Shown here: positions 1 through 64,000 of the stretch, one piece after another
How the letters are laid out: each line of letters begins with the position of its first letter
Numbering within the stretch: the first letter of the stretch is position 1
Assembly (NCBI GenBank): GCA_005116835.1
Contig: SWDM01000003.1
Span: 1 to 64,000 of the forward strand
Length of the DNA stretch: 64,000 nucleotides
Source of the DNA: Nitrospira sp.
Lineage (GTDB): Bacteria; Nitrospirota; Nitrospiria; Nitrospirales; Nitrospiraceae
Reading direction: 5' to 3'
Made by a program: the position numbers and the translations under genes
The notes under the pieces: model-generated
Told to the model about the DNA's origin: nothing
Databases searched by the model: none
The model's input: only the letters and a program-made list of their open reading frames with translations

Positions 1-57
1 AAAATAGACTGAATTTCTGCTTGTTCCATGACAGACAACGGCAAAACCTCCTCTACC

Positions 58-180
58 AGGATGCTGAAAAAGCCCGCCAGCTTCGTTCTCGGCCCATCGC
101 AATCCTCAACGTACCCCTGAGGGTACGCCTCCGGTTTCCACTCGCCTGCGGCCTTGCTGGACGGCCTTTTTGAGCATCCT
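58..180. repeat. R1 palindromic repeat, copy 1
   Basis: The element is bounded by AGGATGCT and its exact inverse AGCATCCT, and the inverted similarity extends about 24 bases inward. The centre holds a small hairpin (CGTACCC...GGGTACG). Copies lie at 1719-1838 and 35369-35490, with a divergent relative at 30077-30259. No coding potential is seen, so it resembles a REP or MITE-type non-autonomous element. Bases 1-57 before it hold nothing I recognise. Confidence 0.85.
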
Positions 181-234
181 GATCCTACGTTGACATCGAC
201 ACCACTCCATATGATTTTAGTGGCAAACTTTCAA

Positions 235-303
235 ATGATCCCTCCAAGCTTGCGCGCTATCTCTTCAGGGATGGGGGCTGATTGACCTTCCACTGCGCGC
301 GTC
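235..303 (+). repeat. R3 dispersed repeat, copy 1
   Basis: This 69-base segment matches the reverse complement of 12753-12821 without gaps, with about 8 mismatches by eye. Looser similarity continues to about 420 (a GCGCGC-rich stretch and a CGATCAGGCTCC word). It lies in the otherwise empty space downstream of the Skp-like gene. It contains the word CACTGCGCGCGTC, which recurs in similar form near the second copy. No function is evident. Confidence 0.7.
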
Positions 304-425
304 TTCCCAATTCCCCATTTCATTTTTAAGGGTGGCCTGGTCGGTCCTCGATTGCGCGCATCGAACGAGCACATTCTTATCGTGCGCGTTCCGCGAGCAG
401 GAGGACGATCAGGCTCCCCTCTCCC

Positions 426-962
426 TCATTTATTCTGTCGATCGAACTCCTTCACCACTTGATCGGTCAGATCCAATGCGGGCTGATGATAGATTACAAT
501 CTTGAGCGCCGCCTCGCTCCCCTTGTCGATGACCGCAGTGAACCCATTCCTTTCCCCCACGGCTTGGGCGGCTGCTTGCACTTTCTTTGAGTATTCCGCC
601 ACCATTTCACGCTGTTTCTGCTGAATCTCGCGATTGAAGTCAGTGATGCGACGCTGATAGGAGTCCAACTTGGCCTGGAACTGACTTTGCTTTTCCTGCT
701 TCGCGCTGTCGGATAATTTCCCGTCTTGAATCGCCAGTTGCAATTCTTTCAGCTCTTGATCGTCGGCGTTGATGATCTTCTGCCTGGTCATGGAATAGGC
801 CTTCAGTTCTTCGAAGGCGCGTTTGCCGGCCTTCGACTGCTCGACCACCGTTTGTTGGTTCATCACCGCAACCTTCAAGGTTTCATCGGACAACCCGGGC
901 GACACAGCCGCCAACCACAATACCGTCGCACCGATCAGACCGGCTACTCCACTTCGTTCCAT
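426..962 (-). CDS. Skp/OmpH-like periplasmic chaperone
   Basis: This 178-residue protein belongs to the OmpH/Skp family, trimeric periplasmic chaperones that hold unfolded outer-membrane proteins for the BAM complex. A signal peptide covers about residues 1-25. A 'VAVMNQQTVVEQSKAGKRA' start of the mature domain follows, then a long charged coiled coil and a conserved end in which an 'AVIDKGSEAAL' strand is recognisable. The start is placed at 962 because GGAGGA sits seven to eight bases upstream. A longer open frame to 1055 exists, but its extra residues (NETNRMNQINKTNQ) are translated R2 repeat. It follows a second Skp-like gene and bamA on the same strand, which supports an outer-membrane assembly role. 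Confidence 0.85.
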   Translation of the reverse strand: MERSGVAGLIGATVLWLAAVSPGLSDETLKVAVMNQQTVVEQSKAGKRAFEELKAYSMTRQKIINADDQELKELQLAIQDGKLSDSAKQEKQSQFQAKLDSYQRRITDFNREIQQKQREMVAEYSKKVQAAAQAVGERNGFTAVIDKGSEAALKIVIYHQPALDLTDQVVKEFDRQNK

Positions 963-989
963 CGAATCCTCCCACTGGTTTTGCTCGTC

Positions 990-1086
990 TTTTTGGTTTG
1001 TTTGGTTTGTCTTGTTTATTTGGTTCATCCGGTTAGTTTCGTTCAACCAAATCAACCAAACAAACTAAACAAACCAAATGAACCAG
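990..1086. repeat. R2 word-type inverted repeat, copy A
   Basis: The left arm is made of TTTGGTTTGTTTGG words and the right arm of AACCAAACAAACC words, giving an imperfect hairpin with arms of about 45 bases. It lies between the two Skp-like genes and reads through in frame upstream of the real start of the downstream gene. Sister copies are at 5656, 8367 and 16153. It may act as a transcript-processing or termination hairpin, but no U-tract is obvious. Confidence 0.8.
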
Positions 1087-1096
1087 ACCGACTGGG

Positions 1097-1651
1097 TTAC
1101 GGATATTCCCGATTGAATTCGTCGATGACCTGACCTGTAATATCGAGCCCCTCATCGCTATAGACAGTGGGGCCACCTTTCCCTTTATCCACGACAATCT
1201 GTAATCCTAGGCGCTTCGATACTTTCCCCACAACGAGCCCGACCTTGTCACGGAAACTTTCAAGCACGTCTTTTTGCTTCTCTTGAACCTCCCGATTCAT
1301 CTCGCCCGCTTTCTGCTGATACTCCGCCACCCGCCGTCGAAACTGCTCTTCGCGCTCCCGCTTTGCAGTCGGGCTCAACACACTGGCCTGCCTCCCAAAA
1401 TCCTCCTCCATGCGGCGGAGTTCTTTTTCATCCATCTCGATCAACGCTTGGCGGTTCTTTGAGAAGACGCTCAGGGACTCCTTGGCCCTCTTGCCGGTAG
1501 TCGTCTCGTTGAGGATACGGGCCGGATCGACAACTCCTATCTTCCCCTCGACTTTTGAATTCCCGGCAGCACAGCCGGAAACGGCGAGAAACGCCGCCAA
1601 CAAAGCCCCTAGGCAACACCTTTTCCACATCACGACATCTACCTGATCCAC
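1097..1651 (-). CDS. Skp/OmpH-like chaperone, predicted lipoprotein
   Basis: This second OmpH/Skp family member is 184 residues long and differs from its neighbour in carrying a lipobox (LAVSGC, cysteine at about residue 27), so it is probably acylated and membrane-tethered. The mature part shows 'KIGVVDPARILNETTTGKRA', a long charged coiled coil (about residues 55-135) and a closing 'LQIVVDKGKGG' strand. The chosen GTG start has GAGG five bases upstream; an internal ATG at 1630 is a weaker alternative that keeps the signal sequence. It is placed between bamA and the soluble Skp-like gene, so the two proteins may divide the chaperone task between membrane and periplasm; that division is inference. 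Confidence 0.82.
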   Translation of the reverse strand: MDQVDVVMWKRCCLGALLAAFLAVSGCAAGNSKVEGKIGVVDPARILNETTTGKRAKESLSVFSKNRQALIEMDEKELRRMEEDFGRQASVLSPTAKREREEQFRRRVAEYQQKAGEMNREVQEKQKDVLESFRDKVGLVVGKVSKRLGLQIVVDKGKGGPTVYSDEGLDITGQVIDEFNREYP

Positions 1652-1718
1652 ACTACTACCTCACTTTCATGGCCAACAGCCGCTGCGATATACAAGATGC
1701 TGATATCTGCTCTCTAAC

Positions 1719-1838
1719 AGGATGCTGAAAAAGTCCGCCAGCATCGTTCTCGCTTCGCTCAGAGGCTCAACGTACCGAAGCGTACGCCTCGCCTCTTCCC
1801 TCGCTGCGGCCTTGCTGGACGGCCATTTTGAGCATCCT
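1719..1838. repeat. R1 palindromic repeat, copy 2
   Basis: Both AGGATGCT-type ends are present, with a central CGTACC...GGTACG-like core (CGTACCGAAGCGTACG). It occupies most of the 348-base gap between bamA and the lipoprotein Skp-like gene. Bases 1839-1999 hold no gene I can support; a short frame there is a shadow on low-information sequence. Confidence 0.85.
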
Positions 1839-1999
1839 GAGATTTTTGGAGTCATCGCTCCTTATGTCATTTTCCAACGGCGTTGTATGTGTACATCGAG
1901 TTTTTCCGCAGCCTGCTAAAATCGCCGGAATTCCGAACGCTTTTGCCCAAAACCCATGCCCCCTTCTTGAGATGCGCCTCACCGAGGCAAGGCCATCCG

Positions 2000-4327
2000 T
2001 TAGAATAAGGTCCCGATGGTAAACTCGAAGGCCCCTTTGGCTTCTCCTGGTCTGGGATCCAGGTTGATTCCATAGGCAGCGCGAAGAGGGCCGAAGGGTG
2101 AAATCCATCGCCCTTCAAACCCGACCGTTTTCCGCAGCTTCGTCGAGAGCTCCTCATTGTCGTCGAAGCCTTTTCCATAGTCGAAGAAGATCACCCCGTT
2201 TAACTTGGCATCGGCGGAAATCGTAAAGATAAGATCGTTATTGAAAATCAACTGTTTCGTTGCGCCGAGTAAGGAATTGCTGGTGGTCACCGGGCCTGCG
2301 CGCCCGAACTTGAACCCGCGAATCGTATTGATGCCGCCGACAAAGTATCGCTCGGTCAATGGAATGGGTTCCCCCTCGATGCCGACTGCCGCGCCGTAGC
2401 GCGCGCGAATCGCGAACCGCATATCGAAAGGCAGAGGCGTATATTTGATCACATCTATGTGGTATTTATAAAAGTTATTGGTTCCACCCAGGTAGGGTGT
2501 CCCCAAATCGAAGCCCACAGCAGCCCGCCACCCGTTACGAGGATCCATAAAGTAGTCTCGCGTGTCGCGAGCCAGCGTGGTGCGGAACCCGGTCGTCGAC
2601 TGGTTTCCCAGTTGGCTACACACGAGAGGAAATCGGTCAGGACAAATCCCTTCTGCAGGATTTTTAAAATTCAACTCCTCGGCGAATAGACTCACGCTCC
2701 CGGAGGTATATTCAGAGAGGTACCGCCCTAACGTGACGCTGGCGCCGGTTTTCGTCTCAAAATAGGTAATGTAGTTCGTCGCAGTGCGGTAGACGTCCAG
2801 CTGCATGGAGGTCAAGGAGTCGTTCACATAGGGGTTACGAAACGTCACCAGCCCGATTTGTCTCCGCGCGCCCAACTGGCCGCGGACTCGTCCCATCCAG
2901 CCGTTTCCCCCAAGGTTGCCCTCCGTAATATCGGCGATTGCGACCACCTGGTCCAATGTGCTGAATCCGCCTCCCACGCTGAACTGACCGGTCGGTTTTT
3001 CCTTCACGCGCACGTTCAAATCGACCTTATCCACACCGACCTGCGCCGGCAGGATTTCCACCGTCTCGAAAAAGTTCAAGTTATTGAGACGCTGAAAGCT
3101 CCGCTTCAACGCAGGGGTATCGATGACATCCTGTTCATCGACACGGATCTCACGCCGGATCACATTGTCTTTGGTCTTCTCATTTCCATGAATGTTGATC
3201 TGGCGGATCCGCATCATCTCCCCTTCCTTAATGGTCAGGACGACGCTGGCAGTCCGCTCCGCCGTGTTCGGAATGACATTGGGCGATACATCGGCAAACG
3301 AGTAGCCCCTGCCCCCATACAGATCGTTCAACCTGGTAACCTCGTCCCGGAGTTTCTGACGCTGAAAGATCTCCCCCTCCTTCATCTTCAGCCCCTGGCG
3401 GAGTTCCGGATCTTCAAAGACCGTATTTCCTCGAAATCCGATTTCTCCGATGGTGAAAGGCTCCCCCTCCATCACCGGATAGGTCACAACGAACCATTTT
3501 TTCTCATCGCTGAGTTCAACCGTCGGCAAACCGACCCGAACGTTCAGGTATCCCTTGTTGAGCAAGACTTCTTTGATCCGCTCCACGTCGGAATTCATTT
3601 CTTCCCGCTTCAACACGCCGGCATCCGAGAGAGCCGAGGGAACCTTCAGCTGAGTGACGAGGCCGTACCAGGGGATCCATTCCCTCGTCGCCATCACCTT
3701 GAACATCTCTTCTTTCGTCGCCGCGTGCAAGCCGTCAAAATTGACCGTTCTCACGCGAGCCTTCTCCCCTTCTATGATCAAAAATGTCAGGCGCTTCCGA
3801 TCCTCACCCAAGTCCTGCACGACCGGGATGACCCTGCAATTGAAGTAGCCATCCCCCTGGTACGCTAGGCGAATCTTCTCCGCGCTTTCCTTGGCCTGCG
3901 GCTGATCGAGAAAAGCTTGGCTTTTGATTGTAATTTTCTCCTTGAGTTTATCGTCGCTCAGCGCTTTATTCCCATCGAACACGATCTCGGTAATAAACGG
4001 TTTCTCACGGACAAGAAAAACCAAGACCACCCCGCCCGACCCCGATTGCGTCTCCATCTGCACGTCTTCAAAGAACCCGGTTTCGTAGAGGATTTTGATC
4101 TGCCCACGGACATTTTCAGGGGTATAGGGATCGCCTGGCTTCAAGGTCAACCGGCCGACGATCGCCGGCAGCTCAATCCGCTTGTTCCCTCGAATCTCAA
4201 TCGCCGTTACTTTGACTCCTGTTTGTTCAACAGCAATCGCCAACACCGGCATTACGCCGACGACGAAGGCGCCGAGCGTCATGACGAAGAACCACCGGAG
4301 CCCGGCTGAACGGCAAACTTTCCTCAC
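2000..4327 (-). CDS. bamA: BamA outer-membrane protein assembly factor
   Basis: This 775-residue Omp85 protein is the core insertase of the BAM complex. An N-terminal signal sequence (about residues 1-31) is followed by five POTRA domains to about residue 445, recognisable by repeated 'I.G.....' starts such as 'RIRQINIHGNEKTKDNVI'. A 16-stranded barrel fills the remainder. The barrel has the conserved lid-loop motif IRGF (about residue 665) and ends in a C-terminal aromatic (GTLF). Length matches the family. The annotated start is GTG with a poor ribosome site; an ATG 45 bases further in is possible but would shorten the positively charged start of the signal peptide. A strong promoter is predicted 200 bases upstream, and Skp-like genes lie downstream. 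Confidence 0.96.
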   Translation of the reverse strand: MRKVCRSAGLRWFFVMTLGAFVVGVMPVLAIAVEQTGVKVTAIEIRGNKRIELPAIVGRLTLKPGDPYTPENVRGQIKILYETGFFEDVQMETQSGSGGVVLVFLVREKPFITEIVFDGNKALSDDKLKEKITIKSQAFLDQPQAKESAEKIRLAYQGDGYFNCRVIPVVQDLGEDRKRLTFLIIEGEKARVRTVNFDGLHAATKEEMFKVMATREWIPWYGLVTQLKVPSALSDAGVLKREEMNSDVERIKEVLLNKGYLNVRVGLPTVELSDEKKWFVVTYPVMEGEPFTIGEIGFRGNTVFEDPELRQGLKMKEGEIFQRQKLRDEVTRLNDLYGGRGYSFADVSPNVIPNTAERTASVVLTIKEGEMMRIRQINIHGNEKTKDNVIRREIRVDEQDVIDTPALKRSFQRLNNLNFFETVEILPAQVGVDKVDLNVRVKEKPTGQFSVGGGFSTLDQVVAIADITEGNLGGNGWMGRVRGQLGARRQIGLVTFRNPYVNDSLTSMQLDVYRTATNYITYFETKTGASVTLGRYLSEYTSGSVSLFAEELNFKNPAEGICPDRFPLVCSQLGNQSTTGFRTTLARDTRDYFMDPRNGWRAAVGFDLGTPYLGGTNNFYKYHIDVIKYTPLPFDMRFAIRARYGAAVGIEGEPIPLTERYFVGGINTIRGFKFGRAGPVTTSNSLLGATKQLIFNNDLIFTISADAKLNGVIFFDYGKGFDDNEELSTKLRKTVGFEGRWISPFGPLRAAYGINLDPRPGEAKGAFEFTIGTLF

Positions 4328-4526
4328 TGAGGCTGAGTTCCAGAAAAATGGGACGATAATGCCGGCATCATTGATATCCCTAACTGCGGCTATAAAGCTG
4401 AACGATGGACTTCTGCATTACGTTTCCGGACTGTGCGTGGCAATACGGTGCGGAAGTTGCGGCGTGAGAGGTTCCTGTAGTCGGAAACCACCTTCGCTCA
4501 CGGTAATATATGCGCAAAACTCTCGG

Positions 4527-4555
4527 ATTATATTGGGCAAGTATTTGAATGTAAA
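4527..4555 (-). promoter_or_regulatory. Sigma-70-type promoter upstream of bamA
   Basis: Read on the minus strand, TTTACA and a perfect TATAAT are separated by exactly 17 bases. It points at bamA and would give a leader of about 190 bases. The 409-base gap 4328-4736 between bamA and galU otherwise shows no gene, tRNA or repeat that I can support; short frames in it have no family features. Confidence 0.6.
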
Positions 4556-4736
4556 GCTAATAACCCTTGCTCTTTCATCCCGGTGCAAGGGATGCGGCTC
4601 AATGGACGCGCGAGAGCGTAGAAGGATGGAGGTCTGAAATTCGAATCGCGCTCGTCGGGTGAACCAGCCCAGCTTCAGCAAGGCGTCTGTGCGTACATTC
4701 CTTGACATCATCTACCCCATCACATAGTATCCAAAC

Positions 4737-5648
4737 ATGTCACGCTTCGATGTGCGCAAAGCTGTGATTCCCGCTGCAGGACTAGGGACTCGCTTCCTCC
4801 CCGCGACCAAAGCCTCCCCCAAAGAAATGTTGCCGCTCGTCGACAAGCCGCTGATTCAATATGCGGTAGAAGAAGCAGTCGCCTCCGGGATCGAAGACAT
4901 TATCATCATCACGGGGCGGGGCAAACGCGCAATCGAAGACCATTTCGACCGCTCCGTCGAGCTGGAAGAAAATCTCAAGGGTAGCGGCAAGGGGCAGCTC
5001 CTAAGCCAGATGCGCCACATTTCCACGCTCGCAAACTTCTGCTATGTCCGTCAGTCGGAAGCCCTGGGACTCGGCCATGCGGTGCTCTGCGCCCAACGGC
5101 TGATCGGGGACGAACCCTTTGCGGTCATCCTCGGCGACGAAGTCATCGATGCCCCGGTTCCAGCCCTCGCGCAACTCATCCATGCCTACAAGAAACGACA
5201 CGGCGCGGTCATCGGGGTGCAGGAAGTTCCCCCGCATGAAGTCAACCGCTATGGAATCGTATCGCCTCGAACTGTCTCGGCAGGGCTGCATCGAGTCGAG
5301 GGCCTCATCGAAAAACCGTCGCCGGCCGAAGCCCCGTCCAATCTGGCGGTCATCGGCCGCTATGTCCTGCCCCCGGATATTTTCTCTATCTTGCGAAAGA
5401 CTAAACCCGGCAAAAACGGCGAGATCCAATTGACCGATGCATTACTGGAATTGGCAAAAAAGTCCCCGATGTTTGCGCTGGAAATACAGGGACAACGATA
5501 CGATGCCGGAGACAAGTTGGGGTTTCTTATTGCGACTGTCGAGTTCGCGCTCAAGAATCCCTCTCTGGGACCGGACTTCAGCGAGTATTTGCAGAATCGG
5601 AAGTGGCCTTCCCGCGAACGCCGCGCGACTCGTTCGCGAAAATCCTGA
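4737..5648 (+). CDS. galU: UTP--glucose-1-phosphate uridylyltransferase
   Basis: GalU makes UDP-glucose from UTP and glucose-1-phosphate, a precursor for surface polysaccharides. The 303-residue protein has the nucleotidyltransferase signature 'AVIPAAGLGTRFLPATKA' at residues 9-26, followed by 'SPKEMLPLVDKP' and the GalU-type 'EKPSPAEAPSNLAVIGRY' segment near residue 190. Length fits the family (about 290-300). The C-terminal 20 residues are basic and likely unstructured. The gene is divergent from bamA and separated from lon by an R2 repeat. Its product could feed the glycosyltransferases at the other end of the window, though the genes are far apart. Confidence 0.95.
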   Translation: MSRFDVRKAVIPAAGLGTRFLPATKASPKEMLPLVDKPLIQYAVEEAVASGIEDIIIITGRGKRAIEDHFDRSVELEENLKGSGKGQLLSQMRHISTLANFCYVRQSEALGLGHAVLCAQRLIGDEPFAVILGDEVIDAPVPALAQLIHAYKKRHGAVIGVQEVPPHEVNRYGIVSPRTVSAGLHRVEGLIEKPSPAEAPSNLAVIGRYVLPPDIFSILRKTKPGKNGEIQLTDALLELAKKSPMFALEIQGQRYDAGDKLGFLIATVEFALKNPSLGPDFSEYLQNRKWPSRERRATRSRKS

Positions 5649-5655
5649 CAGGCCC

Positions 5656-5781
5656 TGTTTGTTTGGTTGATGCGGTTTGTTTCGTTCATTTGGTTGGTCC
5701 TGTCAATTAAAGAGGCAAGGGTCATCTGATTGTTTTGTTCATCCCGTTTCTCAACCAAATAAACCAAACAAACCAAAGAAA
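5656..5781. repeat. R2 word-type inverted repeat, copy B
   Basis: TTTGTTTGGTTGATGCGGTTTG words on the left and CAACCAAATAAACCAAACAAA words on the right frame a spacer of about 50 bases. It fills the galU-lon gap and ends just before the AAGGA ribosome site of lon. Confidence 0.78.
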
Positions 5782-5798
5782 CAAGGACACCAGTTCCC

Positions 5799-8303
5799 AT
5801 GAACGACCCGATTGAACAAGACTTACAGCCCCCCCAGAACGTCGAAATTCCCGACCAGCTTCCCCTGTTGCCGGTTCGAGACATCGTCGTCTTCCCGTAC
5901 ATGGTCCTTCCATTGTTTGTCGGACGTGAGATGTCGATCAAGGCGATCGAAGCCGCGCTGGCCGGCAATCGCATGATCTTCCTGTCGACGCAAAAGGCTT
6001 TGGATGTCGAGAATCCTTCGCCGGAAGACATCCATACCGTCGGCACAGTCGGTATCATCATGCGGATGCTGAAACTACCGGATGAGCGAATCAAAATCCT
6101 CGTACAGGGGCTCTCGAAAGCCAAGATTGCAAGCTACATTCAAACAGAACCCTATTATTCCGTGCGTATCGAAAAACTTGTCGAACACAAGTTGGCGAGC
6201 GCTGCCCTTGAAACCGAAGCCGCCATGAGGACGGTCAAGGAGCAGATCGAACGGATCGTGAGTCTCGGCAAAGTCTTGATCCCCGACGTGATGATCGTCA
6301 TCGAAAATCTTGAAGACCCCGGACGTCTTGCCGACATGGTGGCATCCAATCTTGGCCTCAAAGTCGAAGTCACCCAGGCGGTCCTGGAGGTCGTCGATCC
6401 GATCAAGCGTCTTCGGCGCGTCAGCGAGATTCTCGGCAAGGAGATCGAAGTCCTCTCCATGCAACAAAAGATTCAAGCGCAAGCCAAAGGGGAGATGGAC
6501 AAGACCCAACGCGAATACTTCCTGCGCGAGCAACTCAAAGCGATCCAAAAAGAGCTGGGCGAGCTCGACGAACGCGCAGAAGAAATCACCGAGTTTCGCA
6601 AGCGAATCGTCGAACTGAAGATGCCGGAAAAAGTGCTGAAGGAAACCGAGAAGCAGCTCAAACGCCTGGAGAAGATGCACCCGGACACAGCGGAGTCTGC
6701 GACCGTCAGAACCTATCTTGAGTGGATCGTGGAGCTGCCTTGGTCCAAGAAATCCAAGGATAACCTCGACCTCAAGGCTGCCGCCAAGGTGCTCAACGAA
6801 GACCACTACGATCTGGAAAAAGTGAAAGAGAGGATACTCGAATATCTCGCCGTGCGGAAGCTCAAAGACAAGATGAAGGGTCCGATCCTCTGCTTCGTCG
6901 GCCCCCCGGGCGTCGGAAAGACCTCGCTCGGAAAGTCGATCGCCCGCGCTCTCGGCCGCGAATTTGTCCGCATCAGCCTCGGCGGCGTCCGTGACGAAGC
7001 CGAGATCCGCGGCCATCGGCGCACCTACGTCGGCGCGCTCCCCGGCCGCATCATTCAAGGCATGAAACAAGCCGGCACCAATAACCCGGTCTTCATGCTT
7101 GACGAAGTCGATAAGGTCGGAATGGATTTTCGCGGCGACCCTTCCGCCGCCTTACTCGAAGTGCTAGACCCGGAACAGAACAACTCGTTCACGGACCATT
7201 ACCTGGGCGTACCCTTCGACCTAACCGGCGTGATGTTCATTGCGACGGCGAATCTGATCGACCCCATTTTGCCCGCCTTGCGCGATCGGATGGAAGTGAT
7301 CGGGATCCCAGGCTATACCGAAGAAGAAAAGCTAGGCATTGCCCAAAAATATCTGATCCCTCGGCAACTCAACGAACACGGCATTACCGAGAAGCATGTC
7401 CGCATCGCCGAGCCGGCGGTGCGTCAAATCATCGCCAACTATACGCGTGAAGCCGGCGTCAGAAACCTCGAGCGAGAGATCGCCAACGTCATGCGCAAGG
7501 TGGCAAAGAAAGTAGCGGAAGGGAAAGGCCTGGGATTCCCCGTCGATACCACCAACCTGCACAAATATCTCGGCGTCCAGAAGTTTGTGCCGGAAGAAGA
7601 ATTGACGATCGATGAAATCGGCGTGGCCACGGGACTCGCCTGGACGGAATCCGGCGGCGATGTGCTCTACATCGAAGCCACTGCCATGAAGGGCAAGGGG
7701 CAATTGACCCTCACCGGTCAACTGGGCGACGTCATGAAGGAGTCCGCGCAAGCAGCCTTGAGCTACGTCCGGTCTCGTGAGCACACCCTCGGCATCAATC
7801 CCGACGTATTCACCACGCAAGATCTCCATATCCATGTCCCGGCTGGAGCGATTCCGAAGGACGGACCATCGGCAGGCATTACCATGGCCATCGCCATTGC
7901 CTCGACCTTGTCGCAAATTCCGGTGCGCCGCGACCTGGCCATGACAGGCGAGATCACACTCCGAGGCCGAGTCCTCCCCATCGGAGGATTAAAAGAAAAA
8001 TTATTGGCAGCGAAACGGGCCAAACTCACCACAGTGATTCTTCCGAAACGCAACAAGAAAGATCTCGACGAGATTCCAAAACATATTTTGAAGGGCATCC
8101 AGCTCGTCTTTGCCGACACGATGGACGACGTCATGAAGGTGGCTCTCCGGCGGGACTCGAAACCCACACGTCCAACCGGCAAACCTCCCCAGTTGCAGCC
8201 AACCTCAAAGAAACATGCCGCGCGTACGAAGACTGGCCGAGCCGCTCGCTCGCTTCCGGCACTTGTAAGCAGTAAGGCAACGCCGCCGCTCCAACGTCAC
8301 TAG
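5799..8303 (+). CDS. lon: ATP-dependent protease Lon
   Basis: Lon is a cytoplasmic homohexameric protease that removes misfolded and short-lived regulatory proteins. The 834-residue protein has the N-terminal substrate-binding LON domain (from '[20 protein letters not shown]', residues 22-41), a coiled linker, an AAA+ domain with Walker [10 protein letters not shown] (about residue 368) and Walker [10 protein letters not shown], and the C-terminal serine-lysine protease domain with catalytic serine in PKDGPSAG (about residue 690). The tail after about residue 790 is basic, proline- and threonine-rich and not part of the fold. The start has AAGGA ten bases upstream. Note that the same genome also carries a proteasome. 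Confidence 0.97.
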
Positions 8304-8366
8304 CGGGATGCGGCCATCGTCTCCAGGCAACTATGACGCATGACGAGCGAGGGCCTGGTGCCGCTC

Positions 8367-8432
8367 TTGTTTATTTAGTTTATTTGGTTTGTTTGGTTGA
8401 ACTAGACTAACCAGGTGAACCGAATCAACCAA
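8367..8432. repeat. R2 word-type inverted repeat, copy C
   Basis: This is a shorter copy: TTGTTTATTTAGTTTATTTGGTTTG on the left half, with AACCAGGTGAACCGAATCAACC on the right. It sits between lon and thiL. The following bases (8432-8455, CCAATCCCTCCAATCTTGCG) resemble the beginning of R3. Confidence 0.65.
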
Positions 8433-8541
8433 TCCCTCCAATCTTGCGCGCCTATCCAGCAGGAGCATTCCCTCATCATGCCGACGATGCTGGTCGCCGA
8501 TTTTACTATCGCTCAGAGCAGATATTCTGGAGCCTGCTAGC

Positions 8542-9597
8542 ATGGCCTCCACGCTCCGTCCAAAGGCCCGCTCCACAATTCGTGAATTCGATCTCATTCG
8601 GGCGCTCAGCCAGAAACACAGCCGCCGCGCGCCCTCGGTCATTCGAGGAATCGGCGACGATGGCGCCGTCATCGCCTCGCAAGCCGGTCATTGGATCCTG
8701 CTGACGACCGATCTCTTAGCAGAAGGGATCCACTTCGACCTTCGAACCGCCACGATGGCCGATATCGGATTCCGCGCCGCCGCAGCGAACCTCAGCGACA
8801 TTGCGGCGATGGGAGGCACACCGCAACATGTGCTCGTCGCCTTGGCCATTCCCCGCAGCGGCACCAGCAGCCAGGTTCATCAGCTGTACCGAGGGATGAT
8901 GGCCGCCTGCCGCCCGCACCATGTAGCCCTCATCGGCGGAGATACCTCGACTTCGGATGGCGGTTGGTTTCTCAGCCTGACTGTGACCGGAATGGTCCCT
9001 CACCGCAGGGCTCTCTTCCGGACCGGAGCGCGAGTCGGTGATTACCTTTACGTGACCGGCACGATCGGCGATTCTTTGGCCGGCTTTAAGATATTGAATG
9101 AGCCGCCTTCTCGTACGAACCGCAGTTCGCATCATGAGGCATTCTCAGCGAGACACCGACAATTTCTCATCGGACGGCACCTCCGTCCGACCGCACGGGT
9201 TGCGGAAGGAAAGTGGCTGAGTGCCCACCGATTTGCCACATCCGCAATCGACATTTCCGACGGCATTTCCGGCGATCTCCGCCATATCTGCGAAGAGAGC
9301 CATATCGGGGCAGAGCTGGACCTAGGCGCGATTCCGTTATCGCCGGCCTGCCGTTCCTATGCCGCCTCTCGGAAGCTCGACCCAGTGGACCTCGCGCTGA
9401 CCGGCGGCGAGGATTATGAACTGCTCTTTACCGTATCGCCGCGGCAGCGCCCTCGACTCGAGCAATCAGCCATCGAGCAAGGATTCTCCCTGACCTGTAT
9501 CGGGCGCATTCATCCCCGCCGCTTCGGGATGCAGGCCCTGTCCACTCATGGCACACGCCATCGATTGGCAAACCGTAGTTACGAACATTTCACCTAA
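8542..9597 (+). CDS. thiL: Thiamine-monophosphate kinase
   Basis: ThiL phosphorylates thiamine monophosphate to the active cofactor thiamine pyrophosphate. The 351-residue protein follows the family throughout: 'EFDLIRAL' near the start, 'GIGDDGAVI' (metal and nucleotide binding, about residue 35), 'LTTDLLAEGIHFDL', 'NLSDIAAMGG', 'LIGGDTS' and 'AIDISDGISGDLRHI', ending with 'LTGGEDYELLFTV'. GGAG lies nine bases before the ATG. It is separated from the thiE-thiG-thiS genes of the same pathway by about 12 kb, so it is not part of that operon. The next gene begins 21 bases later. Confidence 0.95.
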   Translation: MASTLRPKARSTIREFDLIRALSQKHSRRAPSVIRGIGDDGAVIASQAGHWILLTTDLLAEGIHFDLRTATMADIGFRAAAANLSDIAAMGGTPQHVLVALAIPRSGTSSQVHQLYRGMMAACRPHHVALIGGDTSTSDGGWFLSLTVTGMVPHRRALFRTGARVGDYLYVTGTIGDSLAGFKILNEPPSRTNRSSHHEAFSARHRQFLIGRHLRPTARVAEGKWLSAHRFATSAIDISDGISGDLRHICEESHIGAELDLGAIPLSPACRSYAASRKLDPVDLALTGGEDYELLFTVSPRQRPRLEQSAIEQGFSLTCIGRIHPRRFGMQALSTHGTRHRLANRSYEHFT

Positions 9598-9618
9598 CCG
9601 ACTGCACCCACGACAGCC

Positions 9619-10104
9619 ATGGCCAAGATCCCTTCATTTCGATTGTTGCTGAAGCAGGTGCTTCATTTACAGGAATCACCGCAGCGAACAGCGCTGGCCT
9701 TCGCCGTTGGAGTCTTCATCGGTTTCTCTCCGCTCTACGGACTACACACCGCCATGGTATTTTTCTTCGCCTGGGCATTGAGGCTCAACTTTCTTGCGCT
9801 CATGGCAGGCGCCTTTCTCAATAACCCCTGGACCGTCGTCCCTATCCTCGGCGCCACCTATTGGGTCGGCGCACTCTTGCTCGGACGATCCGATAGTCCC
9901 TCTTTTGACTGGCAAGATCTAAGTTTCAGCGCAATCTACGAACAGGTCATACCCTATGCCACCCCCTTCGTTCTTGGCGGGTTGGTCTTAAGCCTCCTCG
10001 GTTCGGTCCTTGCCTATCCACTCGCCTATTTTTTCGTGGCAAAATATCGAGAGTCGCATCCGTTAGCCGGGACTGAGTTGCCGCCCCCTCAAGACATAGG
10101 CTAA
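9619..10104 (+). CDS. DUF2062 membrane protein
   Basis: This 161-residue protein has three to four hydrophobic segments and the DUF2062 hallmark 'SPQRTALAFAVGVFIGFSPLYGLHT' region (about residues 20-45), followed by 'NNPWT', a sequence characteristic of the family. Members are inner-membrane proteins without an established biochemical role. It is tightly spaced after thiL and before an HD hydrolase, consistent with one transcript, but nothing links it to thiamine. The family call is firm and the function unknown. Confidence 0.85.
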   Translation: MAKIPSFRLLLKQVLHLQESPQRTALAFAVGVFIGFSPLYGLHTAMVFFFAWALRLNFLALMAGAFLNNPWTVVPILGATYWVGALLLGRSDSPSFDWQDLSFSAIYEQVIPYATPFVLGGLVLSLLGSVLAYPLAYFFVAKYRESHPLAGTELPPPQDIG

Positions 10105-10118
10105 GATGATCGCGCGCC

Positions 10119-11534
10119 ATGTCTCAAATCATCCATCAATCCAACGCTCCCTATGATGGGTCGGCGCTGATCGCCGATCCGATCCACCAATATGTCTCCT
10201 TTACTGTGCCCTTCTCCGTTGCGGACCCACAGGAACGGACGGAAAAAGACCTGATCGATTCTCCCTGGGTCCAGCGCCTCCGGTACATCTATCAACTCCA
10301 AAGCGCCCGATGGGTCTACCCTTCAGCGGAACATACTCGCTTCGTCCATTCGCTCGGCACCATGCATGTGGCAGGCCGCTTTGCGCAGCACCTCTATCCA
10401 TTTCTCAAAAAAGCGGTCAAGGAAGTCCCATCGGCGAACTATGTCGAGGAATTTCTCCGCGTCACAGCGCTCGTACACGACATCGGCCACGGCCCCTTCT
10501 GCCACTTCTTCGATGACAACTTCTTACATGCCTTCGGCGCCAGTCACGAAAAGCTCGGACAGATCATCATCCGCGACCATCTCGGCCCGATTATTCGAAA
10601 GATCCGACGCAGCCCGTCCGGCCCCTTCGCCAAAGGCGAGGAACTCGATCCCGATCAAATCGCGCATGTGATCCTCAAGGAAAAAACCAAAGACAACTCC
10701 CGCATTCCTCGATGGCTCAACATGCTCCAGCCGGTCATTTCCGGCAGCTACACAGCCGACAACCTCGATTATGTCCTCCGCGATTCCTATATGTGCGGCG
10801 TGGCGGTCGGCCCGGTCGATTTGTCCAGACTTATTCACTACACGATCGTGACGGACAAGGGATTTACGATCCACAAGACAGGGCTCCCCGCCCTGCAGAT
10901 GTTCCTCAACACCCGCATGTATCTCTACTCCAACGTCTACTATCACCGGACCACTCGCGCGATCGACATACACCTCCGCGACATCTTCGGCGATACCATG
11001 AAGCTCCTGTTTCCCCACGATCCTCGCAAGAAAATGGACGACTACCTGACGTTGACCGACTGGTCCCTGCTCGAACAGGTACGGGGCTGGAAGACTTCGC
11101 GCAATACCACAGAGAAGCGCCTTGGCACAGAATGGCAGAGGATTCTTGGGCGTGATGTGAAATGGAAGATGGCCTATAGCGCTGTACTCAAGGAAAAGGG
11201 CCAGGAACGCGGCATGGACTTTCCCAGCCATGAGCACTTTGCAGAACTGATCAAGAAAGCATTGCCGTCGCAGTTGCAAAAAGTGGAGTTCCGTGTCGAC
11301 ATGGCGCCGCTCGACCCACGTCCGGACCCGAAAGACCGCCGCGGCAACCCCCTCTATGTCTACGACCCCAGCACGAAGGCCATCTCGACCGACCCCTTAG
11401 AAGAATTCCTCGACCTGCTACCGACCCGCTTAGTCCAATTCCGGGTCTATACCCACGACCACGCAAACGACGAAGCCCTCTCCCGCGCCACCGCCACGGT
11501 ACTCAACAAGACTCCGGCAAGCATCGAATCGTGA
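10119..11534 (+). CDS. HD-domain phosphohydrolase (dGTPase-like)
   Basis: The 471-residue protein matches the COG1078 type of HD phosphohydrolase, related to dNTP triphosphohydrolases and SAMHD1. Early residues 'DPIHQYVSF' and 'DSPWVQRLRYIYQL' are typical. The metal site is spread over 'HTRFVHSLGTMHVA' (about residue 68) and 'HDIGHGPFCHFFD' (about residue 120), with the distal Asp in 'TADNLDYVLRDS'. It is probably cytoplasmic and acts on nucleotides, but the substrate is not identifiable from sequence. It starts 14 bases after the DUF2062 gene. Confidence 0.85.
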   Translation: MSQIIHQSNAPYDGSALIADPIHQYVSFTVPFSVADPQERTEKDLIDSPWVQRLRYIYQLQSARWVYPSAEHTRFVHSLGTMHVAGRFAQHLYPFLKKAVKEVPSANYVEEFLRVTALVHDIGHGPFCHFFDDNFLHAFGASHEKLGQIIIRDHLGPIIRKIRRSPSGPFAKGEELDPDQIAHVILKEKTKDNSRIPRWLNMLQPVISGSYTADNLDYVLRDSYMCGVAVGPVDLSRLIHYTIVTDKGFTIHKTGLPALQMFLNTRMYLYSNVYYHRTTRAIDIHLRDIFGDTMKLLFPHDPRKKMDDYLTLTDWSLLEQVRGWKTSRNTTEKRLGTEWQRILGRDVKWKMAYSAVLKEKGQERGMDFPSHEHFAELIKKALPSQLQKVEFRVDMAPLDPRPDPKDRRGNPLYVYDPSTKAISTDPLEEFLDLLPTRLVQFRVYTHDHANDEALSRATATVLNKTPASIES

Positions 11535-11544
11535 AACGTTAACC

Positions 11545-11603
11545 GTGAAAGGTGAAAGGTTTCCGAGCAAGATCACTCGGCAGCCCTGCTTTTCACCTTT
11601 CAC
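11545..11603. repeat. Inverted repeat, possible terminator
   Basis: GTGAAAGGTGAAA (11545-11557) is repeated as its exact reverse complement at 11591-11603, with a smaller CCGAG/CTCGG stem inside the loop. It lies just after the HD hydrolase and before a new exported protein, so it could end the upstream transcript. There is no clean U-tract. Confidence 0.6.
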
Positions 11604-11631
11604 ATCTTACCTTTTCCCCTCTTGAGGTAAC

Positions 11632-12003
11632 ATGAAACAACATGCCCGCTGGTTCGTCATCGCTGTGAGTCTCATCGCCGTTGCTCCAGTGTGGGCTCAG
11701 TCAACTGAAGACCATTCCTTCGACAGCGTTGCCGGAGTATTGAACTCGCTCCCTCCGGATCTCCAGAAAAAGCTCCAGCAGCTCTCCGAAATGATCGATC
11801 GGAATATCAAGGCAGGAAAACTCACCGAGGCGCAGGTTCAGCAGGAACTCATGTCAGGCCGCCTCGAACAGACCATCCGCTCGCTAGGCCCAGAAGCGAA
11901 CCAGCTGTTCGACGAGATCAACTCCGATACGAAGAACGGCAAAGGCCCAGGCGAAGACACTCTGATACCGTTGCTCGGAGGACTGGGCGGGATAGGAAAG
12001 TAA
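11632..12003 (+). CDS. Small exported protein of unknown function
   Basis: This 123-residue protein has a clear signal peptide (basic MKQHARW, hydrophobic core, cleavage after APVWA at about residue 22). The mature part is about 100 residues, mostly helical and charged (LPPDLQKKLQQLSEMIDRN), and ends in a glycine-rich tail (LLGGLGGIGK). A ribosome site (TTGAGG) lies six bases before ATG. I do not recognise a family. The helical body followed by a Gly-rich end would fit a small periplasmic protein. Confidence 0.7.
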   Translation: MKQHARWFVIAVSLIAVAPVWAQSTEDHSFDSVAGVLNSLPPDLQKKLQQLSEMIDRNIKAGKLTEAQVQQELMSGRLEQTIRSLGPEANQLFDEINSDTKNGKGPGEDTLIPLLGGLGGIGK

Positions 12004-12093
12004 CGGGCTGCCTCCAACCTGACCACGCTCTCTTGACTTCGTTTCCATCAGAATTTACGATGCGGTCTCAATTGCAACTACAACAAGGAACCT

Positions 12094-12372
12094 ATGAAAT
12101 TCACAAATATTCGTGAACTCAAAGCCAAGACATCCGAGATGCTCAGAACCGTTGAGCGAGGAAACACCGTCCTTGTGACCACCCATGGGCGCCCAACGGC
12201 GATGCTAGTGCCTGTGACGGAAGACGATATCGAAGACGCCTTGCTGGCCTATAGCCCGACCCTTCGAAAGAAAATCGAAGAAGGCCTCAAGGACATCCGC
12301 GAAAGCCGGACCATGCTGCTGGCCGACTACAAAGCCACGCGCGCAAAGAAAAAGAAGGTACGCACTGCGTGA
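12094..12372 (+). CDS. Phd/YefM-family antitoxin
   Basis: The 92-residue protein begins 'MKFTNIRELKAKTSEMLRTV' and continues 'VLVTTHGRPTAMLVPV', the dimerising N-terminal fold of Phd/YefM antitoxins, which bind operator DNA and neutralise a cognate toxin through a disordered C-terminal region. Here the C-terminal half is helical and very basic (RAKKKKVRTA), so it could also contact nucleic acid. The stop overlaps the start of the downstream toxin by four bases (GTGA), the usual arrangement for translational coupling in a toxin-antitoxin operon that represses itself. Confidence 0.88.
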   Translation: MKFTNIRELKAKTSEMLRTVERGNTVLVTTHGRPTAMLVPVTEDDIEDALLAYSPTLRKKIEEGLKDIRESRTMLLADYKATRAKKKKVRTA

Positions 12373-12635
12373 CCTGCCAAGTCTTTCTCTCCCAGAAAGC
12401 GCAACGTGACCTCGACACCTTCTCTGACAAGATCGCCAATCAAATTCTCGCTGACTGCGCCCGCCTCGCCCACGATCCGATTCCAGACGGAAAGCGCATC
12501 AAGAAGCTGCACGGATTCAAAGAGACGTTGTATCGCTTGAGAGCAGGCGACTACCGAGTGATCTTCAAACGATCCGGCACTCGCATCGACATTGCGCGAA
12601 TCCTGAGCAAGCCGGACTTCCAAAAGGCGTATTGA
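12369..12635 (+). CDS. RelE/ParE-family toxin
   Basis: The 88-residue protein has the RelE fold pattern: 'VFLSQKAQRDLDTF' at the start, 'DGKRIKKLHG' and then 'LYRLRAGDYRVIFKRSGTRIDIARIL', with the conserved arginines of RelE-type mRNA endonucleases in the 'YRLRAGDYRV' strand. It likely cleaves mRNA on the ribosome, although ParE-type gyrase poisons share the fold. It starts with GTG, overlapping the Phd-type antitoxin stop, with no separate ribosome site, so translation is probably coupled. Confidence 0.88.
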   Translation: MTCQVFLSQKAQRDLDTFSDKIANQILADCARLAHDPIPDGKRIKKLHGFKETLYRLRAGDYRVIFKRSGTRIDIARILSKPDFQKAY

Positions 12636-12752
12636 CCGACAGGAAGGACGGGGGAGCGGCCAGGGGCCTTCCTTGCTCGCGGAACAGAGGGGGGATGGAG
12701 CCTGATGATCTTCTGTGCTCGCGCAACGCGCGGCCTCCGAAGGCCCTCGTTG

Positions 12753-12821
12753 GACGCGCGCAGTGGAAGATCACTCAGCCCCCATTCCTGAAGAGAGAAC
12801 AAGCGAGCTTGGAGGGATCAT
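12753..12821 (-). repeat. R3 dispersed repeat, copy 2
   Basis: This is the reverse-complement partner of 235-303, about 88% identical by eye and ungapped. It lies in a 457-base gap (12636-13092) downstream of the toxin gene. The rest of the gap is GC-rich with recurring CGCGCG-type words and includes a possible element end near 12960-13010 (CAGTGAGCGGACACTGG and GAAATGTAGAATGTCCCC). I see no gene in it; the open frames lack any family features. Confidence 0.68.
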
Positions 12822-13092
12822 CCGTAGCCTCATTCGACGCGCGCAGTCGAGGGCAACCTTGGCCGCTCCCCTGAGCTAATGTAGAGAGAGGGAGGGACAC
12901 CCTGGTTGGATGCGTGCACGATGGGATGAATCCTGGCAGGATTAAACCCCATCCACCAGTGAGCGGACACTGGACCAGCCTTGAGCTGAAATGTAGAATG
13001 TCCCCATTCCCTCGGCCGAGTCGCCAAGCGAGGCGGGGGCCGCGAGACGGCTTAGTGGAATCAGTAAATCAATCCCTACTACGTTATTTCTT

Positions 13093-13434
13093 TCATCTGC
13101 TCCGAAGTGTCAAGTCAAGCAACGACCCCAGTGATATTCCTTGGAACAGCTCGGCATCTTTCTCGAAGGCAAAAGTCACGATGAAATGCCACCCGAATCG
13201 TTCTTTTTTTATTTGCAGATCTAGCTGTACCGTCGATCCCGCCGTCCCAATCGCAAACGGGCGATCATAAATGGGGGGAGAGGGCGTGAAATCAAAGAAA
13301 TCCAAAAATCCGCCCATGGCTATCTGTGGCACCAACAATACTGTGGCTCCCCCTATCAACAAAACGTGACCAAGAGTCCAGCGCAAACCCTTACCCTCCC
13401 CTTTGTTCATCAGCAGGCATCTGAAGGACAACAT
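13093..13434 (-). CDS. Small predicted membrane or exported protein
   Basis: The 113-residue frame has one hydrophobic segment (about residues 20-40, GHVLLIGGATVLLVPQIA) after a basic start, followed by 'GGFLDFFDFTPSPPIYDRPF' and a beta-rich tail. The hydrophobic segment could be a signal peptide cleaved near AMGG. A second ATG 24 bases in (13410) is equally possible; neither has a convincing ribosome site. No family is recognised. It is surrounded by repeat-rich gaps, so it may be a real but poorly expressed gene. Confidence 0.5.
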   Translation of the reverse strand: MLSFRCLLMNKGEGKGLRWTLGHVLLIGGATVLLVPQIAMGGFLDFFDFTPSPPIYDRPFAIGTAGSTVQLDLQIKKERFGWHFIVTFAFEKDAELFQGISLGSLLDLTLRSR

Positions 13435-13494
13435 ATAGGGACAGGCTACTTTTTCGTATGAGCAGAGTCAAATTCCATCCGTGAGGGGGGCCAG

Positions 13495-13669
13495 GGCTCA
13501 GAGCGAACGTTGCCGGAAGGAGCGGGGACCCAGCGAGATGCGGCGGGGAAAGAAAGCGGGAACTGACTGAGGCACCACGGTCTTTGACCGTGGCCGAAGG
13601 AATTCCAGGAGGATCCCGCCCCGCTGCGTCCGCAAGGGTCGCTCCTGCAGGCACGTGAGCGGTTGAGCC
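13495..13669. other. Large nested-stem element (structured RNA or palindromic repeat)
   Basis: Nested complementary segments pair across the whole stretch: GGCTCA 13495-13500 with TGAGCC 13664-13669; GGAGCGGGGACCC 13519-13531 with GGGTCGCTCC 13636-13645; GATGCGGCGGGG 13537-13548 with CCCCGCTGCGTC 13619-13630; and an apical perfect stem CCACGGTC/GACCGTGG at 13575-13593 with a three-base loop. This is far more order than chance in a gap. It could be a structured RNA, the 3' end of the M23 transcript, or a large palindromic repeat. There is no obvious U-tract on either side. Confidence 0.6.
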
Positions 13670-13691
13670 ATGGCACACCTGTCTCTTTAGG

Positions 13692-14699
13692 CTATTCTCT
13701 GACTGGAACGGGTTGCGAAGTCGGTGTGGTTTCTGGAGTGGGAATCGTCGCGGTTGTAGGAGATGTCGCCCCGTTCTTGAACGGTAAATCGAGCAGCGCA
13801 TAGGGATTCACGCGGGCGCCGTTGAGTTTGACGCCCCAATGGAGGTGCGGGCCTGTGGCGCGGCCGGTCGCCCCCACCTTGCCGATAATTTGTCCCGCTG
13901 TAACCAAGTCTCCGTCTTTGACCAGGATTTCTGACAGGTGGAAATACATCGTATAGAACCCCAGTCCGTGATCGACGAAGACGCCCTTGCCGGAGAAAAT
14001 ATGATCGACGGTGATGCGGACGATCCCGTCGTTTGTCGCTGCGACATCGGCCCCCATCGGCGCGCCGATATCCTCTCCATTGTGTGGATTGCGCGGCTGG
14101 CCGTTCATGATCCGCACACTACCGAAGATGCCGGTACGTTTGCCGGTCACCGGCTCCACGAAGTTGCTGTGCCATAACTTCAGGCGTGAGTTCTCTGTGA
14201 GCGCTTCCCTAACTTGTTCCTGCTCAGCTTTCCATCGTGCCAGGGCCTTTTCATCCAGATCGACTTTGTCTTTCGGCAGCTTCAGATGCTCGATCGTAAA
14301 CTTTTCTTTAGCTACCAGGACATTGAAGCTCAACTGCTTCGCCTGTTCGCCCTGTTTCACTTCGACGGCAAGTTCATAGGTTCCAGGCTCGTCCTGCATG
14401 TCGATCCCGAGCAACCCAAGATAACCGGACGGCTCGCCAGACCTGAACTCCTTGAAAAATGGAATCGTCCGTTTGAGAAATGTGCCCTTTACCTCCGTCG
14501 CCTGTTCTTCACCCGACACCTTGATTACCAACACCTGCCCCTGCTTGCCGCTGTATTGCCCATCGTGGCCCATCGGCGCAGGAGTCGTGCTAGAAAACAG
14601 CTCGACAGGAAAGATGCTGGAGAGCAACAAAACGGACGTGATCAGCATTCGGTCCAGCCGTGAGATCCGTACAGGATTCTTTTTGAGCGCCGTCATCAT
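13692..14699 (-). CDS. M23-family (LytM) metallopeptidase
   Basis: The 335-residue protein begins with a basic stretch and hydrophobic anchor or signal (about residues 18-37), has a beta-rich middle domain, and ends with a complete LytM/M23 zinc peptidase domain: 'HNGEDIGAPMG' (first His and Asp ligands, about residue 209), 'VFVDHGLGFYTMYFHLS' and 'HLHWGVKLNG'. With all ligands present it should be an active peptidoglycan endopeptidase in the periplasm. A proline- and threonine-rich tail follows. The ATG overlaps the stop of the pafA gene (ATGA), so it is translationally coupled to the proteasome locus, an unexpected partner for a cell-wall enzyme. Confidence 0.9.
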   Translation of the reverse strand: MMTALKKNPVRISRLDRMLITSVLLLSSIFPVELFSSTTPAPMGHDGQYSGKQGQVLVIKVSGEEQATEVKGTFLKRTIPFFKEFRSGEPSGYLGLLGIDMQDEPGTYELAVEVKQGEQAKQLSFNVLVAKEKFTIEHLKLPKDKVDLDEKALARWKAEQEQVREALTENSRLKLWHSNFVEPVTGKRTGIFGSVRIMNGQPRNPHNGEDIGAPMGADVAATNDGIVRITVDHIFSGKGVFVDHGLGFYTMYFHLSEILVKDGDLVTAGQIIGKVGATGRATGPHLHWGVKLNGARVNPYALLDLPFKNGATSPTTATIPTPETTPTSQPVPVRE

Positions 14700-16090
14700 C
14701 GGTAGAACCGTAGCCCTCCCACCTGCGAAAGCAGCTCATCCACCCGCCGATTCACGGAACTGAAGGGATCCATACAGAGAATCGTTTCTTCCCAGTAACC
14801 ATTGAGCTTCAAATAGGTCCAATCGACCGTATAGGAGCGATTCTTCGCGCGGGCAAAGCGGATAAAGTCTCCGCGCACCTTTGCTCTCGTGGTCTGTGGC
14901 GGAGTCGACATGGCCCGCTGCACTGCTTCCTCCTCCACCACTCGTTCGATCATCCCCCGGGACTCCATCAGATAGAACAACCCGCGCGTCCGTTTGACGT
15001 CATGAAATTGGAGGTCGAGCAGGAAGACCCGTGGATCGTCCCAGCCGCACCCCTTCTTGTCAATGTAAGACTGGATCAGATGGCGCTTGGTGACCCAATC
15101 GATTTCGCGCACGAGCTGCATTGGGTCGTCTTCGAGCTTATCCAGCACCGTAGCCCATCGCTGCCACACATCGTCAAGAACCGGATCATGTTCTTGTTGC
15201 GCCAAGTATTCCTGCGCTCGATCCAGGTAGATCCGCTGCACTTCGATGGCCGTCAGCTGACGACCATCGTCCAACTTAATCTTGCGCTTCAGAGTGGGAT
15301 CGCGCGAGACCTCCCGAATAGCTTTGACCGGATCCTCGAACTCCATTCCTTGGACTCCGTACCCTTCCTCGATCATGGACAACACCAACGTCGCGGTACC
15401 AACCTTCAAATAGGTCACAAACTCCGACATGTTGGAATCACCGACGATGATATGGAGCCGTCGGTAACGTTCCGCATCGGCGTGCGGCTCGTCTCTGGTA
15501 TTGATGATGCTGCGCGAGGATGTCGTCGAGGAAGAGGTCTTCTCATGAATGTGCTGCGCGCGTTGTGAGATGAAGTACTGCGGCTTGCCGGATACTTTGA
15601 GCACCTTTCCCGCTCCGCTATAGATCTGCCGCGTGACGAAGAAGGGAATGAGTTGCTCCGTGACTTTCCAGAAATCGACGTCGCGCCGCATGAGAAAGTT
15701 TTCATGACACCCGTAGGTGTTCCCAAGCGAATCCGTATTGTTCTTGAAGATGTAAATTTCCCCGGATAGACCTTCTTCCCGTAACCGTTCTTCAGCCGCT
15801 GGCAGACAGGCCTCAAGCAGCCGCTCACCCGCCTTGTCGTGGATGACGAGATCAAGAATGTTGTCACACTCGGGAGTGGAATACTCAGGATGGCAGCCGG
15901 TATCTTGATAAAATCGAGCGCCGTTGACTAGAAAGGCGTTGGAAGGCCAGCTATTGGGGATGAGCCCTTCGAAAATATACCCCAGTACTTTCTCCATGGG
16001 CAGATACACTCGCCCGTTCGGTGAAAAAATGAGACCGTACTCATTCTCCAAACCGAAGATCCGTCTTTTCAGGGGACTGGGTTGCAACAT
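14696..16090 (-). CDS. pafA: PafA-type Pup/UBact--protein ligase
   Basis: PafA-family ligases form an isopeptide bond between the C-terminal residue of a small modifier (Pup in actinobacteria, UBact in Gram-negative lineages) and substrate lysines, marking them for the proteasome. The 464-residue protein shows 'RRIFGLENEYG' (ATP/Mg glutamate), 'DTGCHPEYSTPECDN' with the catalytic Asp, 'NNTDSLGNTYGCHENF', 'RDEPHADAERYRRLHII' and the C-terminal 'DFIRFA' region. It lacks the insertion that marks Dop. The frame runs open to 16198, but those residues ([15 protein letters not shown]) are translated R2 repeat, so I place the start at 16090. A ribosome site is not obvious there. The M23 gene overlaps its stop. 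Confidence 0.92.
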   Translation of the reverse strand: MLQPSPLKRRIFGLENEYGLIFSPNGRVYLPMEKVLGYIFEGLIPNSWPSNAFLVNGARFYQDTGCHPEYSTPECDNILDLVIHDKAGERLLEACLPAAEERLREEGLSGEIYIFKNNTDSLGNTYGCHENFLMRRDVDFWKVTEQLIPFFVTRQIYSGAGKVLKVSGKPQYFISQRAQHIHEKTSSSTTSSRSIINTRDEPHADAERYRRLHIIVGDSNMSEFVTYLKVGTATLVLSMIEEGYGVQGMEFEDPVKAIREVSRDPTLKRKIKLDDGRQLTAIEVQRIYLDRAQEYLAQQEHDPVLDDVWQRWATVLDKLEDDPMQLVREIDWVTKRHLIQSYIDKKGCGWDDPRVFLLDLQFHDVKRTRGLFYLMESRGMIERVVEEEAVQRAMSTPPQTTRAKVRGDFIRFARAKNRSYTVDWTYLKLNGYWEETILCMDPFSSVNRRVDELLSQVGGLRFYR

Positions 16091-16152
16091 GCTGGTACAA
16101 ACAGAATAGCAGCCGGCACCGCCTTCTTCAACAGAAGGACAGTATCCGCCTG

Positions 16153-16237
16153 ACTGGTTTGTTTGGTTGATTTGGTTTCTCTGGTTGGTTTTGTTCAACT
16201 AAAAAACTAAACAAACCAGACCAACCAAACAAACCAG
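16153..16237. repeat. R2 word-type inverted repeat, copy D
   Basis: ACTGGTTTGTTTGGTTG at 16153-16169 is matched by the reverse complement ending immediately before the prcA stop, with further TTTGG-type words in the middle. It fills the prcA-pafA gap and is a candidate for uncoupling pafA expression from prcA. Confidence 0.8.
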
Positions 16238-16930
16238 TTACGTTGCGAGGAGCTGCTTGGTATCGGCGGGCGTAAGACGGCGAAACTTTCTACCCTCGCG
16301 GGTGCGATCTAAGATCGCCACTTCGAGGCTTTCCAGCGAGAGCTTCTGATTCCCGATCTGTTCGAGCGTGGCGATACAGAGAGCGAGGGCCACCTGGAGT
16401 TCCGGTGGCTGGGTCAGGCTCTTTTCCTTGAGGAGGGCCTGCACCGCCTCGGACTTACCTCCGATGACCGCAAAGGTCCGTTCGTCGATAATGCTGCCAT
16501 CAAAGGAAATACGATACATCTCGTTGGGCTGACCGTTGTGCCCAACCTGCACAACCAGAATCTCCACCTCCAACGGTTTCATTTCCTGGCTGAAAATGGT
16601 GCCGAGACTTTGGGAGTAGCCGTTTGCAAGAGAGCGGGCCGTCACATCTTCCCGGCTATACATGAACCCTTTGAGGTCCGCGTGCCTGATACCGGCCTTC
16701 CGGAGATTTTCAAACTCGCTGTACTTGCCTGCGCCGGCAAAGGCGATGCAGTCGTAGATTTCTGAGATCTTGTACAACGAGGCGCTGGGGTTTTCCGCAA
16801 CGAGGAGTATTCCGGTTACATACTCGAACGCAATGATCGAACGGCCTTTGGCGATGCCTTTCTTGGCATACTCCGCCTTGTCCTGCATCATTTGCTCGGG
16901 CGAGACGTAATAGGGCATCGGCATGCTCAA
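16238..16930 (-). CDS. prcA: 20S proteasome alpha subunit
   Basis: PrcA forms the outer rings of the bacterial 20S core and gates substrate entry. The 230-residue protein has the alpha-type opening 'YYVSPEQMMQDKAEYAKKGIAKGRSIIAFEY', corresponding to the H0 helix and gate, and no catalytic threonine. It then follows the Ntn-hydrolase fold ('GILLVAENPSASLYKISEIYDCIAFAG'). The ATG overlaps the prcB stop (ATGA), coupling the two subunits for equal output. The gene is followed by an R2 repeat and pafA. Confidence 0.93.
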   Translation of the reverse strand: MSMPMPYYVSPEQMMQDKAEYAKKGIAKGRSIIAFEYVTGILLVAENPSASLYKISEIYDCIAFAGAGKYSEFENLRKAGIRHADLKGFMYSREDVTARSLANGYSQSLGTIFSQEMKPLEVEILVVQVGHNGQPNEMYRISFDGSIIDERTFAVIGGKSEAVQALLKEKSLTQPPELQVALALCIATLEQIGNQKLSLESLEVAILDRTREGRKFRRLTPADTKQLLAT

Positions 16931-17754
16931 TTCTCCTTGGAACGGCGGGTCGCAATCAACCCATCATAGATACTGCGGATCTGCTGTTCGGACACATCGG
17001 TAATGCCGGCCGCGTTGACGATCTTCGCGGTGGGATAAATGCCACGCACGAGATCCGGCCCCCCGGTTCCAACGTCATCGTCTGCGGCATTATAGAGAGC
17101 CAACAGAGCCAACTTCAGGGCATCAGGCTCAGCAAGTCCCTTGAGAAAATGCTCCCGCATCGTATTGCGCGCATCCTTCCCGCCTGACCCGATGGCATGA
17201 TAGTCCGACTCTTCGTACCGGCCACCTGCAAGATCGTATTTGAATATGCGTCCTTCTGTACGTTTCAGGTCGTATCCGACATAGAGCGGCATGACGACCA
17301 GCCCCTGAAAGACCATCGGCAAATTGGCCTTGACCATCTGTCCTAGTTTGTTAGCCTTCCCCTCACAAGACAGTTGCACACCCTCTAACTTTTCGTAATG
17401 TTCCAGCTCGACCTGGAACAATTTGGCCATTTCGATACAGGGGCCGGCGGCCCCGGCGATCGCCATTGCGGAATACTCGTCGATCTTGAAGACTTTCTCG
17501 ATCCGGCGTTCGGCGATTTGAAATCCTTCAGTCGCTCGCCGATCCCCGGCAATCACCACACCCTGTTGATACTTGATCGCCAGCACCGTGGTGGCATGGG
17601 GAACGTTCATGGAACTGGCCCCACGCATCGGTTCGAGCGAGGCCTGAGCCTGCAGAAATCCGCTACGGCCGGTCGGAGTCAGCGCGGGATGGTGCTGAGT
17701 CAAAAAGTCGAAGAAACTCGGGTCATCGTGGTTGGGGAGGTATGGCAATTTCAT
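16927..17754 (-). CDS. prcB: 20S proteasome beta subunit
   Basis: PrcB carries the proteolytic site of the proteasome. The 275-residue precursor has a propeptide of about 54 residues containing 'DPSFFDFLTQHHPAL', similar in placement to actinobacterial propeptides. It is followed by the mature N-terminus 'TTVLAIKYQQGVVIAGDRRAT', whose first Thr is the nucleophile and whose Lys of DRRAT-type context and Asp17-like residue are retained. Only 27 bases separate it from the dop stop, so no modifier gene fits between them. prcA overlaps its stop by four bases. Confidence 0.94.
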   Translation of the reverse strand: MKLPYLPNHDDPSFFDFLTQHHPALTPTGRSGFLQAQASLEPMRGASSMNVPHATTVLAIKYQQGVVIAGDRRATEGFQIAERRIEKVFKIDEYSAMAIAGAAGPCIEMAKLFQVELEHYEKLEGVQLSCEGKANKLGQMVKANLPMVFQGLVVMPLYVGYDLKRTEGRIFKYDLAGGRYEESDYHAIGSGGKDARNTMREHFLKGLAEPDALKLALLALYNAADDDVGTGGPDLVRGIYPTAKIVNAAGITDVSEQQIRSIYDGLIATRRSKEN

Positions 17755-17781
17755 ATTTTCAATCGCGGGGAAGGTTGTTCA

Positions 17782-19284
17782 TCAGGCCTTGAGCTTCGCC
17801 AGCAATGCGTCGACAGTCTCGACCTGATCGAGGAGATCGCTCGTCAATGAAGCTGTGCCTCGGAGCGGATCCATCAAGGGCACTCTCTTCACCTGGTTAT
17901 TTCCGACATCGAAGAGCACCGAGGTCCAACTGACCCCATAGAGCGACTTTGCAAACTTGCTGACACATCGCCCGCGGAAATAGGCGCGTGTCCCAGCAGG
18001 CGGGGTGAACTCCGCTCGCTCAATCTCGACATCCTGCACGACTCGCTCGATGAGGTGGCTGCGCTCAAGAGTAAAGTATAGGCCCTTGTCCGGGCGAACG
18101 TCATGATACTGCAAATCCATTAATCGCACTCGCGGGTCATCCCACCCGCAGCCCTTGCGCTCCATATAGGATTCCATCATCTGGCGCTTCGCCACCCAGT
18201 CCAACTCGCGAGCCAAGAGCCGGGGATCTTGTTCCAACTTATCCAGCACGTCTTCCCAACGGACGAGAATATCTTTCGTCACCTGGGGAAGATCGTGGCA
18301 GGCATAGTATCCCGTCGCGGCCTTCAAATAGGCTCGTTGAATCGCCACGGCCGTTGTCGAACGCCCCCCGGCCAGCTTGATCGTTTCCTTCATGCTCAAA
18401 TCGCGCGATACCTGCTTGATGCTTCGAACCGGATCGTCCAACTCGAACTGCGGCAGGTCTGCTCCGGCGTCGAGCAGGTCCAGGATAATGGATAACGTGC
18501 CGACCTTGAGGTAGGTCGATAGTTCCGCCATGTTGGCGTCGCCGACAATCACATGCAGCCGCCGATACTTACTGTACTCCGCATGGGGTTCATCGCGTGA
18601 GTTGACGATGGGGCGGCGGACCATCGTATTGAGATCGACGAGACACTCGAAGAAATCCGCGCGCTGCGAGATCTGATAATCAGTCGAATTGGTCTGATTC
18701 TCTGCGCCGACCTTTCCTGCCCCGGCAAAAATAGGCCGCGTCACAAAGAACGGCGCGAGGATCTTCACAATGCGTTCGAAGGGAACTGCGCGGGACATGA
18801 GATAACTTTCATGATAGCCGTAGCTGTTCCCCTTGCCGTCAGAATTATTCTTGTACAGCACAAAATGGTCCCGCCCGGTGACGCGTGTCATCTGCGCGAG
18901 ACACTGGGCAAGTATCCGTTCGCCGGCTTTCTCGAAAGCCACGATTTCTCTCGGACTGGTACATTCGGGGGTGGAATATTCAGGATGGGCTCCGTCCACA
19001 TAGAGGCGCCCTCCATTGGCCAGCACCTTATTCAGCTGGCGATTGTATTCGGGATTGGGCCGTTCTCTCTCCCCCTCGACCTCGAACCCTCTCGCATCGA
19101 GCAGCGGATTCTCGTTTTCATAGTCCCAAATGGCCAAAGGAGCAGGCAAGCCCGGATAGTGTCCGATGACAGCGATGGAGTTGGAGACAGGGTCTGAAGT
19201 TGCAGGGTCGCGCGACGCGATGCCGAATTCTGTTTCTGTTCCCAAGACGCGGAGAGTCGGCGGCAATACGGTAGATTCCTGCAT
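17782..19284 (-). CDS. dop: Dop-type deamidase/depupylase homologue
   Basis: Dop removes the small modifier from substrates and, in actinobacteria, converts the terminal Gln of Pup to Glu. The 500-residue protein begins 'LRVLGTETEFGIASRDP' and has the long insertion typical of Dop ('WDYENENPLLDARGFEVEG', then 'RPNPEYNRQLN') before 'LYVDGAHPEYSTPECTSP' with the catalytic Asp. Further family blocks are 'YKNNSDGKGNSYGYHESYL' and 'RDEPHAEYSKYRRLHVI'. It lies 12 bases after mpa and 27 bases before prcB. The pairing of this Dop-type protein with the distinct PafA-type protein downstream implies a complete ligation and removal cycle. Confidence 0.93.
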   Translation of the reverse strand: MQESTVLPPTLRVLGTETEFGIASRDPATSDPVSNSIAVIGHYPGLPAPLAIWDYENENPLLDARGFEVEGERERPNPEYNRQLNKVLANGGRLYVDGAHPEYSTPECTSPREIVAFEKAGERILAQCLAQMTRVTGRDHFVLYKNNSDGKGNSYGYHESYLMSRAVPFERIVKILAPFFVTRPIFAGAGKVGAENQTNSTDYQISQRADFFECLVDLNTMVRRPIVNSRDEPHAEYSKYRRLHVIVGDANMAELSTYLKVGTLSIILDLLDAGADLPQFELDDPVRSIKQVSRDLSMKETIKLAGGRSTTAVAIQRAYLKAATGYYACHDLPQVTKDILVRWEDVLDKLEQDPRLLARELDWVAKRQMMESYMERKGCGWDDPRVRLMDLQYHDVRPDKGLYFTLERSHLIERVVQDVEIERAEFTPPAGTRAYFRGRCVSKFAKSLYGVSWTSVLFDVGNNQVKRVPLMDPLRGTASLTSDLLDQVETVDALLAKLKA

Positions 19285-19296
19285 GGGTATGACGTC

Positions 19297-21066
19297 TTAG
19301 AGATAGTGCCCGGTGGTCACGGTTTCAATCTGACGCGAGTCGTTTGAGCTCCCGCTGATCGTCCGAAGATGCACGATCTTCTCGCCCTTCTTCCCGGAGA
19401 TCTTTGCCCAGTCGTCGGGATTGGTCGTATTGGGCAAGTCCTCGTGTTCCTTGAACTCCTCCCGAATGGCGCGGATTAAATCCTCTGACCGAAGGCCACG
19501 CCCTTCCTTGGCGATCGCCCGCTTGACGGCGAACTTTTTCGCGCGGGACACAATCCCCTCGATCAAGGCGCCGCTCGCAAAATCCTTGAAATACATCACT
19601 TCTTTTTCACCGTTGGCGTAGGTAACTTCGATGAACTTGTTTTCCTCCGAAGACGCATACATCGCTCCGACCGTGAGATCGGTCATCTGCTCGACCAATG
19701 CCTTGGTATCTCCGTTATGCCGTTTCAAATCTTCTTCATCGAACGGCAGGTCGATGCTGAGATACTTCGAGAAAATATCCTTGGCTGCCACCGCATCGGG
19801 ACGGCCTACTTTCACCTTCACATCCAACCGTCCGGCTCGGAGAACCGCCGGATCGATCAGATCCTGGCGATTGCTGGCTCCGATCACGATCACATTGCGG
19901 AGCCGTTCCATCCCGTCGATTTCCGAGAGAAACTGCGGGACGATCGTCGATTCGATGTCGGATGAGATCCCGGTGCCTCGCGTTCGGAAGAGAGCGTCCA
20001 TCTCATCGAAGAACACAATGACCGGATTGCCGTCTTCCGCCCGCTCCTTCGCTTTCTTGAAGACTTCACGGACTTGACGTTCCGACTCACCGACATACTT
20101 ATTGAGCAGCTCCGGCCCCTTCACATGCAAGAAATAACTCCGCACTTCTTTGCCGGTGAGATGACCAAGTTTTTTGGCGATCGAATTCGCGACGGCCTTG
20201 GCAATCAGGGTTTTCCCACACCCAGGCGGTCCATAGAGCAAGACCCCCTTGGGCGCGCTCAGCTTGTACTCTGAAAAGATGGTCGGATGAAGAAACGGCA
20301 GTTCCACCGCATCTCGGACTTGTTCCAATTCATGTTGCAACCCGCCGATATGCTCATAGTCGACGTCGGGCACTTCTTCCAAAACCAACTCTTCCGCCTC
20401 GGACCTCGGTAATTTTTCGACGACATAGCCGGAGCGAGGGTCATAGAGTAGATGATCGCCGACGCTCAACCGTTCAGCCAGCAGAGGATCACCGAGCTCC
20501 GCAACTTTTTCTTCGTCGAAGTGCAATGTCACCAAGGCGCGGTTACCATCCAATACGTCTTTGAGACGCACGACTTCGCCCTGTATATCGAAGCCCTTGA
20601 CCTCAATGACGTTCAAGGCCTCGTTGAGGACTACTTCCTGCCCCTTGCGCATCGCCTTCATGTTGATCGACGGATGCACGCTGACTTTCATCTTTCGTCC
20701 GGACACATAGACATTTCCCGTTCCGTCATCATTGAGGCTGGAAAAGATGGCGTAGGCGGAGGGAGGCGCGGTCAGTTTCTCAACTTCGGCGCGCAAGGCT
20801 TCGATCTGCGTCTTCGCTTCTTGGAGTGTGGAAACGAGCTTTTCGTTCTGTTTGGTCGCTTGGTCGAGCTGGTAGCGGGATTGGTACAGCCGACGGATTT
20901 CATCCTCCATCGACTGAATCTGCACACGAAGCTTCTCAACTTCGCGAATATGTTCTTCGTTGCGTTGTGCCACGTCCGCTTCTCCTTCAGTCAACCGCTT
21001 CGTGATCTGCGTGACGGAATCTCGGAGAGACCGGAATCGACTCGGACTTTCGTTCTTGCCGTCCAT
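19297..21066 (-). CDS. mpa: Proteasomal AAA+ ATPase (Mpa/ARC)
   Basis: Mpa/ARC is the hexameric unfoldase that feeds tagged proteins into the 20S core. The 589-residue protein has an N-terminal coiled coil (about residues 15-90) that would bind the modifier, two OB-type domains ('YAIFSSLNDDGTGNVYVSGRKMKV'), then an AAA+ module with Walker A GPPGCGKT (about residue 277), Walker B VIVFFDEMDALF and the arginine-finger region. It ends in HYL, matching the C-terminal aromatic docking motif (QYL in mycobacteria) that opens the proteasome gate. It is first in the locus, with dop 12 bases behind. The thiE gene lies upstream, separated by 131 bases. Confidence 0.94.
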   Translation of the reverse strand: MDGKNESPSRFRSLRDSVTQITKRLTEGEADVAQRNEEHIREVEKLRVQIQSMEDEIRRLYQSRYQLDQATKQNEKLVSTLQEAKTQIEALRAEVEKLTAPPSAYAIFSSLNDDGTGNVYVSGRKMKVSVHPSINMKAMRKGQEVVLNEALNVIEVKGFDIQGEVVRLKDVLDGNRALVTLHFDEEKVAELGDPLLAERLSVGDHLLYDPRSGYVVEKLPRSEAEELVLEEVPDVDYEHIGGLQHELEQVRDAVELPFLHPTIFSEYKLSAPKGVLLYGPPGCGKTLIAKAVANSIAKKLGHLTGKEVRSYFLHVKGPELLNKYVGESERQVREVFKKAKERAEDGNPVIVFFDEMDALFRTRGTGISSDIESTIVPQFLSEIDGMERLRNVIVIGASNRQDLIDPAVLRAGRLDVKVKVGRPDAVAAKDIFSKYLSIDLPFDEEDLKRHNGDTKALVEQMTDLTVGAMYASSEENKFIEVTYANGEKEVMYFKDFASGALIEGIVSRAKKFAVKRAIAKEGRGLRSEDLIRAIREEFKEHEDLPNTTNPDDWAKISGKKGEKIVHLRTISGSSNDSRQIETVTTGHYL

Positions 21067-21197
21067 GGCACCGCTCGAAATATGCGAAATACTTTACTGA
21101 ATCGAGAAGTCCTTGTCGCGCGGATTCTATCACCCGTTCCTGGGGTGGTCAACCGGAGGAGAGTATCCTGCAGCGTGACTGTCGCGCGTCGCGCACA

Positions 21198-21830
21198 TTA
21201 TGGTACAGCCGTTACAGCGTCGAGTAAGTCGCGCGTCGCCGACTCCACATCGTTCGCGCCGAGAATTGCCGTAATCACTGCCGCACCGAATGCTCCGGCG
21301 CGTCGCATCTCACGCGCGCGCACCGCCGTCACACCACCGATTCCAATGATCGGGATACGGACCATTCTACATGCACTCTCAAGAACGTGAATGCCGAGCG
21401 GCGGACCGAACATCTGTTTGGACGGCGTCTCATAGATCGGGCCAAGAATGATGTAATCCGCGCCTTGCGACTCAGCCTGCACCGCCTCTTCTATCGAATG
21501 CACCGAAATACCAAGAAGACGCTGTGCCCCCAGCAATTGCCGTGCAACGGAAATGGGCAGACTGTTGCTGCGCAAATGGACACCGACTCCATCCAGCGCC
21601 AACGCGACATCGATCCGATCGTTGATAAGAAGTTGGGAACGATGCAGAGCCGTTAGGGCTTGCACCTCCCGCGTAAGCGTCAGGAGTTCTCTAGCTGAAA
21701 GATCGCGTTCACGGAGTTGAATCGCAGGCGCAGCGGCTGCGAGCACCCGCTCCAGTAGAGGGACCAGCGCACGCCCCTTGGTCTGATGGCGATCCGTGAC
21801 AAGAAGAAGTCGGCTGGAAAGTTTCAGCAT
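21198..21830 (-). CDS. thiE: Thiamine-phosphate synthase
   Basis: ThiE joins hydroxymethylpyrimidine pyrophosphate with thiazole phosphate to give thiamine monophosphate. The 210-residue protein is a TIM barrel with 'LLLVTDRHQT' at the start, 'AIQLRERDLSARELL' (substrate loop), 'LLINDRIDVALALDGVGVHL', 'LGISVHSIEEA', 'DYIILGPIYETPSK' and 'IIGIGGVTA'. All expected blocks are present. It is the last of thiS-thiG-thiE on this strand, with an inverted repeat separating it from thiG, and is followed by mpa. Confidence 0.94.
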   Translation of the reverse strand: MLKLSSRLLLVTDRHQTKGRALVPLLERVLAAAAPAIQLRERDLSARELLTLTREVQALTALHRSQLLINDRIDVALALDGVGVHLRSNSLPISVARQLLGAQRLLGISVHSIEEAVQAESQGADYIILGPIYETPSKQMFGPPLGIHVLESACRMVRIPIIGIGGVTAVRAREMRRAGAFGAAVITAILGANDVESATRDLLDAVTAVP

Positions 21831-21835
21831 CGGGG

Positions 21836-21929
21836 AAGTGCTGAGTCCTGAGTGCTGAGTGCTGAGTGAATAGAATTAGCGCTCTTCTTATCCGCCATCT
21901 CAGCACTTAGCACTTTCGGCTCAGCACTT
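21836..21929. repeat. Word-type inverted repeat (TGCTGAG words)
   Basis: AAGTGCTGAG with further AGTGCTGAG words on the left faces CTCAGCACTTAGCAC and TCAGCACTT on the right. It lies between thiG and thiE. Its build (short words repeated in each arm) is the same as that of R2 but with a different word, like those at 33441 and 49258. Confidence 0.7.
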
Positions 21930-21935
21930 CTTTGG

Positions 21936-22709
21936 TTAGAGCATGCCTTCGATAGGGCTGCTCGCTGTCGCATACAGTTTCCGCGGGATTCGCCCGGCTT
22001 TGTAGGCTAACCGGCCTGCAAGCACCGCATATTTCATCGCCTCAGCCATGGCAATGGGATCTTTGGCCCCGGCAATGGCCGTGTTCATCAATACCGCGTC
22101 CGCTCCCAACTCCATCGCCAGGGCGGCATCGGACGCAGTCCCGACACCGGCATCGACGATGATCGGCACCTTCACCATTTCCATAATGATTTTCAAGTTA
22201 TACGGATTACGGATACCGAGTCCCGACCCGATCGGCGCCGCCAACGGCATGACGCATGGGCATCCGATATCGACGAGCTTCTGGGCCACGATGGGATCGT
22301 CATTCGTATAGGGCAGCACGATAAAGCCTTCTTTGACAAGAATCTTTGCGGCTTCAAGTAATCCGACCGTATCGGGAAAGAGGGTCCTCTCATCACCCAG
22401 CACTTCCAGCTTGATCAAATCAGATACGCCGGCGGCCCTGGCCAAACGGGCATAACGAAGCGCATCCTCTACGTTGTAACAGCCGGCCGTGTTGGGAAGG
22501 ATGGTGTACTTCTTCGGGTCAATATAATCGAGCAGGTTTTCTTTAGAGCGGTCGGTAATATTGACCCGCCGCACTGCTACCGTCACCACATCTGCGCCAG
22601 ACGCCTCAATGGCTTTCTTGGTTTCCTCAAAGTCCTTGTACTTCCCGGTCCCCACGAAGAGTCTCGATTTGAACTCAAATCCGCCGATAGTTAGTTGATC
22701 GCCCGCCAT
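21936..22709 (-). CDS. thiG: Thiazole synthase
   Basis: ThiG forms the thiazole ring of thiamine from deoxyxylulose phosphate, dehydroglycine and the sulfur carried by ThiS thiocarboxylate. The 257-residue protein has '[18 protein letters not shown]' at the start, the catalytic lysine region 'LIKLEVLGD', then '[12 protein letters not shown]', '[34 protein letters not shown]' and the standard C-terminal block. It lies 24 bases after thiS. The length matches the family (about 255). Confidence 0.96.
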
Positions 22710-22733
22710 GATGCCCTCTTAGAAAATATCTGT

Positions 22734-22949
22734 CTATGATCCGCCGCCGATGAAGCTCAAGATCTCTACTCGATCCCCCGGTTTCAGAATTCGCTGATCA
22801 AACTCCTTGCGATCGAGAATTTCCAAATTCAGTTCCACTGCCACACGCTCGGTCTTGATTGCGAGCTCCCGCAGCAAATCCCCCACCGTGGCATCTGCCC
22901 GACAGCCCCGTTCTTCGCCGTTCACCTGTATATCAATCCTGTCCAGCAT
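22734..22949 (-). CDS. thiS: Sulfur carrier protein ThiS
   Basis: ThiS is a small ubiquitin-fold protein whose C-terminal Gly-Gly is converted to a thiocarboxylate that donates sulfur to ThiG. The 71-residue protein has 'IQVNGEER', 'TVGDLLRELAI', 'VAVELNLEIL' and 'GDRVEILSFIGGGS'. The family normally ends in Gly-Gly; here one serine follows a triple Gly. A GTG six bases upstream is an alternative start, but the ATG at 22949 has AGGA nine bases before it. It is the first gene of thiS-thiG-thiE. Confidence 0.9.
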   Translation of the reverse strand: MLDRIDIQVNGEERGCRADATVGDLLRELAIKTERVAVELNLEILDRKEFDQRILKPGDRVEILSFIGGGS

Positions 22950-23356
22950 CGCCACTTATCCTAGGTGAGCAGAATTCAGATTGTCAATGAAGCTCGGGCG
23001 GCAACCTGCTCAGCTTCCCAGCAGTCTCTGCTCCGAAGACCGCAACTCCATGATATCCGGTGAAGGCGGGAGCCAAAGCAGAACGGCCCCGTGACAGGTT
23101 GGACTGGATGCCCCCGTCCCTGTTTCGGGCTCACCAAACCGTCGGAAGTTCTCCTTTAGAACTGTCTCTTTGACGGAGGGAGCTTACTCCCCCCTCGAAC
23201 GCGGTATGGATTTTCTTCCGATCAGATTGTACGTAGTTCCGCATATTTTTTCTGTGCCGAAACGGACAGAACAACCCGGGTTTGTTTCCTGAGATTCCAT
23301 CACTACCGAAAGAGCGCGGGTAGGCAATTTAGAGGAGATTCGGATAGGAGGCAATC
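22950..23356. other. Divergent intergenic region, no gene seen
   Basis: This 407-base region separates thiS (minus) from the multicopper oxidase gene (plus). I looked on the minus strand for the conserved blocks of a TPP riboswitch (a CTGAGA box and an ACCTGATCTGGATAATGCC-type box) and did not find them. The part from 23030 to 23150 is GC-rich with several short complementary pieces but no fold I can name. No ORF with family features is present. Confidence 0.5.
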
Positions 23357-25186
23357 ATGCGTATTCTCAAATACCATCTGAGCAAGAAACTGCTGGCTGG
23401 ATTGAAAGTCCGTACCGAACTGTCTAAGGCCGGACTGTCGAGACGAGACCTGCTGAAACTCGGAGCGTCGGCAGGCGGAGCCGCGCTGCTGCTATCGGCG
23501 GTTCGTTGGCCTGGGATATCGATCGGTGGCAACGAGATCATGAGCCCTCCTACTGACCCATGGAGAGAGGCACTGCCGATCCCACCCGTCTTGAGATCGA
23601 TCGATCCCTCATCAGGGTATTTCAATCCCCCTCCGAATCCATATGCACATCAGTACTACACAAAATTCCCTCCCCAAAAGTATTATTTCATGAAAGTCCA
23701 AGCGCGGCTCCACAGCTTCCACCCTCAGCTCTCGAAGAGCACCATCTGGGGATTCAATGGAACCTTCCCGGGACCGACGATTCACGCCCGCTACGGGGAA
23801 CCGATCTTGCTGCGCATCATGAACGATCTTCCCTCACTCGCGGACCATCGTGGGTTCGGCCTTCCAGAAGTGATTACGCATCTACACAATGCGCACACGG
23901 CGGCTGAAAGCGACGGCGGCCCTTGGAATTGGACTCAACGAGGGGAATATACGGATCATCACTATCTCCAAGCTCGCGCCGGTTTTACGGTACCGGAAAC
24001 AATTCCCCCAGAGTTTCGCGACTTGTCAGGAGGTGACGTACGAGAAACCTTGACCACGCTCTTCTTCCACTACCATCGTCCAGACGTCACGGCAGAGGGG
24101 GTCTATAAGGGCCTAGTCGGGTTCTATCTCAATTTCGACGAATGCGATACCGGCGAGGAGGAAGACCTAAGCGCGTCAGCATGGCGTCTTCCGAGCGGCT
24201 CTTACGATATTCCGCTCATCCTCGCCGACAAAAGATTCGACCCACGCACCGGTGAACTATTCTTCGATACCACCGATCTGGACGGCGTCCTTGGCGACAA
24301 GATGACAGTGAACGGAAAAATCCAACCCTATCTGTATGTAAAACGCCGCAAATACCGTTTCCGCCTTCTTGACGGTGGTCCGGCACGATTCTATAAGGTG
24401 GTGTTACGACATGAGGGTCGCTCTTATCCCTTTACACAGATCACCCACAGCGGAAACTTCCTGGAGCGACCGCGCCGCGATCTGATGAGCCTAGAAATCC
24501 AAGTTGCGGAGCGAAGCGATATTGTTATCGACTTCAGTCAATTCCAGTCCGGAGACCAGGTCTATCTGGCCAATATTCTGCCGATGAAGGACGGACGACA
24601 GCCAGATCGCGATAAGCAGCTGAATCCAGACGATGACGATAATCAGCTTGTGCAATTCCGAATCGAAGGCGATGCATACGATCCTAGCCGGATTCCTGAC
24701 TTCTTTAGACCTTTTCCTCCAGTCGTTCTGAAAGAGGTGGCGCGAAGAAGGCTGTGGCGGTTCGAGCGGGGAAACGGCCTCTGGCAAATCAACGCTGAAA
24801 GATTCGACGCCGACTTAGATCACCGTGCCGAGAATCTCGATAATCCACGGCATCAGATTCGGCGCAACACCGCGGAGATCTGGACATTGGAGAATCGTTC
24901 AGGTGGCTGGGAGCACCCGGTCCATATTCATCTGGAGGAAGCCCAAGTCCTTAGGATCAACGGGAAGGATCTGTTGAACGATCCGAAGACGCGGCAGAGA
25001 ACCGATATGTATCGGCTGGGAGCGAACACTAAGATCGAACTGTTCATGCGCTTTCGGGACTTCCCTGACCCTAACTTCACCAGAGGAAGGATCGGGGAAC
25101 GGACGCGCTACGTCATGCATTGCCACAATACTACACACGAGGACCACGCTATGATGGTGACGTGGAACCTGGTCCCTCCGACGTAA
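23357..25186 (+). CDS. Tat-exported multicopper oxidase (CotA/bilirubin-oxidase-like)
   Basis: The 609-residue protein has a twin-arginine signal (LSRRDLLKLGASAGGAALLL, about residues 27-46), so it is exported folded. Copper ligands are visible in the expected order: 'THLHNAHT' (about residue 175), 'FFHYHRPD' (about residue 237), 'HPVHIHLEE' (about residue 518) and 'HCHNTTHEDHAMM' (about residue 594), giving T1, T2 and T3 sites with an axial Met. Layout and length resemble CotA and bilirubin oxidase. Such enzymes oxidise phenolics, bilirubin-like compounds or metals while reducing oxygen to water; the substrate is not evident. A hairpin at 25197 follows. Confidence 0.92.
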   Translation: MRILKYHLSKKLLAGLKVRTELSKAGLSRRDLLKLGASAGGAALLLSAVRWPGISIGGNEIMSPPTDPWREALPIPPVLRSIDPSSGYFNPPPNPYAHQYYTKFPPQKYYFMKVQARLHSFHPQLSKSTIWGFNGTFPGPTIHARYGEPILLRIMNDLPSLADHRGFGLPEVITHLHNAHTAAESDGGPWNWTQRGEYTDHHYLQARAGFTVPETIPPEFRDLSGGDVRETLTTLFFHYHRPDVTAEGVYKGLVGFYLNFDECDTGEEEDLSASAWRLPSGSYDIPLILADKRFDPRTGELFFDTTDLDGVLGDKMTVNGKIQPYLYVKRRKYRFRLLDGGPARFYKVVLRHEGRSYPFTQITHSGNFLERPRRDLMSLEIQVAERSDIVIDFSQFQSGDQVYLANILPMKDGRQPDRDKQLNPDDDDNQLVQFRIEGDAYDPSRIPDFFRPFPPVVLKEVARRRLWRFERGNGLWQINAERFDADLDHRAENLDNPRHQIRRNTAEIWTLENRSGGWEHPVHIHLEEAQVLRINGKDLLNDPKTRQRTDMYRLGANTKIELFMRFRDFPDPNFTRGRIGERTRYVMHCHNTTHEDHAMMVTWNLVPPT

Positions 25187-25196
25187 TATCTGTAAT

Positions 25197-25233
25197 CGAG
25201 ACGTTCCCATCTGTTATGGGTGGGAGCGTCTCG
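25197..25233 (+). terminator. Hairpin after multicopper oxidase
   Basis: CGAGACGTTCCCAT pairs with ATGGGTGGGAGCGTCTCG around a short loop. The stem is strong, but only TTTAT follows, so it is an imperfect intrinsic terminator. Confidence 0.65.
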
Positions 25234-25458
25234 CCTGGATTTATCTGCTGGTTTTGAAATATCCGTGAAACAGAACCAATCTCAGACCTGGCGATAAAAA
25301 TTTCGCGTTTGTATCATGTTTTCGGGGTTACACTTTGAGTTTCGGCTGTGGATGGGCCGAAGACTCGTTGAGCTTCATACAGGCATTCAAGACGACGGTA
25401 CCGCGCTTATCTCTTGCCCCCCATCTCTGATCACGTCAAAATAGCCCCATCTCAACCT

Positions 25459-25959
25459 ATGCTATCCACCCCACAACGCAACCAGCAAGTTGCCGACATC
25501 TTTCGGTCGATGGCGGAACGATTATCCTCCCAGCGAGCCAACCCCTACCGGGTCAGAGCCTATCGTAAGGCAGCAGATACCATCGAAGCTTTGGAGGAAG
25601 ACATTGCAGCTGTCGCTGCACGACACACGCTTGAAGAGATTGATGGAATCGGTAAGGACCTGGCGGAAAAGATTGAAGAGTTTCTCAGAACTGGAACGAT
25701 CCAAGCCTATGAAGTTTTAAGGACCCCACTCCCGGATGCGGTGAAGGCCTGGACACAGCTCCCGGGGCTATCCGAATCGCTCGTGGCGTACATCTATACC
25801 CGCCTGCATATCACCACCCTGACGGATCTGGAACGGCTGGTGCGGTCCCACATGCTGCGCACGGTACCTGGATTCTCTGGATCGGAAGAGAGGCTGCTGG
25901 AGGCAATTCTCGCCTCACAGCAGCCGTCCCAGATTACGAAGCCCGGGGAAGCTCCTTAA
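25459..25959 (+). CDS. Stand-alone HhH protein (PolX N-terminal-like)
   Basis: The 166-residue protein resembles only the N-terminal, non-catalytic 8-kDa and HhH part of family X DNA polymerases: 'NQQVADIFRSMAERL', 'RANPYRVRAYRKAADTIEAL' and then 'IDGIGKDLAEKIEEFLRTG', a helix-hairpin-helix DNA-binding motif. The palm and PHP domains are absent. It probably binds gapped or damaged DNA, but a catalytic role is unlikely. The start is ATG at 25459; an upstream TTG at 25414 is less attractive. The last 26 bases overlap the convergent ctpA gene. Confidence 0.78.
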   Translation: MLSTPQRNQQVADIFRSMAERLSSQRANPYRVRAYRKAADTIEALEEDIAAVAARHTLEEIDGIGKDLAEKIEEFLRTGTIQAYEVLRTPLPDAVKAWTQLPGLSESLVAYIYTRLHITTLTDLERLVRSHMLRTVPGFSGSEERLLEAILASQQPSQITKPGEAP

Positions 25960-27304
25960 ATATCTTCCAGGTCTTCAGCATCTCGACTGCCTTTTGGAGT
26001 TGCACATCCTGCTCTAGAGAAGCATCTGCAGAAGCCTCGGTGGCAGGAGCTTGAGGCGTGGTGCCGTTCTTCGGCGTTCCCTCTTCAGGCCCTTTGCCAT
26101 TCTGAACCGATTGATCTTTCCCTGGCATAACTGCAGGCTTGGCCTGCTTCTGGTCCCCTTCTTTTTCACCGGGCTTCGCCTCGCCTGCTTTGGCCACAAC
26201 GGTCGGTGGTTGGGCTTTCACAATGATATCCGGCGTAATACCGGTCGATTGGATTGAGCGCCCTTTCGGGGTGTAGTACTTCGCCGTCGTGAGACGGAGC
26301 CCTGACCCATCTCCCAGTGGGAGGATCGTTTGCACCGACCCCTTGCCGAACGAGGTCGTGCCGACAATCACCGCCCGCCCGTAATCTTGCAAGGCGCCGG
26401 CTACGATTTCAGATGCGCTGGCTGAGCCTTCATTGACCAGGATAATCATAGGGGAATCGTCCATCTGATCTTTCCCCTTGGCAATCCACTCATCTTTCTT
26501 GCTTTCACGTCCTTTGGTGTAGACGATCAACTTGCCGCCGGGAAGGAACTGCTCGGAGACCTCAACTGCCGATGTCAGCAGTCCGCCGGGATTGTTGCGA
26601 AGATCGAGGATGGTCGATTGGAGCTTCTGGTCTTTGAACTGCTTGAGCACCTTGCTCAAATCCCTTCCTGTGGATTCTTGGAATTGCGTCAGCCGGACGT
26701 ACCCGATATTGTCCAACACCTTCGACTTCACGCTTTCAATCTTGATGGTGTCGCGAACCAGCGTAAATTGAAGAGGATCAGGCGTTCCTTCCCGCTGAAT
26801 CGTCAGATTGATCTTCGAACCCTTAGGGCCACGCATCTTCTGAACCGCATCCATTAACGTCAGGTCTTTGGTCGTTTCATCGTTCACTTTGGTAATGAAA
26901 TCGCCTGATTTGATCCCGGCCCGGTAAGCCGGTGTTCCCTCGATAGGCGCAATCACAGCCAAACGGTTCTCCTTCACTCCGATCTGGATGCCGACCCCTC
27001 CAAACTCACCCTTTGTTTCAACCTGCATTTCTTTGTACATCTCCGGCGTCATATAGGCCGAATGGGGGTCGAGGGTCGACAGCATCCCACGGATGGCGCC
27101 CTGAACGAGATCCTTCACCTTCGTTTCGTCGACATAACTCTTCTGTACTTGGGTCAGCACCTCGGAGAAGGTCTTCAGCTCCTCGTAGGTTTCTGTGGCA
27201 TGCCCGGTCCGCTCCCACCCCTTACCGAGCAGCACGCCCACGACCAACGCCACCATCACCATGGGGCCTATCATCCAGAATCGTCGTTGGGGATTCTGTT
27301 CCAT
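25934..27304 (-). CDS. ctpA: C-terminal processing peptidase (S41, CtpA-like)
   Basis: The 456-residue protein has an N-terminal hydrophobic anchor or signal (about residues 10-30), a PDZ domain ('GEFGGVGIQIGVKENRLAVIAPIEGTPAYRAGI') and an S41 peptidase domain with 'ILDLRNNPGGLL', the catalytic serine in 'NEGSASASEIVAGAL' and the lysine in 'TFGKGSVQT'. A long low-complexity tail rich in Pro, Lys and Gln follows. The start at 27304 has AAAGGA upstream and discards 32 extra residues of an open frame. CtpA proteases trim periplasmic proteins and, in Gram-negatives, degrade murein hydrolases and their activators. The neighbouring envC gene suggests such a target. Confidence 0.93.
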   Translation of the reverse strand: MEQNPQRRFWMIGPMVMVALVVGVLLGKGWERTGHATETYEELKTFSEVLTQVQKSYVDETKVKDLVQGAIRGMLSTLDPHSAYMTPEMYKEMQVETKGEFGGVGIQIGVKENRLAVIAPIEGTPAYRAGIKSGDFITKVNDETTKDLTLMDAVQKMRGPKGSKINLTIQREGTPDPLQFTLVRDTIKIESVKSKVLDNIGYVRLTQFQESTGRDLSKVLKQFKDQKLQSTILDLRNNPGGLLTSAVEVSEQFLPGGKLIVYTKGRESKKDEWIAKGKDQMDDSPMIILVNEGSASASEIVAGALQDYGRAVIVGTTSFGKGSVQTILPLGDGSGLRLTTAKYYTPKGRSIQSTGITPDIIVKAQPPTVVAKAGEAKPGEKEGDQKQAKPAVMPGKDQSVQNGKGPEEGTPKNGTTPQAPATEASADASLEQDVQLQKAVEMLKTWKIFKELPRAS

Positions 27305-27323
27305 ATATATAACGTCCTTTCCT

Positions 27324-28511
27324 CTACCGCCTCGCCAACCATTGGAGAGGATCGAGCGGCTCCGCTCCCTGGCGCAACTCAAAGTATAAAGTATTTTCAC
27401 CCGTCATGCCCGTATCGCCGGTTTCACCGATCGCCTGCCCTGCCCCCACCTGTGTTCCCACCGTTGCAAGAATCTTGGAGGCGTGGGCATAGAGCGAAAA
27501 GAATCCATTCTCATGGTCAAGGATTATAACGAGTCCATACCCTTTCAACCAGTCTGCATAGACAACGGACCCGGGCATTACGGCATGAATGGCGCTCCCC
27601 TCGGAAGCCTTTATTTCAATGCCTCGCCGTTGCACATAGGTATTGAAGGTCGGATGTTTCTGCCGGCCAAAGAAGGACACAATGTTCCCTTCGACCGGCC
27701 AAGGCAATCCACCCTTTACTCCGTGGGGAACAATCCCCCCGGTTGGGGGCCGAACCAGCGCCGCGCGACGACGAGTCTCCATTTCGCGCAACAGACTGTC
27801 GATGCGAGAGGCAGACCGTTCTAACTCCTGGAGGGCGTTTTCGTAAGACTCTTTGGCATGGGTGATCTTGGCGAGATACACCTTCTTTTCTTTCTTGACT
27901 GCGTGCATCTCTGCCAGCTGTTTTTCGGTGCTCTGCTTGTACGACAACATCCCGAGCCGTGCTTCTTCCCGCTGCCGCTCTGCCTCTTCCATACGGGTCA
28001 TATCGCCTCGAAAGGTCTCCATCAGAGCATAGTCCCGTTCGGAGACAGCCGAGAGATACTGAAGCCTGCGTTGGAAATCGCCATACGAGTCCGAGGCAAG
28101 CAAGGTTTTCCAATACCCAAAGCGGCCCTCCATGTACTGGACCCGCAGGCGAGCCAGAATGGCATCTTGACGTTCCCGCACACTAGCACGCAAACCGGCG
28201 AGTTGTGTATTGATTTCCTCTATTTCTTGGTCCTTCTTCCGCAACTTCCGGCTGATCTCCTGATGCGTTTGCCGGTAGTGGAGCAGGCGTTGATCGAGCG
28301 TCTGAATCCCCTGCAGGAGGGACTCTCGCTGTTTCCCTGCTTGATCGGCCTGCTTGCGTGTCTCCTCGATTTGACCTTTGAGTTGTTCCAGGGTTTTGCG
28401 CTCTTTTTCAATCTTCTCCGTGATCGGATCGGCAAAAGCAGCCGCTGGTCCCAAAATTCCTAACAGCCCCCCGATCACGATTCCGGTCCTGAAGCCAGGC
28501 CAGCCCCTCAT
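27324..28511 (-). CDS. envC: EnvC-like murein hydrolase activator
   Basis: The 395-residue protein has a signal peptide (cleavage after AAAFA, about residue 27), a very long coiled coil (about residues 30-245) and a C-terminal LytM domain ('HPTFNTYVQRRGIEIKASEGSAIHAVMPG...'). The HxxxD zinc ligand is lost ('QRRGIEIKA' in place of HxGxD), as in EnvC of E. coli, which activates amidases rather than cutting peptidoglycan itself. It overlaps ftsX by ATGA, matching the known FtsEX-EnvC partnership at the septum. Confidence 0.93.
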   Translation of the reverse strand: MRGWPGFRTGIVIGGLLGILGPAAAFADPITEKIEKERKTLEQLKGQIEETRKQADQAGKQRESLLQGIQTLDQRLLHYRQTHQEISRKLRKKDQEIEEINTQLAGLRASVRERQDAILARLRVQYMEGRFGYWKTLLASDSYGDFQRRLQYLSAVSERDYALMETFRGDMTRMEEAERQREEARLGMLSYKQSTEKQLAEMHAVKKEKKVYLAKITHAKESYENALQELERSASRIDSLLREMETRRRAALVRPPTGGIVPHGVKGGLPWPVEGNIVSFFGRQKHPTFNTYVQRRGIEIKASEGSAIHAVMPGSVVYADWLKGYGLVIILDHENGFFSLYAHASKILATVGTQVGAGQAIGETGDTGMTGENTLYFELRQGAEPLDPLQWLARR

Positions 28512-29407
28512 GCCTTGGCCTCGCCGAAACGCCGGATCGAGACGAAGCTACCGGCAAAGCCGAGCCCCATCCCCACCGCAACCAAGGCGAGACAGACCGA
28601 TGGGGGAAAAAATGCCATGAGATTCTCAAGCCCGGCAAATCGTCCAGTCGTTCGCATTTGCTGCCGAAACAATTCGTACATGACCTTGAGCATGACGAGC
28701 GAGAGCGCGCTGCCCAAGGCGCCGAGCACCGCCCCCTCCAGCAGATAGGGAATGCGGATAAAGCTGGTCGTCGCCCCGATAAGACGCAAGATGGCAATCT
28801 CATCCCGTCTGGTGAAGAGTGTGAGTCGAATGGTATTAGCGATAATGGTCACGGCAGCGGCCGAGAGAATGACGCCGATGCCGATCGCAACTAATTCAAT
28901 CGATCGAACCACCGTGGCCAGGGCATCGATCCAGTCTTGATTATAGTCGACCTTGGCGACACCGGGAACCTGTCTGACTCGCTCCGCCCATCGTTTAACC
29001 GCGTCAGGGGATCGAAACGCCTGGCTGAGCGCCACCACGAAAGAGGCAGGCAAGGGATTCTGACCCAGCCCATCGAGCAGGTGCGATTCTGAAGGGAACT
29101 GCGCCTTGAACTCTCCCAACGCCTGTTCTTTCGAAATAAACAGCAACGAGGCGACGGCGCGATCGCCCCGCAAATGCTGCTCGACTCCGGCAACGGAATC
29201 GGAGCCGAGCCGCTCATCGAGATACACCATGATTTTGATGTCGTCTTGAAGCCATCCGGCTGCCGCCCGCAAATTGACATAGAGCAACAAAAAGACACCG
29301 ACACAAGCCAACGTAAAAGTCGTGGTCAGGATGGCGACCAGCGTCGTCGTCCGATTGGTCCACATATTGATCCAGGACTCTCTGAGGAGATACGAGAATG
29401 TTCTCAT
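28508..29407 (-). CDS. ftsX: Cell division protein FtsX
   Basis: The 299-residue protein has the FtsX layout: an N-terminal cytoplasmic and first transmembrane segment (about residues 22-45), a periplasmic domain of about 120 residues ('IMVYLDERLGSDSVAGVEQHLRG'), then three transmembrane segments ending in a cytoplasmic tail. It couples ATP hydrolysis by FtsE to periplasmic activation of cell-wall hydrolysis through EnvC. It overlaps ftsE and envC by four bases each, giving a tight three-gene unit. Confidence 0.94.
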   Translation of the reverse strand: MRTFSYLLRESWINMWTNRTTTLVAILTTTFTLACVGVFLLLYVNLRAAAGWLQDDIKIMVYLDERLGSDSVAGVEQHLRGDRAVASLLFISKEQALGEFKAQFPSESHLLDGLGQNPLPASFVVALSQAFRSPDAVKRWAERVRQVPGVAKVDYNQDWIDALATVVRSIELVAIGIGVILSAAAVTIIANTIRLTLFTRRDEIAILRLIGATTSFIRIPYLLEGAVLGALGSALSLVMLKVMYELFRQQMRTTGRFAGLENLMAFFPPSVCLALVAVGMGLGFAGSFVSIRRFGEAKA

Positions 29408-30072
29408 TCCATCACCCTCTGCTCCGGCAGCAACCGCCCCTGCGATAATGTGAGCACTCGCCGGTTCACTTGCGCCATAACCAGAGGATCGTGCGTGGCC
29501 ACCACGACAGTCGTGCCGCGCGCGTTAATAAGCTTAAACAGTTCGATGATTTCGGACGTCAGGCTTGGGTCTAAATTCCCGGTCGGCTCATCCGCCAACA
29601 ACACAACCGGGCCATTCACAATTGCGCGCGCAATACACACCCGCTGCTGCTCTCCTGTCGAAAGTCCCGCAGGAAGCTGATCCCGCTTGTGCTCGACGCC
29701 GACCGCCCGTAACGCCTCAGTGACTTTCCGACGAATGTCGACGGACGATACCCCTTGGACCAGCAAGGGCAACGCCACATTGTCGAAAACGGACTTCTTC
29801 GGCAAGAGCCGAAAGTCTTGAAACACTGTTCCCACCTTTCGGCGCAAATAGGGAACGTCGGACGGCTTGAGCATCGTCACGTTTTTCTGGTGGACGACGA
29901 TTTCCCCATGATCGGGCCGTTCAGCCCCGATGAGCATCCGCAACAGCGTAGACTTGCCCGCTCCACTCGGCCCCATCAGGAGGACAAATTCGCCTTTGCC
30001 GATCTCAAAGGTAACATCCTGGAGCGCCGGCCGCTGATCGTACTGTTTTGAGACGTGGGTTAATTGAATCAT
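29404..30072 (-). CDS. ftsE: Cell division ATP-binding protein FtsE
   Basis: The 222-residue ABC ATPase has Walker A GPSGAGKST (about residue 35), the signature 'LSTGEQQRV' and Walker B 'VVLLADEPTGNLD', with FtsE-type 'KQYDQRPALQDVTFEIGKGEF' at the start. It associates with FtsX at the inner membrane. It is the first gene of ftsE-ftsX-envC, and an R1-related repeat lies immediately upstream. Confidence 0.95.
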   Translation of the reverse strand: MIQLTHVSKQYDQRPALQDVTFEIGKGEFVLLMGPSGAGKSTLLRMLIGAERPDHGEIVVHQKNVTMLKPSDVPYLRRKVGTVFQDFRLLPKKSVFDNVALPLLVQGVSSVDIRRKVTEALRAVGVEHKRDQLPAGLSTGEQQRVCIARAIVNGPVVLLADEPTGNLDPSLTSEIIELFKLINARGTTVVVATHDPLVMAQVNRRVLTLSQGRLLPEQRVME

Positions 30073-30076
30073 CTTA

Positions 30077-30259
30077 GGAGCCTGTCAGAGTAATGCCATT
30101 CTACTGCGGCGAACGATCTACTGACATCTGCGTCGTTCTCGGCACGAAAAAATCCTCAACGTATTCCAGCGAATACGCCTCCGGTTTTTTCGAGCCTGCG
30201 GCCTCGCATCTGCCCGCATCTCCTTCGCCTCGCCACGAAGGATTACTCGGACAGGCTCC
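30077..30259. repeat. R1-related repeat with different ends
   Basis: The ends are an 18-base inverted pair (GGAGCCTGTCAGAGTAAT and ATTACTCGGACAGGCTCC), unlike the AGGATGCT ends of the other copies. The interior matches the R1 core: CGTTCTCGG, ATCCTCAACGTA, TACGCCTCCGGTTT and GCCTGCGGCC. It lies between ftsE and yraN. Confidence 0.75.
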
Positions 30260-30263
30260 CGCC

Positions 30264-30656
30264 CTACCAACGGAGATCGTCTCCTGACACTTCGAACGCA
30301 TTCTGAATATGCTCGATCTGCGAAACAGCCGCCTCTCCGCCTTGCAGCAGGATGACATCAAATCTACAGAGCCGATCGTTGATATGGTGGCGGGCCAAAT
30401 ACTGAGCCGCCAACCGGATGACCTTCTCCTGCTTCCGTTGATGCACGGCATAAATGGCTCCGCCAAATTCGTCAGTCCGACGCGCCTTCACCTCGACAAA
30501 AACCAGTACCTGACCGTCTTCTGCCACTAAGTCCAGCTCTCCCACGCGCGAGCGCAGGTTGCGGGCCACGATCCGATACCCCTTATGCCGCAAATACCGC
30601 TCTGCCGCCGATTCACCTTCTTGACCGAACCGTTTCCGAGGATCAGGGATGGTCAC
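30264..30656 (-). CDS. YraN/UPF0102 nuclease-fold protein
   Basis: The 130-residue protein belongs to UPF0102 (YraN), which has a Holliday-resolvase/PD-(D/E)XK-like fold. Visible blocks are 'FGQEGESAAERYLRHKGYRIVARNLRSRVGELDLVAEDGQVLVFVEVKARR', with the E-D-EVK residues of the nuclease-like site. Its cellular role is not established. The GTG start overlaps the rnhB stop, and rnhB-yraN adjacency is common in bacteria. Confidence 0.9.
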   Translation of the reverse strand: MTIPDPRKRFGQEGESAAERYLRHKGYRIVARNLRSRVGELDLVAEDGQVLVFVEVKARRTDEFGGAIYAVHQRKQEKVIRLAAQYLARHHINDRLCRFDVILLQGGEAAVSQIEHIQNAFEVSGDDLRW

Positions 30657-31324
30657 CGATTCATCCGTGGAGGTTCGCCCAGGCCAATACGCGAGAGAGA
30701 GGCCCTTTCACTACTTCCACCCAAGAGCTGCGCGACCGGCGCAAACGTGCGACGATGAATCGCGCAGGGACCATGTTGCGTAAGCCGCCGCAAATGTTCT
30801 TCCGTTCCATACCCTTTATGGGCGACAAAGTTATACTCGGGATAGATCCGATGGTACTCCACCATCATACGATCGCGTGTGACTTTAGCCACGATCGATG
30901 CGGCCGCAATCGAAATAGATAATGTATCACCCTTGATGATAGAGCGTGAGGGAATGGCAAGATGCGGCAATACGACTGCGTCGATCAAAATACAGTCCGC
31001 CGCAAGGGTCAATGAGCCCAGTGCGCGGCGCATGGCCAGGCGGGTCGCTTCTAAGATATTGAGACGGTCGATCTCCCGCTCTGTAGCGACCCCAATACCG
31101 ACCCCACGGGCCCGCCGAAGAATCACCTCATACAGACGCGATCGCTCAGACTCGGAGACTTGTTTGGAATCATCGACGCCGACCAAGCGGCAACGGGTAG
31201 GCAAGATCACCGCGGCCGCAACAACAGGGCCCGCCAAAGGGCCCCGTCCGGCTTCATCCACGCCTGCGATGCAGCGATAGCCTCGCCGTCTGGCTTCCAG
31301 TTCAAACTCGTCGGTAGGTCCCAC
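30653..31324 (-). CDS. rnhB: Ribonuclease HII
   Basis: RNase HII removes ribonucleotides from DNA and cleaves RNA-DNA hybrids. The 223-residue protein has 'CIAGVDEAGRGPLAGPVVAAAVIL' with the first catalytic Asp-Glu pair (about residue 22), 'GVDDSKQVSESER', the later Asp in 'LIDAV', and 'SIIKGDTLSISIAAASIVAKVTRDRMM'. The start is GTG. It stands between rplS and yraN, in the classical rplS-rnhB-yraN order. Confidence 0.94.
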   Translation of the reverse strand: MGPTDEFELEARRRGYRCIAGVDEAGRGPLAGPVVAAAVILPTRCRLVGVDDSKQVSESERSRLYEVILRRARGVGIGVATEREIDRLNILEATRLAMRRALGSLTLAADCILIDAVVLPHLAIPSRSIIKGDTLSISIAAASIVAKVTRDRMMVEYHRIYPEYNFVAHKGYGTEEHLRRLTQHGPCAIHRRTFAPVAQLLGGSSERASLSRIGLGEPPRMNR

Positions 31325-31391
31325 GATGTGGCCCCGCGATACAGCCCTTGAAAGGAAGCCCGACGGTTACGGGCGACGGAGCCAGGAGTGG

Positions 31392-31817
31392 CTAGGACTT
31401 CGAAGCTGAGGGGGCGGCCCCGACCGGCTCTACAGCCTTACGGCTGGCCCCGGCCTGCCCCTTCACACTCGCAACGAATTCTCGATCTTCGACCTTGGCA
31501 AACTTGCCCTTCTTCCCTCGGAGATAATACAGTTTGGCCCGGCGCACCTTGCCTTGGCGCATGACCTCGACACGCGTGACGATAGGCGAATGAAGCGGGA
31601 AAATTCGCTCCACACCCACACCATAAGAGACTTTACGCACCGTGAAGGTCTCCGTGTTCAGCAACCCTTTACGAGCGATTACCGCGCCTTCGAATACCTG
31701 GATACGTTCTTTTTCTCCTTCAACCACCTTCACATGCACGCGGACCGTGTCGCCGATTTCAAAGATTGGCGCCGCCTTCTTCGTGAAAGATTGTTGTATC
31801 CGCTCCAATCGATTCAT
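31392..31817 (-). CDS. rplS: 50S ribosomal protein L19
   Basis: L19 sits at the 30S-50S interface. The 141-residue protein has '[34 protein letters not shown]', '[13 protein letters not shown]', '[21 protein letters not shown]' and '[14 protein letters not shown]'. The C-terminal 30 residues are longer than usual and low in complexity ([20 protein letters not shown]). The start at 31817 is chosen over 31841 because GGAGGAAGGGG precedes it and its ATG overlaps the trmD stop by four bases. Confidence 0.96.
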
Positions 31818-32605
31818 GAAACCACCCCTTCCTCCCCACATCGAACAGGCGCGCCCACCACGCCTTCACGAGTAAGTTCGTCTAACAATTGTTGATCTTC
31901 GAGACTCAAGACCCGATCTTGCAACAGATCCGGCCGTCTCTGGCACGTGCTTTTCAGTGCTTCCTTGCGACGCCACAGGCGAATGGCTTCGTGATGTCCT
32001 GACAGCAACACCTCAGGAACCGGCGCCCCCCGAACCTCCGCCGGTCTCGTATAGTGCGGATATTCGAGCAACGCATCTGTGAACGACTCCTCCACAATCG
32101 ACTCCGGATCGCCCAACACGCCGGGGACCAAACGCGCTGCGGCATCGATGAGCACCAGCGCCGGCAATTCGCCGCCGGTCAGTACATAATCCCCAACAGA
32201 AATTTCTTCCGGGTGCAAGGCAAGCCGCACTCGCTCATCGACTCCCTCGTAGTGGCCGCAGAGGATGAGGAGCCGGCGTGGGTCAGCCGCCAGATTTCTC
32301 GCATAGGCCTGCGTGAATGGACGACCGTGCGGAGAGGGGAACAGCAAGCGAATCTGTTCTCCGGCCTGCGCATAGTCGGCCTGAATCTGTTCCACTGCGC
32401 GCAAGATAGGCTCGGCCTTCATCACCATCCCAGCCCCTCCGCCATAAGGCACATCGTCCGCCACCTTGTGGCGATCGAGCGTATAGTCGCGCAAATTGCG
32501 CACACGAACATGGAGGAGACCCTTTTCTTGCGCCCGCTTGAGAATACTCTGGTTGAGCACCGGCGCTACCATGTCCGGGAACAACGTCAAAATGTCACAC
32601 TTCAT
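31814..32605 (-). CDS. trmD: tRNA (guanine-N1)-methyltransferase
   Basis: TrmD methylates G37 of tRNAs reading CNN and related codons, preventing +1 frameshifting. The 263-residue SPOUT enzyme has 'DILTLFPDM', '[18 protein letters not shown]' (substrate loop), '[14 protein letters not shown]' (knotted SAM-binding site) and '[21 protein letters not shown]'. It overlaps rimM upstream by 11 bases and rplS downstream by 4, in the standard rpsP-rimM-trmD-rplS order. Confidence 0.96.
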
Positions 32606-33131
32606 GGCGGCCCTCGACCAAGTCGTCGATCCCGCGAACCGTCATCCGTCGGCGCGTAAGATCTACCGAGGTCACAAAGCTCTTCGCGGCTGGGATGAGG
32701 ACTTCCTCTGTCCCCTTACGAACGACGAAGAGGCGATTCTCCGGTATCTCCAAAATCGTTTCCAACACACCAACCTCGACACCCCGCTCGTCCTCGACTG
32801 TCATGCCGATGAGATCACATTCAAAATACACGTCTGCTGCCAACGTCGACGCTGAGATACGTGGCACTTGGATCAGTCCCCCACGCAGCATGACGGCCTC
32901 TTCAGGCGTTGTGACCCCCGCTATCGCCATGATGTAGCTCGAACCGGCGCGCCGGACGTGAGTCACGGTCCTCTCTACAGTCCGACCAGTCGGCTCCAAC
33001 ACTTGCACCTGTTTTAAACGATCCAGCCGGCCTGGCACATCACTCAACAATCGCACCTTGAACTCGCCCCGGACGCCAAAATGACGCTCGATCTTCCCGA
33101 TCGTCACTAAATCTTCCCGGGCAGTTTCCAC
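32595..33131 (-). CDS. rimM: 16S rRNA processing protein RimM
   Basis: RimM helps assemble the 30S head and binds S19. The 178-residue protein has the N-terminal barrel 'LVTIGKIERHFGVRGEFKVRLLSD' and the C-terminal PRC-barrel domain ('YFECDLIGMTVEDERGVEVGVLETILEIPENRLFVV', then 'EVLIPAAKSFVTSVDLTRRRMTV'). It starts with GTG, three bases after rpsP. Its stop overlaps the trmD start. Confidence 0.94.
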   Translation of the reverse strand: METAREDLVTIGKIERHFGVRGEFKVRLLSDVPGRLDRLKQVQVLEPTGRTVERTVTHVRRAGSSYIMAIAGVTTPEEAVMLRGGLIQVPRISASTLAADVYFECDLIGMTVEDERGVEVGVLETILEIPENRLFVVRKGTEEVLIPAAKSFVTSVDLTRRRMTVRGIDDLVEGRHEV

Positions 33132-33134
33132 GTT

Positions 33135-33419
33135 CTAGGCGCCCTTCTTCTTTGCCGCCTTCTCCGTTTCAAACTGCTTCCAGACGCCGCATCGACGGAG
33201 CAACGTTTTGACTGTAACCGTCGGCTGAGCCCCCTGATGCAGCCAACTCAAGACCCGCTCCTGCTTCAGCTCCGGCAGTCCTGCCTCTTTCAAGGGATCG
33301 AAAATCCCGAGAATTTCCAGAAAGCGCCCATCGCGCGGTTTCCGTGAGTCCGCAGCCACCACACGGTAGAGCGGTCGCTTGTGTCGTCCTGTCCTCGTCA
33401 ATCTCAAATGAACAGCCAC
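33135..33419 (-). CDS. rpsP: 30S ribosomal protein S16
   Basis: S16 is needed for 30S central-domain folding. The 94-residue protein has 'VHLRLTRTGRHKRPLYRVVAADSRKPRDGRFLEILGIFDPLK' and the downstream 'WLHQGAQPTVTVKTLLRRCGVWKQF', as in the family. The GTG start has a near-perfect AAGGAGG seven bases upstream, which fixes it. Its position heads rpsP-rimM-trmD-rplS. An inverted repeat separates it from ffh. Confidence 0.96.
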   Translation of the reverse strand: MAVHLRLTRTGRHKRPLYRVVAADSRKPRDGRFLEILGIFDPLKEAGLPELKQERVLSWLHQGAQPTVTVKTLLRRCGVWKQFETEKAAKKKGA

Positions 33420-33440
33420 TAGATTCCTCCTTGATGAATG

Positions 33441-33517
33441 AGCCTCCAGCCATCAGCTGTCAGCTTCCTGACTTCAAATTCGGTTCTGCATAGGCTGAAA
33501 GCTGATAGCTGACAGCT
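33441..33517. repeat. Word-type inverted repeat (AGCTGAC words)
   Basis: AGCCATCAGCTGTCAGCTT on the left faces AAGCTGATAGCTGACAGCT on the right. It lies between ffh and rpsP and resembles the other word-built hairpins in the window. Confidence 0.65.
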
Positions 33518-33528
33518 AATGCCTTGAA

Positions 33529-34875
33529 TCACCTGGAGCGCATAAGCTGCGCAAGTTGCCGGCGCCCCCCTGACCCTGCCATAACCTTGGCGATTTTTCT
33601 CGCCGAGAGAAACTGTTTAATCAACCGATTCACCTCTTGCACATTCGTTCCGCTGCCACGGGCAATCCGCTTTTTCCTGCTGCCGTTGATGAGCGTATGG
33701 TCGCGCCGTTCACGCAACGTCATCGAATCGATCATCGCCGCGACTCGTTTCATCTCTCGCTCCGGCACCTGCCCTTCCATCGCTCCCTTGAGCTTCTGAC
33801 CTCCAGGCAACATCCCTAAAATCTGATCCATGGAACCCAGACGATTGACCTGCTTCAACTGGTCGCGAAAATCCTCCAGCGTGAGGGTGTTGCCGATCAG
33901 CCGCTTTTGCGTTTCCTCTGCCTGCCCACGTGAAAAGGTCTCTTGCGCCTTTTCAATCAGCGAGAGGACGTCGCCCATGCCGAGGATACGCGAAGCCATC
34001 CGATCGGGATGAAACAACTCCAGCGCATCCAGCTTCTCGCCCACCCCCAGGAACTTGATCGGCTTGCCGGTCGCCGCCCGGATAGATAATACCGCTCCGC
34101 CACGGGCATCGCCTTCAACTTTGGTGAGGATGATGCCGGTTAGCCCGATCCGTTGATCGAACTGGCTCGCCATCGTCACCGCATCTTGGCCCGTCATGGC
34201 ATCTGCGACCAAAAGCACTTCCTGTGGCCGCACGGCAGCCTTCACCGCCGCCAGTTCCCCCATCAACTCATCGTCAATGTGAAGACGTCCACCGGTGTCC
34301 AGCACGACGAGATCGTACCCCTGGTCCCGTCCTCGCTCCACCCCATCCCGGCAGATGCGAACGACATCGGATTGACCAGCCTGTGCCTGATCGGCTCGAT
34401 ACACGTCGATCGTAAGGTCGTGCCCCAGACTCGCCAGCTGGTCGCCGGCTGCAGGACGACGGGGATCGGCTGCTACCAGGAGAATCCGTTTCCCTTGAGC
34501 TTTAAAGTACCGCCCAAGCTTGCCGCACGTCGTCGTCTTTCCTGCCCCTTGGAGCCCCACCATCATCACAACTGTGGGGGGATTCGGAGCCAGAGCCAGA
34601 CCGGCTCGCTCGCGCCCCATCATCTCCCGCAGCTCCTCCCACACGACCTTGACGACCTGATGACCAGGGGTCAAACTCTGGAGGACTTCCTGCCCGATGG
34701 CCTTCACTCGAACTCGTTCGATGAAGTCCTTGACGATCTTGAAGTTGACGTCGGCTTCGAGCAGTGCGAGGCGAACCTCTTTCAAGGCTTCCGCGATGTT
34801 CTGTTCGGTGAGCACTCCAGAACCGCGTAGCTTCTTGATAATGTTTTCGAATTTTTGGCTGAGCGAATCCAGCAT
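33529..34875 (-). CDS. ffh: Signal recognition particle protein Ffh
   Basis: Ffh is the SRP54 GTPase that directs nascent inner-membrane proteins to the translocon. The 448-residue protein has the N-terminal helical bundle, the G domain ('GLQGAGKTTTCGKLGRYF', 'DPRRPAAGDQL', 'DTGGRLHIDDELM' and 'TKVEGDARGGA') and the methionine-bearing M domain ('GMLPGGQKLKGAMEG...', with the RNA-binding 'GSGTNVQEVNRLIKQF'). The conserved TGGR has the family's expected sequence. No SRP RNA gene is seen nearby. Confidence 0.96.
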   Translation of the reverse strand: MLDSLSQKFENIIKKLRGSGVLTEQNIAEALKEVRLALLEADVNFKIVKDFIERVRVKAIGQEVLQSLTPGHQVVKVVWEELREMMGRERAGLALAPNPPTVVMMVGLQGAGKTTTCGKLGRYFKAQGKRILLVAADPRRPAAGDQLASLGHDLTIDVYRADQAQAGQSDVVRICRDGVERGRDQGYDLVVLDTGGRLHIDDELMGELAAVKAAVRPQEVLLVADAMTGQDAVTMASQFDQRIGLTGIILTKVEGDARGGAVLSIRAATGKPIKFLGVGEKLDALELFHPDRMASRILGMGDVLSLIEKAQETFSRGQAEETQKRLIGNTLTLEDFRDQLKQVNRLGSMDQILGMLPGGQKLKGAMEGQVPEREMKRVAAMIDSMTLRERRDHTLINGSRKKRIARGSGTNVQEVNRLIKQFLSARKIAKVMAGSGGRRQLAQLMRSR

Positions 34876-35010
34876 AACGTCACAAAGAAAAAGGCAATCG
34901 AAGCCTTAATCGAAAATCTCCGATCACCTCAAAAACTCTAGCAAAAGAGCATCGGGGAGTCTAACGGACGAGGCAAGATGAAGTCAAGGAAACCGGAGAC
35001 GTACATTTTA

Positions 35011-35039
35011 TTGACATGTCCTAGGCCTTTCGTTATGGT
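35011..35039 (+). promoter_or_regulatory. Sigma-70-type promoter for the DUF4321 gene
   Basis: A perfect TTGACA lies 17 bases from TATGGT, about 68 bases upstream of the GTG start at 35107. It is the only good match in the 231-base divergent gap between ffh and this gene. Confidence 0.55.
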
Positions 35040-35106
35040 CCCAATAGTCCTGCCACCGTTTCCATGAGACTTCACAGAGGGTTATGCGAATTCTAAGGCG
35101 GTTGCT

Positions 35107-35367
35107 GTGAGAAAATCATACTGGGTTCTGCTGATTTTCGTACTTATCGGCGGGCTATTGGGCGGGGTATTGGGAGAGATCCTCCGGGTGATGGCTCCAC
35201 ATGGCACAATTCAAACGATCTTCACCACCAACTTTAGCCCCGGCATCAACCCACCGTTCACCATCGACTTAGTCCTCATCAAGCTCACCTTGGGCTTCGA
35301 ACTAAAGATCAATCTCCTTAGTCTTATTGGAATGTTCTTAGGCATCTATCTATACAAAAACGTATAG
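35107..35367 (+). CDS. DUF4321 membrane protein
   Basis: The 86-residue protein has two hydrophobic segments (about residues 5-27 and 66-84) and the DUF4321 features 'GGLLGGVLGEIL', 'INPPFTIDLVLIKLTLGFELKINLLSLIGMFLGIYLYKN'. Family members are small inner-membrane proteins of unknown function. The start is GTG. An R1 repeat begins two bases after its stop, so it may define the 3' end of this transcript. Confidence 0.8.
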   Translation: MRKSYWVLLIFVLIGGLLGGVLGEILRVMAPHGTIQTIFTTNFSPGINPPFTIDLVLIKLTLGFELKINLLSLIGMFLGIYLYKNV

Positions 35368-35368
35368 C

Positions 35369-35490
35369 AGGATGCTGAAAAAGTCCTCCAACGTCGTTCT
35401 CGGTTCGTCAAAATCCTCAACGTACCCCAGAGGGTACGCCTCCGGTTTTGATTCACCTGCGGCCTAGTTGGATGCCTTTTTGAGCATCCT
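35369..35490. repeat. R1 palindromic repeat, copy 3
   Basis: Full AGGATGCT/AGCATCCT ends and the CGTACCCCAGAGGGTACG core are present. It abuts the stop of the DUF4321 gene and precedes the convergent uvrB gene. On either strand it would form a strong hairpin and could act as a bidirectional terminator. Confidence 0.85.
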
Positions 35491-35564
35491 GCGGGACACT
35501 CTCCGCTTCCCTCAGACATACAGGCTACTGAAACACTGCTCTGCAGGAATGATCCTTCTGAGAC

Positions 35565-37568
<2,004 letters not shown>

Positions 37569-37697
37569 AGACGACCTTTCGGTCGTTATCTTAGCATCGA
37601 ACAGAGGGCGGCGCACAACGAGAGCGCGCAGGCTGGACAGCGACAGACTCACGAAACACCACTGGCCCCTTTCGGAGTCCAGTGGTATCGGGGTGTC

Positions 37698-39035
37698 TTA
37701 ATATCGGGAATGTCTGGATGCCCCGACCGGGGCTCCTTGCCTGTGAGACGATCCTCGGTTCTCACCATCGCGGGATCGTCGACCAGCAGGTTCCGCGCTT
37801 CGGCGAGGCCGTGCGCGAGGATCTTGATAGTCGCTGACCGGCATAGGGGCCGGAGTCGGAAGCGCCACAAATACAGGAAGCGCAAGCTTCTTCGTCTCGA
37901 TTCGTAATTGTCTCACCATTCGAAGATACTCTCGCTCTTCGGATTGAGACAGAATCAAGTACGTCGCCCCTTCCTTCTCTGCCCGACCGGTCCGTCCTGT
38001 CCGATGGACGTACGAGTTCGGATTTGTCGGCAACTCATAGTGAATGACCTGGGTCACATCCTGAATATCGAGACCGCGGGCCGCTACATCTGTCGCCACA
38101 AGCGAGCGGAGTCGTCCGGCCCGAAACGCGCCGAGCGTCCGTTCCCGCTGTGCTTGGCTGTGATTGCCGGTCAAGGCGCCGACCAATGCCGGTTCTCCGC
38201 CCAAATGGGCCGCCAGCCGTCGCACCTTGTACTTCTGATCGCAAAATACCATCGATCGACCTCCACCAGTCACGCCCTGGAGTAAGGTATGCACAAGTTG
38301 CGTGCGAGCCTGATCTCCCGGCACAACATAGTAGGCATGCACGATCGTGGTTGGAGTGCTGATCCCAGGATCGACCGAAATACGAGCAGGATTGCGTTGC
38401 ATGGTCTGCGCAAGCGCTTGAATTTCCCCTGAAAATGTCGCGGAAAACAGCAGTGTCTGGCGTTCAACGGGAAGGAGACGAATAATCCGTTGGATGTCCC
38501 GCAGGAACCCGCGATCCAACATCTGATCGGCCTCGTCCATCACGAGAAACGTCACACCGCCCAACTTCAAGTGGCCGGAACCGGCCAAATCGAGCAACCG
38601 TCCCGGTGTACCGACCACCACCATCGGCGGTCGTTGAAGCGCGCGGTAATGCCGCTCGATCGGCGTTCCACCGTATACCGACAGAGAGGTCACGGACATC
38701 GGAGCGTACTTGCGCAGCTCCATTTCAATCTGAAGCGCCAACTCCCGTGTGGGTGCCAGCACCAAAAACTTCGGTCCAGACGTGTGGCTCGGTCCAGACC
38801 TGGTATAGGGACCAGGCGCGGGCGCAGAGGCCTCTCGTCGCATCACCTGCTCAATAATCGGCAGCAAAAATGCCAGAGTTTTTCCACTCCCAGTTTTGGC
38901 TTGCGCCATAATGTCCTGGCCTTTCAGCGCGAGTGGAATGGCAGCCTGTTGCACCGGCGTGGGTGTCGTGAGGCCTGCCTGTATCAGGCGCTGGGCAAGG
39001 GACTGGGGCAGATTCATATCAGCAAACGTAGTCAT
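37698..39035 (-). CDS. DEAD-box RNA helicase
   Basis: The 445-residue protein has all DEAD-box motifs: Q-motif 'TTPTPVQQAAIPLAL', 'AQAKTGSGKT', 'APTRELALQI', 'GTPGRLLDL', 'VMDEADQML', 'SAT', then 'VATDVAARGLDIQDV' and 'HRTGRTGRA'. The C-terminal 45 residues are Arg-, Pro- and Gly-rich, typical of RNA-binding tails in RhlE/CsdA-like helicases. The start at 39035 has AAGGAG four bases upstream. It lies downstream of an RRM-protein gene on the same strand, suggesting joint use in RNA remodelling, perhaps at low temperature. Confidence 0.93.
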   Translation of the reverse strand: MTTFADMNLPQSLAQRLIQAGLTTPTPVQQAAIPLALKGQDIMAQAKTGSGKTLAFLLPIIEQVMRREASAPAPGPYTRSGPSHTSGPKFLVLAPTRELALQIEMELRKYAPMSVTSLSVYGGTPIERHYRALQRPPMVVVGTPGRLLDLAGSGHLKLGGVTFLVMDEADQMLDRGFLRDIQRIIRLLPVERQTLLFSATFSGEIQALAQTMQRNPARISVDPGISTPTTIVHAYYVVPGDQARTQLVHTLLQGVTGGGRSMVFCDQKYKVRRLAAHLGGEPALVGALTGNHSQAQRERTLGAFRAGRLRSLVATDVAARGLDIQDVTQVIHYELPTNPNSYVHRTGRTGRAEKEGATYLILSQSEEREYLRMVRQLRIETKKLALPVFVALPTPAPMPVSDYQDPRARPRRSAEPAGRRSRDGENRGSSHRQGAPVGASRHSRY

Positions 39036-39138
39036 AAAACTCCTTGTAAAGAAACACTTCCTGGGACTGCACGGTCCGGCCTTGATGAGGGGGCCGAGAA
39101 ACGCATCACGTTGATGGGCAATTCTAGGAAGGAAATAG

Positions 39139-39163
39139 CGGGGCTGCCGGATAGGCAGCCCCG
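39139..39163 (-). terminator. Hairpin between the RRM gene and the helicase gene
   Basis: CGGGGCTGCC and GGCAGCCCCG form a perfect 10-bp stem with a five-base loop. On the minus strand CTATTTCC follows. It lies 25 bases after the RRM-protein stop and probably ends or attenuates that transcript before the helicase gene. Confidence 0.65.
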
Positions 39164-39187
39164 ACGTGTGAAACACTTAATTACAGC

Positions 39188-39508
39188 TTAGTAGCGGTCT
39201 CCGCCACCGCCGCCGCCACGACCACCGCGGCCGCCACCACCGCCGCCGCCAGTGCGGGGCTCCTGTGGGCGCGCTTCGTTGACGGTCAACGTGCGACCGC
39301 CCAACTCAGTGCCATTCAGCGCGGTAATCGCCGCCTGCGCTTCTGCATCGCCGGACATCTCCACGAATCCAAACCCGCGGGACTGGCCGGTAAACTTATC
39401 TGTGATAATACGGGATGACGTTACCGCTCCATGAACAGCGAACAGATCGCTCAGCTGCTGCTCAGTTGTGGAATACGGTAAACCGCCGACATAGATCTTC
39501 GAACCCAT
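39188..39508 (-). CDS. RRM-type glycine-rich RNA-binding protein
   Basis: The 106-residue protein consists of one RRM ('KIYVGGLPYSTTEQQLSDLFAVHG' with RNP2, and 'QSRGFGFVEM' as RNP1) followed by a glycine- and arginine-rich tail (about residues 85-106). Such proteins act as RNA chaperones and are cold-induced in cyanobacteria and other bacteria. A strong AAAGGAGGAG ribosome site precedes the ATG. The preceding 265 bases to the next gene (39509-39773) contain no gene that I can support and could carry a long leader. The DEAD-box helicase lies downstream. Confidence 0.92.
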   Translation of the reverse strand: MGSKIYVGGLPYSTTEQQLSDLFAVHGAVTSSRIITDKFTGQSRGFGFVEMSGDAEAQAAITALNGTELGGRTLTVNEARPQEPRTGGGGGGGRGGRGGGGGGDRY

Positions 39509-39773
39509 TGGGCTCCTCCTTTGAGAATATGTGTTGTCTTGGACTCAGGAACGAAGTGAGGAAGGAGTGGGCCGAAGACGCAAACACCATAGCGGCTCAA
39601 GGCTGGCTTCCGATCAAATTCCCGTGCAGGACCAAAACAACAACTGTCTTAGGCCTTGTCTCTCTCTGTAGTACCACCACCAGGCCTTTCGCAATGATAC
39701 ACGAGCGGTACTGTACTCCTTGCCCACCTCAAATGCAAGCAACGATGCAATTACGTTCAATGCGGGCGGTCAT

Positions 39774-40538
39774 TTAATAGGCAGCGGGAGCAGAAAACGG
39801 GCGGTGAGAAAAAAGGGGAACGGCGTGCAAACTGTCGAAATCCAGCGCCGATTGTCCGCGAACCAGAAGCCCCACTCGGCCGGTCCCCAGGGACTGATCC
39901 TCAACCGTCACGACGAGTTGCCCATCGAAGAAGGTTTCGATGAAGTCCTTGCTGATGATGGTATTCCGCTGGATCCGCAGCATGTGCCAAGGAGCAATCT
40001 TGGGTACGATCGGCGACTGCCCAAGCCTTGTCTCCTTACCATCCACTACCCGACTCACCTCCAACGTCTTTGTTGCCAGATCGACCACCACCGCATAGAA
40101 ATTCTTGGCATCTTTTAGCCCAAACACGAGACCGCCCACTCCAGCCGCAGCCTCGACGGGAAACCGCATTCTGACCGACACATCCGGATATTCGTACTGA
40201 AACCCGTCGGCTACGATCACACGGTAACAGTTCACGGTCTGACAGGATGAGCTCACCGCCAAAATGTTGGAAGCCGAGGGGGCATCACTGTCTGCCTTGA
40301 TCGCCCAGTCCGCAGCAGGCCCCTCGCCATACTCCAGCATCGAGAACCCGACAGGAACCTCACCGGATTGCTGCTGATCGAACGTCCACCGATTAAACAG
40401 ACCGCCTTGGGCCTGCCCCTTCAGATTCGCTTCTTTTTCTGTATGACTCTCCGCCTGAATAGCGTGAGACCGCTCGATGGAGAAACTCCACGCACTGACG
40501 ATCACGGCCAATGTGAGGGCCCAAAAAACTCTGGCCAC
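39774..40538 (-). CDS. Exported beta-sandwich protein (DUF1080/concanavalin-like)
   Basis: The 254-residue protein begins with a signal sequence (VARVFWALTLAVIVSAW, cleavage around SHAIQA) and then 'FNRWTFDQQQSGEVPVGFSM', 'YPDVSVRMRFPVEAAAGVGGLVFGLKDAKNFYAVVVDLATKTLEVSRV' and 'GTGRVGLLVRGQSALDFDSLHAV', a pattern like the DUF1080 or laminin-G type fold that binds sugars. The GTG start at 40538 lies 31 bases after the stop of the small gene upstream; a longer frame to 40739 overlaps that gene and is rejected. The role is unknown. Confidence 0.72.
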   Translation of the reverse strand: MARVFWALTLAVIVSAWSFSIERSHAIQAESHTEKEANLKGQAQGGLFNRWTFDQQQSGEVPVGFSMLEYGEGPAADWAIKADSDAPSASNILAVSSSCQTVNCYRVIVADGFQYEYPDVSVRMRFPVEAAAGVGGLVFGLKDAKNFYAVVVDLATKTLEVSRVVDGKETRLGQSPIVPKIAPWHMLRIQRNTIISKDFIETFFDGQLVVTVEDQSLGTGRVGLLVRGQSALDFDSLHAVPLFSHRPFSAPAAY

Positions 40539-40569
40539 GTTCCTGTGCAAGGACCTTCTCAATCTCTTC

Positions 40570-40821
40570 CTACTTCGGCGGACGCGTTCTGAGATCGAGA
40601 ATGTCCTGCTGGAACCGATCACGGGCTGCCATGATAATCTTCCGGCGTTGCCATCGGCCCCAGGCCCACCATCGAAGTCGATCCCGAAATGCAACGACTG
40701 GTAGTGGAGCGCTTCCTGCCGGCGCATGCTGAAAGTCATAACCCTGCTGTGAATCGCGATTCTCGAAAAATCGGCGATACAGATGATCGTATAATCCTTT
40801 GCCTGAGTCGCCTGCGCTCAC
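40570..40821 (-). CDS. Small basic protein in the yyaL-type operon
   Basis: This 83-residue frame has a GTG start preceded by GGGAGG five bases upstream and lies 10 bases after the stop of the YyaL-like gene. The sequence is amphipathic and basic ('GLYDHLYRRFFENRD', 'WWAWGRWQRRKIIMAARDRF'), without a signal peptide. I recognise no family. Its ribosome site and the fit between its neighbours make it more credible than the overlapping extension of the downstream gene. Confidence 0.65.
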   Translation of the reverse strand: MSAGDSGKGLYDHLYRRFFENRDSQQGYDFQHAPAGSAPLPVVAFRDRLRWWAWGRWQRRKIIMAARDRFQQDILDLRTRPPK

Positions 40822-40831
40822 AAGATCCTCC

Positions 40832-42895
40832 CTACAATAACTGGCTAAGTTGATGGCTCTCCGTGACAGGAGCCGAACAGGTCTGACGTTGACAGACATA
40901 GGCCGTGGGCTGTCCCTTCACACTCGTCTTCCCTTCGGCGAGCGCCAGTTCGGATTCCCCGGCGCGACGGGTCGCTTCGACGACCAACACCGCGCGGTTC
41001 GGCAGATAGTGCCGATGGACGGTTGAGAGCAACGATTCGGTCAGCGCATTGCCGCGGGTTCCGACAACCACGATCTCTTTCGGCATCGTCAGATGCCAAT
41101 CCAGCGCGCAGAGCATGGCCGACGAAGCATAGGCATTGCGCTCCATCCCGCTCCGAAACACCCGGAACAGGCGTTCGGCCCGGTCATGATACCGCTGCTC
41201 TCTTGTAAAAGAGAACAGCCGCAACAAGACCGAAGCAACGATGGCATTGCCGGATGGCAGCGCGCTATCGGTACCGGACTTCATACGATGGAGGAGCGTT
41301 TCATGGTCGCGGCTGGTATAAAAACACCCCCCAACCGTCTCATCCCAAAATCGCTCCAACAAATGGTCCGTCACCTCACGGGCTTGCTCCAGATACCACC
41401 GGTGCGATGTGGCCTCAAACGCATCTAACAAAGCGGAAGCCAAGCAGGCTGCGTCGTCCAGGTAGCCGTTCAAGCGGCCCTTGCCTGCTCTAACTGTACG
41501 GTAGACTCGCCCATTCTCGACCGCATAGTCCAGTAAGAACGTAAGCGCCTGTTCCGCGGCCGCCAGATATGCGGGAACCCCGAACGCATGATAGGCGTCG
41601 AAATAGGCCGAGACCATCATCCCATTCCAGCTCGTGAGAATATTATCATCCCGCTGCGGCTTTACCCGTTGTTCACGCGCGGCAAGCAACTTCATCTTGG
41701 CGGGCCGCAACAAGGACTCCATCTCCGCTTGTGCTTCGGGATCAAGCTGATCTCCCCTAAGCCGACTCAATACATTCTTGCCTTCAAAGTTTCCGCTCTC
41801 CGTCACCCCGTAGAACCGACAGAACTTCTCAGCTGTTTCGGCCCCCAGTAGCGCGACAATCTCCCCCGGCTCCCAGACGAAGTAACTTCCTTCATGCCCT
41901 TCACTGTCGGCATCCTGCGCCGCAAAGAACGCGCCGTCCTGATGTGTGAGTTCACGACGAATATACGCCAAGGTCTCTTCGACAACCTGGCGAAACCGAT
42001 CCTCTTTGGTCAGACGCCACCCGTCGAGATAGATCCGCACCAGCTGCGCATTGTCGTAGAGCATCTTTTCAAAATGGGGAATCAACCATTGGCCGTCCAC
42101 CGAGTAGCGGTGGAACCCGCCACCGAGGTGATCGTAGATCCCCCCGGCTGCCATCGTTCTCAGTTGTAACAATACGAGTTCTTGATGAGAGACATCTTTC
42201 GTCCGAGCCGTCTGGCGGAGCATCAGATTGAGCGGCGGAACCGTCGGAAATTTCGGCCCCTCACCGAAGCCGCCATGGACCGGGTCGAAAAACTGCCCTA
42301 AACTCTTCGCTGCCTCATCGAGTACCCGATCGGTCAATGGATCGTCCGACGGTTGCGGCGTTCCGACACGCAGCAGCCCGGCTTTGACCTTCTCCACATT
42401 CTTGCGGACATCCTCTCCATGATTGCGATAGGCCTCGACGACACCGCGCAAGACCTCGGGAAATCCTGGCAGGTTGTGGCGGGGCGCCGGCGGAAAATAC
42501 GTTCCCCCATAAAACGGCTCCTGGTCAGGCGTCAGAAACATCGTGAGCGGCCATCCGCCGCCCCGTCCCAGAAACACCTGCGCGGATTTTTGATAGATAT
42601 CGTCCAGGTCCGGACGTTCTTCTCGATCGACCTTCACATTGATAAAGTCCTGGTTCATCAGCCCGGCAATCTCGACATTTTCGAAACATTCATGCGCCAT
42701 GACATGGCACCAGTGGCAAGCCGAATAGCCGATCGACAACAGAATCGGCTTGTCCTCCGCTTTCGCCTTCGCCAAAGCTTCCTCGCCCCAGGGATACCAC
42801 TCCACCGGATTCTCCGCATGCTGCCGAAGATAGGGGCTGGCTTCTGCAATGAGCCGGTTTGAAAATCGATTTGTTTGTGTAGTTGAATCTGTCAT
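40832..42895 (-). CDS. YyaL-type thioredoxin-domain/N-acylglucosamine 2-epimerase-like protein
   Basis: The 687-residue protein starts with the DUF255 thioredoxin-like domain ('[29 protein letters not shown]', then '[16 protein letters not shown]' with the CxxC pair at about residue 60), followed by a long alpha/alpha-barrel region similar to N-acylglucosamine 2-epimerases. The family (YyaL, human SSP411) has no established enzyme activity. An ATG at 42922 with AAGG four bases upstream is an alternative start. Two genes follow, forming a likely operon. Confidence 0.88.
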
Positions 42896-42966
42896 CGCTG
42901 CTTCATCCTCATAACTCGGCATACTACCTTGGCCTGCAACCCCTCTGCAACGGACCTGTCGGTCTA

Positions 42967-42975
42967 TGCTATAGT
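42967..42975 (+). promoter_or_regulatory. Extended -10 element upstream of the M28 gene
   Basis: TGC followed directly by TATAGT matches an extended -10 promoter, 29 bases before the chosen ATG. A clear -35 box is not seen. The 108-base divergent gap to the YyaL-like gene probably also holds its opposite-strand promoter. Confidence 0.4.
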
Positions 42976-43003
42976 GCGCGCCACACCTCGAAAGGCTCAC
43001 TTC

Positions 43004-44557
43004 ATGAACGGCTCAACGCGCTGTGAATCTCCCTCCTTTGTTTTCGTCATTCTTCTGGGCGTTATCCTCGCTCTGCTCCCCATAGGAACCCAAGTCTTCG
43101 CCCAATCGGAAGACGACCAGCGTGCATGGCTTCAAGCCCTCGACAGCCTGTCGAACGAACGCATGCTCGCCGACATCCGCACATTAAGCAGCCCGGATTT
43201 CAATGGCAGACAGGCCGGAACCGCCGATGACCTGCGATCCGCACAATGGTTTGCGCGGGAGTTAACCGCGGGAGGGGTCACACTCCCACTGATTGACAAC
43301 AGCCCACTCGCTGTTCCATTTCCCAATACAGAAAAGGGAATACAAAGAGGCCTTATGGCTTCAATGGTCTCCACATCACTCATCGCACCTGACCCGGTAG
43401 TTCGCACCGGCACAGCGGACCAGTTGGTCACCGCGCAGTTGAGTAGAGACTACCTCCCGGTCTTTGACTCCCCCTCTGCCGATCTCCAGGGTCAGGTCGT
43501 CTTCGTCGGTTACGGCATTGTCGATCCCGCTCAAGGAATCGACGATTACGCCGGCGTCGATGTGAAGAACAGCATCGCGCTCTTCCTGCGTGGCAAGCCG
43601 AACCACTACCCAAACCACGTCAGCCATGCAGATAAGATCCGCTTCGCACGAGATCGAGGAGCCCTGGCTTATCTGACTGCAATAGGACCGATTCTCAGCC
43701 CATATGAAATTCGCCGGGGTGTCACGGGAAGGCCCAGCGCCTTTTATGGTCAGCTCCCCCCTAACCAAGCTCTCCCAGGCGCATGGATCAGCACGGAATT
43801 GGCCGAGACGCTCCTCGCCGGAAGCGGCGATGAGTCCAATCCTGACCGCCTTCGCACCTTCCAAGAACAACTCAATAACGCCCCATCAGCGCGATCGCGC
43901 CTAACCAATCGATATGCATCTCTCCATTGGAAAACCACCATAGAGGACGGCTTGCTGACCAACGTGGTAGGGCTCATCCCTGGGACAGGACCGGATACCA
44001 TCGTCATTGGCGCCCATCGCGACCATTTCGGACGTCCAGCGGGCCTCTGGTTTCCTGGCGCCGATGACAACGCTTCCGGAACAGCGGTGATACTGGAAGT
44101 GGCACGGGCTCTTGGGAAAACTGGACTGCGCCCCCAACGGACGATCCTCTTTCTATCATTCAGCGGAGAGGAGAGAGATTTGCTCGGATCGCGTCTCTAT
44201 ACATCGAGACCCCATGCCCCCCTCAGCTCAACGAAGGCCATGATCAACATCGACCATGCCGGAGCGGGAAATGGGCGGTTAACCGTTGGGATCACAGGGC
44301 TTGAAAAAACCACGGCACAGGAGGCGGGACAGGCAGCGGGCTTGACGGACAAGCTTGACCTGTACGGATTCTTCCCCGGCGGCGACCACGTACCGTTCAA
44401 AGAGGCAGGAATTCCAACCGTCACCATCGTCAGCGGCGGAGTTCACCCTGACTTTCACCAGCCGACGGATACGGGGGATAAAGTGCAGCCGGACACTCTT
44501 AAATCCATTGCGCGTTTCGCGACCGCCCTGGCCTGGAAATTGGCAAATCTTCCCTGA
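43004..44557 (+). CDS. M28-family zinc aminopeptidase, exported
   Basis: The 517-residue protein has a signal peptide (hydrophobic [15 protein letters not shown], cleavage after VFAQ), a protease-associated (PA) domain in the middle ('[37 protein letters not shown]') and a C-terminal M28 domain with zinc ligands in '[10 protein letters not shown]' (His), 'GADDNASG' (Asp), 'SGEERDLLG' (Glu), 'NIDHAG' (Asp) and '[10 protein letters not shown]' (His). It should be an active periplasmic aminopeptidase. The start at 43004 has AAAGG eight bases upstream; the frame extends 75 bases further without a signal-like start. Confidence 0.92.
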
Positions 44558-44568
44558 GCACAAACATT

Positions 44569-45174
44569 ATGAGGTGTCCGGCCAACTCCTTCCGTTTGTT
44601 GTTTGCCTCTTGCCTCTTACTGGCTCTTGCTGGTTCCACGTCCTGTAGCACCTATCAGAATCTCGTTGTTTACCAATCAGATGCTGCATTGATTGCCCTC
44701 GGAGAGTTGCCGGCTGGATATCCGTCGCTCGGCCCGAATCATCACCCCTACACGATCTCCCCTGAAAAGGTGTTGACTCTCTTAGAGTCTCTCGAATACC
44801 GTGAGGGCTCATTATTGCCGTTCTCTTGGGGACAACCACGTAGGGTCTTTACCGCGAAGCAGGGGAAGATATTGGCGCAGGAATTATCGAAAGCGTTTGG
44901 CATGGCCCTTCCACAGGAAGTGGTGGCCTTCACGGTCGCGGACGAAGAGAAACCGGATCGGCGTACGAAGGGCCTTACGTTCATTGTGGGCGAGGAGCTG
45001 CACCTGATTCTCGAAGAACTCCGTAAGCCTTCCTATTTCGGAGAGCAGAAGACATACCAGCTGCAAGCGCATCAGTGGGAGCTAGCTCCTGGTAACCGCC
45101 AGAGACTCTACGCGACCAGTCCCGAAGGGAAAGGAACGGTGCCTCATTGGGTCATTTGTCCCCTCAAGCCATAA
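44569..45174 (+). CDS. Predicted lipoprotein of unknown function
   Basis: The 201-residue protein has a lipoprotein signal (LLLALAGSTSC, Cys at about residue 26). The mature part is mixed alpha/beta, with a possible sequence repeat absent. Motifs such as 'PYTISPEKVLTLLESLEYREGSLLPFSWGQPRRVFT' do not let me name a family. It is only 11 bases after the M28 gene and 9 bases before the porin gene, so it probably belongs to the same transcript as the porin and sensor-kinase module. Confidence 0.75.
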   Translation: MRCPANSFRLLFASCLLLALAGSTSCSTYQNLVVYQSDAALIALGELPAGYPSLGPNHHPYTISPEKVLTLLESLEYREGSLLPFSWGQPRRVFTAKQGKILAQELSKAFGMALPQEVVAFTVADEEKPDRRTKGLTFIVGEELHLILEELRKPSYFGEQKTYQLQAHQWELAPGNRQRLYATSPEGKGTVPHWVICPLKP

Positions 45175-45183
45175 GACCGTTCG

Positions 45184-46548
45184 ATGTCTAGAAGGAACTC
45201 CCTCATACATCAGCCCCTTGACGCTTCTCCGCTCAGGAAACAGACATCGCGCGCGATCGTGATACTCGCCCTCCTGTTCTGGGGCGCCTGCCCGACCTTC
45301 CTCTTTGCGCAATTGCAGAACCAGCCTTCTCAATCCTCGAACCAGTCATCAGAAGGTCAGAAAGAGGATTCCGTCGAGCAACTGAAACGGAAGGTGGAGC
45401 AGATTCATACACAGTACCTGAAAGAGTTAGCCGAACTCCAGGGACGCCTCGGCTCGGTGGAGAAACGGCAGAGCACGCTTGCCGATGAGATCGGCCAGAA
45501 CGTCAAGCTGGGAGGGTATGGCTTGGTCGCGTTCGAAGATTTTCGGGACCGGAAAACCACGTACGACGGCAAGATGGAATTGCTGATCTCCGGACAGTTC
45601 CATGACCGCATCCGATTCTATAGCGAAATCGATCTCGGCGTCCCGAACGGAACTGCGGATGTGGAACAGGGGTACGTGGATCTCCTCCTGACTCAGTCAT
45701 TCAACTTCCGCGCCGGAGTTCTCCTGACTCCTTTTGGCAAGTTCAACCTCGATCACTTCGACCCTCGCCAAGACCTCACCGATCGGCCCGTTGTCGCGCG
45801 CCGCATCACGCCCACCACCTGGTCCGATCTGGGGGTAGGAGCCTTCGGTCTGGTTCCCCTCAGCGACAGTCTCAAGGCAACCTATGAAATTCAGGTGATC
45901 AACGGCTTGACGGACAAATTTACCGCCGCGTCTCAGGGGGGGGCTCTCGGCTCCAGCACCGGCGGTGTCGTCGCCCAGGATATTGGCCTCCGCGACGCGC
46001 GCACGGGGCTTCGAACCGACAACAACGGGAATAAAGCCGTCGTCGGTCGAGGCACGCTCAAATTTCTGGACCAGTATGAAGTCGGCTTCAGCGGTTACCG
46101 GGGGGCCTATAAGGAAACGTCAAACGACCAGATCGTCGGGACATCGCTGGATGCGGAGTTCAGGCCGCGCGGCGTACCGTTTTGGGAGGATTTTGTATTC
46201 AAGGCCGAATATGCCCGCTTCGATATCGAGAACTCATCGGCCCCCTCAAGCCTATGGGGCTACTATGCCCAGCTCAACTACCGCTTCTGGCCGGCTTTTC
46301 TGAATTCGACCGTCATGGGAAGGCACTTCAGCAACCCGGCCCTCACGCTCGTCGGCCGGTACGGATATGCCAGGATCAACACCGCCGCCGCGAGCGACGG
46401 CAAATTGACCGAGAACACCACTGTCATCGGCCTGAACTATCGCCCCATACAAGATTACGTCATCAAGGTGGAATACCAATTCAACTCCGGCCAGCTCGAA
46501 CGCAAATCCATGGATGGGTTTCTTGCCTCCGTCAGTTGGCTTTTCTAG
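45184..46548 (+). CDS. Outer-membrane porin (phosphate-selective porin-like)
   Basis: The 454-residue protein has a signal peptide (cleavage after FLFAQ, about residue 42), a periplasmic coiled coil (about residues 60-95, VEQLKRKVEQIHTQYLKEL) and then a beta-barrel of alternating hydrophobic strands ('KMELLISGQFHDRIRFYSEIDLG', 'FRAGVLLTPFG'), ending in 'GFLASVSWLF' with a terminal Phe suited to BAM recognition. The coiled coil and the 'FRAGVLLTPFGKFN' block resemble porins O/P. The neighbouring PstS-like gene and histidine kinase make anion uptake plausible. Confidence 0.82.
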   Translation: MSRRNSLIHQPLDASPLRKQTSRAIVILALLFWGACPTFLFAQLQNQPSQSSNQSSEGQKEDSVEQLKRKVEQIHTQYLKELAELQGRLGSVEKRQSTLADEIGQNVKLGGYGLVAFEDFRDRKTTYDGKMELLISGQFHDRIRFYSEIDLGVPNGTADVEQGYVDLLLTQSFNFRAGVLLTPFGKFNLDHFDPRQDLTDRPVVARRITPTTWSDLGVGAFGLVPLSDSLKATYEIQVINGLTDKFTAASQGGALGSSTGGVVAQDIGLRDARTGLRTDNNGNKAVVGRGTLKFLDQYEVGFSGYRGAYKETSNDQIVGTSLDAEFRPRGVPFWEDFVFKAEYARFDIENSSAPSSLWGYYAQLNYRFWPAFLNSTVMGRHFSNPALTLVGRYGYARINTAAASDGKLTENTTVIGLNYRPIQDYVIKVEYQFNSGQLERKSMDGFLASVSWLF

Positions 46549-46559
46549 GGCAGCAGACC

Positions 46560-47012
46560 ATGAGCGCCTCACGCTACACAACCAGGCGCCTGTCAACAAT
46601 ACTCCTCGCCGGTCTCGCCCTCTTGCTCTGTTCGGCCATCGCCCACGCTGAGTCCATTGCCATCATCGTCAGCATGAAGAACCCCGACGACCAGCTGCGC
46701 CAGGCGGCCGTCGCCGGTATGTATCACGGCGAGACTATCCATTGGCCGAATGGCGAGAGAATCAAGTTGGTCAATCGAGAAATCTCCGCTCCCATCAGAA
46801 AGCAATTTTACGAGCAAGTGCTCAACTCCACATCGGACCAAGTGTTTTATCGCCAGGGCACGCCGGTTCCCGTGCAGAGCGTCATCGAGCGTTCCGACGA
46901 AGCCGTCGTCAACTTCGTCGCCACCATCGAAGGCGCCATCGGGTATGTCAGCCTATCGCGCCTACGAGCGATCGGCAGCAACCAGGTTAAGGTGGTCCTG
47001 ATCGTCGAATAG
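46560..47012 (+). CDS. PstS-like phosphate-binding domain protein
   Basis: The 150-residue protein has a signal peptide (cleavage after AIAHA, about residue 30) and a short PBP-type domain: 'IAIIVSMKNPDDQLRQAAVAGMYHGETIHWPNGERIKLVNRE', 'RKQFYEQVLN' and 'GAIGYVSLSRL', the last matching the C-terminal signature of PstS-like proteins. It is about half the length of a full PstS, so it may be a sensory or partner protein. The ATG is preceded by AGGG. The kinase gene begins 16 bases later. Confidence 0.82.
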   Translation: MSASRYTTRRLSTILLAGLALLLCSAIAHAESIAIIVSMKNPDDQLRQAAVAGMYHGETIHWPNGERIKLVNREISAPIRKQFYEQVLNSTSDQVFYRQGTPVPVQSVIERSDEAVVNFVATIEGAIGYVSLSRLRAIGSNQVKVVLIVE

Positions 47013-47028
47013 CTACTGAAGACGCCAC

Positions 47029-49254
47029 ATGAAGAACACACTGTTACGTAAACTGATGGTCCTCTTTTTTGTGGTGTTCTTCTGCGCAGTCGGCGGACTG
47101 ACCTATTTCGCCTATATATCGAGCCGAGACGCCATGCTGTATGAATTCAAGATTCGTGGGCATTCCCTCGCCAAGACCATCGCATCCGAGTCGAGAACCT
47201 ATTACCGTAACCGCGATATTGAAGGGTTTACCACCCTCCTCCAATCTCTCGGTGAAACGGAAGATGTGCTGGCCATTCTCACGTATCGTTCGCCCAAAAC
47301 CCTCTGGATCGAATTCGCCGGGATCGAACTCACCCCTGAAGATCTGCCTCTGCGCGAGACCACGAATACCTGGCAGCAGGACAAGGTGCTCACGAGGGGG
47401 CATGTCGTGTCGGAATTCGGAAATGCCGTAGTCGACTCAACGAAACCGGTCCTAGGCACTGGACGTGAAGCAGCCCCCCCGCTCGGCTGGATCCGTGTGT
47501 TCCTGGACCGGCGGGCGCTTGAAGAGCGGCTCAGCACGCTGGTCGCCCGCACCCTACTCATCAGCGGCATGACCATCATGATGGGAGGCGCCCTCTTCAC
47601 CTGGCTGCTCCGAAAATCCCTTCATGTCATCGGCCCCCTCACCGCAGCGACCAAGAAGGTCGCTCAGGGAGATTTGCGCACTATCGTCCCGGTATCCAGC
47701 CATGACGAGTTGGGGGAATTGGCGCAAGCTTTCAACCGCATGACCGAGCAGTTGTTGACGACCACCGTGTCCAAGAATTACATGGACAACATCTTTCGCT
47801 CTATGAACGACTCCCTGATCGTCGTCAATCCGGATGGCGCTATTCGAAGCGTGAACCAAGCCGCCTTACAACTCCTCGGATACAAGGAACAGGAGCTGTT
47901 GGGTCAACACATCGACCTCCTCTTCCCAAAGAAGGAAGGGTGGAGTTCAGGAAATGTTGGCGAAGAATTATTACAAAAAGGCGTGGTCAATCATGGAGAA
48001 ACCACGTACCTTACGAAAGACGGACGGGCGATCCCGATGTTCCTTTCCGAGGCAGTGATGCTGGGCGAGAACGGCAGCGTCCAGGGGATCATCTGTGTCG
48101 GCAAAGACATGACCGAGATCAAACAGGCGGAGAAGCAACTCCGGCTACATGAAACGGCCCTCGAATCCGCTGCAAACGCAGTCGTCATTACGGATCGAAG
48201 CGGGTGCGTCACCTGGACCAACACCTCCTTCACATCGTTGACCGGCTATTCTTTTGAAGAAGTAGCCGGCCAGGACATACGCATCCTAAAGTCCGACCGG
48301 CATGACGATGCCTTCTATCAAAACCAATGGGACACGATCCTCAGCGGAAAGGTATGGCAGGGCGAGGTCGTCAATCGGAAGAAGGACGGGAGCCTGTATA
48401 CGGAGGAAATGACGATCACCCCGGTCTACGACCAGAACGGGAAAATCAGCCACTTCATCTGCATCAAGCAGGACGTCACGGAACGGAAGCGCGGGGAAGA
48501 GGCCATCCGGAAGGCACACCAAACGCTGAAAGAACTCGACCAATTGCGATCGCAGTTTTTTTCCGACATCAGCCATGAGCTTCGAACTCCATTAACCGTC
48601 ATTCGCGGCGAAGCAGAAGTGACCCTCCGAGGAAAGGATAAGCCCGTTGCCGAATACAAAACAGTCCTGGAGCAGATCGTCCAATTGACCAACCAGGTCA
48701 ACAAGTTGGTCGGGGATCTGTTATTTCTCTCGCGATCCGAGTCGGGGACCATTGAGATCGTCAAGCGCCCCCTCCCACTGCTCGATATCCTACAGGAGGT
48801 GCATCGGGAAGCGCGTGTACTGGCGGAGAGAAAACACATTGCCGTAACGTTGAACAGCCCGATGGATACCTCTATCATTGTGAACGGAGATCCGCAGCGC
48901 CTTCGACAACTGTTTATGATCATCATCGACAACGCAGTGAACTACACGAAACAGGAAGGAGCCATCAAAGTAGATCTGGAGAGCGACGGGGCCACTGCCA
49001 GAGTGATTGTGGTCGACAACGGCGTCGGGATACCGGAGGGGGATCTTCCCCATGTGTTTCAGCGCTTTTATCGTGTGAAACAGGGGCGTCAAGACATAGC
49101 CCAGAGCGGGTCTGGCCTAGGGCTACATATCGCCAAATGGATCGCCGAGACGCACATGGGAACAGTCTCCATAGCGAGCGTCCTCAATCGGGGAACCACG
49201 GTCACCATTGAACTCCCCCTCCACGGATCCCAGACTCCCCCGACGGGCGGATAG
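47029..49254 (+). CDS. PAS-domain sensor histidine kinase
   Basis: The 741-residue inner-membrane kinase has TM1 (about residues 8-30), a periplasmic sensor region of about 150 residues, TM2 (about residues 183-205), a HAMP linker, two PAS domains (about residues 265-375 and 380-495), a HisKA helix with the phosphorylated His in 'FFSDISHELRTPL' (about residue 515) and an HATPase domain with N and G boxes ('DNAVNYTK', 'DNGVGIP' and 'GSGLGLHIAKW'). The layout resembles PhoR-type kinases. It lies directly after the porin and PstS-like genes and before an OmpR-family regulator. Confidence 0.93.
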   Translation: MKNTLLRKLMVLFFVVFFCAVGGLTYFAYISSRDAMLYEFKIRGHSLAKTIASESRTYYRNRDIEGFTTLLQSLGETEDVLAILTYRSPKTLWIEFAGIELTPEDLPLRETTNTWQQDKVLTRGHVVSEFGNAVVDSTKPVLGTGREAAPPLGWIRVFLDRRALEERLSTLVARTLLISGMTIMMGGALFTWLLRKSLHVIGPLTAATKKVAQGDLRTIVPVSSHDELGELAQAFNRMTEQLLTTTVSKNYMDNIFRSMNDSLIVVNPDGAIRSVNQAALQLLGYKEQELLGQHIDLLFPKKEGWSSGNVGEELLQKGVVNHGETTYLTKDGRAIPMFLSEAVMLGENGSVQGIICVGKDMTEIKQAEKQLRLHETALESAANAVVITDRSGCVTWTNTSFTSLTGYSFEEVAGQDIRILKSDRHDDAFYQNQWDTILSGKVWQGEVVNRKKDGSLYTEEMTITPVYDQNGKISHFICIKQDVTERKRGEEAIRKAHQTLKELDQLRSQFFSDISHELRTPLTVIRGEAEVTLRGKDKPVAEYKTVLEQIVQLTNQVNKLVGDLLFLSRSESGTIEIVKRPLPLLDILQEVHREARVLAERKHIAVTLNSPMDTSIIVNGDPQRLRQLFMIIIDNAVNYTKQEGAIKVDLESDGATARVIVVDNGVGIPEGDLPHVFQRFYRVKQGRQDIAQSGSGLGLHIAKWIAETHMGTVSIASVLNRGTTVTIELPLHGSQTPPTGG

Positions 49255-49257
49255 GAA

Positions 49258-49355
49258 CGACTCAGGTAGATAGGCTGAAATCGGCAGGCTGAAGGTTTTG
49301 GAACTTCGAACTCCGACCTTCGGCCTGAACCCCTTCAGCCTAAACACCTGAGTCG
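49258..49355. repeat. Word-type inverted repeat (GACTCAGGT and GGCTGAA words)
   Basis: CGACTCAGGT and TAGGCTGAA at the left edge return as their reverse complement at the right edge, and GGCTGAAGGTT faces ACCTTCGGCCTGAA within. It lies between the kinase and the first regulator gene. Confidence 0.7.
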
Positions 49356-49435
49356 CTACCTTGCGTTTACGAAACCCGACTTCCTTCGTCAAACAGATAT
49401 CGACCATCCTTTCAGCGAGATAGAATGCACGAGTT

Positions 49436-50119
49436 ATGCGTATCCTAGTGGTTGAAGACGACAAGCGGATTTCAAATTTCGTCAAGCGCGGCCTTGAGGC
49501 AGAAGGCTACCTGGTGGACCTCGCCCAAGACGGCGAGGAAGGGCTTCAAAAGGGCATGACCCCCTATGACATGATCGTCCTCGACCTTCTACTTCCCGGG
49601 AAAAACGGGTACGAGATCTGCCAGGCCCTGCGCCAAGAGCAGATCCAGACCCCGATCTTGATCCTGACGGCCAAAGATGCGCTCCAAGACAAGCTCCGCG
49701 TCTTCGACTACGGCGCAGACGATTATCTCACCAAACCCTTTGCCTTCGAAGAACTGCTCGCCCGGATCAAAGCCCTCCTCCGCCGCAAGCCATCCTACAA
49801 GGAGTCGGCGGCAGAACTAACAATAGGCGATCTCACGCTAAATCGGGACTCCCGGGAAGTTCGTCGAGGAAGCAAGGCTATTTCGTTGACCAGGAAGGAG
49901 TTCGACTTCCTAGAGTTACTGATGTCGAATCCCGACAAAGTCTTAAGCCGCGTGTCGATCCTCGAACAGGTCTGGGGTTATCATTACGACACAATGACCA
50001 ATGTCATCGATGTCTACATCGGATATCTTCGGAAAAAAATCGACGGCGGCGCGAAGCAAAAACTGATTCAAACCGTACGGGATTTCGGATACAAGATCTC
50101 TGCCAACAAGTCCTCCTAG
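49436..50119 (+). CDS. OmpR/PhoB-family response regulator
   Basis: The 227-residue protein has a receiver domain ('MRILVVEDDKRISNFV', phosphorylated Asp in 'MIVLDLLLPGKNG' at about residue 51, Lys in 'DYLTKPFAFEELL') and a winged-helix DNA-binding domain ('LTIGDLTLNRDSREVRRGSKAISLTRKEFDFLELLMSNPDKVLSR...'). It should be the partner of the PAS kinase just upstream. Three 11-bp-spaced repeats 50-80 bases after its stop could be its binding site. Confidence 0.95.
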   Translation: MRILVVEDDKRISNFVKRGLEAEGYLVDLAQDGEEGLQKGMTPYDMIVLDLLLPGKNGYEICQALRQEQIQTPILILTAKDALQDKLRVFDYGADDYLTKPFAFEELLARIKALLRRKPSYKESAAELTIGDLTLNRDSREVRRGSKAISLTRKEFDFLELLMSNPDKVLSRVSILEQVWGYHYDTMTNVIDVYIGYLRKKIDGGAKQKLIQTVRDFGYKISANKSS

Positions 50120-50162
50120 CCTCGTTTCCCTCTGAGCCGGTCTCGAACCCTTCACATCCCAT

Positions 50163-50192
50163 TTCTTATCAATTTCTCATCTACTTCTCATC
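50163..50192 (+). promoter_or_regulatory. Three 11-bp-spaced direct repeats (candidate operator)
   Basis: TTCTTATC at 50163, TTCTCATC at 50174 and TTCTCATC at 50185 recur with exactly 11 bases between starts. Such one-turn spacing is the pattern bound by PhoB/OmpR dimers. They lie about 120 bases upstream of the receiver-only regulator that begins the polysaccharide cluster. Confidence 0.55.
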
Positions 50193-50312
50193 GGCCTTTC
50201 ACCTCCTTCGGGTAGGCTACTACCACGGAAGAGGTGAGACATCCGAAGGCTGGAGCGTTCTGAACGCTGCACGGATTGTGGACGGGCTCTTGAGATGGAA
50301 GGGGAAGATACG

Positions 50313-50867
50313 ATGCGAGTCCTGCTGGTGGAAGACGATGAGCGAATTGCCGGGTTCATGAAACGTGGGCTTGAAGCAGAAGCCTATGAGGTGGATCTCG
50401 CATCGGAAAAATCCCAGACCCTCGCGCTAACCGAAGCCGGCAAGTACGACACCATCATCATGGATATCTTTCTAGGGGCAGATGACGGATTGGATATCTG
50501 CCGGACGCTTCGGCAGCGATCGGTGGGAACCCCCATCGTGATCATGACGGCCAAGGATTCCGCGGAGACTAGACAGGCAAGCAAAGAAGCCGGCGCCGAC
50601 GCGTATCTTCCGAAGCCATTCCCATTTGACGATCTCGTGGCGACGCTCAAACGCCTTCATGGATCTGAGGCGTCGTCTGCTTCCCTGCAGGACTTGCGGC
50701 CAGAACGCCCTGTACCCCGAGAAGGGCAAACCCAGCGTTTACGTTTCCCCACCGATCTCGTCAAAAGAACCATGAGCCTGGACTTACCGGGAAAAGGACA
50801 TGACGGACATTCAGGCTTTCACCTAAGCGGACCCGCGAGTTTCCACAGGATTAAGGAGCCGGCATGA
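50313..50867 (+). CDS. Receiver-only response regulator
   Basis: The 184-residue protein has a full receiver domain ('MRVLLVEDDERIAGFM', Asp in 'TIIMDIFLGADDGLD', Lys in 'DAYLPKPFPFDDLV'), about 50% similar by eye to the regulator upstream ('KRGLEAE' shared). After about residue 125 there is no DNA-binding domain; the remaining 60 residues are proline- and arginine-rich and probably disordered. It must act through protein contact or as a phosphate sink. The AAGGGGAAG ribosome site fixes the ATG at 50313. Its stop overlaps the next glycosyltransferase by four bases. Confidence 0.85.
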   Translation: MRVLLVEDDERIAGFMKRGLEAEAYEVDLASEKSQTLALTEAGKYDTIIMDIFLGADDGLDICRTLRQRSVGTPIVIMTAKDSAETRQASKEAGADAYLPKPFPFDDLVATLKRLHGSEASSASLQDLRPERPVPREGQTQRLRFPTDLVKRTMSLDLPGKGHDGHSGFHLSGPASFHRIKEPA

Positions 50868-52210
50868 AGAAACTTCTCATCTATTCCCACGATACCTTTG
50901 GTCTCGGCAATATCCGGCGCATTATGAATATCGCCACCTATCTACACCGGGCCATTCCGGATGTATCCATCCTCATCGTGACCGGATCTCCCATGATCCA
51001 GAGCTTTCGCATCCCCAAGGGAATCGATTACATCAAGCTCCCCTGTCTCAGCCGAACGGAGAGCGAGGGGTACTCGGCGAAATATCTCGATTCGAAAATT
51101 GGCGACATCGTTCGATTGCGGTCCGACCTGATCCTCTCAGCTGTGCTCAATTTCAAGCCGGACATCATGCTCATCGACAAGAAGCCCTACGGCGTCAAGC
51201 ATGAATTGCGCGAGACGCTGAGTCTCGTGAAGAGCTATTTACCGAGAACCAGAACCATCCTCCTTCTTCGGGACATCCTCGATGCGCCGGAAGCGACCAC
51301 CAAGGTGTGGGAGGACAACGGATATTACGAGGCGGTGAAATCCGCCTACGACCTCGTGCTCGTGTTGGGAACGCCGGAAATATTCGATCCTCGGGTTGAA
51401 TATAACTTCCCGTTTACAGCTTCTGAAAAGGTCGAGTTCTGCGGATACATCCAGCCGCAATTTCTCCTCAGGGACCGAGATGCGATCAGACAGGAGCTGC
51501 AAATCAAGAGCGCTGAGCGTCTCGTCTTGGTGACACCGGGTGGCGGAGAAGACGGGCATGCTCTGATACAGACCTATATTCAGGCCTTGCGACAGATGCC
51601 ACGCGGGGCGCGCATCCGGAGCCTGATCGTCACAGGCCCGGAGATGTCGGAGTCGCAGCGGCATAGCTTGAACCAGTCGGCTCTGCAGTTTCCCGGCGTC
51701 AGCATGCTCGAATTCACGAATGACCTGCCGAGCTACATGAACGCTTCCGATCTGGTGGTATCGATGGGAGGCTACAACACGGTCTGTGAAATCCTCAGCC
51801 TGAAAAAACGCGCAATCATTGTCCCCCGCGTCCGGCCGGTAGAGGAACAATGGATTAGGGCAGAACGGATGGCCAACTTGGGTCTTCTGGCTACCATTCA
51901 TCCGGACTCCCTGACGCCCCAAGGACTGCTTCGCACGATTCTCGCAGAACTCAGTTCAGACCAGTCCCTGCGTCCTACGCTGGATCTGGCCGCGCTGCCC
52001 ACACTTACGAATCATGTCTTGATGTTGCTCGATGGCAAGGACCAACCGGCGCGTCTATCCCGCAATATTCATACTGGTTCATCGCAAAATCGCATCGAAC
52101 CCAGGCGAGGAGCAAGACCTTCCTTCATCTCGCCCCTAGCCTCTGGCCCCAGGCCTCTTGCCCAAACATTGGCGATTGCACCGGCAACGTTCATGGAAAA
52201 TGCGGTCTAG
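50864..52210 (+). CDS. GT-B glycosyltransferase (MurG-like C-terminal domain)
   Basis: The 448-residue protein has the GT-B fold of COG4671-like glycosyltransferases: 'LLIYSHDTFGLGNIRRIMNIATYL' (glycine loop, about residues 4-27), a 'LNFKPDIMLIDKKPYGVKHEL' region and, in the C-terminal domain, 'LVLVTPGGGEDGHALI' and 'SYMNASDLVVSMGGYNTVCEIL', the nucleotide-sugar-binding pattern of MurG and UDP-glucosyltransferases. The C-terminal 45 residues appear disordered. It overlaps the receiver-only regulator (ATGA), implying coupled synthesis. The partial gene at 63532 is a paralogue (same start pattern). Confidence 0.85.
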   Translation: MKKLLIYSHDTFGLGNIRRIMNIATYLHRAIPDVSILIVTGSPMIQSFRIPKGIDYIKLPCLSRTESEGYSAKYLDSKIGDIVRLRSDLILSAVLNFKPDIMLIDKKPYGVKHELRETLSLVKSYLPRTRTILLLRDILDAPEATTKVWEDNGYYEAVKSAYDLVLVLGTPEIFDPRVEYNFPFTASEKVEFCGYIQPQFLLRDRDAIRQELQIKSAERLVLVTPGGGEDGHALIQTYIQALRQMPRGARIRSLIVTGPEMSESQRHSLNQSALQFPGVSMLEFTNDLPSYMNASDLVVSMGGYNTVCEILSLKKRAIIVPRVRPVEEQWIRAERMANLGLLATIHPDSLTPQGLLRTILAELSSDQSLRPTLDLAALPTLTNHVLMLLDGKDQPARLSRNIHTGSSQNRIEPRRGARPSFISPLASGPRPLAQTLAIAPATFMENAV

Positions 52211-52239
52211 GGTACATTTTACTGACGGCTAGGCACGGC

Positions 52240-54888
52240 ATGAAGACGAAACGGCAGATGGTGGGCTATCTTCTAAAGACCTATCCAAAGGTCTCGGAGA
52301 ATTTTATCCTCCAGGAAATCCTCGATCTCGAAGCGCTCGGGCTCGGCCTGGAGATTTTCTCCCTCCAGCATCCGACCGATGCAATCGTGCCCAGCCTGGC
52401 CAAGCAAGTCCTGGCCCCTGTGACCTATCTTCCGAAGTCCATGGGGAAACGACAGGGCCGTCCATTGATGGCCCATCTCCGGCTGTTCACCGCACACCCG
52501 CTGCGATATATGGATACGTTCAGATTTCTGCGGCAACGACTGGAAGGGCCCTCATGGTCGGAGTTTATCCAAGGCGGCTGTCTGGCATGGCTTCTCTTAA
52601 AGTCAGGTATCCGCCATCTCCACGCGCATTTTGCCACTGAGCCGGCCGGAACGGCCGAACTCGTCCATCGTTTCACAGGGATTCCCTACAGTCTGACCTG
52701 CCATGCGAAAGACATTTTCCTGACCGCCCCCGAAGTGCTCCGCCGGAAGATGCACCACGCCACGTTTGTCGTGACCTGCACAGAAGCGAACCGTTCACAT
52801 CTTCAAAACATTGCAAGCAACGGCACGCCGATCCACCGGCTCTACCATGGATTGAACCTGGCTCGGTTCGATGTATTGCGCAAGAACGAATCCTCCGCTG
52901 ACACCAGCCTTCCCACGATCCTCAGCGTAGGCCGACTTCGTGAGAAGAAGGGCTTTCTAACGCTGATTCACGCCTGCCGGATCTTGGTGGACGCGGGACA
53001 TCGGTTCCGCTGCCAAATCGTCGGATATGGGCCGCTCCAGACGGAGATGGAGGAACTGATCCGCACGCTCGGCCTGGGCGAAACCCTGTCGTTGTGCGGC
53101 AAGAAGACCCTGGAGGAAGTCGTGGACCTCTACCGCCACGCAAGCATCTTTGCCCTGCCCTGCCGGGTCGCGGACGATGGAGATCGCGACGGCATTCCGA
53201 ACGTGTTCATGGAAGCGATGGCGATGGGACTTCCGGTCGTGTCGACCGACGTATCGGGGATTCCCGAACTGATCCACCACAATCGAAACGGCCTCCTGGT
53301 TCCACAGCAAGACGCCGATTCACTGGCCAAGGCTCTGAGCCAGCTCCTCGAGAGCCCGGAACTGAGGCTCCGGCTCGGCCAAGCCGGACGGGAAACCATC
53401 GTGAATAATTTTGTGTCCGAGCAGTCGAGCCGGCAGCTCAAAGAGCTGTTCGCCGAGCATATGCAGGCCCAGCCGACGCGGGTCGAATCCCACGAGGCCC
53501 TGGCTACCGCACCTGCCCGGCATGAGCCAACATTGGCTGATGCGACAACTCGCGGAGGGCAGGGAACGATCGGGTACATTTTGAAAGGCTTTCCCCGCAA
53601 TTCAGAAGCCTTTATCACGAGTGAAATCTATCTCTTGGAACGGATGGGGCTCAGGCTTCGGCTGTTCTCGGCCTTTCAGGGCGACGGCGCCGCCACCGGG
53701 TCTCGTGTCCAGGCTATCGCCTCCCCGCTGACCTACCTCCCCGAATGCGACGAGGCCAAGGACGGCGGGTTCATTCCCTGGTTGCTCTCAAACTTCATGA
53801 GATATCTTCCCAGCCACCTCCACGTGCTGCGGATCGCACCTCGCCGATATCTTCGGACGCTGTTCGAATCGCTGCGGCTGAGTGTCCGTTGCCGGTCGGG
53901 AGCCTTTCGGTGGCCCAAGAAAGTGTTTTACAAAGACTTCCTCCGCTCAGGCTTCATCGCCTGCCAGGTCAACGAGGATAGTAATATCCGCCACCTTCAT
54001 GCGCATTTCTGCCACGGCTCGACCACCATGGCCATGTTCGCCGGCATGCTGACCGGTCTTCCGTTCAGCTTTACGGCTCATGCCAAGGATATCTATCTCC
54101 CGAAACTGAATCCCGGTAATCTGCTCCAAATTAAAATGCGGCGGGCGGAGTTTGTCGTCACCTGCACCGGCGCCAATAAACAGTACTTGGAAGAGGCCTG
54201 TCCTGACGGGGCGCCTGTCTATACAATCTACCATGGGGTCGATACCTCCCGGTTTCATCCCTCACCGGACGGAGAGCCTGATCTACCTGTCATTCTCTCT
54301 GTCGGGCGGTTCGTCGAGAAAAAAGGGTTCCCGTTTCTGGTGCAGGCCTGTCGGATTCTCAGAGACCACGGGCATCAGTTTCAGTGCCGGATCGTGGGCG
54401 AGCCGGACGAGCAAAGCGGGCTCGTTCGTCAGTTGATCTTTCAGTCAGCACTTGAGGACAGGATTGTCATCGAGCCAGGCGTGACCCAGGACGAATTACG
54501 AGCCCTATATCGGCAGGCCACCATGTTTGTCCTGCCTTGCCAGATCGTCGACAACGGAGATCGCGACGGTATCCCGAACGTGCTGGCCGAAGCCATGGCC
54601 ACGGGCCTTCCAGTCGTCTCGACGGACATCTCGGGAATTCCAGAGTTGGTGGTTCACCGTAACAACGGCTTGTTGGTCCCGCAGCGAGACGTACATGCCC
54701 TCGCCAAAGCGATGGAAGAGCTGTTGACCGATGCCCAACTGCGACAGAGATTAGGACAAGCAGGGCGAGACACGATCGGACGCATCTTCGACTCAGCAAC
54801 GACCACGAAACAACTATGCTCGTTATTTGAATCGCAGGCGTGCGTCAAATCGACCGTTCAGAAGGAATCTCATGCCACTTGCTGCTGA
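52240..54888 (+). CDS. Tandem-fused double GT4 glycosyltransferase
   Basis: The 882-residue protein consists of two complete GT4-type glycosyltransferases joined head to tail. Half one runs to about residue 430 and half two from about residue 440. Each starts with a similar block ('GYLLKTYPKVSENFI' and 'GYILKGFPRNSEAFI'), has 'HLHAHF' and 'TCHAKDI'/'TAHAKDI' motifs, a nucleotide domain opening ('ILSVGRLREKKGF' and 'ILSVGRFVEKKGF') and the acceptor-donor signature ('DGIPNVFMEAMAMGLPVVS' and 'DGIPNVLAEAMATGLPVVS'). Both halves keep the catalytic-type acids, so both may be active and transfer consecutive sugars. No frameshift is needed to join them. Confidence 0.88.
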   Translation: MKTKRQMVGYLLKTYPKVSENFILQEILDLEALGLGLEIFSLQHPTDAIVPSLAKQVLAPVTYLPKSMGKRQGRPLMAHLRLFTAHPLRYMDTFRFLRQRLEGPSWSEFIQGGCLAWLLLKSGIRHLHAHFATEPAGTAELVHRFTGIPYSLTCHAKDIFLTAPEVLRRKMHHATFVVTCTEANRSHLQNIASNGTPIHRLYHGLNLARFDVLRKNESSADTSLPTILSVGRLREKKGFLTLIHACRILVDAGHRFRCQIVGYGPLQTEMEELIRTLGLGETLSLCGKKTLEEVVDLYRHASIFALPCRVADDGDRDGIPNVFMEAMAMGLPVVSTDVSGIPELIHHNRNGLLVPQQDADSLAKALSQLLESPELRLRLGQAGRETIVNNFVSEQSSRQLKELFAEHMQAQPTRVESHEALATAPARHEPTLADATTRGGQGTIGYILKGFPRNSEAFITSEIYLLERMGLRLRLFSAFQGDGAATGSRVQAIASPLTYLPECDEAKDGGFIPWLLSNFMRYLPSHLHVLRIAPRRYLRTLFESLRLSVRCRSGAFRWPKKVFYKDFLRSGFIACQVNEDSNIRHLHAHFCHGSTTMAMFAGMLTGLPFSFTAHAKDIYLPKLNPGNLLQIKMRRAEFVVTCTGANKQYLEEACPDGAPVYTIYHGVDTSRFHPSPDGEPDLPVILSVGRFVEKKGFPFLVQACRILRDHGHQFQCRIVGEPDEQSGLVRQLIFQSALEDRIVIEPGVTQDELRALYRQATMFVLPCQIVDNGDRDGIPNVLAEAMATGLPVVSTDISGIPELVVHRNNGLLVPQRDVHALAKAMEELLTDAQLRQRLGQAGRDTIGRIFDSATTTKQLCSLFESQACVKSTVQKESHATCC

Positions 54889-56869
54889 ACGACAGGTTAT
54901 TTCCACGACTGCGAGATACGGACGCCTGTTCCATGCTCCATACGACGCATGGACGCCGGACCAGCTCCTCCGTCATTTCCAAACGAGGACGTCCGTCCAG
55001 TATTTCCCCGTTGTGGATGCCATCGAAACCGCACGTGAGAAGATCGAGAACATTACCAACGGCCGGTTTGAGTTCAATCGGGAATTCCATACCGTACCGT
55101 CTCCGATCCGATGGACCGTGAATCCCAGTCATGATCGTGAATGGCTGATACTCCTTCACAAGTTCTACTACGCCGTCGGGCTGGGGATGGCCTACCACGA
55201 GACCAGACAGCCCCGCTATGCAGAAAAGTGGGTCGATCTCACGTCCTCGTGGATCGACGCCGTTCCACTCGATTTCTTACCCAGCGACGTCGCAGGACGG
55301 CGCATCCAAAATTGGATATTCGCTCACTACTACTTTGTGACCCTACACCAAGTCTCTGGTATCGATCCCGATTTCTACATGCGATTTCTCGAGTCGCTTC
55401 ACAATCAGGTGTGTTATCTGCGGGAGCACCTTACGCCTGCGAGAAATCACCGCACCTTGGAGTTGTGCGCGATCTTTTTAACTGCCGTGGCGTTTCCAGA
55501 ATTTGACGAGGCCGAGGACTGGCTTGCATTTTCCACGCAGGAACTGTCGAGCAATATGCAAACCGACTTCTTGCCGGATGGAGTCCATTGCGAACTGTCC
55601 ACCGATTACCATCATCTCGTCCTCAAGAATTACCTCTGGATCCGCAAGCTGGCCCAGATCAATCAGATCGACATGCCCGATTCGATAGACGAGGGGATCA
55701 AGAAGGCGCTTGAGTTCTCCGTCTATTCACACAGGCCGGACGGCGCGATTCCGTCTCTGAGCGATGGGGACAGCCGAAATTTCCTCGACCTTCTTGAACA
55801 GGGCTACGAACTCTACGGAAGCGAATACTTTAAGTATGTATCGTCCCAGGGGAAGAGCGGAACTCCTCCCCCTGAACGATCGAAAGGCTTTGCCGCCAGC
55901 GGGTATTACATTCTCCGGAGCGGCTGGAGCGATCAGAGCGAATCGTATCAGGATCAGCGGTATTTGATCTTCGACTGCGGCCCTCTCGGCGCCGGGAACC
56001 ATGGGCATCTCGATCTCTTAAGTTTCGAGATGGCGGCCTATGGCAAGCCGTTGATCGTCGACCCGGGTCGTTATACCTACGCCGAATCTGGGGAAACCAA
56101 TTGGCGGGCGCTCTTCCGGGGAACCTCCTACCACAATACCGTGCTCGTAGACGGCAAGAATCAAACGAGGTACGAGTGGAAGAAGAACCGATTCAAGGTC
56201 ACTGGTTCAGAACCGGAACGGGAGGTCAAATCGTTCGTCACTGAGCCTGGGATCGACTATCTGCATGGGGTAGCCAGAAGCCACGAATACCCGGTCGTGC
56301 ATGAGCGGAAGGTGGCGTTCATCAACGGAGAATACTGGGTGATTGTCGACCTCCTGAGAGCCACCGAGTCCCACGAGTACGACCTCTTGTTCCACCTCTC
56401 GCCTCCGGCGCAGGATCGGGTCTCAGTCAGGGTGTCGGACGATACGCTGTCGATCCATTCGCCGCAGCTCATTCTTGCGCAGCCTTTCATCCCAAACGTG
56501 CGCCCTTCCATCCAGGGAGGTTTTGTCTCCACCTCCTACGGTGAAAAACATCGTGCCCCGATCGTGCGACTGACTCAGCGAGCTTCAAACGCTTGCTTCC
56601 TTACTGTCCTGTATCCGTATAAAGGCAACAAACCGAATATCTCCGTTGAGACGCCGGAATTCGACGGATCTCCACAGACACTCCTCTTCGGCGAACGGGC
56701 GGCTGCTCGAATCACGATTGCGCGAAATGGGGAATGGTATCGCGACGATCTGCTGTTCACTGATCAGGCCGCCTCGCGCAGCGAAACTCCTAATTGGCCC
56801 TTCTCAAGTCATGTGCGCGTCTCAAGGACGGACCACAATGGCCGTCTTCTGTTTCGGTATCGGGGCTGA
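54872..56869 (+). CDS. Heparinase II/III-family protein, first copy
   Basis: The 665-residue protein has the Hepar_II_III_N alpha/alpha toroid ('HDREWLILLHKFYYAVGLGMAYHE', then 'NHRTLELCAIFL', 'ELSTDYHHLVLKN') and the C-terminal Hepar_II_III beta-sandwich ('DCGPLGAGNHGHLDLLSFEMAAYGKPLIVDPGRYTY'). Both are polysaccharide-lyase type domains that act on uronate-containing chains. No signal peptide is visible, so it may act in the cytoplasm or be exported otherwise. The ATG at 54872 has AAGGA five bases upstream and overlaps the GT gene by 17 bases. The next gene is a paralogue. Confidence 0.88.
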   Translation: MPLAAERQVISTTARYGRLFHAPYDAWTPDQLLRHFQTRTSVQYFPVVDAIETAREKIENITNGRFEFNREFHTVPSPIRWTVNPSHDREWLILLHKFYYAVGLGMAYHETRQPRYAEKWVDLTSSWIDAVPLDFLPSDVAGRRIQNWIFAHYYFVTLHQVSGIDPDFYMRFLESLHNQVCYLREHLTPARNHRTLELCAIFLTAVAFPEFDEAEDWLAFSTQELSSNMQTDFLPDGVHCELSTDYHHLVLKNYLWIRKLAQINQIDMPDSIDEGIKKALEFSVYSHRPDGAIPSLSDGDSRNFLDLLEQGYELYGSEYFKYVSSQGKSGTPPPERSKGFAASGYYILRSGWSDQSESYQDQRYLIFDCGPLGAGNHGHLDLLSFEMAAYGKPLIVDPGRYTYAESGETNWRALFRGTSYHNTVLVDGKNQTRYEWKKNRFKVTGSEPEREVKSFVTEPGIDYLHGVARSHEYPVVHERKVAFINGEYWVIVDLLRATESHEYDLLFHLSPPAQDRVSVRVSDDTLSIHSPQLILAQPFIPNVRPSIQGGFVSTSYGEKHRAPIVRLTQRASNACFLTVLYPYKGNKPNISVETPEFDGSPQTLLFGERAAARITIARNGEWYRDDLLFTDQAASRSETPNWPFSSHVRVSRTDHNGRLLFRYRG

Positions 56870-56872
56870 ATC

Positions 56873-59020
56873 ATGATCAATCATGCTGTCATCAACGGGA
56901 CCACGCTGGATTTCATGAGGGAGCCGTACACCTCTATGCCGGCGGATGAACTGTTGAGTTACTTCCAAACCAGGAACGGTGTCCGGTATTTGCCTCTGTC
57001 ACGTGGAACCCACCTGAACGTGGAACGAGCCGAGAAGATCTTGAAGCATGAGTTCGACTTCAATAACGAGGTCTACCAGCTTCCGGAGAACTTCGACTGG
57101 AAGGCGAACCCGAGCCGAGACATCGAGTGGCTGATCCTCCTGCACAAATTTTACTACACAAAGGATCTTGCCGGCGCCTACGACTACACAGGAGACGACA
57201 CATACACGAGAAAATGGATGGAGCTGGTTTCTTCCTGGATACGAAACGTGCCGGATGGCTTTATCAATAGTCACGTCACAGGCAGGCGATTGCAACAGTG
57301 GCTGTCAGCCTACCACTACTTCGTTCCCGGGAAGCGTTCCAAGGCCATCACGCCGTCGTTTCTCGTGGAGTTGTTCCGGTCGGTCCATTCGCAGACCCTC
57401 TACTTGTGCGAACATCTGACACCGGAAGGCAATCACCGCACCATTGAGCTGTACTCCATCTTCTTGGTGGCCGTGGTCTTTCATGAGCTACGAGAGTCCG
57501 CCTGGCTGCTGGATTTTGCGAAGCAGGAGTTACTGAAAAACATGGAGCAGGACCTGCTCGAAGATGGCGTACATCGCGAGCTGTCTACCGATTACCATCA
57601 TACGGTGCTCAAGAACCATCTACGCGTGCGGGAGTTGGCCGTGCTGAACGGAATCGCACTCTCGCCGAGATTCAACGAAATGATGAACAAGGCGTTGGAG
57701 TTTTCCATGTATGCCCACAAGCCTGACGGGTTGATTCCCGCGATCAACGATGGAGACAGCAACAGCTATCTATCCCTATTGAAGAAGGCATGCTCGCACT
57801 ATCCCAACGAACAGTTTCTCTACGTGGTCTCCAAAGGCAAAGAAGGCACGCCACCATGTGAGCGTTCAAAAGGATTCCCGGACAGCGGATACTATGTGCT
57901 TCGTGGGAGCTGGACCCACGAACCCTATGAAGACGGACTGTATTTGTTGTTCGACTGCGGGCCGCTGGGGTTCGGCAGTCACGGACACTACGACCTACTG
58001 AGTTTCGAGGCAGCCGCCTACGGTCATTCACTCATCGTCGATCCCGGCAGGTATACATACAGTGATGAGAGCGCGGAGGGCATCGAATGGCGGCGACTGT
58101 TCAAGAGCACGGCCTACCACAATACTGTCGTCGTAGACGGAAAGGACCAGATCCCCTATCGCCGCATGAAGCCGGTCGGGCCGGAGCCAAGAGCGAGCGT
58201 GAAGACGTTTGCCACGGCTGATGGGTTTGATTTCGTCCAGGCGCAGGCCTTCAGCCATGAGTATCCAGTTGTCCATGAGCGCACCGTCTTTTTCGCCGTT
58301 CCGGAGTATTGGGTCGTCACGGACAGGTTGTATGGCGAAGGCAGTCATGCCTATGACCTCTATTTCCACTTAGCGCCAAGAGCGCTGGGACGAACAGCCC
58401 TGCACACCAGGGGAAAGAGCCTATGGGTTTCTTCCCCGAATCTTCTAATCGCCCAGCCACTATCGTCGAACATTCACACGTCAATAGAAGATGGTTTTGT
58501 ATCGCCTCAATATGGAGTCAAGCAGGAAGCACCGATCGTAAAATTCACGCAGAAGGCCGATGCAACGGCCTTCTTTCATACCTTGCTCTATCCTTACCGT
58601 AAGGAGCCGCCGATCCTTGACATAGAATCTGTTGCGGTCAGCGACTCCCATGGAGACTGTTCTCAAACACAAGCCACGGCTCTGAAGATCACGGTGTGCT
58701 CAGAGACAGAACAGTATTCCGATTATCTGTTTCTGGCGCATGAACAATCTCTACGCGAGTATTCGTTCGACGACATCGTATGTCGTAGCCGGATGTTGTT
58801 CCTGAGGAAAGACCGTAGCGGCCGTATCGTAAAGCTACAAGCCGAAGGGCTTGAGCAGCTTCGGGTCGGATCAACCGTCCTGATCGAAGGTACCAACGTG
58901 AGTCGGCGGGTGAGCTATGGATCAGGCCGGGTTCATCTTTGCACTCCGAAGAAGTCCCTCAGCATGGACCTCGATCACATCGACGGGCTGTCGGAGTTGG
59001 TCCGCGAGAACCACATCTAA
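56873..59020 (+). CDS. Heparinase II/III-family protein, second copy
   Basis: The 715-residue protein is a clear paralogue of the preceding one: 'RDIEWLILLHKFYYTKDLAGAYDY', 'NHRTIELYSIFL', 'ELSTDYHHTVLKN' and 'DCGPLGFGSHGHYDLLSFEAAAYGHSLIVDPGRYTY' align throughout, but a C-terminal extension of about 50 residues is added. It starts three bases after the first copy, indicating tandem duplication followed by divergence. Both retain the conserved histidines. No signal peptide is seen. Confidence 0.88.
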   Translation: MINHAVINGTTLDFMREPYTSMPADELLSYFQTRNGVRYLPLSRGTHLNVERAEKILKHEFDFNNEVYQLPENFDWKANPSRDIEWLILLHKFYYTKDLAGAYDYTGDDTYTRKWMELVSSWIRNVPDGFINSHVTGRRLQQWLSAYHYFVPGKRSKAITPSFLVELFRSVHSQTLYLCEHLTPEGNHRTIELYSIFLVAVVFHELRESAWLLDFAKQELLKNMEQDLLEDGVHRELSTDYHHTVLKNHLRVRELAVLNGIALSPRFNEMMNKALEFSMYAHKPDGLIPAINDGDSNSYLSLLKKACSHYPNEQFLYVVSKGKEGTPPCERSKGFPDSGYYVLRGSWTHEPYEDGLYLLFDCGPLGFGSHGHYDLLSFEAAAYGHSLIVDPGRYTYSDESAEGIEWRRLFKSTAYHNTVVVDGKDQIPYRRMKPVGPEPRASVKTFATADGFDFVQAQAFSHEYPVVHERTVFFAVPEYWVVTDRLYGEGSHAYDLYFHLAPRALGRTALHTRGKSLWVSSPNLLIAQPLSSNIHTSIEDGFVSPQYGVKQEAPIVKFTQKADATAFFHTLLYPYRKEPPILDIESVAVSDSHGDCSQTQATALKITVCSETEQYSDYLFLAHEQSLREYSFDDIVCRSRMLFLRKDRSGRIVKLQAEGLEQLRVGSTVLIEGTNVSRRVSYGSGRVHLCTPKKSLSMDLDHIDGLSELVRENHI

Positions 59021-59027
59021 GGAAGCA

Positions 59028-60485
59028 ATGCGAGCGATGCAAATCGATTCACAGTGTCCCCACCTTTCGACGGCGTTGCAGCCTTCCCTCATGCAGGAGT
59101 TGCTCCAACGAGCGCTGTTGGATCCGCTCGATCACGAGGGGCAACGACTCCGAATGAATGCCTGCATCGTCGGGGAGAAACGCTATAAACCCGGGAAGAG
59201 CTTCGTGCTGTCCTATCGCCTTCACTTACACGATGCGCACACAGGCGCCAAACATGAGCAGGTCGTCTCGGCTCGACTCTGTCGTCCTGACGAGGGCCTG
59301 GCGGAGTTTCATCGGGCGAGATCCCGGCAGCTTGTTCGCACACCCGGCGTTCGAGCATTGGCGTATATCCCCGAGATAGAGATGGTCGTATGGTCGTTCC
59401 CCAATGATCGCAAGCTGTCGCACCTGCCGAAGCTTCTCGATGTCGAATACCTGAAGACCTGTCTACCCGAGAAACTAAGGGCACTCGGTGTGGGCGAATC
59501 ACATGAGATCGCCGCGATCGTACCGGAGATCTTGCACTACTTGCCGGAACGTTCGTGCATGATTCGTTACCATCTGTCATTGAAGGACCGATCGACCGGG
59601 GAACATGGCGCATTGACGATCTATGGGAAGACCTACCGTGATGAGGACGGCGCCGAGGTGTATTCGATCATGCGGCAACTGTCGGCACAGATACCTGGAA
59701 GCGCCGCACCGCTTGGTTATGATCAGAAGCTGAGGACTGTATGGCAGTCGCACATACCCGGCGAACCCTTCCTCTGGGAAACGCTGGAAGAGGCTCAGAT
59801 ACCGGAAACATTTCGGGGCATCGCGAGAGCTGTTGCACAATTCCATTCTTGCACCGTTCGCACCGACTGTCGATTCGATCTGTCCGACCTCGATGAGTCT
59901 CTCGTAGACACTATTGCAGCAGCCAGGCAAGCATATCCGGACATGGAAGGTCGCATTGCATTACTGGTGAATGCCTTGTTGGCGCAACGCCGTTCCATGG
60001 GTTGGTCGGAGCCCCTCACCACTCCGATTCATCGTGATCTCAAGATGCGCAACTTCCTGATCGATGGGGAGCACATTGCGCTCATCGACATGGACTGTGT
60101 CTGTCTCGGCGACCCTCTCAGCGACATCGGCAGTCTGATCGCGAATTTCTATCTCAATGGAATTCGAGCCGGCTGTCATCAGGACAGGATTCGAGAGGCC
60201 GTGGACGTGTTCTGTCTCACCTACGCCGAATGTATCCCCTGGCGCCTATCCTGGCCACAGGTCGACTGGTACACGGCTGCAGCATTTATCCATGAAGTCA
60301 CGCGTCGGAGCATTCGGCAACTGGATGGCGAGCGCGTGAAGCACATCAGCGAATACCTCGACCTTTGTGAAAGCTTAGTATCCGGCCAATCTGTTGTATC
60401 GGGCGAACAGAATTCAATACACCATGGATCCAAACACGATGCGGGGGTAAGGCATCAGACACCCAGAACGTGCCGTGAACGCTGA
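59028..60485 (+). CDS. APH/choline-kinase-fold phosphotransferase, first
   Basis: The 485-residue protein has an N-terminal domain with 'KRYKPGKSFVLSYRLHLHD' (about residues 42-60), which resembles the nucleotide-binding beta-sheet. Its C-terminal lobe contains the canonical catalytic loop 'PIHRDLKMRNFLI' and metal-binding 'ALIDMDCVCLGDPLSDI', as in aminoglycoside and choline/ethanolamine kinases. Its substrate is unknown. The ATG at 59028 has AAGGA four bases before it; the frame extends into the preceding gene without features. The C-terminal 45 residues are polar and disordered. Confidence 0.82.
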   Translation: MRAMQIDSQCPHLSTALQPSLMQELLQRALLDPLDHEGQRLRMNACIVGEKRYKPGKSFVLSYRLHLHDAHTGAKHEQVVSARLCRPDEGLAEFHRARSRQLVRTPGVRALAYIPEIEMVVWSFPNDRKLSHLPKLLDVEYLKTCLPEKLRALGVGESHEIAAIVPEILHYLPERSCMIRYHLSLKDRSTGEHGALTIYGKTYRDEDGAEVYSIMRQLSAQIPGSAAPLGYDQKLRTVWQSHIPGEPFLWETLEEAQIPETFRGIARAVAQFHSCTVRTDCRFDLSDLDESLVDTIAAARQAYPDMEGRIALLVNALLAQRRSMGWSEPLTTPIHRDLKMRNFLIDGEHIALIDMDCVCLGDPLSDIGSLIANFYLNGIRAGCHQDRIREAVDVFCLTYAECIPWRLSWPQVDWYTAAAFIHEVTRRSIRQLDGERVKHISEYLDLCESLVSGQSVVSGEQNSIHHGSKHDAGVRHQTPRTCRER

Positions 60486-60495
60486 TTAATCAATT

Positions 60496-62151
60496 ATGGA
60501 TAACGTAACCAAATTTACTGACCCATCTGTGGTAACGATCCGAGACAAGAACACTGCAAGCGCACGTCGCTGCATCGCGCTGTACCCCGGCGCCTTTCGG
60601 CCACCCCATGCGGCGCATTTGACGGCAGTCCTCGATCTTGCAGTGAGACCGGATGTCGACGAGGTCGTCGTGATCATCTCTAATCGATGCCGGAATATAC
60701 CTGGAACGACCAAGGCGCTTGACCCCGATGTCGCCCGACAGATCTGGTCGATCTATCTACACGGCGTCACCAAGGTCCGAATTGAGGTCGCCCCACACAC
60801 CTCTGTGAAACATGCCCTCAGCTACTTTGACCGCCTTGAAGCCGGCGACGCCCTGCTCTTCTGCGTCGGAGAAACTGACTTCGAGCAAGGGGATGAAAGG
60901 TTCGAACAGATAGAAGACCTTTCCCGCTGCACCGGAATTTCCTCCCGCCTTGTCGCCGCCCCTACCGGTTCCATCACGGTCCGGGCGACCGATTTGAGAG
61001 CGCTGTTAGGCCTTGGAGAGGCTGGGCGAGAAGCCTTTACGTCCGCGCTTCCCGCTCATCTGAATGCGGAGCAACGCGCGCGCGTCTGGGAGACTTGCCA
61101 TAACGGAATGCGAGAGACGGGCGAGATTATTCGGGAGAAGGTACTGGGCATCATCGGCACACACAACCTAGGCGACGTGAAAGAGATTTGCAGCCTGTGT
61201 GAGGGCAAACTCGATCAAGTCTACCGTGTGTCGTTCGCAGACGGCCGACGTCATGTCATCAAATATGCCGGCGATACGGTCGGGGCGGAATCTGTTGGAG
61301 AACAATTACGATTCAAACCGAAGAGACGCCTGTCGGCGGAACGGCGCGCCCTAAACAGATTGCGCGATAACGGGATCGATGAGGTCGATCTCCCGAACGT
61401 GGTGTTGTTCGATAAAGAGACGCTGACGCTTGTGTTGACGGAGGTATGCCAGGGTGGAAGATCTTTACTGGACGATCTCAAGAAAGGTCTGTTCGATCCG
61501 AAGGTGGCCAGTCAGGCGAGCCATTTCCTGGCCCGGTGCCATACCTTGGCGGCGCCCATTGCTCCCGTGTGGGGCGACCAAGACACAGACCGGCTCCATT
61601 GGCGAACGATGCTCGCGTTACGGACGGTGGGGATCGAAACAGGGCCGGCCTCCTGGCAGATTCGAAACGATTTGGCCGCGGTGAAACGCGCAAGTGACAC
61701 AGCGAGCGAGCAAGGGGATAGAAACCGGCTGTTGATACTGAACGACGTTCCCCACAACATCCTTCTGGGCACACAGAGAATCGGCGTCATCGATTTTGAA
61801 CTCTGCTCAAGTATTGGAGATCCTGCGTACGATCTCGGTCTTTTCCTGGGAGACTATATATTCTTTGGTCTGACCACCCAGTCCGGTTATTCCGGTCAGA
61901 TCGCCCTTCAGGAAGCGCTGAATGCCTATCGACAACGAGTCGGAAATCGATGGGTGGCTATGCGCGCGCGGGTCGTGTCGTTCGCAGGCGCAGCCATGCT
62001 CTCTCGGCTCATGGGTCATCGCCGAATGGACGTTCACCCGGTCGAGCCTCGCATCTTTAGCACGGCTGCAGCATTACTCTCGTCAGGGCTTAGGGAAATC
62101 GAAGAGATAGACTCGATACTTGGCAATGCAATTTCGGGCCGGTTAGCGTAA
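60496..62151 (+). CDS. Fusion of HxGH nucleotidyltransferase and APH-fold kinase
   Basis: The 551-residue protein joins two domains. Residues about 25-175 match the HxGH cytidylyltransferase/adenylyltransferase superfamily: 'ALYPGAFRPPHAAHLTAVLDLA' (GxFxPxHxxH motif, about residues 30-40) and 'TVRATDLR' (ISxTxxR-type motif, about residue 168). Residues about 225-540 are a choline/aminoglycoside-kinase fold with 'LILNDVPHNILLG' (catalytic-loop position) and 'GVIDFELCSSIGDPAYDLGLF'. The usual His-Gly before the catalytic Asp is replaced by Leu-Asn. A kinase fused to its own nucleotidyltransferase would phosphorylate and then activate an alcohol or sugar. Its first 15 residues resemble the start of the gene at 62165. 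Confidence 0.8.
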   Translation: MDNVTKFTDPSVVTIRDKNTASARRCIALYPGAFRPPHAAHLTAVLDLAVRPDVDEVVVIISNRCRNIPGTTKALDPDVARQIWSIYLHGVTKVRIEVAPHTSVKHALSYFDRLEAGDALLFCVGETDFEQGDERFEQIEDLSRCTGISSRLVAAPTGSITVRATDLRALLGLGEAGREAFTSALPAHLNAEQRARVWETCHNGMRETGEIIREKVLGIIGTHNLGDVKEICSLCEGKLDQVYRVSFADGRRHVIKYAGDTVGAESVGEQLRFKPKRRLSAERRALNRLRDNGIDEVDLPNVVLFDKETLTLVLTEVCQGGRSLLDDLKKGLFDPKVASQASHFLARCHTLAAPIAPVWGDQDTDRLHWRTMLALRTVGIETGPASWQIRNDLAAVKRASDTASEQGDRNRLLILNDVPHNILLGTQRIGVIDFELCSSIGDPAYDLGLFLGDYIFFGLTTQSGYSGQIALQEALNAYRQRVGNRWVAMRARVVSFAGAAMLSRLMGHRRMDVHPVEPRIFSTAAALLSSGLREIEEIDSILGNAISGRLA

Positions 62152-62164
62152 GCCGGGAATACAT

Positions 62165-63535
62165 ATGAATAACTTAACCAAATTTGCCAATCCATCTGTC
62201 ATGAAGGCCGTGCTCACGGAGCGGCTTCCGTTGCTTTGCCCAGGCAGTTCGGGAATTACAAGCTGCCGCGTTCAACATGTGCGGTACTCCCCGAAGAAAC
62301 AGCCGGAGAATGAAAGCCTGGCTGCCTGCTACCACCTTGGGATCAGAGACAAGGACTCTCAACGCGAGCGACAAGTGATCCTGTACTGCCAAGCTTTTCT
62401 CGGTGGGCACAGCCAGAGAGAGATCGACCGCTTGGCTCGGCGCAGCGCAGACACCGCGGCCCTCCATAGCATGCCGCATCACTTCCGCGATCTAGATCTG
62501 CTTGTGTGGGTCTTTCCAGAAGATCCGGCGATCCCGCATCTGCCGGAGGTGAGCGATCCGGAGCGGGTCATGGCGCATCTCCCCTATACATCCCTTCCAA
62601 ATGGTCTTGATGAGGCGAGGGACATCAGGTCAGTCAACGTGGAGGTTGTCAACTATCGCCCGGAGTTACGATGTACGACCCGGTACGATCTCAGCTGGGG
62701 AGCAGCCGATCAGGCTCAGTCACTCACCATCTTCGGCAAGACGTTTCGAAGCGGGGAGGGACACGACGTCTATACCAGAAGTGAATACTTATGGAACCGT
62801 TTCTCCGGCGTTGACGAGGAGGTTCTTTTCTCCCAACCGTTGGGATACAAGTCTGAGGTACAGACCCTCTGGCAACTCGGCGTCGAGGGAACGCCGCTCT
62901 GTCGTGCGATCGGGAAAGACAATTGCGATGCGTATCTTAAGACGGTCGCCAAGGGGTTGGCCATGGTTCAGAACAGTGACTTAGCTGGTCTCCCGAAATG
63001 GACTCTGGATGAGCACCTCGCTGAAGCCGATAAGAAGATTGAGAAACTACGCCGGGCGGTTCCCTCGCTGCTGGAAGAATTGAACCTCCTCGCCCAGCTT
63101 GTCCATCGCGACGCCCCAAGCCTCTCCGACATTCCCCTTCGACCGATATATTGGGATTTCCATGTCAATCAGCTCTTGGCCCAAGACGGAAAGGTCGCCT
63201 TCTTCGATTTTGACGAGCTTGTTATCGGAGACCCCTTGCAAGATATTGCGAATTTTATCGTGGACCTACAGTTTCGTGACGTGAGCCAGCCTTTGGCTCG
63301 ACGGATGGCGAAGTCGTTGTACAACTCCTACCGTTCTCAGGTGAAGTGGGAGGTTCCGATCGATCGCGTCAGGTGGCACGCGAGGGTTCAGTTCATCAAT
63401 AAGGCCTACCGTGTTTACATTCAACAGTCTCCTGACGTCAAAGAGACTGTTAGTGAACTCATCCATATGGCGGCCCAAGAGACGACGTTGGGCTGGATCG
63501 GCAACGCGAGCCTGATCGAGGAGATGGCACGATGA
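62165..63535 (+). CDS. APH/choline-kinase-fold protein, third
   Basis: The 456-residue protein begins with the same short peptide as the preceding gene (MNNLTKFANPSV). Its C-terminal lobe has 'PIYWDFHVNQLLA' and 'VAFFDFDELVIGDPLQDIANFI', matching the APH catalytic loop and DFD metal motif but with Tyr-Trp in place of His-Gly before the catalytic Asp. It also shares a 'LTIFGKTFRSGEG' block with 'LTIYGKTYRDEDG' in the first kinase-fold gene, so these two are related. The substrate is unknown. Its stop overlaps the following gene (ATGA). Confidence 0.78.
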   Translation: MNNLTKFANPSVMKAVLTERLPLLCPGSSGITSCRVQHVRYSPKKQPENESLAACYHLGIRDKDSQRERQVILYCQAFLGGHSQREIDRLARRSADTAALHSMPHHFRDLDLLVWVFPEDPAIPHLPEVSDPERVMAHLPYTSLPNGLDEARDIRSVNVEVVNYRPELRCTTRYDLSWGAADQAQSLTIFGKTFRSGEGHDVYTRSEYLWNRFSGVDEEVLFSQPLGYKSEVQTLWQLGVEGTPLCRAIGKDNCDAYLKTVAKGLAMVQNSDLAGLPKWTLDEHLAEADKKIEKLRRAVPSLLEELNLLAQLVHRDAPSLSDIPLRPIYWDFHVNQLLAQDGKVAFFDFDELVIGDPLQDIANFIVDLQFRDVSQPLARRMAKSLYNSYRSQVKWEVPIDRVRWHARVQFINKAYRVYIQQSPDVKETVSELIHMAAQETTLGWIGNASLIEEMAR

Positions 63536-64000
63536 AGAAACGGGTACTCATGTATTGTCAGCATGTTCTCGGGATGGGCCATCTCGTGAGAAGCCTGGAG
63601 ATCGTTCGTGCGCTGAAGGACTGGGATGTCACGTTTCTAAACGGCGGCGATCTCTGCCCAGGGATGGGATTCCCCCCTCAGACAGAGGTCATAAATCTCC
63701 CTCCGATCAAGTCGGAATCGGATTTCAAGACCATCCTGGCTGCGGAGAAGGGTCAGGATCTGGAGGCCATAAAACGGATTCGCGCTCGTCGAATCCAGGC
63801 AGAGTTTGCCCGCATCCAGCCCGATGTCTTTCTCATCGAAATGTTTCCGTTCGGACGGAAGCACTTTGCGTACGAGCTGGTGCCGGTTTTAGAGCAGATC
63901 CGGCTCAAAAAAATGCCGACAGCGGTGGTGTGCAGCCTTCGCGACATTCTGGTCAATAATAAACGGAATCAGGCGCAGCATAATGAACGAGCGATCACGC
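63532..64000 (+). CDS. GT-B glycosyltransferase, partial at the window end
   Basis: The visible 156 residues have 'RVLMYCQHVLGMGHLVRSLEIVRAL' (GT-B glycine loop) and 'IQPDVFLIEMFPFGRKHFAYELVPVLEQI', the same plan as the glycosyltransferase at 50864, of which it is a paralogue. It starts with an ATG overlapping the previous stop. The frame remains open at base 64000, so its C-terminal domain lies outside the window. Confidence 0.85.
   Translation, partial: MKKRVLMYCQHVLGMGHLVRSLEIVRALKDWDVTFLNGGDLCPGMGFPPQTEVINLPPIKSESDFKTILAAEKGQDLEAIKRIRARRIQAEFARIQPDVFLIEMFPFGRKHFAYELVPVLEQIRLKKMPTAVVCSLRDILVNNKRNQAQHNERAIT

Follow-up and report, generated by a model that had tools for sequence, protein, structure and literature searches.

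The cluster of genes at the end of a 64,000 nucleotide stretch of a Nitrospira sp. contig (the window) is probably part of a regulated locus that makes and exports an acidic exopolysaccharide or capsule, using an ABC exporter of the MsbA/PglK type and an AlgE-type outer-membrane barrel. The most likely product is an exported acidic polysaccharide of uronate and hexosamine, a chemistry that we infer from the genes. The window holds roughly half of the glycan locus, with the remainder to the right of it. The cluster is conserved but apparently undescribed, with no account of a Nitrospira or Manganitrophus locus of such make-up found in the open-access literature searched, in agreement with the first-pass annotation, which knew of no described system with this gene set.

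The nine plus-strand genes that had been proposed between 50313 and 64000 are all present as open reading frames and are as tightly packed as was claimed, with intergenic gaps of -29 to +29 bases, and, apart from the nucleotidyltransferase, the domain calls made for them are borne out by Pfam. The first gene, RR (50313..50867), encodes a response regulator consisting of a receiver (Response_reg, PF00072, E 3e-26) without an output domain, it overlaps by 4 bases with GTa (50864..52210), a GT-B glycosyltransferase with a MurG/GT28-like C-terminal domain (Glyco_tran_28_C, PF04101, E 6e-14) with which the biosynthetic genes start in almost every relative. An EpsE-like tandem GT4 (52240..54888) follows, in which Glycos_transf_1 (PF00534) matches two stretches of the one reading frame, giving two GT4 domains per chain; in one family (f6) and in Manganitrophus the GT4 has just a single domain. 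Then come two heparinase II/III (PL12-like) lyases, HepA (54872..56869) and HepB (56873..59020), and three genes with APH matches, APH1 (59028..60485), NT-APH (60496..62151) and APH2 (62165..63535). The last gene, GTb-PDA, starts at 63532. It had been suggested that a GT-B transferase stands at each end of the cluster, and both do carry Glyco_tran_28_C (PF04101), but the second runs out of the window to contig position 65550, carrying a fused DUF2334/deacetylase-like domain.

That the cluster continues past the window was correctly foreseen, with an ABC exporter (contig 65547-67406), a deacetylase-like gene PDA2 (67526-68422), two further glycosyltransferase genes, GT4c (68462-69475) and GTd (69616-70767), and the AlgE-type barrel (70890-72359) taking it to about contig 72,359. 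Immediately upstream, also on the plus strand, are a sensor histidine kinase (47029..49254; Pfam HAMP, PAS, HisKA and HATPase_c), which is the probable regulator of the locus, and an OmpR-type response regulator, RR1 (49436..50119), the position of which is kept in relatives at 67-88% identity; the pair accompanies the cluster in several relatives. There is no contrast in GC of the kind expected of a mobile element, with the island at 55.1% and its flanks at 55.5-56.1%.

The lyases have the two-domain architecture of heparinase III, with an N-terminal toroid (Hepar_II_III_N, PF16889) and a C-terminal beta domain (Hepar_II_III_C, PF07940) both above cut-off in HepA and HepB. Enzymes of family PL12 are usually secreted with a signal peptide, which is not strictly defining, and judged by hydropathy neither HepA nor HepB has an N-terminal hydrophobic stretch, they are therefore probably cytoplasmic. 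The nearest solved relatives are heparinase III (5jmd/4mmh), yet the similarity is remote (best E about 1e-34, under the HepC curated cut-off), and a PL12-like sequence of this kind would leave the substrate unfixed. The catalytic triad of 4MMH is Asn240, Tyr294 and His424 (PMC12088678), and in an alignment to this structure the PL12 Asn/Tyr/His triad is invariant in 21 of 21 lyases, with Asn187, Tyr241 and His370 being the residues in HepB. The remodelling of a glycan by these enzymes, as first proposed, is plausible, but it would take place in the cytoplasm before export. It is this predicted location, within a biosynthetic locus, that sets HepA and HepB apart from heparinase III. The deacetylase motifs of GTb-PDA (D/HxxxH/FTPPWNR) are likewise intact, in 19 of 19 copies, although the DUF2334 match itself is sub-threshold; for PDA2 no Pfam or PDB family was matched.

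The three kinase-fold proteins had been read, together with a nucleotidyltransferase, as the source of a phospho-substituent, and it is here that the evidence departs most from the earlier reading. All three do match PF01636 (E 6e-17 for APH1 and 8e-11 for APH2), but the canonical catalytic motifs are found only in APH1, as HRDLKMRN (HxDxxxxN) and IDMD (DxD, for the second Asp). In APH2 the Asn of HxDxxxxN is mostly Gln, and the His has become Tyr in the window copy (YWDFHVNQ) and in three others, with some copies canonical. NT-APH is a fusion of a putative nucleotidyltransferase domain with a degenerate APH-fold domain, which has lost its catalytic His in all 5 aligned orthologues and has its catalytic Asp changed to Asn in two of them, the window copy included. 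Of the Rossmann-like fold with (H/T)xGH and (S/T)xTxxR-like motifs that marks the superfamily of HxGH transferases, the fold is matched, while the motif itself is HAAH and not HxGH, and Arg163 is invariant in the same alignment. The model of the nucleotidyltransferase domain resembles phosphopantetheine (PPAT) and nicotinate-nucleotide (NadD) adenylyltransferases (E 3e-5 to 1e-3), the structure of NT-APH has an overall pLDDT of 55, with the kinase half too low in confidence for use, and a PDB profile search with NT-APH gave only chance-level matches. No homologues of NT-APH were found in plasmids.

A glycan decorated with a phosphocholine-like group could draw on the fusion of a nucleotidyltransferase with an APH-fold domain, on the presence of three APH-fold proteins and on the intact kinase motifs of APH1. 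It is nevertheless improbable, as NT-APH is found in only 5 of 296 genomes with its kinase motif degenerate, the core version of the locus in relatives has a histidine phosphatase in its place, and no LicD-type or CDP-alcohol transferase is seen in the locus; as a general feature of the cluster the kinase-transferase pair lacks support. A storage glycan, the other option first put forward beside a surface one, was dropped in view of the ABC exporter and barrel, which make it unlikely, and the same two genes just beyond the window strongly support the surface-glycan reading. Very improbable, too, is a locus for the uptake and catabolism of uronate glycans from the environment, for two heparinase-type lyases, kinase-fold proteins and an outer-membrane barrel might be expected of it, but not six or more glycosyltransferase domains and an export-type ABC protein. 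The lyases, predicted to be cytoplasmic, also have no sulfatase or glucuronyl hydrolase as a partner, and there is neither a substrate-binding protein nor SusCD.

The alternative that comes closest is a lipid-linked oligosaccharide or glycolipid, of the type of an LPS core or of protein glycosylation, flipped in the manner of PglK or MsbA, with the barrel as an ordinary porin that happens to be a neighbour. The earlier suggestion to look for a flippase, polymerase or export gene yielded the exporter and the barrel, but no flippase, polymerase or initiating phosphoglycosyl transferase is recognised in the locus and therefore a glycolipid or oligosaccharide is possible. The ABC protein, of MsbA/HepA/PglK type, scores best against MsbA-type models with PglK also matched, and an oligosaccharide of defined structure would agree well with six or more glycosyltransferase domains. 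Proteins of the AlgE type are in some cases ordinary porins, and the source genome has two further Pfam Alginate_exp loci. Against this, an AlgE orthologue (E<=1e-60) is found in 9 of 78 Nitrospiraceae genomes, which are exactly the nine with the GTb-PDA marker, and in every locus extending to that point it stands after the ABC gene or the optional genes, so that both neighbourhoods and co-occurrence link it genetically to the polysaccharide pathway. The model of the barrel has 18 strands (pLDDT 64, moderate confidence), P. aeruginosa AlgE is its best PDB fold match, and Foldseek places AlgE at ranks 1-17 (E 1.6e-17) with the next porin at 9e-11. Depolymerising lyases also hardly fit a short oligosaccharide, and the glycolipid is unlikely.

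For an exported polysaccharide, it can be proposed that GTa, the tandem GT4, GTb and the extra GT4s would assemble a chain in the cytoplasm, probably with uronic acid and N-acetylhexosamine, which the deacetylase-like domain fused to GTb may partially de-N-acetylate. Also in favour of such a locus are a UDP-glucose dehydrogenase-like gene that adjoins AlgE in one genome (G291) and the nucleotide sugar dehydrogenases that adjoin related glycosyltransferase clusters of rhizobia. HepA and HepB could trim the chain, control its length or recycle it, with phosphorylated sugar intermediates perhaps handled by APH1 together with the histidine phosphatase in most relatives or NT-APH in the window. The product would then cross the inner membrane by the ABC exporter and the outer membrane by the AlgE-type barrel.

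The nine-gene set is not a chance grouping, since further families of the Nitrospirota keep its order, with proteins about 30-80% identical in amino acids, and the concern that the order might occur only once is answered by 18 Nitrospirota genomes, the neighbourhoods of which, read across two families, have a recognisable order in common. The GTb-PDA marker is present in 19 of 396 Nitrospirota genomes and the cluster is also found on Manganitrophus plasmids; for other phyla the distribution is known from plasmid records only. There are empty sites within the genus, with one site having the regulators without the glycan genes, and the trees of AlgE and GTb-PDA are in strong conflict (AU p 3e-47). 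Strains thus seem to exchange the biosynthetic genes at one constant position of the chromosome, as in capsule-type cassette exchange, and the genes behave as a cassette that is present, absent or replaced, with the regulators on one side of it and a downstream flank that is conserved on the other.

The locus can be set beside several known systems. With alginate export in P. aeruginosa it shares the 18-stranded barrel, an enzyme of the alginate-lyase superfamily and a probable uronate polymer, but it lacks the Alg8/Alg44 synthase, AlgK and AlgX, has an ABC exporter instead and has lyases without signal peptides. A synthase-dependent pathway has a processive membrane synthase with a co-polymerase, and the genes of the cluster encode neither a GT2 synthase nor a PilZ protein. 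An ABC exporter and cytoplasmic assembly by several glycosyltransferases are common to ABC-dependent capsules and exopolysaccharides (group 2 capsule, NdvA/ChvA glucan and the HepA heterocyst polysaccharide), but OPX, PCP and KpsC/S are missing from the locus, an AlgE-type barrel stands instead, and lyases and APH-fold proteins are added. The locus itself does not have the set of an ABC transporter-dependent capsule, which is ABC, PCP and OPX: no OPX or Wzz gene (PF02563, PF02706) is found within the clusters of 13 genomes; such genes are present elsewhere in the genome and could serve the locus in trans. The composite OPX/beta-barrel translocon EpsX/EpsY also has an AlgE-like barrel outside of the synthase pathway (PMC9601211), but no short OPX is coupled to the barrel in the 13 Nitrospirota loci checked. 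Plasmid clusters of Alphaproteobacteria (Azospirillum, Ruegeria, Rhizobium) have homologues of GTa, GT4 and GTb that are 32-38% identical and stand in the same order, some with a histidine phosphatase and polysaccharide deacetylase too, but the stretches read hold no heparinase, APH-fold or AlgE homologues, and those of rhizobia have a different, longer ABC protein and a cyclic-nucleotide-binding gene. A more tentative idea is that of a separate way of exporting polysaccharide. An MsbA/PglK-type ABC protein would be paired with a dedicated AlgE barrel without OPX or Wzz, the cytoplasmic lyases would set the chain length before export, and the biosynthetic cassette would switch between strains at a fixed site, which would make it serotype-like in Nitrospirota that nitrify or oxidise Mn.

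If the main reading is right, the combination of an ABC protein and an AlgE barrel would join the three schemes for outer-membrane export already set out (PMC9601211). The exchange of cassettes would suggest capsule-like switching in environmental nitrifiers, perhaps driven by phage or grazing. Nitrospira grow in flocs and biofilms, and the formation of flocs would be linked to a specific set of genes.

The nine-gene plus-strand cluster proposed in the first-pass annotation is borne out, with all nine open reading frames tightly packed (gaps of -29 to +29 bases) and, by Pfam, comprising a receiver-only regulator (RR), two GT28-like GT-B transferases (GTa and GTb), a tandem GT4, two Hepar_II_III lyases (HepA and HepB) and three APH-fold proteins (APH1, APH2 and NT-APH, which is fused to a nucleotidyltransferase domain). 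The window (G000:C18:1-64000) lies within a 175,674-base contig and the locus was traced beyond its edge. GTb continues to 65550 as a fusion with a DUF2334/deacetylase-like domain (GTb-PDA), for which the Pfam match is sub-threshold; its D, HxxxH and FTPPWNR deacetylase motifs are invariant across 19 orthologues. It is followed by an ABC half-exporter resembling MsbA, PglK and an exporter also named HepA, then PDA2, a putative deacetylase with a weak XrtA-deacetylase match and no match in a Pfam search, a GT4 gene, a GT-like protein and, at 70890-72359, AlgE, an Alginate_exp protein. Upstream of the receiver-only regulator are a PAS histidine kinase (HK) and an OmpR-type regulator (RR1), an arrangement found in several relatives. 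Upstream of that kinase, at 45184-47012, lie a protein that may be porin-like, although Pfam gives no match for it, and a short protein with weak NCBIfam resemblance to PstS, a hint that the input could be the sensing of phosphate or another solute.

The GTb-deacetylase fusion is present in 19 of 396 Nitrospirota genomes. In the 18 neighbourhoods read (the window's own and 17 more, some shortened by contig ends) the core that recurs runs GTa, a single or tandem GT4, HepA, APH1, a histidine phosphatase, APH2, GTb-PDA, sometimes a GT4, the ABC exporter and AlgE, with HepB, NT-APH, PDA2 and two further transferases, GT4c and GTd, optional. NT-APH is rare (5/296 genomes, the nearest named relative being Nitrospira sp. 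CG24A), and in the window it occupies the position of the histidine phosphatase of relatives. In a family-wide search an AlgE orthologue was found in 9 of 78 genomes, exactly those that carry GTb-PDA, thus AlgE most likely belongs to the system rather than being a chance neighbour. The core also occurs on Candidatus Manganitrophus plasmids, mostly intact in GAC2, where the ABC gene is two ORFs, and with several genes fragmented in GAC1. Of the extrachromosomal records carrying it (CP114560.1 and CP114554.1), one measures just 34 kb and has an ISL3 transposase adjoining the glycan cluster, and in CP114554.1 the cluster itself contains SPASM/radical SAM fragments (locus positions 23414-24252) close to the NT-APH or phosphatase position.

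In four cluster-free genomes of the same genus (G151, G085, G331, G373) w42929, which flanks the locus upstream, adjoins the downstream TolC, with at most one short ORF between them. G415 has the complete regulator module and then the flank directly, a site without glycan genes; here (G415:C7:166000-184200, locus positions 10285-16465) the module comprises the porin-like gene, a short secreted-type protein, HK, RR1 and RR, and the regulators either have some role independent of the glycan genes or are a remnant. The AlgE tree places the window genome and G195 in one clade with G108/G247 (support 100/100), whilst in the GTb-PDA tree G108/G247 join genus g2, and G000 (the window genome), G195 and G212 form a separate group. 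A GTb-PDA tree constrained to the AlgE grouping is rejected (AU p 3e-47), as is an AlgE tree that keeps G000, G195 and G212 together (p 2e-5). These p-values are only indicative, since the groups were picked after pairwise identities were known and the clade test makes the same assumptions as the model. The GC content of the island carries no distinguishing mark. The best reading is that, as happens in capsule loci, a biosynthetic cassette is exchanged at one fixed site.

The closest solved structures to HepA and HepB are PL12 heparinase III. Residues Asn240, Tyr294 and His424 of PL12 (PMC12088678) align to Asn187, Tyr241 and His370 of HepB, and all three are identical across 21/21 cluster lyases. 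A hydrophobic N-terminus is missing from all 21 but present in nearly all AlgE proteins, and from this we infer that the lyases would work on the chain, whether still growing or complete, inside the cytoplasm and ahead of export. Another case of a lyase within a glycan biosynthesis locus is the conjugative IncC Escherichia coli plasmid pCRE10.2, where an IS26-flanked O-antigen-like cluster has an alginate lyase family protein between glycosyltransferases.

The AlgE model (18 sequences, pLDDT 64) has 18 strands and its top 17 PDB matches are all AlgE. Three outer-membrane routes have been described (PMC9601211), a Wza-like OPX, a short OPX with a barrel, and a synthase with a barrel; with an ABC exporter, an AlgE-type barrel and no OPX, this locus is an exact match to none of the three. 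In 13 genomes the clusters contain no Poly_export (OPX) or Wzz genes, but nearly all of these genomes have them elsewhere, and OPX proteins encoded there could conceivably serve the cluster in trans.

Among the kinase-fold proteins, the HxDxxxxN and DxD motifs are canonical in the APH1 lineage, and in APH2 the metal-binding Asn is mostly replaced by Gln. NT-APH has lost the His in 5/5 orthologues and the Asp in 2/5, including that of the window, where a nearby Asp could substitute. Its putative nucleotidyltransferase domain has the motif HAAH and a fold like that of phosphopantetheine and nicotinate-nucleotide adenylyltransferases. The phospho-substituent earlier proposed for the glycan is unproven.

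Uronate in the polymer is suggested by the PL12 lyases, by a gene close to AlgE in G291 that resembles UDP-glucose dehydrogenase and by the nucleotide sugar dehydrogenases that adjoin related GT clusters in rhizobia, and the deacetylase-like domains likewise suggest an N-acetylhexosamine. Between the G291 dehydrogenase and AlgE (locus positions 3966-7625) is a protein of 1219 aa built from bacterial Ig-like repeats (Big_5). The related GTa-GT4-GTb clusters on Rhizobium and Mesorhizobium plasmids (L024, L025, L026, L085) also carry an adenylate/guanylate cyclase, and their ABC protein adjoins a cyclic-nucleotide-binding gene, so that the glycan there is possibly under cyclic-nucleotide control. 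Of the surface or storage glycan first envisaged, the surface product stands and storage is unlikely. The locus is real and conserved, probably for an acidic polysaccharide, and is a variant of known glycan loci that is apparently undescribed.

Follow-up and report, generated by a model that had tools for sequence, protein, structure and literature searches.

Several enzymes are known in which a kinase and an HxGH nucleotidyltransferase share one polypeptide. In HldE, which makes ADP-heptose, the kinase is of the PfkB type, and in NadR, which makes NAD, it is of the P-loop type and follows the transferase; neither kinase has the APH fold. LicC has the NTP_transferase (GT-A-like) fold, which is unrelated to HxGH. 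Nitrospirota include nitrifiers, and their surface polymers have been little studied. The closest architectural precedent for the protein described here is LicCA of Treponema denticola, a nucleotidyltransferase joined to a choline kinase, which makes CDP-choline for phosphatidylcholine (cited in PMC8590670). Like LicCA, our protein combines a nucleotidyltransferase with a kinase of the APH/choline-kinase fold, but it is encoded in an exopolysaccharide operon and its kinase loop is degenerate. A preliminary description of this DNA had called the order of transferase first and APH fold second unusual; LicCA is a precedent for that order, which is less unusual than supposed, although LicC belongs to another transferase family. 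Kinase-nucleotidyltransferase fusions are thus already known, and the pairing of HxGH with the APH fold is a further variant.

The N-terminal domain shares with NadD, CoaD and NMNAT the fold and the second signature motif, and has the first in a variant form. It differs from them in having HxAH in place of HxGH, a SNRCRxxPGT segment of its own, identity of about 10-20% and a fused APH domain. The protein resembles HldE and NadR in uniting kinase and HxGH nucleotidyltransferase, but its transferase domain has no profile match to the HldE-type transferase (hhalign 0.6%). Methylthioribose kinase, maltokinase and glucosamine kinase are, among solved structures and profiles, the closest matches to the APH half of the fusion (2pyw) and to the two separate kinases beside it (2olc, SjGlcNK). 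To these sugar kinases the fused domain is only weakly similar, its HxD is lost in the window (the whole 64-kb stretch of DNA analysed), and no substrate signature could be assigned to it. Literature searches for the fusion or the operon returned nothing relevant, and the combination of an adenylyltransferase-like HxGH domain with an APH-fold kinase is not described in what was searched.

The fusion gene and its transferase domain

The gene encodes a genuine protein of two domains, and it is conserved: homologues at 42-80% identity retain both. The frame contains no internal stops, and dN/dS against the closest homologue is 0.25 for the protein, 0.18 for the transferase domain, 0.14 for the N-lobe and 0.32 for the C-lobe. 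A chance ORF is ruled out by the homologues and the dN/dS, and a pseudogene or frameshift artefact by the absence of stops, the dN/dS and the operon spacing of 10-13 bases. The motifs GAFRPPHAAH (residues 32-41), RATDLR (163-168) and VIDFE (431-435) named in the preliminary description are all present in the frame, and its central proposal, an HxGH-type nucleotidyltransferase joined N-terminally to an APH/choline-kinase-fold domain, was borne out by AlphaFold2 fold matches and Pfam PF01636.

Table 1. Positions of the operon genes, domains and motifs in the window
Feature	Position	Strand	Remarks
GT28/MurG-like glycosyltransferase	50864..52210	+	operon member scan
Glycosyltransferase, two tandem GT4 modules	52240..54888	+	882-aa frame
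Heparinase II/III-like protein	54827..56869	+	PF16889/PF07940
Heparinase II/III-like protein	56873..59020	+	PF16889/PF07940; no evident N-terminal hydrophobic stretch
APH kinase A	59028..60485	+	ends 10 bases before fusion; PF01636 6.9e-17; intact HRDLKMRN...IDMD
Fusion gene	60496..62151	+	ATG start, 551 aa; HxGH-type nucleotidyltransferase and APH-fold (pseudo)kinase
Nucleotidyltransferase domain	60568..61110	+	residues 25-205; CoaD/NadD-like fold (AF2 model, fold search, NadD profile matches)
GAFRPPHAAH	60589..60618	+	variant HxGH motif; HxAH in 11/11 copies covering it
SNRCRNIPGTT	60679..60711	+	residues 62-72; strongly conserved transferase segment, SNRCR invariant in 11/11
RATDLR	60982..60999	+	ISxTxxR counterpart of NadD/NMNAT; low-threshold hhalign onto V-S-A-S-D-I-R of Nitrospira NadD
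APH-fold kinase domain	61189..62148	+	residues 232-551; PF01636 1.3e-11, 2pyw E 6e-4
Lys256	61261..61263	+	nucleotide-binding Lys in conserved KYAGDTV; kept in 12/12 copies covering the site
ILNDVPHN	61735..61758	+	degenerate catalytic loop; no His, N416 in place of the catalytic Asp, Mg ligand Asn421 retained
IDFE	61789..61800	+	Mg-binding Asp433; Asp invariant
APH kinase B	62165..63535	+	loop YWDFHVNQ...FFDFD
GT28 + DUF2334 (deacetylase-like) protein	63532..64000, continuing beyond window	+	672 aa; L011:3533-5551

The fusion, present once in its own genome, occurs patchily in 12 of the 269 genomes of the host class in Nitrospirota, a count that takes in complete, partial and contig-split copies (two of the 12 are partial or contig-split). 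It is conserved but not widespread, and no assigned function was found for it. Searches of the 269 class genomes turned up no orthologue of the transferase on its own. The nearest named genome is that of Nitrospira sp. CG24A (80% identical); this was the only one found by a contig scan with exact peptide patterns, at the same locus as in genome G212, and such a scan reaches close relatives only and says nothing on absence outside Nitrospirota. In genome G376 the gene is divided between two contigs that have the residues ELRPV in common at their ends, from which we infer that its transferase and APH parts are one fusion. Searches of plasmids and viral contigs gave no match to the fusion, and PADLOC gave no defence match.

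In the first motif, which reads H-A-A-H or H-x-A-H, the Gly is replaced by Ala in every copy covering it and both His are kept. The second, wherever it is covered, reads R-[ASG]-T-x-[LV]-R, and H38, H41, T165 and R168 are conserved wherever copies cover these residues. The GAFRPPHAAH region is the sole match to G.F..[PIL][HT]..H in the six frames of the window, and the T..R motif follows it in frame. The AlphaFold2 model of this domain alone, made from two input sequences, was of moderate quality (pLDDT 66, pTM 0.61). In the PDB its top matches were without exception entries for CoaD, NadD or NMNAT: Foldseek gave E 1e-5 (prob 1.00), and a VIA comparison gave Z 11-13, the best being Z 13.2 over 155 residues at rmsd 3.5. 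The HxGH fold was thus supported over residues ~25-205, and the structural refutation test set by the preliminary description came out in favour of that fold. The whole-protein AlphaFold2 model (two sequences) reached pLDDT 37, and its secondary structure was kept out of the evidence.

Profile comparisons pointed the same way with weaker scores. The N-terminal part as a single sequence gave weak NadD/CoaD/NMNAT-type matches in NCBIfam (E 0.02-0.2), and a 13-row homologue profile gave weak NadD matches in the PDB (E 0.05-0.5). With profiles built from Nitrospirota, hhalign gave 64% for NadD and 40% for CoaD, against 1.1% and 0.2% for the reversed controls. Against the NadD model, 9 of 11 real domains outscored the best of 2000 shuffled sequences (7.1 bits), and the other two scored lower (4.8 bits). 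An N-terminal domain of HxGH-type fold that resembles adenylyltransferases is supported by the model. The nucleotide is probably ATP, as AMP donor, on the basis of the fold neighbours only; a CoaD/NadD-like fold as modelled leaves ATP versus CTP, and the acceptor, undecided.

The polysaccharide operon and its separate kinases

The gene order from 50864 to ~72360 of the contig begins with a GT28-like protein, a double GT4, two heparinase II/III-like proteins and APH kinase A. It runs on through the fusion, APH kinase B, the GT28 + DUF2334 protein and an MsbA-like ABC exporter, and ends with a protein weakly similar to polysaccharide deacetylases, a GT4, a glycosyltransferase-like protein and an alginate-export porin. 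Around the fusion the genes form a tight run on one strand, in which kinase B follows after 13 bases and is itself followed by a start/stop overlap. Judged by its gene families, the operon is one for the synthesis and export of a surface polysaccharide. The fusion usually lies in this one operon type, which is conserved across three families; the GT28-DUF2334, ABC, porin, APH and fusion genes are kept in related genomes and their order varies. In family f2, no match to the heparinase-like gene was found in the stretch taken. Both heparinase-like proteins of the window have an N-terminus that is not hydrophobic, as judged by eye, so a cytoplasmic role is possible for them. Neither an epimerase nor another nucleotide-sugar-making gene was seen among the scanned operon members.

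Kinase A has its best solved match in methylthioribose kinase 2olc (profile E 2.7e-8). Family B gives weak profile matches to maltokinase, AmgK and glucosamine kinase; most relatives of kinase B read HGDFHxxQ...FDFD, as in glucosamine kinase and maltokinase, and kinase B itself has YWD for HGD. In SjGlcNK, an actinobacterial glucosamine kinase with the loop DVHGDFHVGQI and DFD, D-x-H touches the sugar and Gln binds Mg (PMC6520443). These similarities point to sugar kinases for A and B. A further family B paralogue with HGA is found in genome G290 (L015:11211-12569). Loop erosion thus also reaches the separate kinases (YWD in kinase B, HGA in the G290 paralogue).

The APH-fold domain and the proposed function

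Pfam PF01636 matches residues 272-453 with 45.1 bits against a gathering cut-off of 23.2, and the methylthioribose-kinase relative 2pyw is a weakly similar profile match. In the alignment, the window loop L-I-L-N-D-V-P-H-N lies opposite H-L-D-x-x-P-K-N, and when tested against the catalytic HxDxxxxN it lacks both the His and the catalytic Asp (HxD reads I-L-N). The preliminary description had noted the missing His-Gly and suspected altered activity. The observation is correct and the defect is larger than noted, since the catalytic Asp is also lost; the suspicion holds in the form of a probable impairment. Among the homologues, the His of HxD is replaced by I or M in Nitrospira and G157-family copies and by N in G480 and G486, and the Asp has become Asn in the window, G157 and G480. 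In the tree these three Asn copies sit on separate tips with relatives that keep Asp, the position of G157 in its group being not settled. In four genomes HxD keeps its canonical form (HLD in G376, G484 and G487; HFD in G483). Lys256, Asn421 and Asp433 are present in all copies that cover the sites. Asp-to-Asn changes in kinase folds do not always abolish activity. Because HxD is lost, Asp has turned to Asn on three tips and the C-lobe is less constrained than the N-lobe (dN/dS 0.32 against 0.14), phosphotransfer by the window protein is probably impaired, and the binding of nucleotide and metal seems to be kept. On the best reading, the APH half was ancestrally an active kinase, intact in four genomes.

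The G376 genome (99% complete) has the intact fused loop HLDLSPKN. Nowhere in this genome do the separate kinases have a close relative, the only family-B match being weak (E 1.6e-5), and the GT28-DUF2334 gene is missing from it too. It fits an originally self-sufficient enzyme, as one case. A simple rule by which loss of the fused kinase tracks the separate kinases was rejected, since G483, G484 and G487 keep HxD although separate kinases are present. At L017:2981-3541 of G376, what is left of the MsbA-like ABC gene lacks the Walker A part and lies beside an intact porin gene; in this genome the operon has decayed and yet retains the fusion.

We tentatively favour, at somewhat less than even chances, the reading that the fusion is an activating enzyme dedicated to exopolysaccharide, whose kinase half is probably impaired here and whose substrate would be supplied by the neighbouring kinases. 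This reading is built on the two-domain gene, its folds and families, the operon context, the HxD loss and the kept Mg and nucleotide residues; the reaction, the preference for adenylyl over cytidylyl, the substrate class and the supply by neighbours are inferred. Phosphorylation of a sugar or polyol would fall to the separate APH kinases, joined in some lineages by the APH domain of the fusion. The HxGH-type domain would then place a nucleotidyl group on the phosphorylated product, probably AMP from ATP because the nearest folds of the domain are adenylyltransferases. The activated precursor would pass to the GT28/GT4 glycosyltransferases of the operon, and the polymer would exit via the MsbA-like exporter and the alginate-type porin. 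The APH domain would originally have been the matching kinase, and the window copy would still bind Mg-nucleotide. Against a tie to the polymer, the fusion persists in G376 without the GT28-deacetylase gene and an intact ABC exporter, and its role may therefore not be bound to the polymer. If the favoured reading is right, the fusion would point to activated sugars being made by salvage, or by direct phosphorylation and adenylylation, in place of the usual sugar-1-phosphate uridylyl route. The orthologues form a natural series from canonical to pseudokinase loops, in which the function of the APH half could be probed.

A fully active bifunctional enzyme in the manner of HldE or LicCA is unlikely, though it survives best among the alternatives. 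On this view the transferase would at once activate a sugar or alcohol that the APH half had phosphorylated, and the N416/I414 loop would do no harm, either since the Mg ligands are enough or since the adjacent D417 serves as base. The presence of N421, D433 and Lys256 in all copies that cover them, the four canonical loops and the purifying selection on both domains speak for it. Loss of the catalytic Asp in three lineages and of the His in most speaks against it, as does the G157 loop, which reads N-Y and so has no adjacent Asp as a stand-in.

Unlikely too, and bolder, is the proposal that Nitrospirota hold an undescribed class of enzyme for exopolysaccharide activation, an HxGH adenylyltransferase permanently joined to an APH domain that repeatedly turns pseudokinase and would serve as nucleotide sensor or substrate presenter, with an unusual adenylylated (ADP-linked) precursor as the building block of the polymer. 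It is doubtful whether the APH half is a genuine pseudokinase with a regulatory or scaffolding effect on the transferase through nucleotide sensing, or a domain that has acquired another chemistry. The three independent Asp-to-Asn changes and the strongly constrained nucleotide-binding lobe would suit this, and kinase-fold proteins without catalytic residues do take on other jobs, as the RosX cyclase does (PMC12291118), but orthologues with canonical loops occur within this family and this type of operon, and the substrate lobe is still under purifying selection.

The preliminary description had drawn an analogy with the Kennedy pathway, which was not supported. An enzyme that decorates the polymer by way of CDP-choline, CDP-ethanolamine or CDP-glycerol is improbable. 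In its favour are the LicCA-like domain order and two Pfam families: of the 13 members, four match Choline_kinase (best E 2e-6) and three match CTP_transf_like (best E 0.0039), the window protein not being one of the three. Against it, the closest neighbours by profile and by fold are adenylyltransferases (absence from the top list does not exclude kinship with CCT, ECT or TagD), the adjacent kinases look like sugar kinases, and no LicD-, TagF- or CDP-alcohol-transferase-like gene occurs among the scanned operon members. A polysaccharide role for the fusion is more likely than a Kennedy-pathway role. Least probable is a NadR-like NAD salvage enzyme, with an NMNAT-like domain and a nucleoside kinase of different fold: NadD/NMNAT are among the nearest folds and NadR has the same domain order, but a separate NadD-like gene is already present in the genome (L067; its CoaD-like gene is at L055) and the fusion lies in an exopolysaccharide operon.

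Local variation in and around the operon

Directly upstream of the operon (window 47029-50867) lie genes for a PAS-type histidine kinase and two response regulators, and related response regulators are also found upstream in L012 and L017. At the place of the double GT4, L013, L014 and L039 carry a single version of ~450 aa. At L012:8745-10620 (CG24A / G212), the corresponding heparinase-like gene is cut short at 430 aa and overlaps the gene of an APH kinase that is itself shortened (227 aa), which looks like a deletion of the middle; a further full APH kinase (7238-8740) stands upstream. Finally, 36 bases around the start of the fusion (60495-60530) are identical at 30 of 36 positions to those at the start of kinase B (62164-62199), the two sequences being MDNVTKFTDPSV / MNNLTKFANPSV (score 42 vs <=29 for shuffles). 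This likeness is likely to be a short local duplication of the start region, because the fusion start in L012 lacks the 36-base match.
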